This document shows, in pieces, positions 1 to 64,000 of a stretch of DNA of 64,000 nt. A program made the position numbers and the translations under genes. Origin of the DNA: Acetobacter oeni (GTDB lineage: Bacteria > Pseudomonadota > Alphaproteobacteria > Acetobacterales > Acetobacteraceae); the NCBI RefSeq assembly GCF_011516825.1, contig NZ_WOTA01000010.1, positions 62,001 to 126,000 of the forward strand. Direction: 5' to 3'. Position 1 is the first letter of the stretch; each line of letters starts with the position of its first letter. The notes below the pieces were generated by a model. The model did not search any database. It worked only from the letters and a program-made list of their open reading frames with translations, and was not told the DNA's origin.

Positions 1-114
1 GACGCCCTGCATCTCTCCGTCCTGATCGATCAGGCGGATCTGGGGTATACGGATCTCCTCGTTGACGCGGGGTCCCTCCCGGCTTGGGGGAGCGGGAATG
101 GGTGGTCTGGCTAT
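1..114 (-). CDS. infC: Translation initiation factor IF-3, N-terminal 38 codons (partial)
   Basis: The minus strand encodes the start of IF-3, which binds the 30S subunit and proofreads initiator tRNA and start codons. The stretch [19 protein letters not shown] is the typical IF-3 N-terminus, and the gene runs off the left edge of the window. There is no in-frame ATG, GTG or TTG at the expected place. The best start is ATA at 112-114, preceded by AGGAG with about 6 bases of spacing; an in-frame CTG lies two codons upstream but abuts the AGGAG. Rare start codons (AUU, AUC, AUA) are a known feature of infC genes and allow IF-3 to repress its own translation. The identity is firm; the exact start is inferred. 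Confidence 0.85.
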
Positions 115-133
115 GGTCAGCTCCTGTCGACGT

Positions 134-171
134 GAAAAAAAAAGGCGCGCGGGCCGGAAGGCCCGGCGCTC
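134..171 (-). terminator. Rho-independent terminator downstream of the DegP-like protease gene
   Basis: Read on the minus strand, a GC-rich hairpin (GCCGGGCC, short loop, GGCCCGCGC) is followed directly by a run of about nine T (the A-run at 135-143 on the plus strand). It lies between the protease gene and infC, so it should end the protease transcript and separate it from infC. Confidence 0.8.
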
Positions 172-310
172 ATAAGGTTCCGGATACAGTATGTGCGTAA
201 ATGGACACGCAAGATCAAGCGTTCCCGTCATGCTTCACACGCGATCAGCTATGCGAAAATCGCCCGGCAGCCCGGATATGGTAACAAGGTCGTGTTAATG
301 AGTCACTTTT

Positions 311-1492
311 TTACTGGTCATCGCCATCATTATCCCGTCCGTCATCCGCCGGGCGGGCACCGATAGGCACCTGAAGCACGACGGTCGCGGCTTTGCGCCG
401 GACGGTCAGCGGCAGGACGGTTCCCGGCTTTGCCGCCGCGACGACGCGGATCAGGGTACGGGCGTTTTCGACCCGGTCGGCACCGACCGTGGTGATGAAG
501 TCCCCTTTACGGACGCCGCCTTTCTGAGCCGGGCCGCCCTTGTCGAGATCCACGACGCGCGAGCCGTCCTGCCCGTCCACGTCTTCCAGCGTGACGCCGA
601 GCCATCCGCGATCAATACGTCCCTGGGTGCGGAGCGCCTCGACGACCGGGATCACGATTTCGGACGGGATGGAGAATCCGATTCCGACCGAGCCGCCGGT
701 GGGCGAGACGATGGCGGTGTTGATGGCGATGACCTCGCCGTTCATGTTGAAGGTCGGGCCGCCGGAATTTCCGGGATTGATGGGGGCGTCGAGTTGCAGG
801 AAGTCATCGAACGGGCTGGCGCCGATGTCGCGGCCGCGTGCGGAGACGATGCCGGCCGAGACCGATGAGCCGAGGCCGAACGGATTGCCGGCGGCCATGA
901 TCCAGTCGCCGACCTGGACGTGTCGGCTGTCGCCCCAGCGGACGAAAGGCAGCGGCGTCAGGCTTTCGACCTTGATGACGGCGATATCGGTCAGGTCATC
1001 GCTGCCGAGCACCCGGGCGGGGAGTTCGTGCCCGTTGGCGAGGGAGACGGTGATGTTGTTGGCGTCTCCGACCACATGGTTGTTGGTCACGATGACGCCG
1101 GACGGATCGACGATGAAGCCGGAGCCGGCGCCGAGCATTTCCTCGCCATGACGGCGGAGGCGCTCGCGGAATTTACGTTCGAGCGGGGTGCCTCTGACAT
1201 CCGGCAGGACGTGCAGATGGCGGTCCGAGGCCGGGTCCATATCGCGGGTGACGGCGATATTCACCACGGCGGGGACGACTTTACGCACCAGCGGCGCGAA
1301 TGTGACGGGCAGACCCGAAACCAGGGGCAGGCCTGTCGGGGGAGCGTCGGGCGCGGCTGTGGGAGGCGGGGCGGTCTCGGCCCGGGCTGACCGGATGAGC
1401 AGACCCGGCCCCGGTTCGCCGCCGGAGGCAAGGAGCGTCAGGGTGGCGCAGGCCAGCGTGAGTCCCCGGCCGGGACGACGGCAATGCGCCAT
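311..1492 (-). CDS. DegP/DegQ-family periplasmic serine protease with one PDZ domain
   Basis: This is a trypsin-like HtrA protease of the cell envelope, which degrades or refolds damaged periplasmic proteins. The 393-residue product starts with a signal-peptide-like segment (residues about 10-38, ending SARA). The catalytic triad is visible: His139 in TNNHVV, Asp169 in LTDIAV and Ser243 in GNSGGP. A single PDZ domain follows (about 295-380, beginning RGWLGVTLEDV), and the tail is acidic. One PDZ rather than two makes it closer to DegS-like or short HtrA proteins than to classical DegP. It stands alone, with a terminator downstream. The precise physiological substrate cannot be read from the sequence. 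Confidence 0.9.
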   Translation of the reverse strand: MAHCRRPGRGLTLACATLTLLASGGEPGPGLLIRSARAETAPPPTAAPDAPPTGLPLVSGLPVTFAPLVRKVVPAVVNIAVTRDMDPASDRHLHVLPDVRGTPLERKFRERLRRHGEEMLGAGSGFIVDPSGVIVTNNHVVGDANNITVSLANGHELPARVLGSDDLTDIAVIKVESLTPLPFVRWGDSRHVQVGDWIMAAGNPFGLGSSVSAGIVSARGRDIGASPFDDFLQLDAPINPGNSGGPTFNMNGEVIAINTAIVSPTGGSVGIGFSIPSEIVIPVVEALRTQGRIDRGWLGVTLEDVDGQDGSRVVDLDKGGPAQKGGVRKGDFITTVGADRVENARTLIRVVAAAKPGTVLPLTVRRKAATVVLQVPIGARPADDGRDNDGDDQ

Positions 1493-1644
1493 CAGCGGGC
1501 TTCGGGTCGTCGGAGAGTATTCGGTGGCATCAGCGGGGTGCAGTTCTCATAACGAAAAGATAGTGTCTGATCATAACACGAATGAAGCGCAATGCCCCAC
1601 GGCGGCGCGGAGACTGTTTCCACGGGCGCTGTGTCCCTGACTCC

Positions 1645-4275
1645 TCACCGTTTTGGGGCTTTGCCGGGCTTTCCGCCTGGGGTCCGGGGCGGGCGTGGGG
1701 CGGGCGGTTCGGCGACGGCGGGGTTTTCGGGCCAGTCATGGCGCGGGTAGCGTCCGCGCATGTCGCGTCTCATATCGGGCCAGCCGCCTGTCCAGAAAGC
1801 CGCCAGGTCCGCTGTCAGGGCCTGGGGGCGTCCGGCGGGTGACAGGAGCGCCAGCCGGAGCGGCACCTGACCGCCGGCGAGACGGGGCGTTTCGATCGTT
1901 CCGTAGAAGACCTGTGCTCTGGCGGCGGCGATCGGGACGGGTTCGGTGTAATCTATTTTCACGCGACCGCCTTTCAGCGCCAGTTCGGTCGGGAGATCGC
2001 GATCCAGTGCGACGAGATCGGCGTGGGTCAGGCGGGCGCGCAGGAGGGCGGCGAGGTCCAGTTCCTTCAGCCCGGCGAGTGTGGTGAGCCCGGCCAGCCA
2101 GGGCGGGAGCCAGTCTCCGGCGGTGGCGGCGAGCGCCTCGTCCGACAGGTCGGGGAGGTTTTCGTGTCCGGGGAGGACGCGTTTCAGGGCCACCCGCGCC
2201 TGGAACTGGCGGGCGGTGTCTGTCCAGGTGAAAGCGGTCTGAAGCGACGCGGCGGCCTGGGCCAGGAGCAGGCTTTCCGCGTCCTCGCTTTTCAGTGTTT
2301 CCGTGCGGTCACGCAGCACGAGAGTGCCGATTCTGAGGCGGCGGCGGGCCATGACGGAGCCGGTCACGGTGTCCAGCGCGGTTTCCACCTGTTCCGTGGC
2401 CCGTTTCAGCAGCGCGTCCGGCAGGGCATCGGGGTCGAGCGGGGCGGCGAGGCGAATTTCGGCGCTTTTCCGGAGAAACAGCGAGGCGACGGCGAGGAGG
2501 CGCTGATCGGCGAGACGGTCCGCGCGGCCTGTTCGGGCGCTTCCGCCGCCGGAGAGGCGGAAGCTGCCGGATTCGCCGCGTCCCTGGGCGATGCGGTCCG
2601 GGAAGCCGGCGGCGATGAGGGCGGCGGCGTCTCCGATGGGCGGCAGGTTGGCGGGCAGGCGCAGACGGCGGCGGAACTGTCCGGCGGCCTGTCTGATCCG
2701 GGCCAGCGCACCACGATCGGCGTCCGGGTGGTCGCCACCGGCGATCAGGTCGAGCCGGAGGGCGATGTCGGCGGGCGGGATCGGGGGCGGTCCGCCACGT
2801 GCGCCGCCCGGGCGGGGACGCAGCGGGTCGCGTTCTTCAAGCAGAGCGGCGAGGTTGGCGGCAAGGGCGGCTTCGGGCGGGGTCCGGGCGGCGAGCAGGA
2901 GGGCGGCGAGGCGCGGGTGGGTACCCAGCGCCGCCATGCGTCGTCCGGCTTCCGTTGGTTTGCCCTCCGTATCCAGCGCACCGAGGAGAACGAGCAGGTC
3001 GCGGGCGGCGGCGAGGCCTCCGGCGGGGGGCATGTCGGCGAACCGCAGGGAGGTGGCCTCGCCGCCCATCGCCTCGCGCCAGAGGCTGGTGGCCAGAGCG
3101 AAATCGGAGAGGTCGGCGTCGAGAATTTCCGGGCGGTCGTGCAGCGCCATTCCGCGTCCGGTGGCTTCCGTCCAGAGGCGGATGCCCAGACCGGGGGCCT
3201 CGCGTCCGGCGCGGCCTGACCGCTGTGTGGCGGCGGCGCGGGAAATTCGCATGGTTTCCAGCCGGGCCAGTCCGGCGCCGGGGTCGAAGCGGGGGGCGCG
3301 ACGGAAGCCGCCGTCGATGACGATCCGCACGCCGGGGACGGTGAGGGAGGTTTCGGCGATGGAGGTGGAGAGGATGACCCGTCGGCGGCCGTCCGGTTCG
3401 GGGGCGAGGACGCGGGCCTGCTCACCGGGCGGCAGTTCTCCGTGCAGCGGCAGGACGAGGGCCGGGACGCCGTCCAGGAGTTGCGCGGTGCGGCGGATTT
3501 CGCCGGTGCCGGGGAGGAAGACGAGGAGGTCGCCTTCGGTTCCGGACAGGGTCTCGCGCACGGTTTGTGCCGCTGCCTGTGGGAGGTCGCGGGCGGAGGC
3601 GAGATCGCGTTTCGCGTGGCGCACCGTGACGGGGAACTGGCGACCCTGGCTTTCGAGCACGGGCGCGCGCATGAGGTCGCACAGGGTTTTTGTGTCGGCT
3701 GTGGCGGACATGGCCAGCAGGCGCAGATCCGGGCGGAGGTCCTGCTGGAGGTCGAGCGCGAAGGCGAGGGCGAGATCTGCGTCCAGGGAGCGTTCGTGGA
3801 TTTCGTCGAAGATGACGCAGGCGACATCGTCCAGCATCGGGTCTGACAGGAGGCGGCGCAGGAAGAGGCCTTCCGTCACCACCTCAATCCGGGTTGCCTG
3901 TGAGACGGCGGATTCCAGCCGGGTTCTGAAGCCGACGGTCTGTCCGACCGGCTCGCCCAGCAGGCTGGCCATGCGCTGCGCGGCGGCGCGGGCGGCGAGG
4001 CGCCGGCGTTCCAGCATGATGATCCGGCTGCGTTCCGGGCGCCATCCGGCTCCGAGCAGGACCAGCGGGGCCAAGGTTGTTTTGCCCGCGCCGGGCGGGG
4101 CCACGAGGACGGCGTTTGGCGTCTGCTCCAGTGAGGCGGCGAGGGCGGGCAGGCAGGCCCGCACGGGCAGGTCGTCGTCCGGGGCGGACATGAGGGCCGC
4201 GACCGTGGCGGCGGGGCCGGAGGGGGAACCGGAGGTCATGGGCGGGGTTATGACCCGGTCAGGGCGGGACGACAA
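1645..4275 (-). CDS. hrpB: ATP-dependent helicase HrpB (DEAH/DExH family)
   Basis: The 876-residue protein has the layout of HrpB, a DExH-box superfamily 2 helicase of uncertain physiological role, possibly RNA-related. Walker A is GAGKTT at residues 62-67 and the Walker B box is DEIH at 157-160. Further motifs follow: SATAD (motif III), STSIAETSLTVPGV and QRSGRAGR (motif VI), then the HA2-like and HrpB C-terminal regions. The length fits the family (about 820-880). Two in-frame ATGs lie within the first 30 codons, so the true start could be slightly shorter. The long open frames on the opposite strand are a product of high GC content. Confidence 0.93.
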   Translation of the reverse strand: MSSRPDRVITPPMTSGSPSGPAATVAALMSAPDDDLPVRACLPALAASLEQTPNAVLVAPPGAGKTTLAPLVLLGAGWRPERSRIIMLERRRLAARAAAQRMASLLGEPVGQTVGFRTRLESAVSQATRIEVVTEGLFLRRLLSDPMLDDVACVIFDEIHERSLDADLALAFALDLQQDLRPDLRLLAMSATADTKTLCDLMRAPVLESQGRQFPVTVRHAKRDLASARDLPQAAAQTVRETLSGTEGDLLVFLPGTGEIRRTAQLLDGVPALVLPLHGELPPGEQARVLAPEPDGRRRVILSTSIAETSLTVPGVRIVIDGGFRRAPRFDPGAGLARLETMRISRAAATQRSGRAGREAPGLGIRLWTEATGRGMALHDRPEILDADLSDFALATSLWREAMGGEATSLRFADMPPAGGLAAARDLLVLLGALDTEGKPTEAGRRMAALGTHPRLAALLLAARTPPEAALAANLAALLEERDPLRPRPGGARGGPPPIPPADIALRLDLIAGGDHPDADRGALARIRQAAGQFRRRLRLPANLPPIGDAAALIAAGFPDRIAQGRGESGSFRLSGGGSARTGRADRLADQRLLAVASLFLRKSAEIRLAAPLDPDALPDALLKRATEQVETALDTVTGSVMARRRLRIGTLVLRDRTETLKSEDAESLLLAQAAASLQTAFTWTDTARQFQARVALKRVLPGHENLPDLSDEALAATAGDWLPPWLAGLTTLAGLKELDLAALLRARLTHADLVALDRDLPTELALKGGRVKIDYTEPVPIAAARAQVFYGTIETPRLAGGQVPLRLALLSPAGRPQALTADLAAFWTGGWPDMRRDMRGRYPRHDWPENPAVAEPPAPRPPRTPGGKPGKAPKR

Positions 4276-4333
4276 TCTCGGGGGATGGTTCGGGGGCTTT
4301 CCGGGCGCGTCGGGGCGGGGTGTTTTTCGGGGG

Positions 4334-4475
4334 CTCTGTTCGCGTTAAGTACGACGACTTTATCTCAGGGCGTTGCCCTGAAACCCACCAGAGGCCGGGC
4401 CTTTGGAACCCTGTTTATATCATCAACAAATCGGGGTGCAGGGGCCTGCGGTTCCTGCCGGGTTCGGGCAGAGCC
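4334..4475 (+). repeat. Dispersed hairpin repeat, copy 1
   Basis: This is one of five related intergenic elements of about 140 bp (others near 16755, 24236, 41980 and 51783). The core contains CTCAGGGCgTTGCCCTGAAA, which folds as CAGGGC/GCCCTG, followed by CCACCAgAGGCC and GGCCTTTGG (a second palindrome), and a 3' part ending CGGGCAGAGCC. It fills most of the gap between hrpB and the dsbD-like gene, which are divergent, and may therefore lie in the promoter region of the latter. It carries no open reading frame of its own. Confidence 0.75.
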
Positions 4476-4606
4476 TCTGGCCGGAACTGATCCTGTGGAA
4501 AAATCACGTATCGACAGTTAGGGCGGACAGAGCCTTTCAGGTGCAGGTGCGGGGCACCGCCCGGACCCGGGCAAAGGCACCTTGTTGCCGATCACGGGGG
4601 AACGAT

Positions 4607-6820
4607 ATGCTCTCTGTTCGCTTCGTCCCGCCCCGGTATAGAGTCCCGCCCCTTCCCTGTTTCCTCTCTTTTCGCAGGACATCCGCCTTGCGCCAGACCG
4701 CAGTTTCTTTCCGTCGTCTTTTTTCTCTTTGCAGCGTTCTGCCGGCTGTCATCTGTCTGCTGCTGGCCGTGTCCGGGCCGGTGCGGGGCGCGGAGAGCGA
4801 GGCTGTCACCTCCGAACGCGACACCGTGACGCTTGTCAGTGACAGTGACACGGTTCAGCCGGGGCATTCCATCCGGTTCGGGCTGCTGCTGCATCTCCGG
4901 CCGACATGGCACACGTACTGGCGCAATCCGGGCGATGCCGGGGAGGCGCCGACGCTGGTGGTGACGCTTTCGGCGGCGGCATCCGGGAAGGCCGATGCCA
5001 TTGACTGGCCGACGCCGAGACGGCTGCCGGACGGGCCGCTGATGTCGTATGGCTATACGGGGGATGTGCTGCTTCCGGTCAGTCTCACGCCGGGCGCGGG
5101 TCAGGCGGAGGCCGGCGCTGTTGCGGTGACGGCACATGCGGAGTGGCTGGTCTGCGCGGCGGTCTGCGTGCCGGAGGAGGGGGATTTCCACCTTACTCTG
5201 GGCGTCGGACCTGTGGCGCCGTCCGCGCAGGCGCCGTTATTTGCGCGGGCCGATGCGGCGCGTCCGCTTCCGTCGCCGTTTGCCGCCACGATAGCGCCGG
5301 ACGGGAGGCTCGGGCTGTCCGGTCCGGGGCTTTCGGCGCGGGATGTGAGCGATGCGTGGTTTATTCCGGATACGCCTGGTGTCGTCAGTCAGATCGCGCC
5401 GCAGAAGCTGACCATCGGGGCGGGTCATCTGACGCTGGCTCTTAAGCCGCAGGATGCTTTTCATGCGGGCGCGTCGCTTGGCGGTGTTGTCGTGCTGCGG
5501 GATGCGGCGGGGCAGGAGAGCGCGCTGAACATCCTGGCGCGGCCTGTGCCGGGGGGCGCGGTGGCTTCGGCCCGTCCGGCTGTCGCGCCGGATGCGGGCG
5601 AAGTGCCGGGCGGCTGGTTTCAGCTTGCCGTGCTGGCGTTTCTGGGCGGGGCCATTCTGAATCTGATGCCCTGCGTCTTTCCGGTTCTGGCAATGAAGGC
5701 GCTTGCCGTCGTGCGGATGAGCTCGGAAGAGGCCCGGGTAAAGAGTGCTCTGGCTTATACGGCCGGGGTGCTGGCCACTTTTGCCGTGCTGGGAGGCGCC
5801 ACGCTGATGGTGCGTCATGCGGGACTGTCGGCGGGCTGGGGGTTTCAGTTTCAGTCCGAAGGGTTTGTCGCGGCCATCTGCTGGCTGCTTTTTGCCGTCT
5901 CGCTCGGGATGCTGGGGATTTTCGAGTTGCCGGTGATCGGTGCGGGGCAGTCGCTGATTTCCCGCAGTCACGGGTTGCTGTCGGATTTTCTGACGGGGCT
6001 GCTGGCTGTTCTGGTGGCAACGCCCTGCACGGCGCCGTTTATGGGTGCGGCGATTGCGGGGGCGCTTGCGGCGCCTCCGGTTTTCGCCCTGAGCATTTTT
6101 CTGAGCATGGGGCTCGGGCTGGCCAGTCCTTATCTTTTGCTGGCTGTCATTCCCGGTTTCGGGCGGCTGTTGCCGAAGCCGGGCGCGTGGATGGATCTGT
6201 TCCGGCAGGTTCTGGCGTTTCCAATCCTGGCGACCTGTGTCTGGCTTGCCTGGGTTCTGACGCGGCAGGGCGGTGGGGACGCGACGCTTGTTCTTGGCGC
6301 GGGTCTGCTGGCGCTCGGTTTCAGCGGGTGGCTTGCGGTGACGGCCCGGTCGCGGGCGTCTTACAACGTGACGCGGGGGTTGCGCGTGGCGGCGTTGCTG
6401 GTGGCTCTGGCGCCGGTTGCGCTGCTGCCGCTGCTGCCTTCCGGGGCTTCATCGCCGGCTTCCGCGACGACTGGCGGTGTGGCGGCGGATGCCGGGGCTT
6501 TTTCGGCGGAGCGGCTGGCCGCGCTCCGGGCGGAGGGGCGGCCTGTTTTCATCGACATGACGGCGGCCTGGTGCATCACCTGTCTGGTCAATGAGCGTGT
6601 CACGCTGAACAGCGCGCGGGTGCGGGCTGCTTTTGCTCAGCACGGGGTTGTTTATCTCAAGGGTGACTGGACGAACCGGGACGGTGCGATCACGGCGTTT
6701 CTGCGGGCGCATGGGCGCGACGGAGTACCGCTGTATGTTTATTACGCGCCGCATGGGGAGGGGCATGTGCTTCCGCAGATTCTGACGCCGGAGCTGGTGG
6801 CGGGGGCTGTTGGCGGCTGA
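4607..6820 (+). CDS. DsbD/ScsB-type thiol:disulfide interchange protein
   Basis: The protein carries reducing power from the cytoplasm across the inner membrane to periplasmic thiol proteins. The order of domains is a signal peptide (hydrophobic stretch before GPVRGAES), an N-terminal periplasmic DsbD domain (CAAVCVPEEG motif), a multi-span transmembrane core with the redox pair Cys356 (NLMPCVFP) and Cys474 (ATPCTAPF), and a C-terminal thioredoxin-like domain with WCITC (Cys656/Cys659). The 737-residue length assumes the ATG at 4607 behind GGGGGA. An in-frame TTG at 4688 behind AGGA would place the signal peptide right at the N-terminus and is an equally good start. No cytochrome c maturation genes are adjacent. 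Confidence 0.9.
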   Translation: MLSVRFVPPRYRVPPLPCFLSFRRTSALRQTAVSFRRLFSLCSVLPAVICLLLAVSGPVRGAESEAVTSERDTVTLVSDSDTVQPGHSIRFGLLLHLRPTWHTYWRNPGDAGEAPTLVVTLSAAASGKADAIDWPTPRRLPDGPLMSYGYTGDVLLPVSLTPGAGQAEAGAVAVTAHAEWLVCAAVCVPEEGDFHLTLGVGPVAPSAQAPLFARADAARPLPSPFAATIAPDGRLGLSGPGLSARDVSDAWFIPDTPGVVSQIAPQKLTIGAGHLTLALKPQDAFHAGASLGGVVVLRDAAGQESALNILARPVPGGAVASARPAVAPDAGEVPGGWFQLAVLAFLGGAILNLMPCVFPVLAMKALAVVRMSSEEARVKSALAYTAGVLATFAVLGGATLMVRHAGLSAGWGFQFQSEGFVAAICWLLFAVSLGMLGIFELPVIGAGQSLISRSHGLLSDFLTGLLAVLVATPCTAPFMGAAIAGALAAPPVFALSIFLSMGLGLASPYLLLAVIPGFGRLLPKPGAWMDLFRQVLAFPILATCVWLAWVLTRQGGGDATLVLGAGLLALGFSGWLAVTARSRASYNVTRGLRVAALLVALAPVALLPLLPSGASSPASATTGGVAADAGAFSAERLAALRAEGRPVFIDMTAAWCITCLVNERVTLNSARVRAAFAQHGVVYLKGDWTNRDGAITAFLRAHGRDGVPLYVYYAPHGEGHVLPQILTPELVAGAVGG

Positions 6821-7185
6821 TCGGGGGCTGGCGATCCATTATGTGTCAGTTCCCGTCTGTCGCGCGGTCATACGAATAACGATTACAGCGGGCACTGCCG
6901 TATCATTATCTGATTGTCAGACAGTCTGCCTTGCGAACTCACGACCCCGGGCAGAATGATAGTTCCGCGAAACATAGCGACATCGGAGATCAGTGAAACG
7001 CTCGTGTATTTCTTCGTGAGCGTCTCGAAACTTTGCAATATCTTCGGTCTGAGAATGAAAAATCATCAGCGTCGGTTACTGTGGCCAGAGTTGTTGGAAA
7101 ACTGAAAATTACAGCAGACTGACAAATATGATGGTGAAAGCTGTCGTGTTTCAAATGAGATAATTGCCTTTATTTTCGCCGGAAT
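6821..7185. other. Intergenic region without a recognised feature
   Basis: This gap lies between the convergent dsbD-like and mntR genes and is visibly richer in A and T than the flanking genes. A 63-codon plus-strand open frame exists here but has no convincing ribosome binding site and no recognisable sequence. I see no strong terminator. Confidence 0.5.
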
Positions 7186-7707
7186 TTACGAACGGTGTGT
7201 TTTCCGGTCCTGCCGGACACTGGTCATGAACTGGTGCAGTCCACTGTCGATGGCTGTCTGGAACAGGGTCAGCGTTTCCTCGCCGACATAGTGTTCCACG
7301 CCTTCGGCGTCGATGAGGGCATTTTCCCGGCTTACGCCGAGTGCCAGCAGGAAGGCTTCGACGACGCGGTGGCGTCTGCGGGCTTCGTCGGCGACGCGCT
7401 GGCCGGCGCTGGTCAGGAAGACGCCGCGATAGGGTTTTTGCGTCACCAGGCCGTCTGCCGCCAGGCGTGCGAACATTTTCGCGACGGTGGGCTGGGACAC
7501 GCCCAGTCTGCCGGCGATATCGACCTGTCTGGCCTCGCTGCCTTCGGTGAGAAGGTCGGAGATCAGTTCGAGGTAATCTTCGACCAGCACGTTCTGCCGG
7601 GCGACACGGGTGGCGCGGAAACCTTCTGACTGGGTCTGTGCGTCTGGCATCACGCATGGGGGCTGAAGTGTTTTTTTTCCTGACATGGTGCGATCCCGCG
7701 CGGACAA
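7186..7707 (-). CDS. mntR: MntR-like manganese-responsive transcriptional regulator (DtxR/MntR family)
   Basis: This is a metal-sensing repressor expected to control manganese uptake. The 173-residue product has an N-terminal winged helix (residues about 38-95: EDYLELISDLL, RQVDIAGRLGVSQPTVAKMFARL, GLVTQKPYRGVFLT) followed by the metal-binding/dimerisation helices (RRHRVVEAFLLALGV, AEGVEHYVGEE), typical of MntR and without the SH3-like domain of DtxR. The annotated start is TTG behind GGAGAA; an ATG seven codons downstream is an alternative. No manganese transporter gene is adjacent, so its targets are elsewhere. Confidence 0.85.
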   Translation of the reverse strand: MSARDRTMSGKKTLQPPCVMPDAQTQSEGFRATRVARQNVLVEDYLELISDLLTEGSEARQVDIAGRLGVSQPTVAKMFARLAADGLVTQKPYRGVFLTSAGQRVADEARRRHRVVEAFLLALGVSRENALIDAEGVEHYVGEETLTLFQTAIDSGLHQFMTSVRQDRKTHRS

Positions 7708-7907
7708 TATTCTTCTCCGAATAAAACATGCCGGGCCATTAATCCAGCGCCGGGCCGGAGCGGGGAAAGACGGGCGGATGCATATTCCTGTTCTTCATGC
7801 GTGGTTTGGAGGCGGAGAAGGCGCTAAAGGGAGTCACCGGCACCGGCCGGGCGGTGTGCGCTGTCCGGTGCATTCCCGGAACAAGATCAGGTGACCCGGA
7901 GTTTTTT

Positions 7908-8852
7908 ATGGCCAGAACCTGCATTTGCTACACAACTGACCAGGGTTATCTGTTTCCGAGTTTCGTGAGCGCCGTTCAGGCGAGACGCAACAGCAGTCCG
8001 GAGCTTGCCGATGTGTGCCTTGTCGGTTTCGATACCGATCCGGCGACGCAGCGGCTTTTCGGTGATGCCTGCGAGCGCGCGGGGGTGCTGTTTTCGGCCT
8101 GTCGGCGGGCGGATATCGAGGATGCGCCCGCCATGCTGGGGCGTCTGTTTCTTTCCTCGCTTCTCCCGGCGCAATATGATCGCCTGCTTTATATAGACGG
8201 TGACACGCAGATTACCGGCAGTGCCGATCCGCTGCTCAGGGCGCCGGTTCCGGACGGGACATTTTACGCGGCCGCCGATCCGATGACCTTTCTCATCGAT
8301 GATGACGATAAACAGGCTGTGGATCTGCGGGCGCATCTTACGGCGATCGGGCTGTCCCCTGCCGATGCCCGGCGTTACTTCAATTCCGGCGTCATCTATG
8401 CGGAGCGGGAAGCCTGGGCGCGCGTCGGGCATGATGCCTGGAAGATGTTTTCCTCGCAGCCCGCGGCGACCCGGTTTCCCGATCAGGATATTCTGAATCT
8501 TGTTGGTCTGCCGCACAGTCTTCCGATGTCGCTGGCGTGGAATTTTCCGATTTTTTTGCGTAACGCCGCCGTGGAGGATGTGATCCGGCCCCGCATCACG
8601 CATTTCATGTCGCGCCCCAAACCGTGGGAGGGCGTGTTCGCGCCGTGGACGGCGGTGGCTTTCACGCCGTATCGCGAAATAGTGGCCCGGTTTCCCGGGC
8701 TTGCGCCTTACTGGCACAGGATGAGCGGGCGTCAGCGGCTGCGTTACGTGGTGCAGCAACGGTACAAACAGGTTCTTGAAACGATCCGCTGGTCGCGCGG
8801 GATGCGTCACGACCGGATTCTGGCTTACGAGAAGTCTGCTGTCCGGTTCTGA
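7908..8852 (+). CDS. Glycosyltransferase family 8 protein
   Basis: The 314-residue enzyme resembles the GT8 family (LPS galactosyltransferase and glycogenin-like), which transfers sugars from nucleotide-sugar donors with retention. Diagnostic features are the DGD metal/nucleotide motif at residues 97-99 (LLYIDGDTQ), the YFNSGVIYAE segment and a late HFMSRPKPW region. The ATG at 7908 has a GGAG six bases upstream and gives the expected N-terminus (CICYTTDQGYLFPS). It is a monocistronic gene with no other polysaccharide genes nearby, so the acceptor is unknown. Confidence 0.85.
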   Translation: MARTCICYTTDQGYLFPSFVSAVQARRNSSPELADVCLVGFDTDPATQRLFGDACERAGVLFSACRRADIEDAPAMLGRLFLSSLLPAQYDRLLYIDGDTQITGSADPLLRAPVPDGTFYAAADPMTFLIDDDDKQAVDLRAHLTAIGLSPADARRYFNSGVIYAEREAWARVGHDAWKMFSSQPAATRFPDQDILNLVGLPHSLPMSLAWNFPIFLRNAAVEDVIRPRITHFMSRPKPWEGVFAPWTAVAFTPYREIVARFPGLAPYWHRMSGRQRLRYVVQQRYKQVLETIRWSRGMRHDRILAYEKSAVRF

Positions 8853-8964
8853 GAGCCGGATATGCGGATCGGCACGCTGACACAATCATCACAATCCGCA
8901 CACGGACAATCCTGACACGTTTCCGCACGTTGAGTCGGAGCACTCAGGTTTTTGAGGTGATGTG

Positions 8965-9171
8965 ATGGCTGAAGATCCGGAGATCATGCGTGAGGTTGAG
9001 ACGGTCATTATCGGGAGCGCTCTTTGCAGTCCGGATGACTCGCCTGAAACAACGGCTGCCATGATGGTGCTGGCTGTCTGCCGGCATCTGGGGATTGACG
9101 GTGCGGATGCGCCGCAAGTCCTGCTGGCTGCGGTGAAGGGCGTGGGGCCGGGGGACGGGGAGTCCGGCTAG
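8965..9171 (+). CDS. Small conserved-looking hypothetical protein
   Basis: A 68-residue, mildly acidic protein that starts at ATG 8965 behind GAGGTGA. It has no signal peptide, membrane segment or recognised motif, and is probably helical (MREVETVIIGSAL, AMMVLAVCRHLGI). Codon use and third-position GC match neighbouring genes, which supports coding. I do not recognise a family. Confidence 0.6.
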   Translation: MAEDPEIMREVETVIIGSALCSPDDSPETTAAMMVLAVCRHLGIDGADAPQVLLAAVKGVGPGDGESG

Positions 9172-9209
9172 GGGGCAAAGCCGGGCTTTGCTGAGCGTTT
9201 GCGCTCAGT
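9172..9209 (-). terminator. Tandem hairpins at the 3' end of a small lipoprotein gene
   Basis: On the minus strand CTGAGCG-CAAA-CGCTCAG forms a 7-bp stem that begins at the lipoprotein stop codon, and it is followed at once by GCAAAGCC/GGCTTTGC. There is no clear T-run, so termination is likely but not certain. Confidence 0.5.
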
Positions 9210-9360
9210 GGAGGAGCGGGCAGGTCGTCTTCTCGCCTGGCAGGTGTTCGAAATTGCAGGAGATCGAGCCATCCACGGGCAGGTTGTTCGGGTCGGGCTT
9301 TTTACAGCAGGCGGCGAGAATGGCGAGAAGTGCCAGGACAACGATACTCTGTTTCTTCAT
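9205..9360 (-). CDS. Tiny lipoprotein (51 residues)
   Basis: This short gene begins MKKQSIVVLALLAILAAC, a compact lipoprotein signal with lipobox LAAC (acylated Cys18), and ends in a short polar tail with Cys35 and Cys47 (SCNFEHLPGEKTTC). AAGGA lies about nine bases before the ATG. The mature protein would have only 34 residues, and the two tail cysteines could form a disulfide. It is the first of three consecutive small lipoprotein genes on this strand. The function is unknown. Confidence 0.7.
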   Translation of the reverse strand: MKKQSIVVLALLAILAACCKKPDPNNLPVDGSISCNFEHLPGEKTTCPLLH

Positions 9361-9397
9361 GCCGGTTTTTCCTTAGCGTCCCAGCCTTTCTAAGCTC

Positions 9398-9691
9398 CTA
9401 TCTTCCGTATGACCAGGCACCGACATCCACGCCGGGCAGAACATTGGTCAGATCGGCTGATTCCATCGGAACGGCGCCACTACGCCCACGGCCGGAGGAT
9501 GTGGCCACGCCCGTTGTGATCTGGCCGTGCATTTTTCCGTCGTCGGGCACGCTGTTCTGCATGAGTGCCGGGGGCCGCCCGTATGCTGAATGCAGCAGTG
9601 CGGTGCGGGGATCTTCGGGAGAAGCGGGGTGGCGGGCACAGCCGGAGAGTGCCAGCGCGAGGATTGCTGCGAGAGAGACAGGCCTTGTCAT
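9398..9691 (-). CDS. Small lipoprotein (97 residues)
   Basis: From the ATG at 9691 the product begins MTRPVSLAAILALALSGCA, with a lipobox LSGC and acylated Cys at position 18. The remaining 80 residues are polar and glycine/serine rich (TTGVATSSGRGRSGAVP) and end VGAWSYGR. Upstream ATGs in the same frame give an unlikely N-terminal extension in front of the signal sequence. No known domain is visible; it is likely an outer-membrane-anchored accessory protein. Confidence 0.7.
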   Translation of the reverse strand: MTRPVSLAAILALALSGCARHPASPEDPRTALLHSAYGRPPALMQNSVPDDGKMHGQITTGVATSSGRGRSGAVPMESADLTNVLPGVDVGAWSYGR

Positions 9692-9761
9692 GACGGCTGA
9701 TTTTTCCTCCATCGCGGGTCGGCTTCCGTTGCGCGGGTAAGTATGCGCTATCGTGGCATGG

Positions 9762-9998
9762 TTATGTAACAGTTCGGCGACGGCGTTGCGGGCGTTGTCC
9801 CGGCGGGTGCTCATACAGGTAGTGACGGCGGGATTCCGCCATCAGGCAGCGTCCGCGCTCGGTGCGGCTGGCTATTTTGTCGCAGCTGTGAAGTTTTGTC
9901 TGATCGCGGTGCGCTTCCTGACGCGGGGTTAAACGGGTGTGGCCCGCGCAGGAGGTCAGCAGGACGGCCAGCGAGGCCATGACGAGGGTTCGTTTCAT
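9762..9998 (-). CDS. Small lipoprotein (78 residues)
   Basis: The product starts MKRTLVMASLAVLLTSCAG, a lipoprotein signal with lipobox LTSC (Cys17), followed by a basic, hydrophilic tail with two more cysteines (HSCDKIA, RGRCLMAE). Its ATG overlaps the TGA of the upstream XRE-type gene (ATGA), so the two are probably co-translated. The function is unknown. Confidence 0.65.
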   Translation of the reverse strand: MKRTLVMASLAVLLTSCAGHTRLTPRQEAHRDQTKLHSCDKIASRTERGRCLMAESRRHYLYEHPPGQRPQRRRRTVT

Positions 9999-10246
9999 CT
10001 TTTCCTCAGTCTCACCCCGGCTCCGCCGCCGTTCTCATCGATGAACGCAACGCCCGCGGATTCCAGGGCGGCGCGGAGGCCGGCGAGGGTGCGGGGGTAA
10101 GGCGCGCGGGCCTCGCGTTCAAAGTCGGCGATGGTTTTTTTTGCCACGGCGGAGGCTGTTTCCAGCTCTCCCTGGGACCAGTTCAGGAGTGCCCTGGCGG
10201 CGCGACACTGGGCTGGTGACAGTTCCACGGCAGGGCTTACATCCAT
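9995..10246 (-). CDS. XRE-family helix-turn-helix DNA-binding protein
   Basis: The 83-residue protein has a Cro/C1-type helix-turn-helix at residues about 9-60: SPAQCRAARALLNWSQGELE, then AKKTIADFER and a fourth helix around TLAGLRAALE, followed by the short C-terminal strand region (GVAFIDENGGGAGVRL) found in many stand-alone XRE proteins of alphaproteobacteria. It overlaps the next lipoprotein gene by four bases. Its target is not evident. Confidence 0.85.
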   Translation of the reverse strand: MDVSPAVELSPAQCRAARALLNWSQGELETASAVAKKTIADFEREARAPYPRTLAGLRAALESAGVAFIDENGGGAGVRLRKR

Positions 10247-10284
10247 AAGAGAACCGGACGTGGGATTACATCAAAAGTGTCGTT

Positions 10285-10500
10285 TTACGCAAGGGAGGCT
10301 GAGGGGCTGGCCGGGTTTGTCTGTATATTACAGAGAGCACGGTAAATTTTCAGCCAGTGGAGTGCTTCGTCCCCTGCCCCGATCTGGTGGGCTGCTTCGA
10401 GGCGCATTGCAGCGTAATTTTTCGCTGCGATGCCGTGGGTTGCAATCAGGTCCGTGGTCGCTTCGGCAATATCGGGGGGGACTGTTCCGGTTTCTCGCAT
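10285..10500 (-). CDS. Small hypothetical protein (71 residues)
   Basis: The reading frame DLIATHGIAAKNYAAMRLEA with GAGDEALHWLKIYRAL resembles small alphaproteobacterial helical proteins of about 60-75 residues (the DUF6961-like pattern of HG...A..R...A...GD......W..I). The ribosome binding site is weak. It precedes the XRE gene on the same strand. The call as a real gene rests mainly on this pattern. Confidence 0.5.
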   Translation of the reverse strand: MRETGTVPPDIAEATTDLIATHGIAAKNYAAMRLEAAHQIGAGDEALHWLKIYRALCNIQTNPASPSASLA

Positions 10501-10591
10501 GTCGTGATCTTCATAACAGGCGGATCAGGTACGGGCGAGGGCTGACCTGGCGGCGTGGAGTATTATTTTTATCGGGGAAACGTAAGGCGGC

Positions 10592-10667
10592 TGGTGGAGC
10601 TGAGGGGAATCGAACCCCTGACCTCCTCATTGCGAACGAGGCGCTCTCCCATCTGAGCTACAGCCCC
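10592..10667 (-). tRNA. tRNA-Ala (anticodon CGC)
   Basis: On the minus strand a full cloverleaf is present: acceptor GGGGCTG/CAGCTCC, D arm TAGCTCAGATGGGAGAGC, anticodon loop TTCGCAA between CCTCG and TGAGG, T arm with GGTTCGATTCC, and an encoded CCA. The anticodon CGC reads GCG. Confidence 0.95.
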
Positions 10668-10832
10668 GCCTTACCACGGATACACATAACCGGCTGGCAC
10701 TGACTGTCAAGCAGACTCGTGTCATGCGGAGCGGCTTCCTGTATTGTCTGGACCGGGCCCCCTCTGTAGGGTCCGGGCTGTAATGCTTCGGGCTCATACG
10801 TTTGCCCGGGCGATCTTCAGAGGTATCCGGAT

Positions 10833-11135
10833 TTGCTGTTGCTTGGTCTGTGTCGAATCATTCTGACGCTTCTCAAACTTTATGAAGGCGTGATCTTCGT
10901 CTACTGCATTTTCAGCATGTTGTATTCGTTTGGTATTCTTGACGGACGCAACCGGATTGTCTGGCGAATCGGCGAGTTTCTGAACCGGCTGGTTGAACCG
11001 GTTCTCAATCCCATACGGCGGATCATGCCGGCGCTGGGCAATGTGGACCTGTCGCCGCTGATCCTTCTGCTCGTTCTGAGATATATTGCGGAGCCTCTGG
11101 TTGTTGAGGCTGCGGTTGCTGTTTATGCCGGATAA
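10833..11135 (+). CDS. YggT-family membrane protein
   Basis: A 100-residue protein with two hydrophobic segments (residues about 4-30 and 72-97) flanking the family hallmark NRLVEPVLNPIRRIMPALGNVDLSP. YggT proteins are small inner-membrane proteins linked to osmotic tolerance or cell division. The start is TTG at 10833 behind AGAGG. The next gene, a glycosyltransferase, starts within or directly after its stop codon, so they are probably co-transcribed. Confidence 0.88.
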   Translation: MLLLGLCRIILTLLKLYEGVIFVYCIFSMLYSFGILDGRNRIVWRIGEFLNRLVEPVLNPIRRIMPALGNVDLSPLILLLVLRYIAEPLVVEAAVAVYAG

Positions 11136-11139
11136 TCAC

Positions 11140-12108
11140 ATGACTGACACAACTGCGCCCGATGCCGGATATTCTCCGCGCATCGCGGTTCTTGTTCCCT
11201 GTCACAATGAAGAAGCGGCCATCGGGCGTGTCGTCAGCGACTTCCGGGCGGCTGTGCCCTGTGCCAGAGTATATGTTTACGACAACAACTCGACTGACGA
11301 CACGGTCAGCGTAGCCAGGGCGGCCGGCGCCACTGTGCGCCAGGAGCCCTTGCAGGGGAAAGGCCACGTCGTTCGGCGGATGTTTGCCGATATCGACGCA
11401 GATTTCTACGTGCTGGTAGACGGGGATGCGACCTATGAGGCAGCGGCGGCGCCGGCTCTGATCGAGCTGGCGCGGGCTGAAAAGCTCGATATGGTGAACG
11501 CGGCGCGGGTGACTGATCGCGTGGCGGCTTACCGGGCCGGGCATAAGCTGGGCAACCGGGTGCTGACCGGCCTTGTGATGGCGATTTTCGGAAAGCGTCT
11601 TTCTGACATGCTTTCCGGCTATCGCGTTTTTTCAAGGCGGTTTGTGAAATCCTTTCCGGCGATGTCCTCGGGTTTCGAGACCGAGACCGAACTAACGGTG
11701 CATGCGCTGGAGCTGGCCATGCCGATTGCGGAGCTGCCGACGCAGTATATCGAGCGTCCGGACGGATCGGTTTCGAAACTGCGAACCTATCACGACGGGT
11801 TTCGTATTCTGTGGACCATCATTGTGCTGGTGAAGCAGGAAAAACCGCTGATGTTTTTCTCTGCTCTCAGCGGCGTTTTCTGCCTGCTGGGTCTGGCGTT
11901 CGGCTTTCCGGTTATCGTGGAATATCTGCGGACGGCGATGGTGCCGCGCCTGCCCACGGCGGTTCTGGCGACGGGTCTGATGATGCTGGCGGCGTTGTCG
12001 ATGTCCTGTGGTCTGATACTGGACAGTGTGGCTTTGGGGCGGCTGGAGATGAAGCGCCTTGCCTATCTGTCGTATCGGGGACCGCTGGCGCCGGACGATT
12101 TCGCCTGA
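11140..12108 (+). CDS. Family 2 glycosyltransferase with C-terminal membrane segments
   Basis: The N-terminal GT-A domain contains AVLVPCHNEEAAIGRVV, YVYDNNSTDDT and the metal-binding VDGDATYE, similar to dolichyl/polyprenyl-phosphate sugar synthases. Residues after about 235 form two membrane-spanning stretches (FFSALSGVFCLLGLAFGF and a second one with LATGLMMLAALSMSCGLIL). The product probably transfers a sugar to a lipid carrier at the inner membrane. An in-frame ATG at 11125, overlapping the yggT stop, is an alternative start. Confidence 0.88.
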   Translation: MTDTTAPDAGYSPRIAVLVPCHNEEAAIGRVVSDFRAAVPCARVYVYDNNSTDDTVSVARAAGATVRQEPLQGKGHVVRRMFADIDADFYVLVDGDATYEAAAAPALIELARAEKLDMVNAARVTDRVAAYRAGHKLGNRVLTGLVMAIFGKRLSDMLSGYRVFSRRFVKSFPAMSSGFETETELTVHALELAMPIAELPTQYIERPDGSVSKLRTYHDGFRILWTIIVLVKQEKPLMFFSALSGVFCLLGLAFGFPVIVEYLRTAMVPRLPTAVLATGLMMLAALSMSCGLILDSVALGRLEMKRLAYLSYRGPLAPDDFA

Positions 12109-12175
12109 GCCCGTTACGGGCCGGTTTACGTCGCCGGAGGCTAATTCTGGTTTCGGCCACCGTCGGAAGCGAGGG

Positions 12176-12526
12176 TTAGCGCCGCTCGTTATCGGCGCCG
12201 CTTCCGCTCTGAGTGATGCCGGCACGGTCCGGCGCATCCGAACCCGGTCTGACTGTGCGCGTGATGGATGCTACGGCGGTGTCGTTTCCTGAATTCGTGT
12301 CTGTACCGGCATGTTTCGCATAGCGGTGATGCAGGCGCGTCGGATTGTCCAGTCTGTCGCGCAGGACATTTTCAACGGCTTCAGGGTCCGTGTTTTCAGC
12401 CTGATCCAGCAGCCGGTCAGCGAGTGCCTGATCGCCTTTTTCTTCCGCACGCAGGGCGGCTTCAGCCAGTTCACGCGCTGTGCCGTGTTTACCGGATTCA
12501 GCGTCGTCTCCGATGGATTGCGCCAT
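12176..12526 (-). CDS. Hypothetical helical acidic protein
   Basis: A 116-residue hydrophilic protein. The first two thirds (ELAEAALRAEEKGDQALADR, DQAENTDPEAVENVLRDRLD) form a heptad-like helical stretch; the C-terminal third is low in complexity and probably disordered. The start ATG has GAGAGGAA seven bases upstream. No family is recognised. Its composition fits a small cytoplasmic protein. Confidence 0.65.
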   Translation of the reverse strand: MAQSIGDDAESGKHGTARELAEAALRAEEKGDQALADRLLDQAENTDPEAVENVLRDRLDNPTRLHHRYAKHAGTDTNSGNDTAVASITRTVRPGSDAPDRAGITQSGSGADNERR

Positions 12527-12703
12527 GAGAAATTCCTCTCTCTTTCTCTGTCGTCTTCGTCGCGGACCCTGTCAGGATAAGGGATGATACCATTCTGTTT
12601 TTCATCGGTGCCGGTCGGGCCGTTACCGGACGTATCAGTTTCCTGTTGCTCAGAGAGTGCGTCCGATGTGGAAATTCAACGCTACATCGGGGGAAGTGTT
12701 CCG

Positions 12704-15667
12704 TCAGGCGGCCTTTGTTTTTCTGCGGGATTTTGTAACGGGCTTTGCCTGTTTCTTTATGGATGCCTGACTGACTTTTCCGGTATCAAGAAGCGGTTTG
12801 AGAAAACGGCCCGTGTGGCTTGCCGGACAGGCGGCGATGTCTTCCGGTGTTCCGACGGCCACGATCCTGCCACCGCCGTCGCCGCCTTCCGGGCCGACAT
12901 CTATGATCCAGTCCGCGGTTTTGATGACTTCGAGATTGTGCTCGATCACCACCACGGTATTACCCTGATCGACGAGGGCGTGCAGCACTTCCAGAAGCTT
13001 ACGAACATCTTCCGTGTGCAAACCCGTTGTCGGCTCATCAAGAATGTAAAGTGTTCGCCCGGTCGCACGACGGGCCAGTTCTTTCGACAGCTTGACGCGC
13101 TGGGCCTCGCCGCCGGACAGGGTCGTTGCCTGCTGGCCAAGCGCGACATAGCCGAGACCGACCTTCTGCAGGATGGCGAGGCGGTCACGGATACGGGTCT
13201 GGGCCTCGAAATACGGCAGGGCTTCATCGACGCTCATGGCCAGCACATCGGCGATCGACTTGCCTTTGAACTTCACTTCCAGTGTTTCGCGATTATAGCG
13301 GGCGCCCTTGCAGGTATCGCAGGTCACGAACACGTCCGGCAGGAAGTGCATCTCGATTTTCAGCACGCCGTCGCCCTGGCAGGCCTCGCAGCGACCGCCC
13401 TTCACGTTGAAGGAGAAGCGGCCCGGTTTGTAGCCACGGGCCCGGGCTTCCGGCAGTTCGGCGAACCAGTCGCGGATCGGGGTGAACAGGTCTGTGTAGG
13501 TGGCCGGGTTGGAGCGCGGGGTGCGGCCGATCGGGGACTGGTCGATATCGATGATTTTATCGAGCAGTTCCATGCCGTCGACACCGGCGCAGGGTGCGGG
13601 GGACTGTCCGGAACCCATGAGGTTGCGCGAGAGTGTTTTATAAAGTGTGTCGATGACCAGTGTGGATTTACCGCTCCCGGAGACGCCGGTGATGCAGGTG
13701 AAGGTGCCGAGCGGAAACTGTGCCGTGACATCTTTCAGATTGTTGCCGGTGGCGCCACGGACGATCACGAGACGCTTCGGATCGAACGGGCGGCGCGTTT
13801 CCGGCACGTCGATGCGTCTGCGTCCGGAAAGATAAGCCCCGGTCAGGCTGTTTTTATCCGCGGCGACCTGTTTCGGCGTGCCGGCGGCGACGACCGTGCC
13901 CCCTTTCACACCGGCCCCCGGTCCCATGTCGATCAGCCAGTCTGCGCTGCGGATCGCGTCTTCATCATGTTCGACAACGATCAGGGTATTACCGAGAGAT
14001 TTCAGACGTTCCAGGGTGCCGAGCAGACGTTCGTTATCGCGCTGGTGCAGTCCGATGGAGGGTTCATCGAGAACGTAAAGCACGCCGGTCAGACCTGAGC
14101 CGATCTGGCTGGCCAGACGGATACGCTGGCTTTCGCCGCCGGAGAGGGTTGCGGAGCCACGGGCGAGTGTCAGGTAATCCAGGCCGACATCGACGAGGAA
14201 TTTCAGACGGTCTGTAATTTCCCTGAGAATACGTCGGGCGATTTCGGCACGTTGCGGCGTGAGGGTCGGCAGGACGGTATCGAACCATTCGAACGCGGCG
14301 CGGATGGACAGGCCGGAGGCCTGGGCGATATTGAAACCGGCCACGCGCACGGAAAGGGCTTCCGGTCTGAGGCGGGCGCCGTGGCAGACGTGGCAGGGTT
14401 TGTCGGACTGATAGCGGGAGAGTTCCTCGCGCGCCCAGATGCTGTCCGTCGTTTTCATGCGCCGGCTGAGATTGGCGATGATTCCGTCAAAAGGTTTTGT
14501 GACGGTATAGCTTCTGCCGCCGTCGCGGTAGACGAAGTGAACGTCGTCCTCCGTGCCGTCGAGGAGGGCCGTGCGGGCTTCTTCCGGCAGGTCGCGCCAG
14601 CGCGTGTTCATCTTAACGCCGATATGGGCGGCGACGCTTTGCAGGGTCTGTTCGAAAAGCGGAGTTTTTTCGCTGCGCCAGGGCGCGATGGCCCCCTGTT
14701 CGAGCGAAAGGTTTTCGTCCGGCACAATAAGATGCGGGTCGAAGAAAGTTTCCGTGCCGATTCCGTCGCAGGCCGGACAGGCACCCTGGGGGGCGTTGAA
14801 GGAGAACAGGCGCGGCTCGATTTCCTCGAGCGTGAAGCCGCTTTCCGGACAGGCGAAGCGGGAGGAGAACACCGTGCGTTCCGGAGACTCGTCTTCCGGC
14901 GCATCACGTTTCACTTCCTCGGCGTAGACGATGCCGTCGGCGAGGGACAGCGCGGTTTCGAAACTGTCGGCGAGGCGGTTTTCGATCCCGGGTTTCACGA
15001 CGATGCGATCCACCACGGCTTCGACCGTGTGGCGAAGCTTGCGGTTAAGGTTCGGCACATCGGCAATTTCGCAGAGCGTGCCATCGACTTTCACGCGCGC
15101 GAAACCCTTGCGCTGCAACTCGCCGAGTTCCTTGCGGTATTCGCCTTTGCGCTCGCGGATGATGGGGGCGAGCAGCATCAGGCGCGTGCCTTCCGGCATG
15201 GCCATGACGCGGTCCACCATCTGGCTGACGGTCTGCGCCTCGATGGGCAGGCCGGTGGCGGGCGAGTAAGGGACGCCGGCGCGTGCCCAGAGCAGGCGCA
15301 TGTAGTCATGGATTTCGGTGACGGTGCCGACGGTCGAGCGCGGATTTTTCGAGGTTGTTTTCTGCTCGATCGAGATCGCCGGGGAGAGGCCTTCGATCGA
15401 GTCCACATCCGGTTTACCCATCAGCTCCAGGAACTGGCGGGCGTAGGCGGACAGGCTTTCGACGTAGCGGCGCTGGCCTTCGGCGTAGATCGTATCGAAG
15501 GCGAGCGAGGATTTTCCCGAGCCCGACAGGCCTGTAATGACGGTCAGCTGATCGCGGGGAATATCCACGTCCACGGACCTGAGATTATGAGCCCGAGCCC
15601 CTTTGACCCGGATGGCATGGCTGAAAGAGGTTTTTTCGGTCATCGGTGCGATCGGTCGTCCTGTCAT
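12704..15667 (-). CDS. uvrA: Excinuclease ABC subunit A (UvrA)
   Basis: UvrA is the damage-recognition ATPase of nucleotide excision repair; it loads UvrB on damaged DNA. The 987-residue protein shows both ABC modules: Walker [15 protein letters not shown] near residue 48 and [14 protein letters not shown] in the second half, signatures [12 protein letters not shown] and [15 protein letters not shown], and zinc-binding cysteine pairs ([23 protein letters not shown]). The length is a little above the usual 940-960 because of short additions at both ends (the basic tail ends [10 protein letters not shown]). An ATG eight codons downstream is an alternative start. The long plus-strand open frames here are antisense artefacts. 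Confidence 0.97.
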
Positions 15668-15749
15668 TCCGGTGTTAAGATATAGGGTGCCGGCCCGGCT
15701 TTGACAGGGCGGCCGGGGATATTTGTCGTCTTTGCTGTGGAGAGCGCCG

Positions 15750-16733
15750 ATGCGCCTGAGCGTGCTGTTTCTGAGTCTGTTCCTGCTCGTGGCGTCTCAT
15801 GCCCGGGCGGCGGGGTTTCACATTACCGTTCTGGGTGCGCGGGGTGGTCTTGAGGACGGCAATCTCAGCGCCTATCTGGTGCGCCCTGAAGGCGATCCGC
15901 ACGGGGTTCTGTGTGATGCCGGAACGGTTCTGAACGGAATCGAGGCTGCGGACCGGGCCGGGGCGTTCAGCGATCTGCGCGCTCCGCTCAGCACGCAGGA
16001 CACGCGGGCCGGTTTTATTCTGCATGACGTGATCAGGGCATATCTGATCAGCCATGCGCATCTGGACCATGTGGCGGGGCTTGTTCTGGTTTCGCCGGAT
16101 GATGCGCACAAGCCGATCTATGCCCTGCCTTCGGTGCATGGGATTCTGAACCGTAATCTGTTTGGCAGTCCGGTGTGGATCAATATGACGGATGAGGGGA
16201 CTGAGCCGCGTCTCGGGATGTATCATGACGTTGATCTGAACGTCGGCACCCCTGTTTCCGTTCCGGACACAACTTTGCGGGTCACAGCCTGGCCGCTCAG
16301 CCACGGGGGTATGGAGTCGACGGCGTTTCTGATCGGCTCCGGGTCTGATGCCATGCTGTATCTTGGCGATACGGGGGCGGACAGTATCGAGCACGGCACG
16401 CATCTGCACGCTCTGTGGCAGGCCGTTGCGCCGCTGGTGCGGATGCATCGCCTGCGCGGCATCATCATTGAGTGTTCTTATGACAATGCGCGGCCGGAGA
16501 AGCTTCTTTTCGGTCATCTGACGCCGCGCCTGCTTCTGGAGGAACTGCGCGATCTTCAGCGCACGGCTCATGCGTCGCTGCGCGGACTGCCGGTTCTGGT
16601 AGCGCATATCAAGCCCTCGCTGCGGGCGGGAGCTGATCCTGTGAAGGTGATTTCCGATGAATTGCGGGCCGGAAATGACACCGGTGTGCAGTTTACGGTC
16701 GCGGAGCAGGGGATGACGCTGTTGTGGCGGTGA
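15750..16733 (+). CDS. Class II 3',5'-cyclic-nucleotide phosphodiesterase, exported
   Basis: The enzyme belongs to the class II cyclic-nucleotide phosphodiesterases (PDE1/CpdP type), metallo-beta-lactamase-fold hydrolases of cAMP. It has the metal-binding motif [10 protein letters not shown] (His102, His104, Asp106, His107), a later GDTGADS and ECSYDN segment, and HIKPSL near the C-terminus. The N-terminus [20 protein letters not shown] is a clear signal peptide, so the enzyme should act in the periplasm or outside, where it would scavenge cyclic nucleotides. ATG 15750 is chosen because GGAGA lies six bases upstream and it places the signal sequence at the start. Confidence 0.88.
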
Positions 16734-16754
16734 GGTTTGTTTCCGGGTTATGCT

Positions 16755-16895
16755 TCTGAAAGGTGCTGTTAGCCTTGAGCGTTGCTGTTTTTCTCAGGGC
16801 TTTGCCCTGAAACCCGCCAAAGGCCGGGGTCTTTGGAAACCGGGGTGTTTATCGACAGATCGCGGGGTGTGGCCTCTCCGGGTGCAGGCAGAGCC
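16755..16895 (+). repeat. Dispersed hairpin repeat, copy 2
   Basis: It contains TTTCTCAGGGCTTTGCCCTG (stem CAGGGC/GCCCTG), then CCGCCAAAGGCCGGGGTCTTTGG (arms CCAAAG/CTTTGG) and ends GGTGCAGGCAGAGCC. It lies between the 3' ends of the convergent phosphodiesterase and glycine-rich protein genes, where its hairpins could help terminate both transcripts. Confidence 0.8.
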
Positions 16896-16911
16896 TTCTG
16901 GGCTTCCGGTG

Positions 16912-17334
16912 TCAGCCGCCGCGATGGCCGCCGCCGTTTCCGGCGCCGGTGTTACCCCAGCCGACATTACCCCGTCCTGTATTGCCCATGCCGATATTGC
17001 CAGATCCGGTGTTGCCCCAGCCGACGCCGCCGTTAACGCTGCCGCCTGTTCCGTAAGAGGTGCCGGAGCCGGATGTGCCCGTGCTGCCGCCGGCACCGGA
17101 CATGGAGCCGGTTGTTCCGCTGCTATAGCCGCCGCTGCCGTACATTCCCGGAGAGACGATCACCTGGGTTGGAGGAGGCGGGTAGCCTTCGTAGGAGTCA
17201 GAGCGGTCGGGACGGCTGCCAGCTGAATAATCCCAGTGTGTTTTGTTACGTGCGGGGTCGGTGGAATAATCCTGGGCGATGGCCTGACCGGACAGGCAGG
17301 CGAGCCCGGCGATGAGTCCTGCGAATTTCCACAT
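16912..17334 (-). CDS. Secreted glycine-rich protein with xGNxG pentapeptide repeats
   Basis: The 140-residue product has a signal peptide (MWKFAGLIAGLACLSGQAIA, cleavage before QDYST), a short charged region, then a glycine/serine-rich part. Residues 106-135 are six tandem pentapeptides of pattern xGNxG (WGNTG, SGNIG, MGNTG, RGNVG, WGNTG, AGNGG), and the tail is GGHRGG. The pattern is like the pentapeptide repeats of mycobacterial PPE-MPTR proteins, although there is no PPE domain and no reason to infer common descent. It is likely exported; its function is unknown. Confidence 0.7.
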   Translation of the reverse strand: MWKFAGLIAGLACLSGQAIAQDYSTDPARNKTHWDYSAGSRPDRSDSYEGYPPPPTQVIVSPGMYGSGGYSSGTTGSMSGAGGSTGTSGSGTSYGTGGSVNGGVGWGNTGSGNIGMGNTGRGNVGWGNTGAGNGGGHRGG

Positions 17335-17455
17335 AGTCCTGTCTCCTCTGGTCCGGGGTGCGGCGTCCGGGGCGCGGCGGGAGACAGGAAAGGCTTTAAG
17401 TCTTTACGTTTTGTGAATCCCCGGAAAGCGGGTCCCGGGGTCGCCGGTTGTTTGC

Positions 17456-17478
17456 GGGACAGAGCGGGGCTCTGTCCC
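17456..17478 (-). terminator. Perfect 10-bp hairpin downstream of thiC
   Basis: GGGACAGAGC-GGG-GCTCTGTCCC is a perfect inverted repeat about 55 bases beyond the thiC stop codon. No T-run follows on the minus strand, so it may be a repeat element (a weakly similar TGTCCCGG..CCGCAAAG stretch lies near 27720) rather than a true terminator. Confidence 0.45.
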
Positions 17479-17535
17479 GGACCCCGGCAAAGACGGGAAT
17501 TTGGAGGCCGTTTGCCCGGGGGAGCGGGGGCGGCG

Positions 17536-19431
<1,896 letters not shown>

Positions 19432-19494
19432 TCAGATTGTCATCGCGCCCGAAAACGGCTCCCGGGGCACCACGACTCCGTCGTGGCCGGACCA

Positions 19495-19626
19495 GTCCCT
19501 CCGCCGGTATTAACCGGATCAGGTTCCCCGGATGTCGCATCCCGACATCCGGCAGGGTCGCCGCGCTTGCCCTGCTTCAGGCACATAGCGGTCTCTCAGT
19601 TCCTTGACGGAACCCCCCCTGGTGCC
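19495..19626 (-). ncRNA. TPP riboswitch (THI element) controlling thiC
   Basis: On the minus strand the leader contains the conserved TPP aptamer sequences in order: CTGAGAGA, a variable stem, ACCCTG, then GAACCTGATCCGGTTAATAC followed by CGGCGGAGGGA. The variable stem is extended by a hairpin (GCCGGATGTC/GACATCCGG). It lies about 105 bases upstream of the thiC start codon. Between aptamer and start is a 7-bp hairpin (CCACGAC-GGA-GTCGTGG, 19470-19486) that could belong to the expression platform. Confidence 0.95.
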
Positions 19627-19639
19627 CTTATGAGTTGCC

Positions 19640-20423
19640 TTACTCGGTCAGCCTGTCAATCTCTTCCGTTCCTGGAGGGTGTGACGGGCATCTGCCTCAC
19701 GGAGAGTTGTTCTGAAGGGCGGGTCTTTCGGGCGCGAAGTGTCCGGCGGCAACGCTGTTCGGGCCGGACTAGGCGCGACGGTGAAAACGTGCGTTGCGAT
19801 TCTTACCGAAATATCATGAAGGTGATGCGATTCAGACCGGATTTTCAGGTATGCATTAACGTCCGCAACAGGTCGTCTGTGGGTTGTTTAACATTTGGAT
19901 GACAAAAAAATTAAAAATTGTTCATTCAATTTTGTGGTGTAAAATGTTATCCCCTGACTATCAACAATGTCTCGCGGAGGAGGGCAGGAGTCCGGTTACC
20001 CAGTTTTTCCGTTCTGAAATCAGGTTTTTCTGACTTCAGCGGCTTCTGTTTCAATTCCGGTCTTTCCGGGAATGTTGCGCACGCTGCCGTGTGCTTTCGC
20101 TTGCCAGATCATGGCACGCTTTTTCCATTCCCGTCGCGGTGACGCGCTTCCTGTCGTTATCCGCCTTATGACCAGGTGCATTTCCGCACCGTCCGATCGC
20201 TCCGGTCGTTCCTCAAATTCCGCGCCACGCGCCTTGTCCGGCGTAAGCGGAGCGCATTTCCTTTGCCTGTGAATTGCGTTGCCTGAGGTCATTCAATCCC
20301 AGATTCCGGATATAGCGCCTGCCTGGCGTGTTCCCGGAGAACTGCAGCCAGTTTGGAAACTCCGCAATCCGGCGGAGACTCTTTCAGTCTAACGGTTGCC
20401 TGCGTAAAGAGGAGCATCTCCCC
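19640..20423. other. Long intergenic region without a recognised gene
   Basis: Almost 800 bases separate the thiC riboswitch and the MFS gene, which are divergent. The section 19890-19970 is strongly A/T rich (runs such as CAAAAAAATTAAAAATTG) and may hold promoters. A 90-codon minus-strand open frame at 20020-20292 has no ribosome binding site or recognisable sequence. I cannot support any gene or RNA here. Confidence 0.5.
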
Positions 20424-21779
20424 TTGACACAGACAGACCCTCTGTCAGCCCCAAAGCTTTCCTTTGCGGAACGCCTTGGTATTCCCGCGCCCCTGTTCTG
20501 GGGTTTTGTCGGCCTTCTGTTTTTCATGATCGGTGACGGTGTCGAAGCCGGATATCTTGCGCCCTATCTGGAGGGGCACGGAATCACGTCGCGCGACACG
20601 GCGTTTCTGTTCACGATCTATGGAGTAACGGTTTCCATTTCCGCGTGGATGTCCGGCCCGCTTTCTGACCTGTGGGGCCCGAAGCGGGTCATGTGGATCG
20701 GTCTTGTCATCTGGGCCGTATTCGAGGTCGCGTTCCTGGCGGGTGGCGTTGAGACCGGCAGCTACTCTTTCATGCTGTTCGCCTATGCGATGCGCGGTTT
20801 TGGATATCCGCTGTTCACCTATGGCTTTCTCGTGTGGATTGCCGCGGCGACACCGGCACGTATGCTCGGCTCCGCGGCGGGATGGTTCTGGTTCGCGTTT
20901 TCCGGCGGCCTGCCAACTCTCGGGTCTCTGTTTGCCAGTTTCGCCATTCCGGTTATCGGAGAAATGTCGACATTCTGGGCCTCGCTCGGGATGGTGATGG
21001 TTGGCGGCCTTATGGCTCTGCTTCTCACGAAGGAACCGACGGGCAGCAAGCGTCTGGCTCCGAAAGAGACTGCCGCGTCCACGATCTTTTTCAGTTCACT
21101 GAGCATTCTGTGGCGTGAACCGAAGACCTTTATTGCGATGATCGTTCGTACGATCAACACATCTTCGGAATATGCGTTTCTTGTGATCATGCCGGCTTTC
21201 TTTACGAAAGTGATCGGCTTTTCCCTGTCGCAGTGGCTGCAGCTTCTGTCGATCGTGTTTCTGTCGAACATTCTCGTCAATCTGCTGTCGGGGATCTTCT
21301 CCGATCGTGTCGGGCACCGTACGGTCGTGGCTGTTGGCGGCGGCATCGGCGCGGCGATCATGGTTCCGGCGTTCTATTATGTTCCGCAGATGTATCCGGG
21401 GAACTTCTTTGTCGCTGCTGTGATCGGCGCGCTTTACGGCGCATCGCTGGCGGCTTTCGTTCCGCTGTCCGGTCTGGTTCCGCAGATCTGCCCGAAGGAA
21501 AAAGCGGCGGCTCTGTCGGCTCTGGGTCTTGGCGCGGGAGCCAGCACCTGGGTCGGGCCGGCCATTGTGACGTGGTTTGAATCCTGGCATGGCATTGAGG
21601 GGATCATCTGGATCTTCTCCGGCCTTTATGTGGCCTCGGCTCTTATGACGCTGGCTCTGACGGTCTCGCCGGAGGCGCGTCGTTATCTGGAAAAGATGGC
21701 GGTTCGCGAGCGCAATGCCAGCAAAGCCGCGGCACGCGGTGACATTGCGTCCGATCTTGCTCTTGGCGAGCGTGCCTGA
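20424..21779 (+). CDS. MFS transporter of the polyol permease type (RbtT/DalT/CsbX-like)
   Basis: A 12-span major facilitator of 451 residues. The N-terminal segment LFWGFVGLLFFMIGDGVEAGYLAPYL and the loop GPLSDLWGPKRVMWIG resemble the ribitol/arabitol permeases and CsbX. It probably takes up a sugar alcohol or related compound, and the substrate cannot be fixed by eye. The chosen start is TTG at 20424, which has GAGGAG nine bases upstream; the longer open frame upstream has no ribosome binding site. A strong terminator follows. No catabolic genes are linked. Confidence 0.85.
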   Translation: MTQTDPLSAPKLSFAERLGIPAPLFWGFVGLLFFMIGDGVEAGYLAPYLEGHGITSRDTAFLFTIYGVTVSISAWMSGPLSDLWGPKRVMWIGLVIWAVFEVAFLAGGVETGSYSFMLFAYAMRGFGYPLFTYGFLVWIAAATPARMLGSAAGWFWFAFSGGLPTLGSLFASFAIPVIGEMSTFWASLGMVMVGGLMALLLTKEPTGSKRLAPKETAASTIFFSSLSILWREPKTFIAMIVRTINTSSEYAFLVIMPAFFTKVIGFSLSQWLQLLSIVFLSNILVNLLSGIFSDRVGHRTVVAVGGGIGAAIMVPAFYYVPQMYPGNFFVAAVIGALYGASLAAFVPLSGLVPQICPKEKAAALSALGLGAGASTWVGPAIVTWFESWHGIEGIIWIFSGLYVASALMTLALTVSPEARRYLEKMAVRERNASKAAARGDIASDLALGERA

Positions 21780-21810
21780 AGACAGGCGGCGTTTCTGCTG
21801 ATGAGATACG

Positions 21811-21842
21811 AAACGGGGTCACTTCGGTGGCCCCGTTTTTTA
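21811..21842 (+). terminator. Rho-independent terminator after the MFS gene
   Basis: The inverted repeat ACGGGGTCAC-TTCG-GTGGCCCCGT is followed by T6, about 30 bases past the transporter stop codon. Confidence 0.92.
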
Positions 21843-21932
21843 TGTGGGGTATGGTTGCGGAAACGGGTCCGCTGCGCCAGAGACGACCGGAGTGCGCGCG
21901 CGGCGTGCTCCGGGGATGACAAGGGAGGCCGC

Positions 21933-22634
21933 ATGACTGACTCTCCGGTTCAGCTTGACGAGAGCTGGCGCCATGTTTTGCAGAAGGAATTCGACGCGCC
22001 TTACATGAAGGCGCTGAAGGCGTTCCTTGTGGAGGAGAAGAAGGCCGGAAAGGTTATCTTCCCGAAAGGCTCTGATATGTTCAGGGCGCTGAATCTGACG
22101 CCTCTCGGCTCGGTGAAGGTGGTGATCCTCGGGCAGGATCCCTATCACGGGGACGGGCAGGCGATGGGGCTGTGTTTCAGCGTGCGCCGGGGTGTTCGGG
22201 TGCCTCCGTCTCTGGTGAATATCTACAAGGAAATGCAGAGCGATCTTGGCATTCCGCCGGCGCGGCATGGCGATCTGACGCACTGGGCAAAGCAGGGTGT
22301 GCTGTTGCTGAACAGCGTGCTGACGGTTGAGCGGGGCCGCGCGGCGTCTCATCAGGGCAAGGGGTGGGAGCGTTTTACCGATGCTGTCATCGCCGCCGTC
22401 AACGCGCAGACCACGCCGGTCGTGTTTCTGCTGTGGGGCGCATATGCCCAGCGCAAGGCGGCCTGTGTGGATGCCACCCGGCATCTCGTTCTGAAAGGCC
22501 CTCATCCGTCTCCGCTATCCGCGCATAACGGTTTTTTCGGCGGGCATTATTTCTCGAAGGCGAATGCTTTTCTGGAGGAACACGGGCAGACGCCGATTGA
22601 CTGGCGTCTGCCGGAGGATGCGGCGGAGGACTGA
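21933..22634 (+). CDS. ung: Uracil-DNA glycosylase, family 1
   Basis: Ung removes uracil from DNA to start base excision repair. The water-activating loop GQDPYHG (Asp69), the uracil-binding segment [16 protein letters not shown] and the minor-groove loop HPSPLSAH are all present. The 233-residue length is typical. ATG 21933 is preceded by AAGGGAGG. The gene lies beyond the terminator of the MFS gene and is probably transcribed on its own. Confidence 0.97.
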
Positions 22635-22674
22635 CTGTCCGGCGGGCGGCAACAGCGGGCCGGAGAAGGCCGGA

Positions 22675-24093
22675 TCAGGTGACGTAGTACCGGACCAGAA
22701 CGGTGTGCAGGCAGGTGACGGACGCGATCACGAGCCAGAACGGGACCAGGCAGGTGATTGCGGTGCGTACGGTCTGGGGAGGCACATATTGCTGACGCCA
22801 TAACGGCAGCAGCAGAAAGGGCAGCAGCGGGAGAAAATACCGGCCCTGGACCCCGACGATGAAGGCCTCGCCGACCGGGGTGAATGTCAGATATTCCAGC
22901 AGGAAGATCAGTGCCACGGCGCCGGCGGGCAGGATAGCGTTTCCGACGCGACGGAACGGAGTGACGGGCGTGGCTCCGCGGGGTTGCGCTGCGATGATGA
23001 GGGTTCCCGCCAGAGCGACCAGGGCAAAATCGTAAAACCATCCGGGAAGCGGCGTATCGAGCCAGCCGAGAACGCCTGTCATTTCGTCGCGGAAGGGAAG
23101 ACCTTCCATGCCCTGATGATCGGAGAACGCCGCGATGACCAGCCGGGGAAGCAACAACGGATGATGCAGCAGATTCGACAGTTGTCTGCCGGGTGATGAG
23201 GCGGCCCATAACGGCACGAGGACAAAGGCGCGGACGATCACGGACCACAGGCCGATCAGGCCGACGGAGGCCGCGCAGAACCACATGAGGCGGCGGCGGG
23301 TGGCGGTGGTTGCCAGCAGCAGGGGGGCGAGAAGCAGCGGGGCGTAGGCCGGGCGTCCGAGGGACATGAGTGTCAGAGCCGCGAAGAGGGCGGCGGGCGT
23401 CTGCCAGCCGGCGCGGAGGGAGGACCCGGCGGTGTTCAGGGCTCGCAACAGGCCACATGTTGCCAGCGCGGCGGCGCAGATGATGAGGCCGTCCTGACTG
23501 ACAGAGGCGAAGAGCGAGAGCGTCATCGGCAGGGACAGCACGACGGTCAGGAAAGCGGCCCCGCCGCCGGCCAGGGCGATGGCCAGGCTCGCCAGCACGA
23601 TGCAGGTCAGTCCGTTTGTAAACCGGCTGAGTTCGAGAGCTCTGGCGACGTTCACATGCATCAGCCGGGCGGCGGCCAGACCGGCGGCTCCCGGGATGTA
23701 GAGGAGTGGCGAATAGATCGTGGTATTGGAGAAGGGCTGGAAGCCGCGCTCTCCCATGCGGATGGCGGCACCACGCGCTGCCATGTCGGGTGTGACTTTC
23801 ATCTCCGGATGCCCGCGGATGACACCGTAGATGGCGTCCAGGCGATTGATGCCGAGATCGACCACGCCGCCTGACTGTGGTGGGGAGCCGGTTCGCCTGG
23901 CGATCAGTGTTCCGGACAGGATCTGATCTTCACGGCTGAAATGATTGAATTCGTCGGAGTTTTCGAAGGGCGGGACGATGAGGGTCAGCAGGCTGATGGC
24001 GATCAGCGCGCAGCAGAAATAGAGCAGAGCCAGAGTCCGGGGACGCGCTGTCTGCGTCGCTCCCTCCGAGAGAACACTCAGGGTCTGCTTCAT
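22675..24093 (-). CDS. DUF2142-type polytopic membrane protein
   Basis: A 472-residue protein with about eleven hydrophobic segments. The motif after the first span, PPFENSDEFNHFSREDQILSG, matches the PPF..PDE..HF signature of DUF2142 proteins, which are distant relatives of GT-C glycosyltransferases and often occur in surface polysaccharide loci. A large periplasmic loop follows (residues about 45-130). The acidic pair in SDE is where a GT-C catalytic aspartate would lie, so a lipid-linked sugar transferase role is possible but unproven. Confidence 0.75.
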   Translation of the reverse strand: MKQTLSVLSEGATQTARPRTLALLYFCCALIAISLLTLIVPPFENSDEFNHFSREDQILSGTLIARRTGSPPQSGGVVDLGINRLDAIYGVIRGHPEMKVTPDMAARGAAIRMGERGFQPFSNTTIYSPLLYIPGAAGLAAARLMHVNVARALELSRFTNGLTCIVLASLAIALAGGGAAFLTVVLSLPMTLSLFASVSQDGLIICAAALATCGLLRALNTAGSSLRAGWQTPAALFAALTLMSLGRPAYAPLLLAPLLLATTATRRRLMWFCAASVGLIGLWSVIVRAFVLVPLWAASSPGRQLSNLLHHPLLLPRLVIAAFSDHQGMEGLPFRDEMTGVLGWLDTPLPGWFYDFALVALAGTLIIAAQPRGATPVTPFRRVGNAILPAGAVALIFLLEYLTFTPVGEAFIVGVQGRYFLPLLPFLLLPLWRQQYVPPQTVRTAITCLVPFWLVIASVTCLHTVLVRYYVT

Positions 24094-24235
24094 CCGCTGT
24101 GATCCGCTGTCAGCATGTTGCGTCCCTTACCTTTGTCCCCGGGCCGGAAATGTCCGGGAGTCGGACGAGACCACGCCCTCAGCAGATACGGCTTTGGTCG
24201 CATAAGTGTTGAGGTGTGATTTTTTCACAGATCCC

Positions 24236-24344
24236 GGCGCCCTGATCTGCTGATAAACAAACCGGTTTTCAGAGGCTCCTGGCCTTTGGTGGATTTCAGG
24301 GCAAGACCCTGAGCAAAGCGGCGATTCTTAACGGGAACAGAGCA
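24236..24344 (-). repeat. Dispersed hairpin repeat, copy 5 (shorter)
   Basis: On the minus strand it reads CTCTGTTCCCGTTAAG, GCTCAGGGTCTTGCCCTGAA, CCACCAAAGGCC and GTTTATCAGCAGATCAGGG. It aligns closely with copy 1, including the upstream CTCTGTTC.CGTTAAG part, but lacks the 3' GGGCAGAGCC end. It lies between the DUF2142 gene and ppa. Confidence 0.75.
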
Positions 24345-24458
24345 CGGATAAACACCCGCGCTCCCTTCCGGGAGGCGGGTCGGCTGTCCTTTTCAGGACG
24401 GGAACCCGGCCAGCTTCCGCACTGTTTCTGTCCGCACGGAACGAGCCGGATCCGGGCC

Positions 24459-24983
24459 TTATTTCTTCGCGGCTTTCAGAGCGGCCTGGATCAGTTCGCC
24501 GGCGCGGGCCTTGTCGCCCCAGCCGGTGACTTTCACCCATTTGCCCTTCTCCAGGTCTTTATACTTGGTGAAGAAGTGTTCGATCGCCTGGATGGTGATC
24601 TCGGGCAGATCCTCGATCTTCTCTACTTTCGAGAATTCCGGATGGACCTTGTCATGGGGCACGCAGAGGATTTTCTCATCCTGTCCGGCTTCGTCTTCCA
24701 TCAGCAGCACGCCGATCGGACGGGCGCGGATCACGCAGCCCGGCACGACGTTGCGTGGTGTGAGCACCATCGCGTCGGCCGGGTCGCCGTCGGCGGCGAG
24801 TGTGCCCGGGATAAAGCCGTAGGCGGCGGGGTAGGCCATTGGCGTGAACAGGAAGCGGTCAACGAACAGGGCACCGCTTTCCTTATCGATCTCGTATTTG
24901 ACCTGCGATCCCTGCGGGATCTCGATCACGACATTGATGTCGTTCGGCACATCCTTGCCGGGGGAAATTTTCGATACGTCCAT
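24459..24983 (-). CDS. ppa: Inorganic pyrophosphatase (family I)
   Basis: The soluble enzyme hydrolyses pyrophosphate and drives biosynthetic reactions forward. The 174-residue product has the active-site signature DGDPADAMV with Asp65, Asp67 and Asp70 (the same numbers as in the E. coli enzyme), KYEIDKESG and [11 protein letters not shown]. The start is the ATG of MDVSKI because GGAGC lies seven bases upstream; six further codons to an upstream start lack support. Monocistronic. Confidence 0.96.
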
Positions 24984-25130
24984 CGGGCTGCTCCGTCTCA
25001 ATAATGGCGGGCGGCAGCCTATCCGGGTGGAGACCTGTTGCCAAGCGGAAGCATTGCGGCTGAACCGGCAGACTGTGCGAAGTCACGTCTTGCAAAAAAT
25101 GTCGGGTTGAGCGATCAGGGGGTCGCCTGC

Positions 25131-25204
25131 GCGCCCGTAGCTCAACTGGTTAGAGCGGGCCGCTCATAACGGTCTGGTTGCGGGTTCAAGTCCTGCCGGG
25201 CGCA
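25131..25204 (+). tRNA. tRNA with CAT anticodon (Met elongator or Ile2)
   Basis: A 74-base cloverleaf: acceptor GCGCCCG/CGGGCGC, D arm TAGCTCAACTGGTTAGAGC, anticodon arm GGCCG-CTCATAA-CGGTC, T arm GCGGG-TTCAAGT-CCTGC. CCA is not encoded. The anticodon CAT could belong to elongator Met or to lysidine-modified Ile2; the TTCAAGT T-loop is like that of E. coli Ile2, but sequence alone does not settle it. Confidence 0.9.
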
Positions 25205-25311
25205 GGCACACCATGTCGCGGGCTTTTTCGCGCTGATGTGGTAACCTCGCTTTCAGCTTTCCGGTCCGGGATCGGCCGTTTTTCACCGCTCGTCTTTCAG
25301 GAGTTCGTCTC

Positions 25312-26991
25312 ATGGCGCCCTATCAATATGTCTATGTGATGAAGGATCTGACCAAGGCCTATCCGGGCGGTCGCGAGGTCTTCAAAGGCATTACCCTTTC
25401 CTTCATGCCTGGCGCCAAGATCGGCGTGCTCGGTGTGAACGGCGCCGGTAAATCGACCCTGCTCAAGATCATGGCCGGGATCGACAAGGAATACGGCGGC
25501 GAAGCGTGGGCCGCAGAAGGCGTGCGGGTCGGCTATCTGGAGCAGGAGCCGAAGCTCGATCCGAAGCTGACGGTCGGCGAGAATGTCGCTCTGGGTTTTG
25601 GCGATCTGAAGAAGGCGCTGGACCGGTTCAATGAAATTTCGATGAAGTTCGCCGAGCCGATGGAAGAGGATGAGATGAATGCTCTCCTTGCCGAGCAGGC
25701 CGAGCTTCAGGAGAAGATCGACGCGGGCGACGGCTGGGAGCTTGATCGCAAGCTGGAAATCGCGCTGGACGCCCTGCGCTGTCCGCCTGCCGACAGCCCT
25801 GTGGACAAGTTGTCCGGTGGTGAGCGGCGTCGCGTGGCGCTCTGTCGTCTGCTGCTTGAGAAACCCGAACTGCTGCTGCTCGATGAGCCGACCAACCATC
25901 TCGACGCGGAGAGTGTGGCCTGGCTGGAAAAGACGCTGCGCGACTATCAGGGCACGGTCATGGTCATCACCCATGACCGCTACTTCCTCGACAACGTGAC
26001 CAACTGGATTCTCGAAATCGAGCGTGGGCGCGGCTATCCGTTCGAGGGCAATTATTCGTCCTGGCTGACCCAGAAGCGCAAGCGTCTGGCCCAGGAAGAG
26101 AAGGAAGAGAGTTCCCGTCAGCGCGCTCTTGCGGCGGAGCAGGAGTGGATCGCCTCCAGCCCGAAGGCGCGTCAGACCAAGAGCCGCGCCCGTATCACGA
26201 AATACGAGGAGATGCTGGCGCAGAGTGCCGAGAAGGTTAATGGTACGGCTGACATCGTCATCACGCCCGGTCCGCGTCTTGGCAATGTGGTCATTGAGGC
26301 GGAAGATCTCAGCAAGGGCTTTGGCGACCGGCTGCTGATCGACGATCTCAGCTTCAAGCTGCCGCCTGGTGGCATTGTCGGTGTGATCGGGCCGAACGGC
26401 GCGGGTAAATCCACTCTGTTCAAGATGATTACCGGGCAGGAGCAGCCGGACAGCGGCAAGCTGATTGTCGGTGACACCGTGAAGCTCGGTTACGTCGATC
26501 AGTCCCGTGACAGTCTGGATGACAACAAGAACGTCTGGGAAGAAATTTCGGGCGGCACGGATGTCATCTATCTGGGCAAGCGGGCCGTTCCGTCACGCGC
26601 CTATGTCGGGGCCTTCAACTTCAAGGGGGCCGACCAGCAGAAGAAGGTCGGGATTCTGTCGGGCGGTGAGCGCAACCGTGTTCATCTTGCTAAGATGCTT
26701 CGCAAGGAAAGCAATGTTCTTCTGCTCGATGAGCCGACCAACGATCTCGACGTCGACACGCTGCGCGCGCTCGAAGACGCGCTGGCCGAATATCCGGGCT
26801 GTGCGGTGATCATCACGCATGATCGCTGGTTTCTGGATCGTCTCGCAACGCATATCCTTGCGTTTGAGGGAGACAGCCATGTCGAGTGGTTCGAAGGAAA
26901 CTTCGAGGCCTATGAAGCTGACAAGCGACGTCGTCTCGGGGATGCGGCTACGGAGCCGAGCCGTATCAAATACCGTCCTCTGGCGCGCTGA
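25312..26991 (+). CDS. ettA: Energy-dependent translational throttle protein EttA (ABC-F)
   Basis: A cytoplasmic ABC-F ATPase that binds the ribosomal E site and gates entry into elongation according to ADP/ATP. The 559-residue protein has two nucleotide-binding domains: Walker A GVNGAGKSTLLKI and GPNGAGKSTLFKM, signatures LSGGERRRVAL and LSGGERNRVHL, and Walker B LLLDEPTNHLD and LLLDEPTNDLD. A charged linker (KRKRLAQEEKEESSRQRA) between them fits the P-site tRNA interaction motif. The start MAPYQYVYVMKDLTK is the usual EttA N-terminus and has GGAG upstream. Confidence 0.96.
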   Translation: MAPYQYVYVMKDLTKAYPGGREVFKGITLSFMPGAKIGVLGVNGAGKSTLLKIMAGIDKEYGGEAWAAEGVRVGYLEQEPKLDPKLTVGENVALGFGDLKKALDRFNEISMKFAEPMEEDEMNALLAEQAELQEKIDAGDGWELDRKLEIALDALRCPPADSPVDKLSGGERRRVALCRLLLEKPELLLLDEPTNHLDAESVAWLEKTLRDYQGTVMVITHDRYFLDNVTNWILEIERGRGYPFEGNYSSWLTQKRKRLAQEEKEESSRQRALAAEQEWIASSPKARQTKSRARITKYEEMLAQSAEKVNGTADIVITPGPRLGNVVIEAEDLSKGFGDRLLIDDLSFKLPPGGIVGVIGPNGAGKSTLFKMITGQEQPDSGKLIVGDTVKLGYVDQSRDSLDDNKNVWEEISGGTDVIYLGKRAVPSRAYVGAFNFKGADQQKKVGILSGGERNRVHLAKMLRKESNVLLLDEPTNDLDVDTLRALEDALAEYPGCAVIITHDRWFLDRLATHILAFEGDSHVEWFEGNFEAYEADKRRRLGDAATEPSRIKYRPLAR

Positions 26992-27201
26992 CTCATCCGG
27001 CGCGGCCTGTCAGCGGCCGGATGACGGCTACGCCCGGATGGTTTGTCCGGGCCGTGGAGCGGGCCTGATGGCGGGCGGTGTTCTGAACGTGACTGGCGGG
27101 TCCGGAGCTTCGGAATCCTGTCTGTTCAGCAGGCCGGAGCGCGGGCTCCTCTGGTTCCGGCCGGGTTCTCCGGGCCTGGCTGTCCCGCACAACACAGTTC
27201 A

Positions 27202-27708
27202 ATGAAGCTCAATGCCATTCGCACGGCCCGTCTTGTGCTGGAGCCGGTTTCCTGGCGTGACATGGATGATATTGCCCGTCTGAAATCCGATGGCGGGGCG
27301 TTCGGTATGATGCTGGGCGGGGTCAGAAACCGTCAGCAGGCCGAAGAGGAAATGGCCGCTGACATTTCCTGCCGTGCCCGTCATGGCTCCGGCATTTTTA
27401 CGATCCGCGAAAATGGCCGGCTGGTGGGTATCACCGGCGTTCATGAACGTCCGGACGGGCGTGGCATGGCGCTGCGTTTTGCGATTTATCCCTGGGCGGC
27501 CGGGCGTGGTCTGGCGCGGGAGGCGGCGGCGGCGGCTCTGCGGCAGGCGCATGCGGCGGGCATCCATCGCGTGATTGCCATTGCCCGCGAGACCAATATT
27601 GCCTCACGCAAAGTGCTGGGCGGGATCGGGATGCGCGTCTGTGACCGTTTTGATCGGGACGGTCAGGAGATGCTTGTCTTTGAGAGCGAAGTGACCGGCG
27701 CGGACTGA
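27202..27708 (+). CDS. GNAT-family N-acetyltransferase
   Basis: A 168-residue acetyltransferase of the RimJ/RimL-like group: TARLVLEPVSWRDMDDIARL at the N-terminus, the acyl-CoA loop WAAGRGLAREAAAAALRQA, and the NIASRKVLGGIGM segment near the end. No strong ribosome binding site precedes ATG 27202, but upstream in-frame sequence is not protein-like. The substrate is unknown (protein N-terminus, antibiotic or small amine). Confidence 0.85.
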   Translation: MKLNAIRTARLVLEPVSWRDMDDIARLKSDGGAFGMMLGGVRNRQQAEEEMAADISCRARHGSGIFTIRENGRLVGITGVHERPDGRGMALRFAIYPWAAGRGLAREAAAAALRQAHAAGIHRVIAIARETNIASRKVLGGIGMRVCDRFDRDGQEMLVFESEVTGAD

Positions 27709-27798
27709 CCGGCGAAACTTTGTCCCGGCCTCCGCAAAGGGGCTCAGTTTCTTTGATCCCGGTTTGTCCGGTCTTTTTGGAAAGTCTGTCAGCGCACA

Positions 27799-27836
27799 AA
27801 AAAGCCGTGACGGGGTTTATCCCGTCACGGCTTTTC
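27799..27836. terminator. Bidirectional terminator
   Basis: A perfect 15-bp inverted repeat, AAAAGCCGTGACGGG-GTTTAT-CCCGTCACGGCTTTT, flanked by A-run and T-run, between the convergent GNAT and Hint-domain genes. It should end both transcripts. Confidence 0.95.
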
Positions 27837-27860
27837 AGAGAGGCCTGCTTTTTCTGAAGA

Positions 27861-30695
27861 TCAGGCGCAGAGGCGAACCGGCTCTTCAGATGTCTCGATG
27901 ATATAGGGACCCGCCGCGACGATGTGGATTGTCAGCAGGTTCTTCTTTCCCGGCGTGCGCGTGCCGAGATCCAGTACCGCATCACCTGCTGTCCAGCGCA
28001 TGTTTCCTTCAATGCCATGCCAGCCGACGGTCGTGCTGCCATCCAGATGGCTGCGGATCGCACGATGCGCGCCGCCATCCAGCAGGGTGACATCGCTGAC
28101 CAGGACACCAAGGCGGCGACGGTCATCGAGGAACGGTCCGACAACGTCCGCCGGACGGCTTGCGCGCGACAGAATCCGGATCTGCGAGATGTTCTCCGGC
28201 AGTTCCAGCGTGAACACGCCGTCCTTTTCGTTGAAACGCCGCAGGGCGGTACCCTGCAGTGTTTCGAACCGGAGGTCCGCCTTGCGGGTCGTGGCAGGGC
28301 GGCCCGGCATGGCCAGAGACAGAACGCCCGTTGCGCGGGCGACGATACGCTGGAAGATCGGCTCAACCTGATCGCGCTGTGTCAGAAGCGGGGCTGCCGC
28401 ATCGTCCGCCCAGTTCAGATGACGCGAGACCAGGGACACCACGGCGCCCGATGAGAACGTGCGGCGGTGACCTGTATCGAGATAGCTCTCGGTCGGTGTG
28501 TTGTTCGCGACGATCACACTGTGCTGCGCGGTTTCGATGTGGAAGTAGCGGTATTCCGTGATCGACCGGTCATAAAAGATGCTGGCGCCGTTGACGAGCA
28601 TGCGCACCGGCACGAAGCCACCGTCAGCAAACAGGCAATGCTCGGCCGTGACCAGGAGGTCACGGGACGGGACATTCTCCGCGATCGCGTCTTTCAGAAT
28701 ACGCACAGGGTATCCGGCTTCGCTATCGGGCAGCGTCGGGTTGACGGCCGTATCGCAGTAGCCGGTCCAGACAACCGGGCGCAGGGTTTCACCTGCGTTC
28801 GCGACAACCAGCTGATCGCCGGCCACCAGATCCTCAACGGCGACATCACCGCGATCGGTGCGGATCAGTGAGCCGGCGAGGAAGCAGGCATCGCTGGATG
28901 CGGTTGTGATCAGCCAGTCGCCATAGGCGTCCTGGGTGAAGGACGCGGTGCCGGGCACGAAGCCGGCCGCAAGGTTCACATGGCTCAGCACGTCGGTCGT
29001 GCCGTTGCTGAGGCCGATGGTCAGCGTGTAGCTGCCGTTGCTGTTTTCCGTATAAACCGCTGAGACGGGGCTGGCTCCGACATCGGCGTCGATGGCGAAC
29101 TGCGTGTTGGCGCTCACATTGTTGAAGACGGTTTCGACATCGGTCGAATTGCCGCTCAGCACGATCGTATTGTGCGAGTTATCGAAGTTGATCGTACTGG
29201 TGTTGCCGTACAGCGCCGTATAGAGCGTGCTGTTGTCGTTGAGGTTGATCGTCGGCAGATCGACTTCAATCGAACTGGCGGGCGTGCCGAAGGTGGAGTT
29301 GTCGAGTGTCAGCGTGCCGCTACCGGAGAGGTGATCGCTGTCAACGACGACATTGCCGTCGTTATTTTCGATTGTGAGCGTGCCATCGATCGCGCTGACG
29401 CCGCCGAGCTCCACGCGGGCGGCTGTATCGATGATCAGCTGACCGTTATCGCGCACTTCGACACCGGCGGTGGAGAAGACGTAGCTGTCCGGATTGATCC
29501 CGGCGGGGGCCGTGATGGTCAGTGTCGCGTTGCTGAGCACCGAGAGGCTGACAAACTGCTGTGCGTTCGCCTGATCATAGACGACATACAGCGGATCGTC
29601 CGCCGTGCCCTGCAGGGTGCCCTGGTAACAGCTGTCGGATTGCGGGACGGCCCCGAGTTCCCAGTTGCTTGCATTCGACCATTCGGCGGGGCTGGTCGCC
29701 GTGCCTGTTCCCGTGAAATGGTCGTTCGCGACGGATGTGTGATTGACATATCCGGTGGTCGTGTACTGCGACGTATCGCCGCCGGCCTGTTCGGCGGCTG
29801 TTGCGACCTGCTGCAACTGTTCGTGAGTGGCAGACGTCGTGTAATCCGTTGTCGTGGATGCGGCGTTCAGATCCGTAATGATATAGTCACCGGCCGCGTC
29901 CTGGGAGATGCTCGCGGTGCCGGGAACGAAGCCGCTGGCCACGGTAACATCCGACAGGGTCAGCGCATTTCCGTTCGACATGGAAATGACGAGAGAATAG
30001 GTGCCGTTGCTGTTCTCCGAGAACGCCGCACTGACGGGCGTGACGCCGTCATCGCCGTTTATGGCGAAGTGAGAATTTTCGGATACACCATAGACTGGCG
30101 TAGTGATGGTCGATTCCGTTCCCTGCAGGACCAGCGTATTGCTGGTTGCCGGGTCGAATGTGACCGATGCACCTGACGCATACCATCCGGCGTAGAATGT
30201 GCTGCCGCCCTGCAGCGTGACATTCATGTCGGGAACGCTGATGGGTGTTTCCGCGCTGCCGAGCGTGGAATTCACCAGGTTAAGCTGGCCGTCACCGCTC
30301 AGTCTGTTGCCATCCAGAACCACGTTACCCGGGTTATCTATGATGGTGATCGTGCCGCCCCGGTTCTCGGTGTACATTCCGAGTTCGACGGGGGACGACG
30401 TATCGATGATCAGCTGACCGGTGGGTGCGATTTCCATAGCATATGTGGAAAACACATAACCGGAATCGGATGAATCGGTGGTCGCCGTGACTTTGAGTGT
30501 CGCGTAATCGCCGATGGACAGGGAGGAGATCTGACCATACGAGTCGCCATTTGCCACAGCGACGACCGGGTCGCTTGCGGCGCCGGTGATATTCGTATTC
30601 TGGCAGGTGTGACTCTGAGGCAGATCACCGTTGTCCCAGTTTGCGGGGTCGTAAAAATCGTCAGAAGAAGAGCCGTTCCAGCTTGCTGTTGTCAT
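27861..30695 (-). CDS. Large Hint-domain protein with duplicated N-terminal module
   Basis: The 944-residue protein begins directly with two similar modules (about residues 1-290 and 317-600). Each starts with a W...ANW/SNW pattern, then beta-rich text such as GQLIIDTS.PVELG, GNVV.D...LSG.G.L.L.NST, and ends in FVPGTAS..QDA.GD..IT. A Hint (hedgehog/intein-like) domain follows from Cys604 (DACFLAGSLIRTDRGDVAVEDL) with TAEHCLFADGGFVPVRML, and a C-terminal domain of about 200 residues. Hint domains self-cleave after the N-terminal cysteine. Proteins of this layout are common in acetic acid bacteria and are thought to be surface or secreted proteins. No signal peptide is present, so export would need a C-terminal (type I) signal. 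Confidence 0.82.
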   Translation of the reverse strand: MTTASWNGSSSDDFYDPANWDNGDLPQSHTCQNTNITGAASDPVVAVANGDSYGQISSLSIGDYATLKVTATTDSSDSGYVFSTYAMEIAPTGQLIIDTSSPVELGMYTENRGGTITIIDNPGNVVLDGNRLSGDGQLNLVNSTLGSAETPISVPDMNVTLQGGSTFYAGWYASGASVTFDPATSNTLVLQGTESTITTPVYGVSENSHFAINGDDGVTPVSAAFSENSNGTYSLVISMSNGNALTLSDVTVASGFVPGTASISQDAAGDYIITDLNAASTTTDYTTSATHEQLQQVATAAEQAGGDTSQYTTTGYVNHTSVANDHFTGTGTATSPAEWSNASNWELGAVPQSDSCYQGTLQGTADDPLYVVYDQANAQQFVSLSVLSNATLTITAPAGINPDSYVFSTAGVEVRDNGQLIIDTAARVELGGVSAIDGTLTIENNDGNVVVDSDHLSGSGTLTLDNSTFGTPASSIEVDLPTINLNDNSTLYTALYGNTSTINFDNSHNTIVLSGNSTDVETVFNNVSANTQFAIDADVGASPVSAVYTENSNGSYTLTIGLSNGTTDVLSHVNLAAGFVPGTASFTQDAYGDWLITTASSDACFLAGSLIRTDRGDVAVEDLVAGDQLVVANAGETLRPVVWTGYCDTAVNPTLPDSEAGYPVRILKDAIAENVPSRDLLVTAEHCLFADGGFVPVRMLVNGASIFYDRSITEYRYFHIETAQHSVIVANNTPTESYLDTGHRRTFSSGAVVSLVSRHLNWADDAAAPLLTQRDQVEPIFQRIVARATGVLSLAMPGRPATTRKADLRFETLQGTALRRFNEKDGVFTLELPENISQIRILSRASRPADVVGPFLDDRRRLGVLVSDVTLLDGGAHRAIRSHLDGSTTVGWHGIEGNMRWTAGDAVLDLGTRTPGKKNLLTIHIVAAGPYIIETSEEPVRLCA

Positions 30696-31134
30696 GTCTC
30701 AGGAGACCTTATCCATCCGGAACCTGTCACGCTTAACTCTTCCCGGAAAACCGATTTTCGGGACGACCTGCGGGACGGGGCGAGATGTTTGTTAAGCATT
30801 AAGCTGAAGTATTGTACACTAATTATTAACCTTTATCAATTCGACTTCATTCTATTTGGTTTTATGTAAAATTAGCGGCATTCCGCTACTCAGGCGAAAT
30901 CACAGGCTTTTGCAGAGGCTGCCACGAAGCAACAGCCTTATTTTGACACGCTTATTTTCATGAATAAAAAACAAACACATTGCTAATAAATATTAAGCCT
31001 TCGTGAAATCAGAATTTAATCAAAGGTCTTATTTTGACACACTGGTGTGATATTAATTTTTATCTATATAATGAGATATATATCGGAGCATTTCCCCCTT
31101 CCCGGGCTGTCGTTTTCAGCCTGGATTAATGTTT
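30696..31134. other. A/T-rich intergenic region with a 13-bp direct repeat
   Basis: This gap lies upstream of the Hint gene and downstream of a glycosyltransferase gene, both on the minus strand. It is strongly A/T rich compared with its surroundings. CTTATTTTGACAC occurs twice (about 30950 and 31028), each containing a TTGACA-like hexamer. No open frame is convincing. Confidence 0.55.
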
Positions 31135-32013
31135 TTATCTTACAACTGTATGGTGAGTCTTTTCTGATGCGGCTTCTGAAGCAGCCTTGGAGAAGTAGCC
31201 TTCCACCCGGCCTGCCAGCACCCTCAGATAATATGCGCCATAATCGGATCGTCTGCGGAACTGGTTCAGAACAAGTCCACCGAGAGGTCGGATGAAAAAG
31301 ATCATCACAAGAGAGAGCGGGGCTTCGTTCTTCCGTAAAGCGTATCCCATGCCGCGACCATAACTTCTGGCCCGGCTTCGGCCGACTTCATCGGATTTGT
31401 CCGGATGCATGACCAGCAGATCGGCATCAAAATATCCATTCGCTCCGCTGCGTAAAAGACGCAGGCCCAGATCCTGACCTTCGGCGGCAACAAAACGGCA
31501 CCCGGGCCCCATGGCGGTATCGAAACCGCCGACCGCGTTATACAGATCGCGGCGAATGAACATGTTGAATTCGATAAGACCGATCCAGATATTTTTCTGA
31601 TTCAGCTTCGTGCTTTTCTGCAGCCAGCGACCCATCCGGGTTTTGTGGCCCTCACAGTTGATCACGCTGCCTGTCAGAAATCCGAGATCCGGATTCTTAC
31701 GGAACGCTTCATCAACATGACTGAGTGTGTCGGGCAGATAGAGGCAATCGTCATCAGGAAATGCGATAATATCTCCGGATGCCTGAGCAGCGCCGACTGC
31801 ACAGGCATAGCGACACTGTCTGATATCACTGCGAATGTGCAGCAAAGGGAGACGTGACGCATATTCGCCTATTACGTTGTCGTAAAGATTGCTGCCACTC
31901 TGGTCTACAATGATCACTTCCAGATCGGTAAACGACTGCTGGCACAACCCGTCCAGAAATATTTCCAGGCTGTCGGGTCTGTTCAGGGTGGGGATAACCA
32001 GAGAAAACCGCAT
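31135..32013 (-). CDS. Family 2 glycosyltransferase
   Basis: A 292-residue GT-A enzyme: FSLVIPTLNRPDSLEIFLDG at the start, VIIVDQSGSN, the DxD-type IAFPDDDCLYL, and GGFDTAMGPG with the EGQDLGLRLLRSG catalytic region. It has no obvious membrane span except a short hydrophobic patch (LVMIFFIRPLGGLVL). It follows the GT4-GT2 fusion gene with about 30 bases between and is probably in the same transcript; both likely act on a surface polysaccharide. Confidence 0.88.
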   Translation of the reverse strand: MRFSLVIPTLNRPDSLEIFLDGLCQQSFTDLEVIIVDQSGSNLYDNVIGEYASRLPLLHIRSDIRQCRYACAVGAAQASGDIIAFPDDDCLYLPDTLSHVDEAFRKNPDLGFLTGSVINCEGHKTRMGRWLQKSTKLNQKNIWIGLIEFNMFIRRDLYNAVGGFDTAMGPGCRFVAAEGQDLGLRLLRSGANGYFDADLLVMHPDKSDEVGRSRARSYGRGMGYALRKNEAPLSLVMIFFIRPLGGLVLNQFRRRSDYGAYYLRVLAGRVEGYFSKAASEAASEKTHHTVVR

Positions 32014-32042
32014 AGGGGAAACAGTGCGCTCAATTCATTAAG

Positions 32043-34016
32043 TCAGATACAATTTATGCGTTCAGGATCAAGTCGTCCGAGCACAAGATCGCGCCATGCT
32101 CTCCAGTTGCCATTCCTTCGACCGCGCCGGTCGATCCAGGATTCCGGATGAAAACTGCGGACCAGATTGATTAACGTATGGCGTCCGGCGCTTCTGAGCG
32201 CGCGCTCCCACGGGTATGTGCCTTTGCGCGCCATATAGACCGGATTGGCGATCTGTGAATATCCCAGTCTTACACCGGATGTTTTCCCGCTCTTGCTCCC
32301 CAGATGCACACCGGCTGCGGCATCCGCGCGGACGATGCGGCCGTGAGGCAGCAATCGGCGGGAAAAATCAATATCTTCATACCAGGCATAAAGCGGCAGT
32401 TTTTCATCGAAGCGGAGGTCGAGCCGTCTGATTGCATCAAGCCGGAACGCCATATTGCAGCCATACGTATTGAACGCATCTGTTATACCCGCGGCTGGAT
32501 CAGGGAGCACCTGCTCCAGCCGGTCTCTGGCATATTCAACAGAATAGCCAGGTCCCTGAGCGCCGTCTGCCAGGACGTTTCCGGTCATCCCGAGAATATG
32601 TGAATCCTGTCGGAACGTCCTGATAATCGCCTCGATATAATCGGCCTGAGGGAAAAAATCATCATCAAAAAACAGGACAATATCCCCGTTGTCTGAATGA
32701 TCCAGGATCACATTGCGCTGTGCCGGCAGGCCCCGGCTGCCCTGCAGCAGGACGAGGCGTATCCCGGGCAGCAGATCCGGTGAAATACCATCAATATCAG
32801 CGGGGTTTCGGTAACAGACGACAACGGCTGCCGGGCGGACTGTCTGGCTGCCAATATCCGAGAGTAAGGCTTTCAGAATTGCGGCGCGTCCGGATGTCGC
32901 TATTCCTACAATAACAGTGGGCTGATCGGGCAATACCGGCATCGGGTCCGACAGACCCGTCAGTTCACGCGAAAGAGAGACAAGCTGTCCTGCGCCGGCC
33001 TCTGCATTGATACAGTCACGCATACGCTGCTGGCCGTGTTCCGTTCTCACCTGTGCGGCCAGAGGGTCCGTCTGGATCGTGCGGATAGCGGAAACGAGAG
33101 CTTCCGGTTTTTGCGGGGGAAAACTGATCAGGCAGCGATCATCAAAATAGTCACTCAGGCCACCGCAGTCCGGGGCAATGACCGGAACGCCCCGGATAAG
33201 GGCTTCTTGAATGATTGTGAGTCCTGATGTCTGCTTATCGGGGAGAAACGGCACGATGACCATATCCGACTGGTCGTACAATTTTACCAGGCTGTCGTCA
33301 TCCCGGGCGCGAACGAGTTCCACATTATGAGCCTGCTTCGCAGCCAGATGTGCGGCATGTGTGTGGCTGGCAAGCAGAAAACGGATATGCGGAAGGGATT
33401 TTGCGGCTTCACACAATGTCTTCCAGTCGCAGTCCTCATCACTGCCGATTGCAAGCACCGTCAGAGTTTTGCCTTTGCATGTTTCTCTGGCAGGCGACAT
33501 TTCATCGGCCCTGATTCCGAACCGGACCTGCTCGACACGAAGAGCCGGAAACAGAACGCGGGCGGCCTCCCTGTTCAGAACAGAATGAACCGTGAGAATA
33601 TCGAGCTGTTTCAGAAGCCATCTCGCCAGCATGCGTCTGAGCGCTGGCAGACGGTCCCACCGATCAATCAGCCGGATGGCCTGACCGATCGTCTTCGGAC
33701 GGCGCTGCGGGCGGAGTAATTTCAGTAACAACAGGACGGCAAAAGTCTGTGACTCCGTTTGGGCCCACACGACATCCGCATTCAGTATTCCGGCCCTGTT
33801 TCTCCAGGCCTGGAGAAAATCAAATCCCAGCACGGCGCGCGCGCCGTAACGCCGCAATTTCTGAAACGGATTTTCCGGCTGATCCCTGGAACAGATAATC
33901 GACACTGTGTCGGAACTGGGCTGCTCCTCGTTTACACCAGGGATAAGGCCTTTATTCCATCGCTGCCGCCAGCTCGTTCCGCCAACACCGTAAGCCGGCA
34001 GCACAAAGATTTTCAT
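32043..34016 (-). CDS. Two-domain glycosyltransferase (GT4-like plus GT2)
   Basis: The 657-residue protein joins two transferase folds. Residues about 1-350 are GT-B/GT4-like: MKIFVLPAYGVGG, a C-terminal half with VELVRARDDDSLVKLYDQSD, and TSGLTIIQEALIRGVPVIAPDCGG (the E-x7-E-like donor site). Residues from about 366 are a GT2 domain: PTVIVGIATSGRAAILKALL, VLFFDDDFFPQADYI and LPLYAWYEDIDFSRRLLPHG. Such fusions can add two sugars in sequence. The upstream region to 34183 is A/T rich and probably holds the promoter. Confidence 0.85.
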   Translation of the reverse strand: MKIFVLPAYGVGGTSWRQRWNKGLIPGVNEEQPSSDTVSIICSRDQPENPFQKLRRYGARAVLGFDFLQAWRNRAGILNADVVWAQTESQTFAVLLLLKLLRPQRRPKTIGQAIRLIDRWDRLPALRRMLARWLLKQLDILTVHSVLNREAARVLFPALRVEQVRFGIRADEMSPARETCKGKTLTVLAIGSDEDCDWKTLCEAAKSLPHIRFLLASHTHAAHLAAKQAHNVELVRARDDDSLVKLYDQSDMVIVPFLPDKQTSGLTIIQEALIRGVPVIAPDCGGLSDYFDDRCLISFPPQKPEALVSAIRTIQTDPLAAQVRTEHGQQRMRDCINAEAGAGQLVSLSRELTGLSDPMPVLPDQPTVIVGIATSGRAAILKALLSDIGSQTVRPAAVVVCYRNPADIDGISPDLLPGIRLVLLQGSRGLPAQRNVILDHSDNGDIVLFFDDDFFPQADYIEAIIRTFRQDSHILGMTGNVLADGAQGPGYSVEYARDRLEQVLPDPAAGITDAFNTYGCNMAFRLDAIRRLDLRFDEKLPLYAWYEDIDFSRRLLPHGRIVRADAAAGVHLGSKSGKTSGVRLGYSQIANPVYMARKGTYPWERALRSAGRHTLINLVRSFHPESWIDRRGRRNGNWRAWRDLVLGRLDPERINCI

Positions 34017-34183
34017 ATCAATACACGCCTGAAAATATAGATCTGTTTATCTCTGACATTTCAAAGCACTGCCCGGGACTCTCAGGAACAGCAAGTCTTA
34101 TTCTTTCGGAGCAGAAACGCATCACAATGCAACATCTCCGCCGGAATGAACCCGGGGAAACCGGATATTTGCTGATGGTAGCA

Positions 34184-34660
34184 TCAGGACCCGGACGGCT
34201 CCATATGCGGATGAACCGGCCGCGCGCCTTCAAATTCGAGCAGCCATATCTTGTCATCAATCCCGCCGTCGCCGGAATATCCTCCCATAGAACGGGCCGC
34301 GACGACCCTGTGACAGGGGATAAGGATCGGAATGGGATTTCGCCCGACAGCCTGTCCGACCGAACGGGGGGAACCGCCTGCCTCAGATGCGATACTGCTA
34401 TACGTCCGGACCTCGCCAGTCGGGATTTGCAATAAAATCTCCCAGACCTTTTTCTGATAAGGAGTTCCTTCAGGTTTCAGCGGAAACGGGAAGGCCCCTT
34501 CAGGCTTGTCGAACCATGCATGCAGCCATGCCCTGGCGGCCACCAGCAGTTCCGTTTCTGTCTGATCCCGCCCCCAGCCCCAATCGAGGGCAATAATGGC
34601 GCCATCCTCTTCCGACAACGTGAGTGGCCCCAGAGGCGAATGAAGCGAAAGCTGAGGCAT
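34184..34660 (-). CDS. ogt: Methylated-DNA--protein-cysteine methyltransferase
   Basis: A suicide repair protein that takes alkyl groups from O6-alkylguanine onto its own cysteine. The active site PCHRV is present (Cys116), with the preceding GTPYQKKVWEILLQIP and TYSSIA helix-turn-helix region. The ATG at 34660 (MPQLSL) is preferred because AAGG lies eight bases upstream; the 11-codon longer form has no ribosome binding site. The 158-residue length is normal. Divergent from mnmE. Confidence 0.92.
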   Translation of the reverse strand: MPQLSLHSPLGPLTLSEEDGAIIALDWGWGRDQTETELLVAARAWLHAWFDKPEGAFPFPLKPEGTPYQKKVWEILLQIPTGEVRTYSSIASEAGGSPRSVGQAVGRNPIPILIPCHRVVAARSMGGYSGDGGIDDKIWLLEFEGARPVHPHMEPSGS

Positions 34661-34719
34661 TGTTCCGACCTTGCATGTCACTGAAAAAGTCATGACATGT
34701 TAGCATCTTTGTGCCTGCA

Positions 34720-36087
34720 ATGCCGACCCGTCAAACGGAATTACATTTCTTGTCCATACCCTTACCTGATTCTCGTCCGACGGGTCTTGAACCTGTTTTC
34801 GCACTCGCCACAGGAAACGGGCGTGCTGCTATCGCGATCATGCGGGTCAGTGGCGAAGGCAGCGGGGATATTCTGAGGAAATTATCGGGGAAACTGCCGC
34901 CGCCACGTCGGGCTGCGCTCCTCGGCCTCTGGCGGGATGCGGCGTCCGGCGAAGATCATCTCGATGACGCGCTGGTTCTCTGGTTTCCGTCTCCGAACAG
35001 TTATACCGGCGAAGACAGCTTCGAACTACATCTCCATGCCGGTCCGGCGGTGATTTCCGCCGTTGCCGATGCACTCGTCGAAGCCGGCGCCCGTCCGGCT
35101 GAACCGGGTGAGTTCACCCGGCGCGCTTTCATGCACGGGCGCATCGATCTGACCGAAGCTGAAGGAATCGCTGATCTCATTGCCTCGGAGACCGAAGCGC
35201 AGCGTCGTCAGGCACTGTCTCAGGTCGATGGCGCGCTGAGCACGCTTTATCGCGGCTGGGCCGATCGCCTCAGGATTATTCTCGCGCAACAGGAAGCTCT
35301 GATCGACTTTCCCGATGAGGATCTTCCGCCCGAAGTGGAAGAAGGTCTTCTGGCTGAAATCGCGGCTCTGAACGATGAAATCACGACTCATCTTTCTGAC
35401 GGAAACCGGGGTGAGCGGATTCGTCGCGGGCTGGTTTTTGCGATCGCAGGGCCGCCCAATGCCGGCAAATCCAGTCTTCTCAACTGGCTCGTCGGGCGCG
35501 ATGCCGCCATCGTTTCATCCGTTGCCGGCACGACGCGGGATGCCATCGAGATCGCCATCGTTCTGGCGGGCACTAAAATCACCATCGTGGATACGGCCGG
35601 ACTGCGTGAGACGACAGACCCGGTCGAGGCCGAGGGTGTCAGAAGAGCGATGTTTCACGTGGAACATTCTGATGGCGTGATTCAGATGTTTGAGGCTGGT
35701 GATGCGCCCGACTTCCTGCTCCCCGATGCCATCGCCGTCTGTAATAAGATTGATCTTCACCCCGCTCCTGCCGTAATCAGGGACACGCCTGTCTCCGGGA
35801 TCAGCATCAGAACCGGAGAAGGACTTTCACATTTTCAGGCGACACTTGAGACAAAAGTTCGGGCGCTCACCGCTGGCAGCGGCGGACCGCCGCTGACCCG
35901 GGCGCGCCACCGCGCCGCGGCCGAAGAAGCCAGGACGAGTCTGGAGGCGGCTTTGCGGCTCGACTGGCCGGAGATGCGCGGCGAGGAACTGCGTCTGGCC
36001 ATGCGGGCTCTGGGGCGGCTGACCGGGGAAGTGGGCGTGGAAGACATACTGGATACGGTCTTCGGACAGTTCTGCATCGGGAAGTAA
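34720..36087 (+). CDS. mnmE: tRNA uridine-5-carboxymethylaminomethyl modification GTPase MnmE
   Basis: MnmE works with MnmG to modify U34 of tRNAs that read split codon boxes. The protein has the N-terminal formyl-THF-binding domain ([39 protein letters not shown]), an inserted G domain ([33 protein letters not shown]) and the C-terminal CIGK motif. Possible starts are GTG 34711, ATG 34720 and TTG 34750; ATG is chosen. A parS-like sequence lies inside the G-domain coding region. It is followed by mnmG after 13 bases. Confidence 0.96.
35651..35666. promoter_or_regulatory. parS: parS-like ParB binding site within mnmE
   Basis: TGTTTCACGTGGAACA matches the chromosomal parS consensus TGTTTCACGTGAAACA at 15 of 16 positions and sits about 3.7 kb upstream of parB. 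It would be bound by ParB to nucleate the partition complex. Confidence 0.85.
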
Positions 36088-36100
36088 GGGAACGGACACC

Positions 36101-37963
36101 ATGAAGACGCGATTCGACGTTATTGTCGTCGGAGGAGGTCACGCCGGCTGTGAAGCGGCAGCGGCGGCGGCGCGCTGTGGTGCCGACACTCTTCTGCTGA
36201 CCCAGCGTCGCGACACGATCGGTGCCATGTCCTGTAATCCGGCTATCGGAGGCATTGGCAAGGGGCATCTCGTCCGCGAGATCGATGCGCTGGATGGCAT
36301 TATGGGACGCGCGGCGGATGCTGCCGGTATTCATTTCAAACTTCTTAATCGCTCCAAAGGTCCTGCTGTTCATGGCCCTCGCGCTCAGGCTGATCGGGGA
36401 CTCTATCGTCAGGCTGTCAATGATCTGCTGGACGGGACTGACAACCTCACGATTGAGAAAGGTCTGGCGGATGACCTTCTTCTTGCGCCGGACGGGTCGG
36501 TCTCGGGTGTTGTCTGCGAAGACGGAACCACACTGCATGCGCCTTCCGTTGTTATTGCCGCCGGAACATTTCTGCGTGGTGTGATCCATTTTGGGCATGT
36601 GTCCGAGCCAGCGGGGCGTGTTGGCGATCGCCCCGCCAATGCGCTGGGACTGCGACTGGAAGCGCTTGGTCTCCCGATGGGGCGTCTCAAGACCGGGACG
36701 CCGGCCCGTCTTGATCGCGGCAGTATTGACTGGGAGTCGTTGCCGGAAGATCGCGGCGATGCTGCTCCCGAGCCTTTTTCGCGTCTGACGGAGAGGATCA
36801 CCAATCCGCAGATTTCCTGCCGGATCACGGCGACGAATGAGCGCACTCACGATATCATCCGTGAAAGTCTGCATCTTTCCGCAGTCTATGGCGGAGCGAT
36901 TGCCGGACGCGGGCCACGATACTGCCCGTCCATTGAAGACAAGGTTGTGCGTTTCGCTGACCGCACATCACATCAGATTTTTCTTGAGCCTGAGGCGCTT
37001 CCGGGCAATCCGGGCGGGGATCTGGTTTATCCGAACGGCATTTCCACCAGCCTGCCGCCTGACGTTCAGGAGGCTATGATCCGGACGATTCCGGGGCTGG
37101 AAAAGGCCCGGATCGTCAGGCCGGGATATGCGGTCGAATACGATTATATCGACCCGCGGGCGCTCGCGAACACGCTGGAACTGCATGCCATTCCGGGACT
37201 GTATCTGGCGGGCCAGATCAACGGCACGACGGGCTATGAGGAAGCGGCGGCCCAGGGGCTGCTGGCAGGCATAAATGCCGCGCGTCGCGCCCGGGGGCGT
37301 ACGCCCGTCACCATCGATCGCAGCGAAGCTTATATCGGCGTTATGGTGGATGACCTTGTCACGCAGGGGGTGTCGGAACCCTATCGCATGTTTACATCGC
37401 GGGCCGAATATCGCCTCACCCTGCGGGCTGACAATGCTGATCTTCGACTGACACCGCATGGAATGGCCTGGGAGTGTGTTGGTCCGGAACGGGCGCGTAT
37501 TTTCACACAAATGGAAGACGCTTTGCAAAAAGCGACCGAGCAGACACGAAGCGCGACCTGGCTTCCGGCTTCTCTGGCGGAAGCCGGCATGACGGTCTCT
37601 CAGGACGGACGCCGGCGCACTCTGTTTGACGTACTGGCCTCGGGAACAGATCCCGCCATTGCGGGCCGGCTAGCGCCCTGGTTTGCGGAACTTCCGCCCC
37701 GCATCCGCACGCATATCGAAACAGAAGCACGCTACAGCGGATATCTTGCAAGGCAGGCCCGCGAAATCAAACAGCTCCACACGGAATCAGCCATTACTGT
37801 CCCCGCAGGGTTTGACTTTACCTGTGTTGGAGGTCTGAGCAACGAAATGCGGGAGCGCCTGCAACGCGCGCGTCCTGCAAATTTCGCGGCGGCACAGCGT
37901 ATTCCCGGGATGACGCCGTCTGCTCTCATGGCTCTGCTGGCTCATCTGCGGCAGGCTGCGTGA
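36101..37963 (+). CDS. mnmG: tRNA uridine-5-carboxymethylaminomethyl modification enzyme MnmG (GidA)
   Basis: The FAD-dependent partner of MnmE in wobble-uridine modification. The 620-residue protein opens with the dinucleotide-binding [10 protein letters not shown] at residues about 8-17, followed by [13 protein letters not shown], and contains [21 protein letters not shown] and the C-terminal helical domain ([12 protein letters not shown]). An AAGGGA precedes the ATG. Its stop overlaps the rsmG start region, indicating one operon. Confidence 0.97.
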
Positions 37964-38559
37964 TGTCTTTCCAGGATCATCATCTGCCTGACGTTTCACG
38001 TGAAACGCAGGAACGGCTCGCCTGTTTCGCTGAACTTCTGACGCGCTGGACGGCCCGTATCAATCTGATCTCGGCCCGGGATGTTCCTCATCTGTGGGAA
38101 CGCCATATCCGGGATTGCCTGCAACTTGTCCCGCTGGTGGAAAAAGGCACACGGATAACCGATCTGGGCTCGGGTGGCGGCTTCCCCGGTATAATACTTG
38201 CCATTGCGGCGGACGCGGATGTGACCCTGATCGAATCCGACCGGCGCAAGGCTGCTTTTCTGAGAGAAGCCAGCCGGGTCACGGGCTGCCGGACACGCGT
38301 TCTGGATCAGCGGATTGAAAACGTTGAGATTTTACCGGCACCGGTCGTAACAGCCCGCGCGCTGGCCAGCCTCTCACAGCTTCTGAGCTGGACTGAGAAA
38401 TTACTGGTGCCGGATGGGTATGCCCTCTTTCTTAAGGGAGAACATGCGCCGGATGAGTTGACCGACGCCGCGCGCGACTGGCACATGTCAGTCAGTCAAA
38501 TTCCCGGCCGCACATCAGGCGGCGTCATCCTGAAAATAAGTGACATCCGGCGTGTCTGA
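37963..38559 (+). CDS. rsmG: 16S rRNA (guanine-N7)-methyltransferase RsmG (GidB)
   Basis: RsmG methylates G527 of 16S rRNA using SAM; its loss gives low-level streptomycin resistance in other bacteria. The 198-residue protein has the SAM motif [14 protein letters not shown] and the upstream [16 protein letters not shown] region. A GTG directly before the ATG is an alternative start. The codons for VSRET near the N-terminus overlap a parS-like palindrome, a feature seen in several bacteria. Confidence 0.96.
37993..38006. promoter_or_regulatory. parS: parS-like ParB binding site within rsmG
   Basis: GTTTCACGTGAAAC is the perfect 14-bp palindromic core of the parS consensus. It lies at the 5' end of rsmG, about 550 bases upstream of parA, and is the better of the two sites in this window. 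Confidence 0.92.
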
Positions 38560-39391
38560 ATCCTCGCATACCAGCAAGACAAAAACCGATAATCGCTCCG
38601 CAAGGGAGCCGAAACGCGCCGTTATCCTTGCAATCGCAAATCAGAAAGGCGGCGTTGGAAAGACCACGACGGCCATCAATCTGGCTGCAGCTCTGGCCCA
38701 GGAGGGCAGCCGGGTTGTGCTCATAGATATGGACCCGCAGGGAAATGCCTCAACGGGGCTCGGCGTGGAGTACAACGCCAGAAAACTTGGTTCTTACGCA
38801 CTGCTCATGGGCGAGAAGGATGCACTCTCGCTCCTGCAACCTTCAAGCATCGATCATCTTCAGCTCATTTCCGCCGATACCGAACTCGTCGGGGCGGAGA
38901 TCGAACTGATCGGCGTCGATAATCGGGAACAGCGTCTGAAAAATGTAATCGGGCCTCTGCTTGAGAGTAACGATTATATCCTGATCGACTGTCCGCCCAG
39001 TCTGGGCCTGCTGACGCTCAACGCTCTGGTGGCGGCTGACGGGGTTATCGCGCCTCTGCAATGCGAGTTTTTCGCGCTGGAAGGCATCAGCCATCTGACC
39101 CGTACGATCGGGCATATCCGGCGGCAGTTCAATCCGGCGCTCCGGACGACGGGCATCGTGCTGACCATGTATGACCGGCGGAATAATCTGTCAGAGCTTG
39201 TCGCCGCCGATGCCCGCAGCTTTTTCGGTGATGCGGTGATGGAAACGGTCATCCCGCGTAATATCCGTATTTCCGAGGCGCAGAGCCATGGCACGCCGGT
39301 GATGTCCTATGATCCGCGCTCCAGTGGCGCGGCCTCCTATCTCGCCCTTGCCAGTGAATTACGGTCCCGTCTGACCGGCCAGACAAGCTGA
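38552..39391 (+). CDS. parA: Chromosome partitioning ATPase ParA
   Basis: ParA forms ATP-dependent gradients on the nucleoid that move the ParB-parS complex. The deviant Walker [15 protein letters not shown], Walker A' with [13 protein letters not shown] and the Walker [13 protein letters not shown] are clear. The start is uncertain: GTG at 38552 overlaps the rsmG stop, and GTG at 38540 is four codons upstream; neither has a strong ribosome binding site. The first 25 residues are hydrophilic and variable, as usual. Confidence 0.96.
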
Positions 39392-39399
39392 GGTCCCGC

Positions 39400-40293
39400 G
39401 TGAGCACGAACAAGACCCCTCCCCGTCCCCGCCTTGGCCGCGGGCTTGCCGCTCTTCTTGGCGATCAGCCCCCGGCGGCGGCAGCGCCTCGCGGGCAGGG
39501 ATCGGCCGGAGGCAGCATCAGCTCCCTTCCGATTGAATCTCTGGAGCCGAGCCCGTTTCAGCCGCGCCAGATCATGGAGCCAGAAGCTCTGTCTGAACTG
39601 GCTGAGTCGATCCGCGCCCGTGGTGTTCTGCAACCGCTGCTTGCCCGTCCGCACCCGGAAAAGCCGGGGGTTTATCAGATCATTGGCGGAGAACGTCGCT
39701 GGCGGGCCTCGCAGCAGGCCGGGTTGCATGAAATCCCGGTTCTTGTACGCGATCTTGATGATTCCGATGCCATGGCGGCAGCGCTTGTCGAGAATCTTCA
39801 GCGGGCTGATCTTAATCCGATGGAAGAAGCGGAGGGGTTCAGTCGCCTTATTGAAGACTATCGACTGACGCAGGATGAACTTGCCCGGGCGATTGGAAAA
39901 TCCAGGCCACATATCACTAACACGCTGCGTCTGCTTCGGCTGCCGCCCGCGCTGCGGCAAGATGTGACACAGGGGAAACTATCCGCCGGACACGCGCGAG
40001 CCCTGCTCGGACATCCTGATCCTGTTGCCGCTGCACGGGAGGTCATTGCCAGGGATCTTTCCGTTCGTCAGACAGAAGCGCTGGTGCAGAAGGCTAATAA
40101 GGTGCCGGCGGCAGATCCCGCAAAACCTGCCCGTGAACGGCGCGATCCTGAGATTGCCATGCTTGAGCGGGATCTTTCTGCAAGGCTTGGGCTCCAGGTG
40201 CAGGTTCAGTTTGACGGAAAAGGCGGGTCAATCCGTTTTTCCTATCGCACTCTGGATCAGCTTGATTCTCTTCTGGCTCTTCTCAACAGATAA
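39400..40293 (+). CDS. parB: Chromosome partitioning protein ParB
   Basis: A CTPase clamp that loads at parS and slides to form the partition complex. The 297-residue protein starts RPRLGRGLAALLGD, has the CTP-binding GERRWRASQQAGL motif, the ENLQRADLNPMEEAEGF block and the helix-turn-helix LTQDELARAIGKSRPHITNTL, then a C-terminal dimerisation region. GTG start behind TGAGG, eight bases after parA. Confidence 0.97.
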   Translation: MSTNKTPPRPRLGRGLAALLGDQPPAAAAPRGQGSAGGSISSLPIESLEPSPFQPRQIMEPEALSELAESIRARGVLQPLLARPHPEKPGVYQIIGGERRWRASQQAGLHEIPVLVRDLDDSDAMAAALVENLQRADLNPMEEAEGFSRLIEDYRLTQDELARAIGKSRPHITNTLRLLRLPPALRQDVTQGKLSAGHARALLGHPDPVAAAREVIARDLSVRQTEALVQKANKVPAADPAKPARERRDPEIAMLERDLSARLGLQVQVQFDGKGGSIRFSYRTLDQLDSLLALLNR

Positions 40294-40379
40294 ATCCTCA
40301 GCAATGCTTGCGCTTGGTGGACGCCGCTGGTAAAACCGCGCCTGTCGCCGTGCCATATCGCCGGTGTCCTGAAAATCCT

Positions 40380-40455
<76 letters not shown>

Positions 40456-40561
40456 GGATTTCTCCTCAAAATTGATGATCGTTTCTGTAAATATCGGCTG
40501 GCCTTACTGAAGCAGACGCTATGTTTTACGCGTCTGATTATCATTGGAAAGGATGCAGATA

Positions 40562-40951
40562 ATGGACATACAGACGATCGACCAGGCCTATAACCAGCTT
40601 CAGACGCAGGCCGGACAATCCACGCAGGCTTTGCAGATCCTTGCCGGCAAACTTCAGACTGCGGCCGGCAATGGTGACACGCAGGCGCGTGAGTGGCTGC
40701 TCGATCTTCGTGAAGTCGCTCTGTCATTCCAGGCAGAGCAGCAGCAGGTTACGGCCCTGCTTCAGGCGATCCACAATAGCGTCATGCAGGAATCGGGCGC
40801 GGCCGCACCTGAAATTTCGACGCAACCTGCTCAGGCACAACCACAATCATCTGGTTTTTTCAGCAATCTTCTCAATTCCGGTTTTGGTCAGGCTGTTGCA
40901 AGCGGCGCGGGTTTCGGGATTGGCGATGATCTCGTGAAAAAGATTTTCTGA
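40562..40951 (+). CDS. Hypothetical helical protein with glycine-rich C-terminus
   Basis: A 129-residue protein: a long glutamine-rich helical region (residues 5-75, coiled-coil-like: YNQLQTQAGQSTQALQILAG), a disordered AP/QP-rich linker, and a small C-terminal block FFSNLLNSGFGQAVASGAGF ending DDLVKKIF. The C-terminal block could be a membrane-associating hairpin of the glycine-zipper type. AAGGA lies upstream of ATG 40562. No family is recognised. It lies just after tRNA-Lys, perhaps on its own promoter. Confidence 0.65.
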   Translation: MDIQTIDQAYNQLQTQAGQSTQALQILAGKLQTAAGNGDTQAREWLLDLREVALSFQAEQQQVTALLQAIHNSVMQESGAAAPEISTQPAQAQPQSSGFFSNLLNSGFGQAVASGAGFGIGDDLVKKIF

Positions 40952-40994
40952 TCTGACACCATCTGTTTTTTGATTTTTTTATCCGGTTACGAAA

Positions 40995-41051
40995 TTTTGT
41001 AGTCACGTCGGCTGATATTCGATTTTTTCTGTAAATGCAGCGACTACAAAA
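40995..41051. promoter_or_regulatory. Inverted repeat upstream of the SDR gene (possible operator)
   Basis: TTTTGTAGTC (40995-41004) and GACTACAAAA (41042-41051) are exact inverted copies separated by 37 bases, ending about 50 bases before the SDR start codon. The spacing would allow two dimers, or one looped dimer, to flank a promoter. No regulator gene is adjacent. Confidence 0.55.
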
Positions 41052-41103
41052 ACCTGTTTTTCATTCATGATCGGATATGTCACTGATAAAAAGGATCAGA
41101 CTC

Positions 41104-41835
41104 ATGAGTGCACCAGTTGCAATCGTAACCGGAGGAAGCCGTGGCATAGGCGCTGCCATAGCTGAGAAACTGGCGACAGACGGATTTGATATCGCGATTA
41201 CCTACGCCCGGAATGCCGAAGCGGCCCGAAATATTGTGTCGAAAATTGAAGCGGCCGGACGTAAAGCCCTGGCTGTTCAGTCAGACAGCGGAAATGTCAC
41301 GGATAATGCCGCTCTGGTACAGAAAGTCGTCGATAAATTCGGCAGACTTGATGCGCTCGTCTGTAATGCCGGCGCTTATCCTTATGGTGGCCCGGATACG
41401 ATCACCACAGAGGATATTTCCCGTACGCTCGATCTCAACATGCGTGGTGTCATGGTTGAATCCATTCACGCTGCACGTGCCATGCAGAGCGGTGGTCGCA
41501 TTATTCTGATAGGTTCTGCCTTCGGTGAACGTGTCCCCATGCCAGGTATTTCAATTTACAGCGCGACCAAGGCCGGTCTGGTCGGATTTGCAAAGGGGCT
41601 GTCACGTGATCTCGGCCCGAAGGGGATCACAGTCAATGTTGTGCAGCCGGGGCCCATCGATACCGAACTTAATCCTGCTGATGGACCAGCTGGCGATGCA
41701 TTGCGTTCCGTTCTTGCCATTCCAAAATATGGTGAAGTCGCGGATGTGGCTGATCTGGTCAGTTTTCTTGCCAGCGACAGGTCATCTTATATCACCGGAG
41801 CGGCGCTGAGCGTGGATGGCGGGCTGACGGCCTGA
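41104..41835 (+). CDS. Short-chain dehydrogenase/reductase
   Basis: A 243-residue SDR enzyme of the FabG-like classical type. The NAD(P)-binding TGGSRGIG at residues 9-16, the CNAGAYPYGG segment, and catalytic Tyr152 and Lys156 in YSATKAG are present; the C-terminus SYITGAALSVDGGLTA is canonical. ATG 41104 has AGGA eight bases upstream. The substrate cannot be deduced. The upstream inverted repeat suggests specific regulation. Confidence 0.9.
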   Translation: MSAPVAIVTGGSRGIGAAIAEKLATDGFDIAITYARNAEAARNIVSKIEAAGRKALAVQSDSGNVTDNAALVQKVVDKFGRLDALVCNAGAYPYGGPDTITTEDISRTLDLNMRGVMVESIHAARAMQSGGRIILIGSAFGERVPMPGISIYSATKAGLVGFAKGLSRDLGPKGITVNVVQPGPIDTELNPADGPAGDALRSVLAIPKYGEVADVADLVSFLASDRSSYITGAALSVDGGLTA

Positions 41836-41979
41836 GCTCTGCGATGACTGCGGAAAGGGGCCGGCTTTCTGTTTTCGGGGCAGATCAGAAGGCACAGAGT
41901 ATTGAGTGCATACAGGTTGCCCGGGGAGGGTCCGGGTGGGTATTGAATTCCGGAATTTTGCCGCCGGTGGGTATTTGAC

Positions 41980-42115
41980 GTGACAATGACAGTTTTAACG
42001 GAAAGTGCAGGTGCTTTTCTCAGGGCTTTGCCCTGAAGCCCACCAAAAGCCCTAGCCTTTGGAAACCGTTTAAACCGGGGGGGGATCTGAGGTCCCTGCC
42101 GGGTACGGGCAGCCT
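41980..42115 (+). repeat. Dispersed hairpin repeat, copy 3
   Basis: CGTGACAATGACAGTTTTAACG, TTTCTCAGGGCTTTGCCCTG, CCACCAAAAGCC and CTTTGGAAACCG, then CTGCCGGGTACGGGCAG. The upstream CGTGACAATG is shared with copy 4. It occupies the gap between the SDR gene and a small membrane protein gene. Confidence 0.8.
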
Positions 42116-42231
42116 GGAACCACACACATCAGCCGGAGACGGGTAAAAGCAGGCTCTGCCTCTTACTTTAAAAAGATGTTTCATGAGCACTCTGCCTGCC
42201 ATGAGGCGTCTTTCGGAGACCTTGCCTGCTT

Positions 42232-42537
42232 ATGGATACGTCCAGCATCCTCAACGCGATTTTCAGACTGATTCCGCCGTCCTGGCTTGCCACGGCAACA
42301 GCCCTTGCATCCTTTATCATCGCTGGCTGCGCTCTGGCCTTACGTTTCTGGAAACCACCGGCGAAAAACTCACACTGGGCCATTGTGTATCGCGTGGTCA
42401 GTGCTCTGGCGCAGGCGAGAGGCTGGAATGCCAGCGCCTACCAGCCTGATCGCAAAGCCATTATGATTCCGGTTTCCACGGATCGCTCGGAAGTCGCGGA
42501 AAACCTGGGCCTGAAAGTGGATGAAACCCGGCCGTAA
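42232..42537 (+). CDS. Small membrane-anchored hypothetical protein
   Basis: A 101-residue protein with one hydrophobic segment (residues about 15-38, SWLATATALASFIIAGCALA) and a cytoplasmic soluble part (AIVYRVVSALAQARGWNASA, KAIMIPVSTDRSEVAENLGL). The layout is similar to small holin-like or phage-derived membrane proteins, but no diagnostic motif is present. Convergent with the Spy-like gene. Confidence 0.6.
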   Translation: MDTSSILNAIFRLIPPSWLATATALASFIIAGCALALRFWKPPAKNSHWAIVYRVVSALAQARGWNASAYQPDRKAIMIPVSTDRSEVAENLGLKVDETRP

Positions 42538-42627
42538 AATTCCACCTGGCGAAACTGAGCAGAAGAGCGCTCAGACGATCAGGTAAAAGATCGTATTTCT
42601 GAAAATTACCCGGTTTATCCATGAAAA

Positions 42628-42652
42628 CGGGGGAAGGACCGCCCTTCCCCCG
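42628..42652. terminator. GC-rich hairpin between convergent genes
   Basis: CGGGGGAAGG-ACCGC-CCTTCCCCCG is a perfect 10-bp stem located between the small membrane protein and the Spy-like gene. A short A-run precedes it on the plus strand, so it suits termination of the minus-strand gene best. Confidence 0.7.
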
Positions 42653-42705
42653 CTATCCGGAAACTATCCGGCCAGACCGGGTATAAACAAAATCAGCGTC
42701 GAAGT

Positions 42706-43215
42706 TCAGTTCTCGTCTTTCTTTGGGTGCTCGACGTCGTGCAACTGATTCAGCAGCGCGGAAATTTTATCATAACGATCTTTCGCCTGAGCCAGCTGTT
42801 CCGTTGTCAGAATATCATGAACCTTAACCGCGATATCCAGACGTTCGGCTTCTGCCTGTGCATGCAGAGTTGCTTCCTGCTGAGTCAGAGTCTGTAACTG
42901 TGCCGTATCGACTTTGCCTGGAGCGAGAAGGAGACTGGCCACCTGATCATGAAGCGCCTGCTCCTGCTTATGCAGATCATTCTTGTCGTCATGATTCTTT
43001 TTAAAGATCTGATGTACGGCGTCTTTCTGTTTTTTCGTCAGCTCAATGCCCTCAAGCAATGGCAGCCTGCCGGGACCACCCGGACCGAAATGGCCGGGGC
43101 CTCCTTCTCCGGGGAAAGGCGGCTGAGCCTGTGCATGGGTTCCGACACCATCAAGCGCAAAGGCACCGAGGGTGAGAACAGCCACCGGTACTATCGCCAT
43201 CCAACTACGTTTCAT
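42706..43215 (-). CDS. Periplasmic Spy/CpxP-like protein
   Basis: The 169-residue product has a signal peptide (MKRSWMAIVPVAVLTLGAF through THAQA), a glycine/proline-rich linker (PGEGGPGHFGPGGPG), and a helical domain with two LTxxQ-type repeats (LTKKQKDAVHQIF and LTTEQLAQAKDRY), the signature of the Spy/CpxP/heavy-metal-resistance family. Members act as periplasmic chaperones or metal-stress sensors. It is single and not next to a two-component system. Confidence 0.82.
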   Translation of the reverse strand: MKRSWMAIVPVAVLTLGAFALDGVGTHAQAQPPFPGEGGPGHFGPGGPGRLPLLEGIELTKKQKDAVHQIFKKNHDDKNDLHKQEQALHDQVASLLLAPGKVDTAQLQTLTQQEATLHAQAEAERLDIAVKVHDILTTEQLAQAKDRYDKISALLNQLHDVEHPKKDEN

Positions 43216-43378
43216 GGTCTATCCTGTCCTGCCGACAACCAGGCCACTCCCGGTCTCGTTTCCTGACACAAGTGAACACAGAAGAGAGTGACAAAAAAAC
43301 AGCGGGATTGATACGAAATGTAAGATTAGTTTTGCATTCTGCGTCCGCAGAGGACCATTCTTTAAGTTAAAGCCGGTC

Positions 43379-43828
43379 TCAGAACGGTTTTACCACAACC
43401 ATGATGACAATAACAATCATCAGCACCGTCGGCACCTCGTTGGCCATCCGGTAGAATCGTTCCGTGTGACGATTGGCATCCCGGGCAAAATCACTCCGCC
43501 AGCGGGCACAGAAGCCGTGAAACGCAAACATTCCGGCTACCGCAGTCAGTTTTACATGCCACCATCCGGCGGACCAGTCGATCACGCCCGGGGTCAGCAC
43601 GAGAAGCACGCCAAAAAGCAGAGTTGTCAGCATGGCCGGTGTCATAATCGCCCGGAGCAGCAGGCGTTCCATCACCTTGAACCGCTCGCTTTCCGGGCCG
43701 CCTGGCGTAACCTGGCAATGATAAACGAACAGGCGCGGCAGATAGAATGTTGCTGCCATCCAGGCAATCAGAGCAATGATATGAAACGCTTTCAGCCAGA
43801 GATACCAGGGCTGGAGCGCCCCGATCAT
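43379..43828 (-). CDS. hemJ: Protoporphyrinogen IX oxidase HemJ
   Basis: HemJ is the membrane enzyme that oxidises protoporphyrinogen IX in most alphaproteobacteria. The 149-residue protein has four hydrophobic segments and the conserved YLWLKAFHIIALIAWMAATF (His16) and FYLPRLFVYH. It overlaps the upstream HAD gene by four bases, and hemE lies just beyond that, so three genes probably form one operon with two haem-synthesis steps. Confidence 0.92.
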   Translation of the reverse strand: MIGALQPWYLWLKAFHIIALIAWMAATFYLPRLFVYHCQVTPGGPESERFKVMERLLLRAIMTPAMLTTLLFGVLLVLTPGVIDWSAGWWHVKLTAVAGMFAFHGFCARWRSDFARDANRHTERFYRMANEVPTVLMIVIVIMVVVKPF

Positions 43829-44523
43829 GCGAACCGCTTTCTTTGCGCGGTCAGCGCCGTGGCCAGAAGAGGCGGAAATTCGGACAGCGTTTCGATCCTG
43901 ACAAGTCCGGGCCAGTCCGGAGCCGGTTCATTTTTTTTCCGTAACAGAACACAGGTCATGCCCGCTATGATAGCCGCGCGGGCGCCTGTATCGCTGTCTT
44001 CCAGGACGACGCAGTTTTCAGGTTTCACCCCTTCTTCGGCTGCGGCATGCAGATAGACATCGGGCGCCGGTTTCGGGGCGTTCATATCCACCGCGGAGTG
44101 GATTCGACCTGCGAGCGTCTCCTGCAGACCGGTTGCACCGAACTTGGCATCCATCTCCGCGATGGAGGAATTGGACCCGACCCGTACCGGCAGACTGAGC
44201 GCTTTGACAGCCTCCAGCATGGCGTGGGTGCCGTCGATCACATCGACGTTCCGGCCAAATGCTTCGATAAACCGGGCTTTCAGCTGTGCCGTCCAGTCGG
44301 ATGGCAGCGCGTGGCCGGTCGCCTGTTCGATCTCCTGCTTCAGGACAGGCAGGGCCTTGCCGGCGAAACGATCAACAGCGTCTTCATCGGCAACATCGAG
44401 CCCGGCCTCCCGGGCGGCCTGAGCGACAATCCGGCAGCTCGTGCTTTCGCTGTCGATCAGCACGCCGTCACAATCGAAGATAACGAGACGAAGCGATCCG
44501 TCCGGGGATAAGGCTGATGTCAT
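43825..44523 (-). CDS. HAD-superfamily phosphatase (beta-phosphoglucomutase-like)
   Basis: A 232-residue HAD hydrolase. Motif I DCDGVLIDSE (nucleophile Asp17, acid/base Asp19), motif II VGSNSS, motif III Lys in KPAPDVYLHA and motif IV EDSDTGARAA are intact, with a helical cap of subfamily IA. Likely substrates are small phosphosugars or phosphoglycolate. It starts two bases after the hemE stop codon. Confidence 0.88.
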   Translation of the reverse strand: MTSALSPDGSLRLVIFDCDGVLIDSESTSCRIVAQAAREAGLDVADEDAVDRFAGKALPVLKQEIEQATGHALPSDWTAQLKARFIEAFGRNVDVIDGTHAMLEAVKALSLPVRVGSNSSIAEMDAKFGATGLQETLAGRIHSAVDMNAPKPAPDVYLHAAAEEGVKPENCVVLEDSDTGARAAIIAGMTCVLLRKKNEPAPDWPGLVRIETLSEFPPLLATALTAQRKRFA

Positions 44524-44524
44524 G

Positions 44525-45634
44525 TCAGTTCACCGCTCTGATTGCCGCGATCAGTTCACCGACATGCTCCGGTGGCGTGGTCGGCAGCACGCCATGGCCG
44601 AGATTGAAGACGTGGGGACGCCCCCGGCCGGCATCGCGAATGGCAAGCGCTTCTTTCAGCATGGACTGACCGCCTGCCAGAACGGACACGGGATCGAGAT
44701 TGCCCTGGAGCACGAGATCCGGGCTGACCTGTCCGGCGATGGTGGCGAAATCCGCGCCGGTATCGAGGGCCATGACGTCCACGCCTGTTTCACGCGCGTA
44801 TTCCGGCGCCATTCCGCCTGCCAGACGTGGAAAACCGATGACTGGCACGCCCGGGTGACGCCGCTTCAGCTCGCTGACGATCTGCCGGGTTGCGTCGATC
44901 ACATGGCGTCTGAATTCCAGTGGCGGCAGCAATCCGGCCCAGGAATCGAACAGCATCACGGCCTGCGCGCCGGCGTCGATCTGAGCCGACAGCATATCGG
45001 TGGTGGTTTCGGTCAGAAGGGCGATCAGACGGTCGAAAAGCTTCGGGTTCTGATAGGCCATCAGCCGGGTCTGCACGAACTCTTTTGAGCCGCCGCCATC
45101 GACCATGTAGCAGGCCACCGTAAACGGCGCGCCGGCGAAACCGATCAGCGTGACCGTATCGGCCTGAGCGGCTCCGACGGGCTCCCTTAACGTCCGGCGC
45201 AACCGGGATAATGTTTCCATGACCGGGGCTGTCATGTCCGGAACCCGTTTTGGATCGAGCCTGTTCAGGTCGGATTCGTTCCTGATTGCTCCCAGAACCG
45301 GACCGCGATTTTCAATGAATTCGAGAGACTGTCCCATTGCCCAGGGCAGGATGAGGATATCCGAAAACAGGATAGCGCCGTCCATGGCGAAGCGCCTGAT
45401 CGGCTGAAGAGTGATTTCCGTGGCGATGTCGGGCGTCATGCAACGGGTCAGGAAATCGGCTTTTTCACGGAGGGCGCGAAATTCGGGGAGGAACCGTCCG
45501 GCCTGTCTCATCAGCCAGACCGGAGGCGGCCACATTGCTTCACCCTTCAGAGTGCGGAGGAGCCGTCTGTGTTCGTCTGTCCCGAGTTTCGTGGTCACTG
45601 TTTGTCCGCCGGTTTTTTCGATCAGTGTGCTCAT
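44525..45634 (-). CDS. hemE: Uroporphyrinogen decarboxylase
   Basis: HemE removes four carboxyl groups from uroporphyrinogen III to make coproporphyrinogen III. The 369-residue protein has WLMRQAGRFLPEFRALR and DAILFSDIL-type blocks (MDGAILFSDILILPWAMG), GFAGAPFTVACYMV and the C-terminal NLGHGVLPTTPPEHV. In alphaproteobacteria hemE commonly borders the replication origin, and here its 5' end faces the presumed oriC. Confidence 0.97.
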   Translation of the reverse strand: MSTLIEKTGGQTVTTKLGTDEHRRLLRTLKGEAMWPPPVWLMRQAGRFLPEFRALREKADFLTRCMTPDIATEITLQPIRRFAMDGAILFSDILILPWAMGQSLEFIENRGPVLGAIRNESDLNRLDPKRVPDMTAPVMETLSRLRRTLREPVGAAQADTVTLIGFAGAPFTVACYMVDGGGSKEFVQTRLMAYQNPKLFDRLIALLTETTTDMLSAQIDAGAQAVMLFDSWAGLLPPLEFRRHVIDATRQIVSELKRRHPGVPVIGFPRLAGGMAPEYARETGVDVMALDTGADFATIAGQVSPDLVLQGNLDPVSVLAGGQSMLKEALAIRDAGRGRPHVFNLGHGVLPTTPPEHVGELIAAIRAVN

Positions 45635-46000
45635 CTCTAAACAAGAAAAGAGAATAAAGAAATGTTGAGTTGATAGTAGGGCCTGTGAATGACGGGGTAC
45701 CCGCTGTTCCGAAAATGTACCCCATGTTTCCCCAGATGTGTACAGAATGAATGTCTTTGAAAAAACACTGTTTTTCTGAGTTATCCGGAATTACCGCCCA
45801 GGAGGCTGTGTACAACTCACCGCGTTTGGGGTTGTACCGGTTGTCCACGTTACTCGGTACCCTTCGCGCTGCTTTCCCGTACTATCCCCGTGTACCCCAT
45901 CGGCGCACAAAGTACCCGCTACAGTACTCACCGAAGTACTCACGGGCCGCAGATGCGGATGTGTTTTCGAGTCGGGTTATTTTTGAAAGGCGTAAAAGGA
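45635..46000. other. Putative chromosomal replication origin (oriC)
   Basis: This gap between divergent hemE and maf is the conserved place of oriC in Caulobacter and relatives. It holds an A/T- and purine-rich stretch next to hemE (45638-45668), DnaA-box-like 9-mers (TGTGTACAA at 45807-45815, which is the complement of TTGTACACA; TGTGTACAG at 45737-45745; TTGTCCACG at 45841-45849; TTATCCGGA at 45781-45789), a GANTC methylation site (GAGTC, 45969-45973) and a dense array of GTAC motifs described as a finding. ParAB and parS lie 6-10 kb away. The assignment is by gene context and motifs. Confidence 0.75.
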
Positions 46001-46073
46001 ATGATCGAATCGAGTGCCGACGAAAATGAAGTACTGACGCCTTTGAAGGCCCTTATTAGTACAGACCTTGTAC
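45697..46073. repeat. GTAC-motif array spanning oriC and the maf start
   Basis: GTAC occurs 14 times here: at 45697, 45717, 45740, 45810, 45834, 45857, 45879, 45892, 45912, 45924, 45936, 46031, 46059 and 46070. By chance about 1.5 would be expected. Several sit in longer repeats: TGTACCCCAT (twice), GTACCCGCT (twice) and AGTACTCAC (twice, 12 bases apart). Confidence 0.85.
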
Positions 46074-46660
46074 TTGCGAGTGGATCTGCTGCGCGGGCGG
46101 CTTTGCTGACGGGCAGTGGTCTTCCGTTCACGGTGCAGGCTGCTGAGATTGATGAGCGTGTTCTTAAAGAGGCCGGACGCGCTGCCGGTGACACGCCCGG
46201 GACGGTTGCGCTGCGGCTGGCCGCAGCCAAGGCGCTGGACGTGTCCGGCAGGCATGCTGATCCGGACGCGGTGATTACAGGCGCTGATCAGATGCTCAGT
46301 TGTGAAGGTGTCTGGTTCGACAAGCCCGGCTCACACAGTGAGGCGCGCGATCAGCTGATGTTTCTCCGTGGCCGGACGCATTATCTGCATTCCGCTGTCG
46401 TGCTGTGTCGGGGCGAGAGTGTTTTCTGGCAGCATGTCTCGACCTGTGCGCTGACCATGCGGGCTTTCTCCGACACTTTTACTGATATGTATTTTGCGCT
46501 TGATGGCGGCGCGTGTCTGTCCTGCGTGGGCGCTTACCGGGTGGAGGGTCCCGGGGTTCATCTGTTTGAACGGATTGAAGGCGATTACAGCGCGATTCTG
46601 GGGCTTCCGATGCTGCCGTTGCTTCAGGCTTTGCGTGCGCATGGCATTCTTGCCGGGTAA
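46001..46660 (+). CDS. maf: Maf-family nucleotide pyrophosphatase
   Basis: Maf proteins hydrolyse non-canonical or modified nucleoside triphosphates. From ATG 46001 the 219-residue protein has LVLASGSAARAALL (a variant of the usual LASxSPRR), the acidic active-site ITGADQMLSCEG, AFSDTF and GAYRVEGPGVHLFERIEGDY. The N-terminal 20 residues are an extension typical of origin-proximal alphaproteobacterial Maf. A GAATC site and three GTAC motifs lie in its first 25 codons. In many relatives aroE, coaE and dnaQ follow; here a tRNA and a degraded island do. Confidence 0.9.
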   Translation: MIESSADENEVLTPLKALISTDLVLASGSAARAALLTGSGLPFTVQAAEIDERVLKEAGRAAGDTPGTVALRLAAAKALDVSGRHADPDAVITGADQMLSCEGVWFDKPGSHSEARDQLMFLRGRTHYLHSAVVLCRGESVFWQHVSTCALTMRAFSDTFTDMYFALDGGACLSCVGAYRVEGPGVHLFERIEGDYSAILGLPMLPLLQALRAHGILAG

Positions 46661-46750
46661 TCATTCCCGGATTCGGGACTTGCCAGAAAGATTTCCTCCC
46701 GCTATATCGCGCGCACTCCGACGGTATCTGCAGGGTATCTTTTCGGAAGT

Positions 46751-46826
46751 GGGGCCATAGCTCAGTTGGGAGAGCGCCTGAATGGCATTCAGGAGGTCGT
46801 GAGTTCGATTCTCATTGGCTCCACCA
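46751..46826 (+). tRNA. tRNA-Ala (anticodon GGC)
   Basis: A complete cloverleaf with encoded CCA: acceptor GGGGCCA/TGGCTCC, D arm TAGCTCAGTTGGGAGAGC, anticodon arm CCTGA-ATGGCAT-TCAGG and T arm with GAGTTCGATTCTC. GGC reads GCC and GCT. It borders a degraded island and could have served as its integration site. Confidence 0.95.
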
Positions 46827-47341
46827 GTTCTGATCTACAATTTTCGAAATTAAACTGTCCGTGCTGACAGAAGTATATGTCTTTCGGACTCTTTCAAAAA
46901 TTCTGCTCGTGGCCGTTGTGAGCCACAGGTCATGAACTCATGAGCGTTGCCGCTTAAGCCAGCGTCAGGTTCCGCTTGTCACACTACTGACGAGTGCGTG
47001 TCGCTTGGCGATCTCAACCCGATCACTCTCCGCTGCATATCATCGCTTGCAGAACCGACACGACACGCCCGGTGGTGGTCTGCTGCTTTTCTGTGTGAGA
47101 TGCCGGTGGGGCTGGAGAGAACGCGCTGGCTGCTGCCGGACTAAGCGTGATGGCGGCAACGGGAAGAGTAGCGATGCGACGCATTGATGGCTCTTCTGGC
47201 AGGACAATCGTTAATTCGCGGAAATCTCACGAACTGATGAGAATGTGTGTGAAGGATGCCGCTATGACCAGAATGGCTGGCTGAGCACGACGGAGCGTCA
47301 GTTATAATGGTGACTTAATAATCACGAAGCGACGAAAGTTC
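46827..47341. other. Noncoding, probably decayed mobile DNA
   Basis: About 515 bases after tRNA-Ala contain no credible gene; the open frames of 60-65 codons look random. Base composition is less GC-rich than in neighbouring genes. The part GACTCTTTCAAAAATTCTG near 46894 resembles terminal sequences of some IS5-group elements, but I could not pair it with an opposite end. I regard it as remnant DNA of an island. Confidence 0.4.
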
Positions 47342-47827
47342 ATGATCAGAGACGTAACTGCGGATTTAAATGCAATTCTGAAGCAGCATGCGGAAGTGAG
47401 TAAGGCATTTATAGACATCATCAGCAGTCCCTTATTGGGCCGCGAGACGCTCTCCGCAGCTTTAGGCGAGTTATCTGAGCATTTAGTCGCCGCGTTTATC
47501 GGTGGTGCCCGAGAAATACGCGGGAACAAAGGGTTTGATCTGATCGGCCCAGGCAATGAGAAAATAGAGGTGAAATCGCGTCAACTCAGTAAGTGGGGTG
47601 GCTCCCTGCAATTCAATTTTGGTGCGCATTCCGCTTCGGCAGACGAAGCATTTTGTATCGCGTGGGACGACACTGGGCCGCCACCGGTTATTCACGCCGC
47701 GTTTCGGGCACCCATTCCTTGGATGCTCGAAAAATGGGGCTGCCCTGGACAAAATTCTTACTCAATCCGGACAAAGCTGAAAGCGCTTCAGCAGGCGGTG
47801 TTCTGCGTTGATCGAGTATGCTCTTGA
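47342..47827 (+). CDS. Putative restriction endonuclease-like protein (PD-(D/E)XK type)
   Basis: The 161-residue protein has the spacing of a PD-(D/E)XK nuclease: Glu46 in a helix, Asp66 in NKGFDLIG, then Glu76-Val-Lys78 in KIEVKSRQ, followed by a strand with FNFGAHS. Small type II restriction enzymes and related nucleases share this core. It lies beside a fragment of a DNA adenine methylase on the opposite strand, which fits a former restriction-modification pair. It has no clear ribosome binding site, and its last codons overlap the methylase remnant, so the C-terminus may be truncated. Its target is unknown. Confidence 0.6.
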   Translation: MIRDVTADLNAILKQHAEVSKAFIDIISSPLLGRETLSAALGELSEHLVAAFIGGAREIRGNKGFDLIGPGNEKIEVKSRQLSKWGGSLQFNFGAHSASADEAFCIAWDDTGPPPVIHAAFRAPIPWMLEKWGCPGQNSYSIRTKLKALQQAVFCVDRVCS

Positions 47828-48031
47828 ACCGGACCCGCCGCCGGTGTTCCAGCGGGTCGGCATGCTCACCATCTCATAGCCCGCGAGCACACTGCGGATC
47901 TCCGGCCTGTCATTGATCGACATGATGAACCCACCCCTGAGCGAGCGCAGCAAGCCGGCCAGCACTTTGAAGTCGTCGCGAGAAAAAGGCACGTTATAGT
48001 AATCTTGACGTGACAATTCCCCCGTCGTCAT
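47762..48031 (-). pseudogene. C-terminal fragment of a D12-class DNA adenine methyltransferase
   Basis: The sequence DYYNVPFSRDDFKVLAGLLR and GGFIMSINDRPEIRSVLAGY with MPTRWNTGGG matches the C-terminal part of Dam-like adenine methylases. The N-terminal two thirds, with the FxGxG SAM-binding and DPPY catalytic motifs, are missing. After GSGSRA the sequence departs from the family, so the 3' end is also damaged or fused. The fragment ends some 60 bases before the phosphotransacylase gene. It is almost surely non-functional. Confidence 0.7.
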
Positions 48032-48094
48032 GTGCGCTCAGATGTTCTCTGCCTATAGTTCTTTCCGCATTCTGTGGCTGACAGACGGAGAGAT

Positions 48095-49135
48095 ATGGTT
48101 ATGGGCGGGAGTTTACCGGAAACATCTGATGCGGGGCATGTCTCCCCTCTGACCCGTCAGTTTATTCATGATGCTTCCGAGCAGCCTGTCATTCATAAGG
48201 GGCTTAGCCATCGTGTTTTTGAAGAGCTGATCAGCCGGGTCGCCGGTATTCCCAGGGTGCCTACTGCCGTTGTCTGGCCGCGTGAGGCGCATGCCCTGGA
48301 GGGTGCGCTTGCCGCCGCAAAATATGGGCTGATTCATCCGGTTCTTGTCGGGCGTGCCACTGAAATCCGGGAGGTGGCGAAAAATGCCGGACTGGATCTG
48401 GCTGACAGTGAAATTGCCGATGTTGCGGATGATGTGGACGCTGCGGCGAAAGCTGTTTCCATGGCGCGTGAGGGCCGTGTGCAGAGTGTGATGAAAGGAA
48501 GCCTGCACACAGATATTCTGATGCGTGCTGTCGTTTCCGCTGAAGGTGGTCTCCGGACCGAGCGCCGCATCAGCCATGTCTTTCTGCTTGCCGCGCCGCG
48601 CTATGACGATCTTCTCTTTGTGACGGACGCGGCAATCAATATTTTTCCCGATCTCGATACGAAACGGGACATTACCCAGAACGCGATCGATCTTCATACA
48701 GGTCTCGGTCTGGGTGCGCCGCGGGTTGCAATTCTGTCAGCCGTTGAGATCATCAACAGCAAGATACCCAGCACGGTGGATGCGGCCTGTCTGTGTAAAA
48801 TGGCGGAGCGGGGGCAGATTACCGGAGGTGTGCTGGAGGGGCCGCTGGCGATGGATAACGCGATCGATCCGGAAGCGGCCCGGATCAAGGGGATTGAGTC
48901 TCCGGTTGCCGGTCGGGCACAGATTCTCGTTGTTCCTGATCTTGAAGCCGGGAATATGCTGGCCAAGAACCTGATTTTCATGGGGGGCGCGACTTCGGCC
49001 GGCATCGTTCTGGGTGCCCGTGTGCCGGTTATTCTCACCAGCCGTGCGGACAGTATTCAGGACCGCGTGATCTCAGCCGCCATTGGTGCGCTTTATGGCT
49101 GGCACGTTGCTTCGCAGAAGCAGGATACGCAATAG
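48095..49135 (+). CDS. Phosphate acetyl/butyryltransferase
   Basis: A 346-residue transacylase of the Pta/Ptb family, which converts acyl-CoA and phosphate to acyl phosphate and CoA. Diagnostic stretches include AAKYGLIHPVLVGRATEI, VQSVMKGSLHTDILMRAV, TDAAINIFPDLDTKRDI, GPLAMDNAID and the C-terminal MGGATSAGIVLGARVPVILT. The start ATG 48095 has GGAG close by; an ATG two codons later is possible. No acetate or butyrate kinase gene is adjacent, which is unusual, so its partner is elsewhere or it serves in acyl-CoA recycling. Confidence 0.88.
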   Translation: MVMGGSLPETSDAGHVSPLTRQFIHDASEQPVIHKGLSHRVFEELISRVAGIPRVPTAVVWPREAHALEGALAAAKYGLIHPVLVGRATEIREVAKNAGLDLADSEIADVADDVDAAAKAVSMAREGRVQSVMKGSLHTDILMRAVVSAEGGLRTERRISHVFLLAAPRYDDLLFVTDAAINIFPDLDTKRDITQNAIDLHTGLGLGAPRVAILSAVEIINSKIPSTVDAACLCKMAERGQITGGVLEGPLAMDNAIDPEAARIKGIESPVAGRAQILVVPDLEAGNMLAKNLIFMGGATSAGIVLGARVPVILTSRADSIQDRVISAAIGALYGWHVASQKQDTQ

Positions 49136-49158
49136 TTCTGTGTTTGCAGGATGGTCGC

Positions 49159-49608
49159 TTACGTCATCCAGATCATAATATCCGCATCGGACCCGTCCGC
49201 GTAATAGCGCGGTCTTGTTCCGATTTTTTCGAAATCTGCGGCAAGATAAAGTGCTTTTGCAGGTTCATTCCGTGCGGAGACTTCCAGGAACAGCTGCGTG
49301 GTATTGAGATTTTCCAGCCGGTTCCGGAGGGCGCGGAGAAGTGCCATGGCGACGCCACGGCGACGGAATGTTCTGCTGACGGCGAGTGTCAGAATTTCCG
49401 CTTCATCGCCTGCGAGACGGGCCAGAATAAAACCTGTCGGCTCGTTATCCTGTGATGCGATCAGTGACAATGTGCGCGGCATTTCCAGAAACGATCTGAA
49501 TGCGGAGGCGGACCATCTTTCGCTTCCCTCGAAACTTTCCGCATGAATGGCGGCGTACACCTCGCAAAATTCAGGCCCTGCTTCAGTAATATCCTGAGAA
49601 GCGGACAT
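49159..49608 (-). CDS. rimI: Ribosomal protein S18-alanine N-acetyltransferase RimI
   Basis: A 149-residue GNAT enzyme: ILTLAVSRTFRRRGVAMALL is the acetyl-CoA-binding motif and FLEVSARNEPAKALYLAADF the family-specific second half. Its ATG overlaps the tsaB stop codon, the classical tsaB-rimI pair. Confidence 0.9.
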   Translation of the reverse strand: MSASQDITEAGPEFCEVYAAIHAESFEGSERWSASAFRSFLEMPRTLSLIASQDNEPTGFILARLAGDEAEILTLAVSRTFRRRGVAMALLRALRNRLENLNTTQLFLEVSARNEPAKALYLAADFEKIGTRPRYYADGSDADIMIWMT

Positions 49609-50330
49609 TATTGCGGGCGGGCTCTCAGACCGGCGCGTGGTAATTTTGCTTCCGGAGGATCAACATAAAGCGGCAGGGCGGAACGCGGCGGTAACGCGCC
49701 TTTCAGACGTGCGAGTGCGACGCCGGCGATCGCTTCGAAATCAGCTTCGCTGACGGGTGCGGTCTGACATTTTTCGTCACTGAGCATAGCGGCGCAGTCT
49801 GTCGCGGCGTCCCCGGCAAGGAGCCATGCGGCGGACGCGGGTCGCCAGGTGGCACTCTCAACCGCAATCACGTCTCCTGCTACGGATTCCACGAACCATC
49901 GTCCCCGCCGGGCGCCATAAACGCAGAGCCAGCCATTCAGCTTCCGGGCTGTCACCTGTTCATTCAGTCGCGATGCCAGAGCTTCTCCGCGTGTGACGCC
50001 GACAACGGGACATTCCGCGCCGAAAGCCAGTCCCGCCGCCAGGGCGCAGGCTGTGCGTAATCCGGTAAACGAGCCTGGTCCGACAATCACCGCGATCAGG
50101 TCGGGGTTTATCCACCCTGCTTCTTTCAGGCAGGTTTCAAGCATGACCGGCAGGGCGCCGATCCCTTCATGTCCGGCCTGGTTCGCGGAGGCTGCAAGAG
50201 ACAGATCGTTTTTGGTATTTTTTTCAATCGCGCCGACACGTGCTCCGACGTTTTCTCCTGTCGGAGAGGCATCGAGTACGATGATCCGGCGCGGGTCTGG
50301 TAATTCAGGCGGGGCGGATGTTGCGTTCAA
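49608..50330 (-). CDS. tsaB: tRNA threonylcarbamoyladenosine biosynthesis protein TsaB
   Basis: TsaB is the partner subunit of TsaD in making the t6A37 modification of ANN-decoding tRNAs. The 240-residue protein has the ASKHA-fold start IIVLDASPTGENVGARV and the signature VIVGPGSFTGLRTACALAAG. It overlaps the nitroreductase gene by four bases and rimI by one, so the three form one operon. Confidence 0.93.
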   Translation of the reverse strand: MNATSAPPELPDPRRIIVLDASPTGENVGARVGAIEKNTKNDLSLAASANQAGHEGIGALPVMLETCLKEAGWINPDLIAVIVGPGSFTGLRTACALAAGLAFGAECPVVGVTRGEALASRLNEQVTARKLNGWLCVYGARRGRWFVESVAGDVIAVESATWRPASAAWLLAGDAATDCAAMLSDEKCQTAPVSEADFEAIAGVALARLKGALPPRSALPLYVDPPEAKLPRAGLRARPQ

Positions 50331-50917
50331 AGCAGTCGACAGGCTTCGTCAAAGGGCAGTCGCGCGGCGCGCGGCGTTTCATCAGGCTGGCCATGTCCCA
50401 GACAGACGAGAAAATTCGCCCGCCAGCCTTCTGCCGCCAGGAATGTGTCTTCCACGATTGTGCTGTCAAAGCCTGACATAGGGAGCGCATCAAGCCCGAG
50501 TGCCCGCGCGGCAAGGGTCAGGTAGGCGCCCTGTAAGGTGCCATTGCGAAAGGCGGTTTCTTCGGAGAGGCCGACATCGGTTGCGAACCATGACCGGAGA
50601 TCCGGTTCCGGGTTCAGACGGGAAAAATATTCGAAAAACAGGGGATCGTGTGCGACGATCGCCACGACCGGAGCCTGCATTGCTTTATCAACATTGCCGG
50701 CGGACAGGGCGGGCCGGAGCCGGTCTTTTGCATCCTGTGTCGTCAGAAAGACAAAGCGGGCCGGGCAGCAGTTGCCGGAAGTCGGCCCCAGTCTGACCAG
50801 ATCGTAAAGCGTATGAAGTGTTTCATCTGCGACCGGCTCCTCTGTCCATGCCGATGGTGTCCGCGCATCGCGAAACAGGCAATCAAGCGCATTCTCGTCT
50901 ACTGGCACAGACCCCAC
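50327..50917 (-). CDS. Nitroreductase-family protein (RutE/HadB-like)
   Basis: The 196-residue flavoprotein is close to malonic semialdehyde reductase RutE: ALDCLFRDARTPSAWTEEPV at the start, LVRLGPTSGNCCPARFVF, SAGNVDKAMQAPVVAIVAHD, and GLDALPMSGFDSTIVEDTF with LGHGQPDETPRAARLPFDEA at the end. Such enzymes bind FMN and use NAD(P)H. No pyrimidine-degradation (rut) genes are nearby, so the in vivo substrate is open. Confidence 0.88.
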   Translation of the reverse strand: MGSVPVDENALDCLFRDARTPSAWTEEPVADETLHTLYDLVRLGPTSGNCCPARFVFLTTQDAKDRLRPALSAGNVDKAMQAPVVAIVAHDPLFFEYFSRLNPEPDLRSWFATDVGLSEETAFRNGTLQGAYLTLAARALGLDALPMSGFDSTIVEDTFLAAEGWRANFLVCLGHGQPDETPRAARLPFDEACRLL

Positions 50918-51039
50918 TCCGTCTCGGTTCTGTGCCGTGCATACCGCCGCACAGAACGGGTTTCCAGAGTGTTTCGGGTCACTGGCGGTGTGGGGCTTCC
51001 GGCGGAAGGCATTGTGCTGCGGTTACACCGGGGTTGATT

Positions 51040-51603
51040 TCAGCTCAGCACCTGCTCGACCGAGACGATTTCCGGCACGTAATGGCGCAGCATGTTTTCG
51101 ACGCCGTGTTTCAGGGTCGCGCCTGAGGACGGGCAGCCGGAGCAGGCGCCCTGCATGCTCAGTCGCACGACACCGTCACGGTAGCCACGGAAGACGATAT
51201 CACCGCCATCGCTGGCGACTGCCGGGCGCACGCGTGTTTCCAGCAGTTCCTTGATTTGCTGGACGATCTCTTCATCGCCGGGCATGACGGGGTCTTCGAT
51301 GACGGCGGCATCGGCTTCGACCGCCGGGCGACCAGAGACGAAGTGATCCACCAGTGTTGAGAGAATCAGCGGCTTCAGCCCGGCCCAGTCTTCCGCGTCT
51401 GTTTTCGTCACGGAGACAAAATCCGACCCCATGAACACGCGTGAGACGCCTGGCAGCTCAAACAGGGATTCCGCGAGCGCCGAACGTCCGGAAACGGCGT
51501 CTGCGTCAATGAAATCGACTGTGCCGGCATCTCCGGTTACGTCCCGCCCGGGGAGGAATTTCAGCGTGTTGGGGTTCGGTGTGCCCTCAGTCTCAATGAA
51601 CAT
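51040..51603 (-). CDS. NifU-family Fe-S cluster carrier
   Basis: The 187-residue protein has an Nfu N-terminal domain (MFIETEGTPNPNTLKFLPGR, ALAESLFELPGVSRVFMGSD) and a C-terminal NifU-like domain (RPAVASDGGDIVF, GACSGCPSSGATLKHGVE), whose CxxC holds a transient [4Fe-4S] cluster. It delivers clusters to target proteins in the cytoplasm. A gap containing a dispersed repeat follows upstream. Confidence 0.94.
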   Translation of the reverse strand: MFIETEGTPNPNTLKFLPGRDVTGDAGTVDFIDADAVSGRSALAESLFELPGVSRVFMGSDFVSVTKTDAEDWAGLKPLILSTLVDHFVSGRPAVEADAAVIEDPVMPGDEEIVQQIKELLETRVRPAVASDGGDIVFRGYRDGVVRLSMQGACSGCPSSGATLKHGVENMLRHYVPEIVSVEQVLS

Positions 51604-51782
51604 GACCAGACTCCTGGAAAAGGCACTGGCTTCAGAGGATCAGCCGGGATGCCAGACAGATAAAGAGGACGCACACGGTCCTGTATTCACAGATGACATG
51701 TGACAACACTGCCTGAATGGCAAGCCCCGTCTGCTGAAGATCAGAGGCGAACTGAGCGGAAATCATGTCAGCGCCGCCTTCG

Positions 51783-51924
51783 GGGCTCTGCCCGAACCGA
51801 TGGGGGCCACAGGCCTCTGCTGATAAAATCGGTTTCCAAAGGTTTCCGGCCTTTGGCGGGTTTCAGGGCAAAGCCCTGAGAAATGCAGCGACACTCAATG
51901 CGGACAGAACTTTACGTGACAATG
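51783..51924 (-). repeat. Dispersed hairpin repeat, copy 4
   Basis: On the minus strand: CATTGTCACGTAAAGTTCTG, TTTCTCAGGGCTTTGCCCTG, CCGCCAAAGGCC with CCTTTGGAAACCG, then TTATCAGCAGAGGCC and GGTTCGGGCAGAGCC. This is the most complete copy, with both the upstream part shared with copy 3 and the downstream part shared with copies 1 and 2. It lies between the nifU-like and prolyl oligopeptidase genes. Confidence 0.82.
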
Positions 51925-51949
51925 CCGAACGATCGCCGGCCCAGAAGGA

Positions 51950-54103
51950 CTACTTACTTTCGGGCTCTGCGAGCTGACGCAGGAGATAAACGGCTTCCAG
52001 TGCCTGCTCATGGGCTACTTCCTGAGCGTTGACCGTTCCGGAATGTCCGCCTTCCGTGTCTTCGTAATAGTAAAACGGTGAGCCGATGTCCTCCAGCCGC
52101 GCGGCAAACCGTCGGGCATGAACGGGGCCGACGCGGTCATCGGTTGTGGAGGTGAAGATGAAGGGCGTGGGGTAATGCACACCCGTCCGGAGGTGCTGGA
52201 GCGGCGAAATCGACTCCAGAAAACGGCGTTCGTCCGGGACATTCACCGACCCGTATTCATCGGCCCAGGAGGCTCCGGCGGCCATTGTTTCGTAATGCAG
52301 CATATCCAGCAGCGGCACTCCGATTACAGCCGCGTTCCACAGATCCGGGTGCTGTGTGAATTCCACGCCCATGAGCAGGCCGCCGTTTGAACGTCCGCGT
52401 ATTCCGAGATGGGACGCAGATGTAATGTGTCGGGAAATCAGATCGCGGCCCACGGCGGCAAAATCGTCGTAAACCCGTTGTCTGTGCGTTTTTCGTCCCG
52501 CTTCATGCCAGGCCGGGCCGAATTCGCCGCCGCCCCGGATATTCGCAACGGCATAGACGCCGCCCTGATTCAGCCAGAGGCGACCGGTTTCCGGTGAATA
52601 GGTGGGTGTGTAAGAGGCCTGGAAGCCGCCGTAAGCCGTGAGAAGCGTTGGGTGTGATCCGTCCGCCACCATGCCTTTCGGACGCACGAGGAAATAGGGA
52701 ATCCGTGTGCCGTCGGAGGATTTTGCCCAGAGTTGTTCGACCGCGAGATTGCTCGCGTCGAACTGGGCCGGGATCTGACGGATTTTTTCCGCTCCGGCCT
52801 GGCTGGCTCCGACGAGCCACAACTGCGGAGGATCGGTATATCCTTCAACGGTCAGGAAGGCTGCGTCAGAATTCCGGTCGGCGTCGGCAATATGAACGGT
52901 CGACAGATCGGGCAACGGCAGAACAACGCGGGACCATATTTTGCCCGGTTTCCCGGATGACCGCAGGACCATTGCGCGACCGCGGACATTATCGAAATAA
53001 GTCACGACAACTGTATTTCGCGTTACGGCGACTTCATCAAGCGCTTCCGTCGCGGCGGGCGTGTATAAAATTTCCACGTCCTGATCCGGGGCGGAAGGAT
53101 CAACGGAAACCAGACTGCCAGAGGGGATCGTCCGGGAGGCCGCCGGTGTCCAGGGTTCATTAAGCGACAGGATCAGTCTGCCATGCAGCATGCCCTGCAG
53201 ATCGATGTGTTCAGGCAGGGCGAGCCAGCGAAGCCCGCCCGGGCTGGCACCATGAAAGGCGGTGTCCATGCCTTTGAGAACAGCAAACCGGTTTGTAAAA
53301 AACGTGGGTGAACGGTGGATGATCAGAAGGCTGTTGCTATCTCCGTCGGTGAGTGTTTCAGGATCGACGGCGACATCGGTTTTTTCGCCACGGGCGATTT
53401 CGATGGCCTGATCGAGCGGCTGTCCGCGAACCACGCGCCGGACCACGAACGGATAACCGGAGGTTGTCAGCGTAGCTCCGGTGCCGTCCCAGTCACGGGA
53501 TACAAGCAGCGTATCGCGGTCCACCCAGGCGGCTGTCTGTTTGGAGCGCGGCAACACGAAGCCATTCAGAACGAAAAGTCCTGCCTGGGTATCGAATTCC
53601 CTTAGTGTATCGGCATCTTCGCCACCCTCTGACAGGCTGACAAGGCAAAACCGTTCTTTTGGTTCCAGGCATCCGGCGCCCTGGAATATCCAGTTTTCAT
53701 GCTCCCGTTTCGCGAGTGCATCGACGTCCAGCTTTGTCACCCAGCCGGTCAGTTCCTGCCGGTAAGAAGCGAGTGTGGTCTGGCGCCAGATTCCTCTCGG
53801 ATGATGATCATCCTGCCAGAAATTCCAGACATGATTTCCGAGGAATCGTGGTTTTGCAAGCCGTTCATGACTTTGCCTGGCGGCCAGCGCGCTGGCATAA
53901 AAATCCGGATAGCGGGGATCTGACTGCAGCACGTCGAATGTTTTTTTATTTTGTGCGGCGACCCAGTCCAGAGCTTCCGCTCCGTGCACATCTGAAAGTG
54001 CCGCCGATGAAATGAGGGGATGACCGGGTGCGGCGCGTGCGGTCGCCGAGACAAGCATTCCGGATGTCAGAATCGCAAGCGGCCACATATGAAAAGCGCG
54101 CAT
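51950..54103 (-). CDS. Exported S9A prolyl oligopeptidase family protein
   Basis: The 717-residue enzyme has a signal peptide (MRAFHMWPLAILTSGMLVSA through ARA), a seven-bladed propeller-like N-terminal half, and an alpha/beta-hydrolase half with nucleophile Ser572 in GRSNGG, the block LLTAYGGFQASYTP, Asp in TDDRVGPVHA and His in EGGHSG. It cleaves short peptides, probably after proline, in the periplasm. The start MRAFHM is chosen because GAGG lies five bases upstream; a start ten codons earlier is possible. Confidence 0.9.
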   Translation of the reverse strand: MRAFHMWPLAILTSGMLVSATARAAPGHPLISSAALSDVHGAEALDWVAAQNKKTFDVLQSDPRYPDFYASALAARQSHERLAKPRFLGNHVWNFWQDDHHPRGIWRQTTLASYRQELTGWVTKLDVDALAKREHENWIFQGAGCLEPKERFCLVSLSEGGEDADTLREFDTQAGLFVLNGFVLPRSKQTAAWVDRDTLLVSRDWDGTGATLTTSGYPFVVRRVVRGQPLDQAIEIARGEKTDVAVDPETLTDGDSNSLLIIHRSPTFFTNRFAVLKGMDTAFHGASPGGLRWLALPEHIDLQGMLHGRLILSLNEPWTPAASRTIPSGSLVSVDPSAPDQDVEILYTPAATEALDEVAVTRNTVVVTYFDNVRGRAMVLRSSGKPGKIWSRVVLPLPDLSTVHIADADRNSDAAFLTVEGYTDPPQLWLVGASQAGAEKIRQIPAQFDASNLAVEQLWAKSSDGTRIPYFLVRPKGMVADGSHPTLLTAYGGFQASYTPTYSPETGRLWLNQGGVYAVANIRGGGEFGPAWHEAGRKTHRQRVYDDFAAVGRDLISRHITSASHLGIRGRSNGGLLMGVEFTQHPDLWNAAVIGVPLLDMLHYETMAAGASWADEYGSVNVPDERRFLESISPLQHLRTGVHYPTPFIFTSTTDDRVGPVHARRFAARLEDIGSPFYYYEDTEGGHSGTVNAQEVAHEQALEAVYLLRQLAEPESK

Positions 54104-54486
54104 AAAGCCTCGGAAATCAGTTTTTCTTTGCATTTATCTCATTCTGTCGAGAATGGGACTTCTTTTATACATACAATAAAACATATCCGGAATCCGTTGT
54201 CTGCAATGGGATCGGACTGGTGGGTTATGGCGCTGATCAGTCAGAATCGGTCTGTTAAGTTAATTCAGGGTATAGAAAAGTAATGTTGCATATAACATAA
54301 ATAATATATTAACAAAATAAGAAAATATTTTAGCATGTCGGTAGTTAATTTTGTATGCGACTAAATGAATCAAGATTATTTTTTAACTTAAAGCGTAACT
54401 TTTTTTTATACAATTTGTTCGATGTAATCGAATGTTTCCGAATAGTCGGATATTACAGAATGCGATAAAAAGCCGGAGCTCAGATA
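54104..54486. other. A/T-rich regulatory region of the chemotaxis operon
   Basis: About 380 bases between divergent genes, with very A/T-rich parts (54280-54420). The chemotaxis promoter should lie here, but several -10-like and -35-like hexamers are possible and I cannot choose one. No small gene is convincing. Confidence 0.5.
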
Positions 54487-56001
54487 ATGTTCTTATCGTG
54501 GTTACAAACCGAAGCATCGGTTCGTACAAAAATAAAAACTATTATCGGATTTCTTGCTATTATTGCTATATTGCAGTTTTGCTTAGGGCTGGTTGCGGCA
54601 TATTCACCGAATTTTGCGCAGAAAGCACAAATATTTATTATTTTTAGCGGATTTTTTGAGGTTGCTGCCACAATCATAGCGATAGTGACTTCTGTACAGG
54701 TCATAGCTGTTCCCATCGAGAGAATAACGTCTGCGACTGAACAGATTGCTGCGGGTAAATTTGATGCGGTGATCCCTTGCCATTCATACCATGACTGCGC
54801 CGGGCGGCTGGCAAAAGCTCTGACGACTTTTAGGGACCATTCGGCCGAGAATACCCGGGTCCAGGAAGAAGCATTGCTGGTTTCCCGGACTTCTGAAGTG
54901 CGTCAGAAAAAACTGGCGGAGGAAAGCAGGCAGCAGAGGGAATGGACGGAAGAGCTTGTCGAAAATCTGATCCGCGGCATGCAGCGTTTGTCTTCCGGCG
55001 ACCTGAGTTTTCGATATACGGAACCTTTCCGTCAGGAGTTTGAACAGTTCCGAACTGATTTCAATGTAACGGCCGATCGTCTTTCCGATACGCTTGGTAA
55101 GGTAGCTGCCAGTGTCTCGACAATTGAGTCGGGCTCGTCTGAAATTGCCCTTGCCTCGGATGATCTTGCTCGCCGTACAGAACGACAGGCGGATAATCTT
55201 GGAAAAACATCCGGTTCTGTCAATACAGTTACAACGGGCGTGCAGAAAACTGCACAGGCGGCTCTCGATGCGCGGAAAGCAGCCGGCGGAGCGCGCGAAC
55301 AGGCTGCTGAATCATCTTCGGTTGTGCAGTCAGCCATATCAGCGATGCATGAAATTGAAGATTCATCGAAAAAAGTGGCAGATATTTTAGGTGTTATTGA
55401 TGAAATAGCTTTCCAGACAAATCTTCTGGCGCTGAACGCGGGTGTGGAGGCTGCCCGTGCCGGTGATGCGGGGCGTGGTTTCGCTGTCGTTGCGACCGAA
55501 GTCCGTTCGCTGGCTCAGAGATCAGCGACATCCGCCAAGAATATCAAAGAGCTTATTTCTCTTTCCGGGCGCCAGGTTTCAAAGGGTGTAACACTGGTAA
55601 CGCAGACAGGTGATGCTCTCTCAAAAATATCACAGAATATCGAAACAATTTCGGATCTGATCGGATCGATTTCATCGTCGGCGCAGGAGCAGGCGGAAAG
55701 TCTGACGCAAATTAATTCAGCAATCAGCGAGATGGATCAGACCACACAGCAAAACGCTGCGATGGTCGAAGAAACGACAGCTGCCAGTCATAATCTGACC
55801 CGGGAAACAAAAGATCTGGCCGAAGCTGTATCGCAGTTTCGTATCAGAGGCCCCGTCGAAAATATGGCCCGTGCCACAACAATGACAAGAGCTTTGCCAC
55901 TCAGACCGGTTAATGAAACGGCTTGCTTCGGTCGGAATGATGCTGCGCCGCAGATTGCCGCAAGGCACTCGTCATCTGACGACGGGTGGGAAGACTTCTA
56001 A
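54487..56001 (+). CDS. Methyl-accepting chemotaxis protein without a periplasmic sensor domain
   Basis: The 504-residue receptor has two close membrane spans (about 18-40 and 47-70) with only a few residues between, so there is no periplasmic ligand domain. HAMP-like segments follow ([20 protein letters not shown] and [18 protein letters not shown]). The signalling tip is canonical ([39 protein letters not shown]), binding CheW and CheA. The C-terminus DDGWEDF is an xWxxF pentapeptide, the docking site of CheR and CheB. First gene of the che operon. Confidence 0.94.
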
Positions 56002-56039
56002 GGAGCTGTTGCCGTGCATATCAGGAAGAAAGAACGGAT

Positions 56040-56411
56040 ATGACAAAGACAATTCTCGTGGTCGATGACTCGCGTACTATGCGTGACATGCTGCGTCGCA
56101 CGCTTGAAGGAGCAGCCTATCATGTCGTGGATGCTGTGGACGGAGTTGACGGGCTCGAAAAACTGGATGCTCTGACTTCGTTGCCGGCGGCAATCATTAC
56201 CGACATTAATATGCCGCGCATGGATGGATATGGATTTATTGACGAGGTCCGGTCGAAGAAAAGAGACTGTCGCGTTCCTGTCCTTGTGCTGACAACAGAG
56301 ACGAGCGCTGAGAAAAAAAATCGGGCAAAAAAAGCTGGAGCAACAGGCTGGATAGTGAAGCCATTTGAGCCGTCCGTTCTTATTTCAGCGATCCAACGGG
56401 TAACCGGATAA
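56040..56411 (+). CDS. cheY: CheY-type response regulator (first copy)
   Basis: A 123-residue single receiver domain with acidic pocket Asp9/Asp10, phosphoryl acceptor Asp55 (ITDINMPRMDG), Thr86 and Lys107 (IVKPFEPS). It lacks an output domain. Its position right after the mcp gene and before cheA corresponds to cheY1 in S. meliloti, where the equivalent protein acts as a phosphate sink; the role here is inferred. The codon for Met1 overlaps no other gene; 38 bases separate it from mcp. Confidence 0.93.
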   Translation: MTKTILVVDDSRTMRDMLRRTLEGAAYHVVDAVDGVDGLEKLDALTSLPAAIITDINMPRMDGYGFIDEVRSKKRDCRVPVLVLTTETSAEKKNRAKKAGATGWIVKPFEPSVLISAIQRVTG

Positions 56412-56417
56412 GTAATT

Positions 56418-58352
56418 ATGGATGATCTGGACAGTATCAAGCCAATTTTCTTTGAGGAATGTGGCGAACAGCTAACGGAACTGGAGCGTGCTCTGGCCTG
56501 CCTTGAAAATGGCGAGGCTGGTCACGACACAGTTAACGCAGCATTCAGGGCCGTGCATTCGATCAAAGGAGGCGCGGGATCTTTCGGGATGACCGAACTT
56601 GTCCGGTTCGCTCATGTTTTTGAAACTGCACTGGATCTCCTGCGATCAGGTAAAATTGAGGCTTCACCGGCTGTTCTGCGCGTATTTCTTTTTGCGACTG
56701 ATATTCTGAGTGATCTGACGGGCGCTGAACAGGGCGGACCGTCTGTTGACAAACAAAGATCTCTGGAATGCAGTAAGGCTCTTGAATCGCTTTCAGAAAT
56801 TTCTGCTACGGTAAAGGCTGAGTCGGAAGAGCTCATAACGCAGGTTACAACAGAAGAAGATATTCCGGACGGGTTTACTCCTGTCCCCTTTGTTTTTGAC
56901 GAGGATGTGTCAGATAAGCTGGCTGCTTTAGTCAGTGACGAAGGATTTGAGATCTTTTCGGAAACCCCTGATAGTGCCGGATCTGCGGCAGGACATTCAT
57001 TGCAGGCAGACAGCCCCCTGGATTCCGTCACTGTGGAAGCGGGGTACGAAAAAGCAGCTGAAAAAAACAGTTCAGTGAGCAGCACTTCTGTAAAATCGAG
57101 CGTAGCTTTACCTGCCAGTATTCGCGTCGACGTCGATCGTATAGATCGGGTGATGGATCTGGTGGGAGAACTGGTGATCGGTCAGTCAGCACTGAGAGAA
57201 GCCTTTGATAACAGTAACGCAAAACATCAGGACGAAGCCGGTTCTTCTGCTCTGACTGATGCAATGAACGAAATTGAACAACTGAGCCGTGATATTCAGG
57301 ATGCGGTGATGGCGGTACGGGCGCAGCCGCTAAAGACTGTTTTCCAGAGAATGCAGCGTGTTGTCAGAGAAACATCTCTTATCGCTCATAAGAATGTTCA
57401 TCTTATCATTGAAGGTGAGGATACAGAGGTTGACAGGACGCTCATAGAACGTCTGACGGACCCGTTAACCCACATGCTTCGTAATGCGATTGATCATGGC
57501 ATCGAATCTGAGGAAAAGCGTATCGCCGCCGGAAAATCTCCTGGGGGTACGATTACTCTGTCTGCTGCTCACAGATCAGGGCGAATTGTCATTATCATAA
57601 AGGATGATGGCGGCGGTATTGATCGCAGGCGTGTAAGAGCAATTGCCGAGAAGAAAGGTATTATTTCATCAGACGCTGTTCTTACAGATTCTGACATTGA
57701 TAATCTTATATTTTCTCCGGGGTTTTCAACGTCTGAGACCATCACTGACCTGTCGGGTCGTGGTGTGGGAATGGATGTCGTCAAGCAGGCTATACAGGAT
57801 CTTGGCGGACGTGTTTCTATTCAGTCCGAGACGGGGAAAGGATCAGGTTTTATTCTGAGTCTGCCTCTGACTCTGGCGGTCATGGATGGTATGCTTGTTA
57901 CGGTATCAGGGCAAATTCTGATACTTCCGGTGTCCTGTATTCTAGAAACAATGATTCTTGACAGGAAGAGTATATTTCATGCTGTGGATAATGTTCCACT
58001 CATGTGTGTCCGTGGCAATTTTATTCCGTTGATTGAAATTGGCAGCGCTCTTGGATTTTCGTCGGATCACATATGCGGTTCTGAAAAGGTTGTCCTGATT
58101 GTTGAAGACGACAACGGAAAGATGACGGCTCTTGTGGCGGACAGTATTGATGGGCAGATGCAGATCGTCATAAAGACGATCGAAAAAAATTACCGACCAA
58201 TCTATTGTGTTTCAGCAGCTACAATACTTGGAAGTGGTCAGGTTGCGCTGATTCTGGATGTTCCTGCCGTTACTGCAACAACGGAAAAATCCGGAAATTC
58301 TTCATGGCTGAAAGATAATAATGCCTTATCTGAGAAGTTTGCAGCGGAGTGA
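56418..58352 (+). CDS. cheA: Chemotaxis histidine kinase CheA
   Basis: The 644-residue kinase has a P1 phosphotransfer domain with His47 (AVHSIKGGAG), a long acidic linker (about 120-235) where a P2 domain is not recognisable, P3 dimerisation (IRVDVDRIDRVMDLVGELVI), the P4 ATPase (LTHMLRNAIDHGIESEEKR, DDGGGID, GRGVGMDVV) and a C-terminal CheW-like P5. It phosphorylates the two CheY proteins and CheB. Six bases follow the cheY stop. Confidence 0.96.
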   Translation: MDDLDSIKPIFFEECGEQLTELERALACLENGEAGHDTVNAAFRAVHSIKGGAGSFGMTELVRFAHVFETALDLLRSGKIEASPAVLRVFLFATDILSDLTGAEQGGPSVDKQRSLECSKALESLSEISATVKAESEELITQVTTEEDIPDGFTPVPFVFDEDVSDKLAALVSDEGFEIFSETPDSAGSAAGHSLQADSPLDSVTVEAGYEKAAEKNSSVSSTSVKSSVALPASIRVDVDRIDRVMDLVGELVIGQSALREAFDNSNAKHQDEAGSSALTDAMNEIEQLSRDIQDAVMAVRAQPLKTVFQRMQRVVRETSLIAHKNVHLIIEGEDTEVDRTLIERLTDPLTHMLRNAIDHGIESEEKRIAAGKSPGGTITLSAAHRSGRIVIIIKDDGGGIDRRRVRAIAEKKGIISSDAVLTDSDIDNLIFSPGFSTSETITDLSGRGVGMDVVKQAIQDLGGRVSIQSETGKGSGFILSLPLTLAVMDGMLVTVSGQILILPVSCILETMILDRKSIFHAVDNVPLMCVRGNFIPLIEIGSALGFSSDHICGSEKVVLIVEDDNGKMTALVADSIDGQMQIVIKTIEKNYRPIYCVSAATILGSGQVALILDVPAVTATTEKSGNSSWLKDNNALSEKFAAE

Positions 58353-58357
58353 GCGGG

Positions 58358-58828
58358 ATGAATATCGGACGTGAATATACAGGTAGCGAAAAGACCGGAA
58401 AAGTTATTTCTTTTGCGGTAGGGGATCAGGAATACTGTGTAGATATTCTGAGTGTTCGTGAAATCAGAGGATGGACGGAAGCGACTCCTTTGCCGGGTAC
58501 ACCCCGCTGGGTTCGTGGTGTAATCAATCTGCGGGGGATCATCCTTCCGGTCATTGATATGCGCGTCATGTTGCGGATCGGAAGCGAGCGTCCGATATCC
58601 CGCGAAGTTGTGATGGTCGTGGAGATCGGAGAAAAAATTTCCGGACTGCTTGTTGATAAGGTTTCAGATATTATTGATGTGGAACCGACTATGGTTCAGG
58701 AGGTGCCCTCATCGATATCAGGGGATACGTCTGAAATTATAAGCGGGTTGATAGCGCTCGACGGGCGGATGATTGGTATTCTGAATCTGGACATCGTTGC
58801 CGAGCAGATTATGGAAACAGCTGTATGA
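58358..58828 (+). CDS. cheW: Chemotaxis coupling protein CheW
   Basis: A 156-residue scaffold linking receptor and CheA. Family blocks: ISFAVGDQEYCVDILSVREI, RWVRGVINLRGIILPVIDMR and VDKVSDIIDV. ATG 58358 with GGAG eight bases upstream is preferred over a GTG at 58349 that overlaps the cheA stop. Confidence 0.95.
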   Translation: MNIGREYTGSEKTGKVISFAVGDQEYCVDILSVREIRGWTEATPLPGTPRWVRGVINLRGIILPVIDMRVMLRIGSERPISREVVMVVEIGEKISGLLVDKVSDIIDVEPTMVQEVPSSISGDTSEIISGLIALDGRMIGILNLDIVAEQIMETAV

Positions 58829-59676
58829 CATTGGCATCTGCCCTTGTCCGGTCAGGAGAGTTTCCTTATACTGACGAAGATTTTAAAAAAATTAAAGAAA
58901 TAGTTTATAAACACTGTGGAATATTTCTTGGGGAAACAAAAAAATCGCTGGTGTATTCCCGGGTTGCCCGTCGCATAAGGGAGTGCGGGCTTTCTGATTT
59001 CCGGGGTTATATAAGCTACGTAACCGGCGCGGGAAAAGATACAGAGCTCCCGAAAATGATTGATGCGATAACAACAAATGTAACTAATTTTTATAGAGAA
59101 AAGCACCATTTCGAGCATTTGTCTCAGGTCGTTTTACCGGACGCTATGGCGATGGCAAAAAACGGGGAGAAAATACGTTTCTGGTCTTCCGCCTGTTCGT
59201 CCGGACAGGAAGCCTATTCGATAGCGGCCTGCGTAATGGATAATTTTCCCGATGCTGTAAACTACGATATTAAAATTCTCGCGACTGATATTAATATTGA
59301 TGTGATAAAGCGCGGAAACGAGGGACTTTATTCTGCTGAGGAATGTCGCGATCTCTCTGATGCGATAAAAAATAAATGGATGACGGAAACGGAAGAAGGA
59401 TTCCGTTTCCATAAATCATTAAAGAGGCTTGTAACATTTCGACGTCTGAATTTGCTTGAATCCTGGCCGATGACGATTCCGTTTTCAGCCATTTTCTGCA
59501 GGAATGTCGCAATATATTTTGACAGAGAAACGCAGGATAAACTGTGGCTGCGTCTGGCGGGTCAGCTTAGGCCGGGTGGCTATCTCTACATTGGCCATTC
59601 AGAAAAAATTCCGAAAGAGCTGATATCTTCCCTTCACCCATGTAACACACCAACGACTTACAGGAAGGACGCGTAA
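58825..59676 (+). CDS. cheR: Chemotaxis receptor methyltransferase CheR
   Basis: CheR methylates receptor glutamates using SAM. The 283-residue protein has an N-terminal helical domain, TNVTNFYREKHHFEHL, the SAM loop FWSSACSSGQEAYSIAACV, ATDINIDVI, and CRNVAIYFDRETQ followed by GYLYIGHSE. Overlaps cheW by four bases (ATGA). The WEDF tail of the linked receptor could recruit it. Confidence 0.96.
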   Translation: MTLASALVRSGEFPYTDEDFKKIKEIVYKHCGIFLGETKKSLVYSRVARRIRECGLSDFRGYISYVTGAGKDTELPKMIDAITTNVTNFYREKHHFEHLSQVVLPDAMAMAKNGEKIRFWSSACSSGQEAYSIAACVMDNFPDAVNYDIKILATDINIDVIKRGNEGLYSAEECRDLSDAIKNKWMTETEEGFRFHKSLKRLVTFRRLNLLESWPMTIPFSAIFCRNVAIYFDRETQDKLWLRLAGQLRPGGYLYIGHSEKIPKELISSLHPCNTPTTYRKDA

Positions 59677-60743
59677 TGAATAAGAAAATTCGTGTTCTGA
59701 TAGTTGATGATTCAAAAACGGGCCGGGCGTTTATTGCGGCAGCCCTGGAACGTGATCCTGATATCGAGATACTGGGTACTGCGGGTGATCCATTCGAAGC
59801 GCGCGATATTATCATGCGTGATCAGCCGGACGTCATTACGCTTGATGTCGAGATGCCAAATATGAACGGTCTTCAGTTTCTTGAGAAGATCATGCGCCTG
59901 AGGCCTATTCCTGTCGTAATGGTCTCAGGCCTTACGGTCCGGGGCGCCGATGTTGCTATTGAAGCATTGCAACTGGGGGCTTTTGACTGTTTCCCGAAAG
60001 CTTCGGGGGTATCCGGTATTGATGCTTATGCGGGTTTGATTCCGATTGTGAAGGCTGCGGCGGTAAGCGGTGTCGCTCGCCGGCCTTCATTGCGTCCGGC
60101 GATGCCGCGGCGGGATGTTCCTGTGCGCCCGATTGCAGATGGTCGCGCGGATGCTGTCGAAATCATCGCTATCGGTGCCTCGACGGGAGGTGTGGAGGCG
60201 CTGGGGGAGATATTGCCGTCTCTTCCGGAGACAATTGCTCCGGTTGTTATAACCCAGCATATGCCGGCACTTTTTACGACAAGTCTTGCTGCCCGACTTA
60301 ACCGGTTGTGCAGGATTGAAGTGACCGAAGCCAGGGATGGCATCATTTTGCAGCCGGGGCATGCTTATATCGCGCCGGGGGGACAGCACCATCTGCATGT
60401 GCGTCAGGTCGCCGGGAGACTCATGGCGTCTCTCGATGCCGGTGAGCCGATCTCGGGACATCGTCCGTCGGTTGACGAACTTTTTTCGTCTGTTGCCAGA
60501 GCTGCGGGCAGGCGGGCTGTCGGAGTTATTCTGACCGGCATGGGTCGTGACGGGGCGGCCGGTCTGCTTGCCATGCGGGAGGCGGGCGGGCGAACAATCG
60601 GGCAGAGTGAGGGAACGTGTGTGGTTTACGGTATGCCCCGCGCCGCAGTTGAACTGGGAGCTGTCGAAAAGACACTGTCGCTTGGAAATATTGCAAATGC
60701 GCTTATATCGTTTGAGATGTCTGAAACAGGAGTGACTCACTAA
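59676..60743 (+). CDS. cheB: Chemotaxis response regulator protein-glutamate methylesterase CheB
   Basis: CheB demethylates receptors after phosphorylation. The 355-residue protein has a receiver domain with Asp57 (ITLDVEMPNMNG) and a C-terminal esterase domain with Ser169 (GASTGGVEA), His195 (TQHMP) and Asp292 (GMGRDGAAG). TAATG junctions join it to cheR and cheY, showing translational coupling. Confidence 0.97.
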   Translation: MNKKIRVLIVDDSKTGRAFIAAALERDPDIEILGTAGDPFEARDIIMRDQPDVITLDVEMPNMNGLQFLEKIMRLRPIPVVMVSGLTVRGADVAIEALQLGAFDCFPKASGVSGIDAYAGLIPIVKAAAVSGVARRPSLRPAMPRRDVPVRPIADGRADAVEIIAIGASTGGVEALGEILPSLPETIAPVVITQHMPALFTTSLAARLNRLCRIEVTEARDGIILQPGHAYIAPGGQHHLHVRQVAGRLMASLDAGEPISGHRPSVDELFSSVARAAGRRAVGVILTGMGRDGAAGLLAMREAGGRTIGQSEGTCVVYGMPRAAVELGAVEKTLSLGNIANALISFEMSETGVTH

Positions 60744-61135
60744 TGCCATCCGCATCCGCTATAAAGGCGCTGATTGTTGACGATCAGACGTCTATCCGGA
60801 CGATTCTGCGGAACAGTCTTGCTCAGATTGGCATCGTTCAGGTTTCAGAGCGTAAAAACGGGAAAGACGCAGTCGACTATCTTTCCGATAATTCGGTTCA
60901 TCTGATTATTTCTGATTTTAATATGCCTGAGATGAATGGTCTTGAATTGCTGAAGGCTGTCAGGGGAAATCCTAAAACGCAAAAGACGGCTTTTATTATT
61001 CTGACCGGTGAAGCAAATAAGGATCTGGTGCAGGAAGCCGTTAAAGGGGGGGTAAACAATTTTCTTGCAAAACCCTACACCGTTGCAAAACTGAAATCCG
61101 TTCTGGAAGCGGTTTTCGGGACGATAGCGGCATAA
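60743..61135 (+). CDS. cheY: CheY-type response regulator (second copy)
   Basis: A 130-residue receiver with Asp13/Asp14, phosphoryl acceptor Asp58 (ISDFNMPEMNG), Thr88 (ILTGE) and Lys110 (LAKPYT). It resembles enterobacterial CheY more than the first copy does and is the likely motor-binding regulator, by position equal to S. meliloti cheY2. Start overlaps the cheB stop (TAATG). Confidence 0.94.
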   Translation: MPSASAIKALIVDDQTSIRTILRNSLAQIGIVQVSERKNGKDAVDYLSDNSVHLIISDFNMPEMNGLELLKAVRGNPKTQKTAFIILTGEANKDLVQEAVKGGVNNFLAKPYTVAKLKSVLEAVFGTIAA

Positions 61136-61154
61136 AGACGGGCAGCGATGCGCA

Positions 61155-61700
61155 ATGGAAGCTGATGAGATGACTCTGGTGGTGCAGGGGGATGTTCTCG
61201 TCTCGGATAATCCGACAGCGATTTTCATGACTCTGCTTGGGTCTTGTGTTTCTGCCTGCATGTATGATTCCGCTGCGAATGTCGGTGGCATGAATCATTT
61301 TCTTTTGCCCGCGGGGAATGGGTACGGCTCTGCCGACAGAATCTCTTATGGCACACATGCCATGGAGAAACTGATCAATTCTCTTCTCAACATGGGCGCG
61401 AAAAAATCACGGCTGAAATGCAAACTGTTTGGTGGTGCAAATATACGACCGCAATTCGGCAATATAGGCACACAGAATTCTGAATTTGCGACTGAATTTC
61501 TCTCTGCTGAAGGTATTACCTGTACCTCATCGAGCACCGGAGGCGTGCTGGGGCGTCGTGTTCGTTTCTGGCCGGTTGGAGGGCGTGCTCAGCAGGCCCT
61601 GATCAGGGATGAAACCATGCCGGCCACGGAAATCAAAGCGGCTCAGGACGATATATTGCGCATCAGAATGGACAGGCAGCATGAGGTGGATTTTTTCTGA
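61155..61700 (+). CDS. cheD: Chemoreceptor glutamine deamidase CheD
   Basis: CheD deamidates receptor glutamines so that they can be methylated. The 181-residue protein has the catalytic Cys31 in LGSCVSACMYD and His48 in GGMNHFLLP, and a Thr-containing segment later (STGGVLGRRVRFWPVGG). The ATG is 19 bases after cheY. Confidence 0.95.
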   Translation: MEADEMTLVVQGDVLVSDNPTAIFMTLLGSCVSACMYDSAANVGGMNHFLLPAGNGYGSADRISYGTHAMEKLINSLLNMGAKKSRLKCKLFGGANIRPQFGNIGTQNSEFATEFLSAEGITCTSSSTGGVLGRRVRFWPVGGRAQQALIRDETMPATEIKAAQDDILRIRMDRQHEVDFF

Positions 61701-62050
61701 TGGAACATTCTTCGGTAAAACTGTCGGAGTTTCTTTCCCGGGTGGGCTTGCTTGCTGATGATCTGGGAAATCTGCTGGAGCAGCTTCAGCATGAGATACA
61801 GATAGCGGGCGGGACGGCCGGTCAGTTGACGGGTCTGCAGAATCTTGATCGCGCCACACAGACGGCGCATGAAATCAGCCATGTTCTGGCCAGGGTTTCT
61901 GCTGATGTAAAAACATCCGATTATGACGGCAGGGTAAAAATCGACATTGGTTCAGTCAGTTTTCGCCTTGAGGACATTGGCATATTTCTGGCTACCGGAG
62001 AAGGCCGGCCGACGGGCTGCGGGAACGCCGGAGAACTTGAACTGTTTTAA
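61700..62050 (+). CDS. Small chemotaxis-operon protein, possible CheZ/CheT-like phosphatase
   Basis: A 116-residue protein that starts within the cheD stop codon (TGATG), so it is translationally coupled and the last gene of the operon. It is helical: KLSEFLSRVGLLADDLGNLL, then LQNLDRATQTAHEISHVLAR, then a short C-terminal strand region. Residues Leu46-Gln54 read LQxxDxxxQ with Asp50 and Gln54; DxxxQ is the catalytic pattern of the CheY phosphatase CheZ. The position matches cheT at the end of the S. meliloti che operon. The function is inferred, not shown. Confidence 0.7.
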   Translation: MEHSSVKLSEFLSRVGLLADDLGNLLEQLQHEIQIAGGTAGQLTGLQNLDRATQTAHEISHVLARVSADVKTSDYDGRVKIDIGSVSFRLEDIGIFLATGEGRPTGCGNAGELELF

Positions 62051-62211
62051 TCTCCGGGGGATCCGGCAACTGGTCCTCGGATACCCGGCCGGAGTGGAGT
62101 GCGGGTGCTTCAGGCACGACAGGAAATTAGGCTGTCCGATTGACATCGGGCAGAAACCTTCCGACGGTTCGTAACATTAAAAAAATGAACCCATCGCAAA
62201 GGACAGATTTC

Positions 62212-63006
62212 GTGCCGAAGAAAAATATCACCAGAGCTGTTTTCGCGGGCGTGTTTCTGCTGGCCGGCCTGTCAGCAGGAAGCCCGCTTATGGCGCAGCC
62301 TGCATTCAGGGGTAGTCATGTGCGGACGCTGCCGATTGCGGCGGCGCTCGCGAATAAGGATCGTCCCGAAGCCGACCGTGCCCGTGATGCCGCCCGCAAA
62401 CCGGGTGAGCTGGTGGCCTTCGCGGGGATAACCAGCGGGATGAAGGTCGCGGATCTGATGCCGGGACAGGGATATTTCACCCGGATTTTCAGTAATCTCG
62501 TCGGGAAGACGGGTCATGTCTATACGGTGGTCTCTGCTGACCGCGTGGCGCATAAACCAGATGCCGCCGACGCGGTAAAGGCCATTGCCGCTGATCCGGC
62601 GTTCTCCAATGTGACCGAGGTGACGACGCCGCTCACGGCCCTGACGCTTCCGGGGCTGGTCGATATGGCATGGACCTCCCAGAATTATCATGACGTGTAT
62701 GGGCAGGGTGCGGACGACGCGCTGGCGTTCGATAAGGCTGTTTTCAGGATACTGCGTCCGGGTGGCACGTTTATCGTGATCGACCATGTTGCCGCTTCGG
62801 GGAGTGGAAGCGCGCCGACGAAAACATTGCACCGGATTGATCCGGCGCTGATCCGCGAGCAGGTGATGCAGGCCGGGTTTGTGTTTGAAAGTGAGAGTTC
62901 CGCATTGAGGAACCCTGCGGATGCGCACACGGCGACGGTGTTTGATCCTTCGATACGAGGGCATACGGATCAGGTGGTTTTCAAATTCCATAAACCGGGT
63001 CTCTGA
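62212..63006 (+). CDS. Exported class I SAM-dependent methyltransferase-like protein
   Basis: From GTG 62212 (AAAGGA eight bases upstream) the 264-residue protein has a signal peptide (KKNITRAVFAGVFLLAGLSA through PLMAQ) followed by a methyltransferase fold: KVADLMPGQGYFTRIFSNLV (motif I variant), ILRPGGTFIVIDHVA and a C-terminal half with RIDPALIREQVMQAGF. Predicted periplasmic methyltransferases of this type exist in many proteobacteria, although SAM is not expected in the periplasm, so their real activity is unclear. An ATG at 62185 is a weaker start. Confidence 0.8.
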   Translation: MPKKNITRAVFAGVFLLAGLSAGSPLMAQPAFRGSHVRTLPIAAALANKDRPEADRARDAARKPGELVAFAGITSGMKVADLMPGQGYFTRIFSNLVGKTGHVYTVVSADRVAHKPDAADAVKAIAADPAFSNVTEVTTPLTALTLPGLVDMAWTSQNYHDVYGQGADDALAFDKAVFRILRPGGTFIVIDHVAASGSGSAPTKTLHRIDPALIREQVMQAGFVFESESSALRNPADAHTATVFDPSIRGHTDQVVFKFHKPGL

Positions 63007-63252
63007 AAACGATCTTTCTCGCAACAATGTTTCTGCTGACCCTGCTTCCGGCATGATCTGACGCGGCATTTTTCAGCGCCCTGCTCCGGGCCTGTCAGAG
63101 GTTCCGGATTTCTGGCGGCTGTTTTGTTTTTAACGGATCAGAGCGAGGCGGAGCTTTCGGGGCGCATAGGGGAGGCCATCCGGGCTTGCGGCGCCCGCCC
63201 GGGCGCACCACGTTGCCGGACAGCGCAGCCGCAGGGCGGGAGAAAGGCGAGA

Positions 63253-64000
63253 GTGGAAGAATTTTATCTCGATAATGCGGCCACTACCCCGTGCGATCCG
63301 CGCGTTATAGCGTCCATGATGCCGCTGTTCGGGGAGGAGTTTGCCAATCCGCACAGCAGCACCCATGCGGCAGGGGAGCGCGCGGCTCAGATGGTGGAAG
63401 CCGCGCGCCGCGATGTCGCCGCTCTGATAGGCGCCGATCCGCGCGAGGTTGTTTTTACCTCGGGGGCCACTGAAGCGAATAATCTCGCCATCAAAGGCGC
63501 CGCCCGGCACCGCGCCCGGCATGGTGATGGCCGTCGTCGTATTGTCACTGTTGCGACAGAACATAAATGCGTGCTCGAAAGCGTGCGTGATCTGGCGGAT
63601 GAAGGGTTCGACCCTGTTATTCTGGGCGTCGACAGCAGCGGGCGTGTCAGTGCCGATGCGCTTCGGGAGGTCCTTGCCATCCCGACCGCGCTGGTCAGCA
63701 TCATGGCGGCCAACAACGAGACCGGTGTGCTGCAGGATCTTCCCGTGCTCTCCCGCATTGCAAAAGAGGCGGGCGCGCTCTTTCATTCGGATCTCGCTCA
63801 GGCTGCCGGTAAGACCGCCATCGATGTCGGAACACTCGGTCTCGATCTGGCCTCCGTCTCCGCTCACAAGATGTACGGTCCGAAAGGCGTTGGCGCTCTC
63901 TTCGTTCGTCGTCGTCCCCGTGTCCGTCTCGTCCCGCTGTTTTCCGGTGGTGGTCAGGAGCGCGGGCTCCGTTCGGGCACTCTGCCGTCGGCCCTTATTG
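63253..64000 (+). CDS. Cysteine desulfurase, 5' part (partial)
   Basis: The PLP enzyme takes sulfur from cysteine for Fe-S clusters and thiolated tRNA. The 249 codons in the window read [62 protein letters not shown] and [10 protein letters not shown] with the PLP lysine Lys206. The gene runs off the right edge, before the active-site cysteine loop. Start GTG 63253 has AAAGG six bases upstream. An antisense open frame covering 63130-63867 is not real. Confidence 0.95.

Follow-up and report, generated by a model that had tools for sequence, protein, structure and literature searches.

A conserved GTAC array at the probable replication origin of Acetobacter oeni and its relatives co-occurs with a putative orphan DNA methyltransferase

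Next to hemE, the Acetobacter oeni chromosome carries a dense array of the palindrome GTAC that lies at what is very probably the replication origin, recurs with fixed spacing in other genera of the family, survives where the region has been rearranged and is accompanied, in every sampled genome that has it, by a second and shorter DNA methyltransferase, which we call MTase2. This co-occurrence suggests, but does not prove, that GTAC marks help to time DNA copying. We propose, with moderate confidence, that the array is part of oriC, that MTase2 methylates its GTAC sites to N4-methylcytosine (m4C) and that the mark controls initiation. The first-pass annotation had offered variant DnaA boxes or the site of another initiator or origin regulator; the best candidate regulator that we found, a DNA methyltransferase, was absent from its proposals.

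The array and its setting

The analysed window is a stretch of 64,000 nucleotides (64 kb) from a 4.1-Mb A. oeni assembly in 110 contigs (G000). All 14 GTAC tetranucleotides listed in the first-pass annotation were found, at 45697, 45717, 45740, 45810, 45834, 45857, 45879, 45892, 45912, 45924, 45936, 46031, 46059 and 46070, giving a span of 45697–46073 and a density of 37 per kb. The longer direct repeats that it had named are likewise present in the array, which contains TGTACCCCAT, GTACCCGCT and AGTACTCAC (12 apart), as well as TGTGTACAG and TGTGTACAA. The density is high against a chromosomal background: in 20 stretches of 20 kb from the one-contig chromosome of a same-genus relative (G161; 7.5 kb of the 400 kb masked), we counted 364 GTAC, or 0.9 per kb, making the array around 40 times denser. 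The entire window holds 63 GTAC, compared with 83 in dinucleotide shuffles. Two other parts of the window, 1–7000 (GC up to 0.72, with a marked AT skew) and 53000–61000 (GC down to 0.46), are possibly foreign or special regions.

The features of the region are as follows, with the strand given where one is assigned and GTAC conservation counted over 49 same-genus genomes, including G000.

44525..45634, minus strand: hemE, left neighbour of the putative origin region (TIGR01464, above cut-off)
45636..45686: AT-rich stretch, candidate duplex-unwinding element (67% A+T; first 30 bases 77%)
45684..45692, minus strand: DnaA-box-like TGTGAATGA, adjoining GTAC site 1; box kept in most outgroups read
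45697..45700: GTAC site 1, GGGGTACCC (49/49); corresponds to the lone origin GTAC of many array-less relatives
45717..45720: GTAC core site, ATGTACCCC (49/49)
45727..45734, plus strand: TTTCCCCA, candidate weak DnaA box by resemblance, read from the sequence
45740..45743: GTAC core site in TGTGTACA (47/49)
45781..45786, plus strand: TTATCC, DnaA-box-like core, from the sequence
45810..45813: GTAC core site in TGTGTACAA (49/49)
45834..45837: GTAC, variable site (4/49)
45841..45848, plus strand: TTGTCCAC, DnaA-box-like, from the sequence
45857..45860: GTAC core site (44/49)
45879..45882: GTAC core site, followed by TATCCCC at 45883–45889 (49/49)
45892..45895: GTAC core site, TGTACCCCA (49/49)
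45912..45915: GTAC core site (42/49)
45924..45939: two variable GTAC, at 45924 (14/49) and 45936 (11/49)
46001..46660, plus strand: Maf-like gene, right neighbour (NF002690, 208 bits; TIGR00172, 104 bits; both below cut-offs)
46031..46073: three variable GTAC inside maf, at 46031 (11/49), 46059 (5/49) and 46070 (6/49)

The element TTTCCCCA is similar to the weak W-box of DnaA in Caulobacter. ATG 46001 is a possible start of the Maf-like frame, which stays open back to GTG 45890, and a tRNA-Ala gene comes next after it. With the start at ATG 46001, the sites at 46031, 46059 and 46070 fall within the first 25 maf codons, as the first-pass annotation had it. Its further argument, that continuation into maf points to selection on DNA, is weak, because these three sites are not conserved; the extension is no conserved part of the array, and for the same reason we reject a maf coding feature.

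The hemE–maf gap is very probably oriC, of the alphaproteobacterial type located next to hemE, because the GC skew of the G161 chromosome changes sign around the array. In the 20 stretches sampled, skew turns from minus to plus between 3.42 and 3.60 Mb, bracketing the array at 3.56 Mb and placing the switch point near hemE; going from 3.60 Mb round to 1.71 Mb, all stretches have positive skew apart from one at 0.76 Mb that is slightly negative, and those between 1.90 and 3.42 Mb have negative skew apart from one at 3.23 Mb that is slightly positive. The window by itself gives a less clear picture: skew is slightly negative at 42–45 kb, positive past 45 kb, and mixed or positive further left. 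In another same-genus genome (G183), one contig end adjoins hemE and the array stands at the opposite contig end, an arrangement that rotation of the assembly to oriC would produce. The hemE–maf gap contains both an AT-rich stretch, whose counterpart averages 70% A+T over 77 loci, and DnaA-like boxes; boxes that strictly match TTWTNCACA are few (4 in 22 array segments, compared with 0.7 expected).

Conservation and distribution of the array

The sequence upstream of hemE was inspected in 48 other same-genus genomes, 51 other genomes of the family and then 38 further outgroups. Aligned to the window, 8 of the 14 sites are GTAC in at least 42 of the 49 same-genus genomes, and five of these (45697, 45717, 45810, 45879 and 45892) in all 49; the remaining six are GTAC in just 4 to 14. 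Mean identity to the window is 92% in the columns of the eight conserved sites and 63% in the other columns. The spacing of the core sites is fixed across the relatives that have the array, and a four-site signature built on it is present in 37 of the 160 genomes searched in the family, belonging to 24 of 102 genera, at a single place per genome (a second match in two genomes falls at the same place as the first). By comparison, a control with the reversed four-site pattern (CATG) gave 22 scattered matches in 18 of 160 genomes. The expectation of an origin-specific element, enriched in the syntenic gap of related species, is therefore borne out by conservation with fixed spacing, by the bracketing skew switch and by the low background. 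Conversely, a chance or compositional cluster without function is a very remote prospect, given the roughly 40-fold excess over the chromosome, the same spacing in 24 genera and the contrast between GTAC columns and those around them.

The signature also locates the array where the gene order has changed. In two genera (g32 and g101), the hemE–maf gap is devoid of the array, and the same array lies around 20–26 kb from hemE in all four genomes read, where it keeps its AT-rich flank and DnaA-like boxes. Judged from the hemE gap alone these genera would have been taken as losses, a reading that we rejected once the genome-wide pattern search found the array elsewhere. Because it stands away from hemE in two genera, the array is kept for its own sake; a control region of hemE or maf is unlikely, as it persists apart from both genes. 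Groups of three GTAC also occur outside the array in every genome searched (17/17 and 6/6); in G000, 8 of 13 overlapping triple-GTAC matches are inside it. One same-genus relative has a second group (L230; G171:C1:829408-829529), with five GTAC in about 120 bp, whose GTACCC and GTACAC contexts resemble the ones in the array.

DnaA boxes and a co-occurring methyltransferase

Across 22 array segments, each from a different genus, no tetranucleotide is as enriched as GTAC (235 observed and 39 expected from first-order Markov resamples; z 31), and the next palindrome, CATG, reaches z 5.8. Pooled over sites, the flanks of GTAC are weak, yet each site retains its own neighbours. Such a pattern, a strict palindrome of 4 bp set in loose flanks, would suit the target of a methyltransferase.

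The possibility that GTAC marks variant DnaA boxes, recognised by a DnaA whose specificity has shifted, draws on the overlap of some of them with box-like sequence, on the alternation of GTAC with TATCC-type cores and on the hemE–maf gap of the array-less g66 (L162; G066:C1:947470-949170), in which 14 perfect TTWTNCACA boxes, many of them in tandem, stand with no GTAC at all. The overlap noted in the first-pass annotation is real for some sites, with 34 of 235 GTAC lying in a 9-mer that differs from TTWTNCACA by at most one base, but most (201/235) are outside such boxes. Near-canonical boxes (≤1 mismatch) are moreover present alongside GTAC and are themselves enriched (87 compared with 14 expected in the 22 segments), and the DnaA recognition helix, RDHTTV, is identical in 30 of 30 genomes, 17 with the array and 13 without. 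With the helix unchanged and most GTAC outside boxes, we rejected variant DnaA boxes as the main reading and consider them improbable.

MTase2 is encoded in G000 outside the window (G000:C12:107400-108296) and recurs in 73 of 160 family genomes (E ≤ 1e-50). It is distinct from CcrM, its beta-class relative, which does not track the array: a PF01555 match of at least 200 bits, taken as CcrM, was obtained in all 40 genomes tested, whether or not they have the array, and that of G000 is a CcrM homologue (475 bits to PDB 6pbd). GANTC, the CcrM site, is likewise enriched in the 22 array segments (73 compared with 30 expected). MTase2 is probably of the N4-cytosine type, because its motif TSPPYN, invariant in 26 orthologues, is as in N4-cytosine enzymes of solved structure (TSPPF in PvuII, TSPPYN in the rotifer enzyme 8s9m), whereas the adenine enzymes CcrM and M.BceJIV have DPPY. 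The closest NCBIfam model is adenine-specific and gives MTase2 112 bits of a 292-bit cut-off, a score that the CcrM homologue equals. The fold predicted for MTase2, with a mean pLDDT of 71 and 95 of its 299 residues below 50, best matches PvuII, the rotifer enzyme, CcrM and M.BceJIV. In G000 and G184, MTase2 is flanked by genes for Tim44 and a di-haem peroxidase; it adjoins MltA and CCG-domain genes in G067 and G109. In the partly scanned neighbourhoods of G000, G184, G161, G067, G109 and G143, no restriction family was found and four open reading frames had no family. MTase2 thus appears to be an orphan methyltransferase, and its specificity would be for GTAC.

MTase2 is present in 37 of 37 genomes with the array, whereas only 36 of 123 array-less genomes have it (P = 3e-16 by genome and 9e-10 by genus, in tests that ignore kinship). 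Much of this association is at clade level, because phylogenetically independent pairs, compared for the GTAC at site 1, yielded 1 concordant pair, 6 ties and 0 discordant pairs (7 in all); further genes may also follow the array. Neither the array nor MTase2 is present in g66 and g30, and a loose search of G066 and G029 returned no MTase2 orthologue. In a DnaA tree of 30 genomes, both group with the array clade (support 0.987) and are not firmly inside it, so one loss, two losses and primitive absence are all possible.

Array-less relatives supply a further comparison. Many of them have a lone GTAC beside a box like CTGTGGATAACGGG, which was found in 23 of 25 sampled genomes with MTase2 and in 8 of 30 without; among those with a recognisable box (score ≥10), the counts were 23 of 23 and 8 of 29. 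These counts include G128, an 85% complete genome and one of the eight site-1 exceptions; a loose search of the other seven returned no MTase2 orthologue. In the gap as a whole, 19 array-less genomes with MTase2 had 33 GTAC in 500 bp, compared with 33 expected from composition, and 19 without it had 11, compared with 32 expected. Because outgroups with MTase2 show no GTAC cluster, MTase2 is more widespread than the array, and the outgroup counts are modest support. Among these 36 array-less genomes that have MTase2, hemE and MTase2 are known to share a contig in seven: they lie 5–9 kb apart in five (G010, G064, G067, G109 and G143) and far apart in G157 and G100. In array-less genomes without MTase2 (for example L283, L286, L293, L174 and L178), GGAGGCA, GGATGCA or GGACGCA often replaces GTACCC after the same DnaA-like box; these letters are possibly another origin motif.

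The chief rival of a methylation-controlled origin is that GTAC is the binding-site core of an origin-binding protein, a helper or repressor of initiation that works independently of methylation, with MTase2 tracking the array through shared ancestry. Such a protein would account for the fixed spacing of the core sites and for flanks conserved site by site, and it sits well with the 36 genomes that have MTase2 and no array and with the 8 of 30 that keep the site-1 GTAC in the absence of MTase2. It is harder to reconcile with the presence of MTase2 in every array genome and with the weakness of the pooled flanks, a strict 4-bp palindrome being short for a binding protein, and no candidate for such a protein emerged from these comparisons. 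We regard this alternative as less likely than a methylation-controlled origin.

A methylation-controlled origin and its known counterparts

In the methylation-controlled origin that we favour, the GTAC sites of oriC would be the target of the conserved orphan MTase2. As a fork leaves the origin, methylated GTAC sites would become half-methylated, and this state might be read by some protein or be felt directly by DnaA at neighbouring or overlapping boxes. Half-methylation would then delay or license the next start, following the logic of Dam and GATC in E. coli with other parts.

At the E. coli origin, a palindromic tetranucleotide, GATC, is clustered and methylated by the adenine methyltransferase Dam, SeqA acts with it, and a further cluster lies at the dnaA promoter. 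The Acetobacter array is similar in that a palindromic tetranucleotide is clustered at oriC and an orphan methyltransferase co-occurs with it, but it differs in the motif (GTAC in place of GATC) and in the enzyme, which appears to be of the N4-cytosine rather than the adenine type. The SeqA family, PF03925, matched none of 20 array genomes but did match the E. coli control, and the dnaA promoters read carry no GTAC cluster, with 0–2 GTAC in the 500 bp upstream in six array genomes and one outgroup. The role of Dam and GATC at E. coli oriC is treated in the accessible portions of PMC5390034 and PMC4752239.

A broader precedent is provided by Blow et al. 2016, who, in the portions of PMC4752239 available, describe clusters of orphan-methyltransferase motifs at putative origins: GATC, TTAA in Arthrobacter, CTCGAG in Nocardia and a haloarchaeal m4C motif (CATG in the text, CTAG in a figure legend). 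The GTAC array fits this pattern in its distribution, as a conserved origin cluster whose presence goes with an orphan methyltransferase, and its putative mark would be m4C, as in the haloarchaeal case. It differs from the clusters described there in its motif, its bacterial group and its fixed spacing; and whereas their motifs were read from methylomes, ours is deduced from genome sequence. Neither GTAC nor Acetobacter occurs in the main text of PMC4752239 as available. Enzymes of the proposed specificity have been described: M.RsaI, an enzyme of another alphaproteobacterium, places m4C within GTAC (PMC6256690, available portions), and archaeal HG10 and HG18 are GTAC m4C methyltransferases, listed as orphans that persist in some archaea (PMC10609329, available portions). 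We set these beside MTase2 by their described specificity, not by sequence, and M.RsaI, unlike the putative orphan MTase2, serves a restriction system, RsaI, as its methylase. A term search of the accessible text of PMC4686929 and PMC5493696 returned nothing relevant, and in the openly licensed literature we recognised no paper describing this GTAC array.

For the family, we tentatively extend the proposal as follows. A large clade, probably the acetic acid bacteria, may possess an m4C replication-timing system in which an orphan GTAC methyltransferase acts on a fixed-geometry oriC array, beside CcrM and GANTC and with a reader unrelated to SeqA. The array may have grown from a single GTAC at the AT-rich stretch and, in some lineages, have disappeared along with the enzyme.

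Detailed understanding of how methylation controls origins comes mainly from Dam and SeqA in the gammaproteobacteria. If the proposal is true, it extends the orphan-methyltransferase origin clusters described in the available portions of PMC4752239, and it is testable in easily grown strains. The four-site signature already serves to locate oriC in members of the family in which the origin no longer lies beside hemE. A methylation-controlled origin in these bacteria, with a different palindrome, probably a different base mark and no SeqA, would be a sign that this logic has evolved on more than one occasion.
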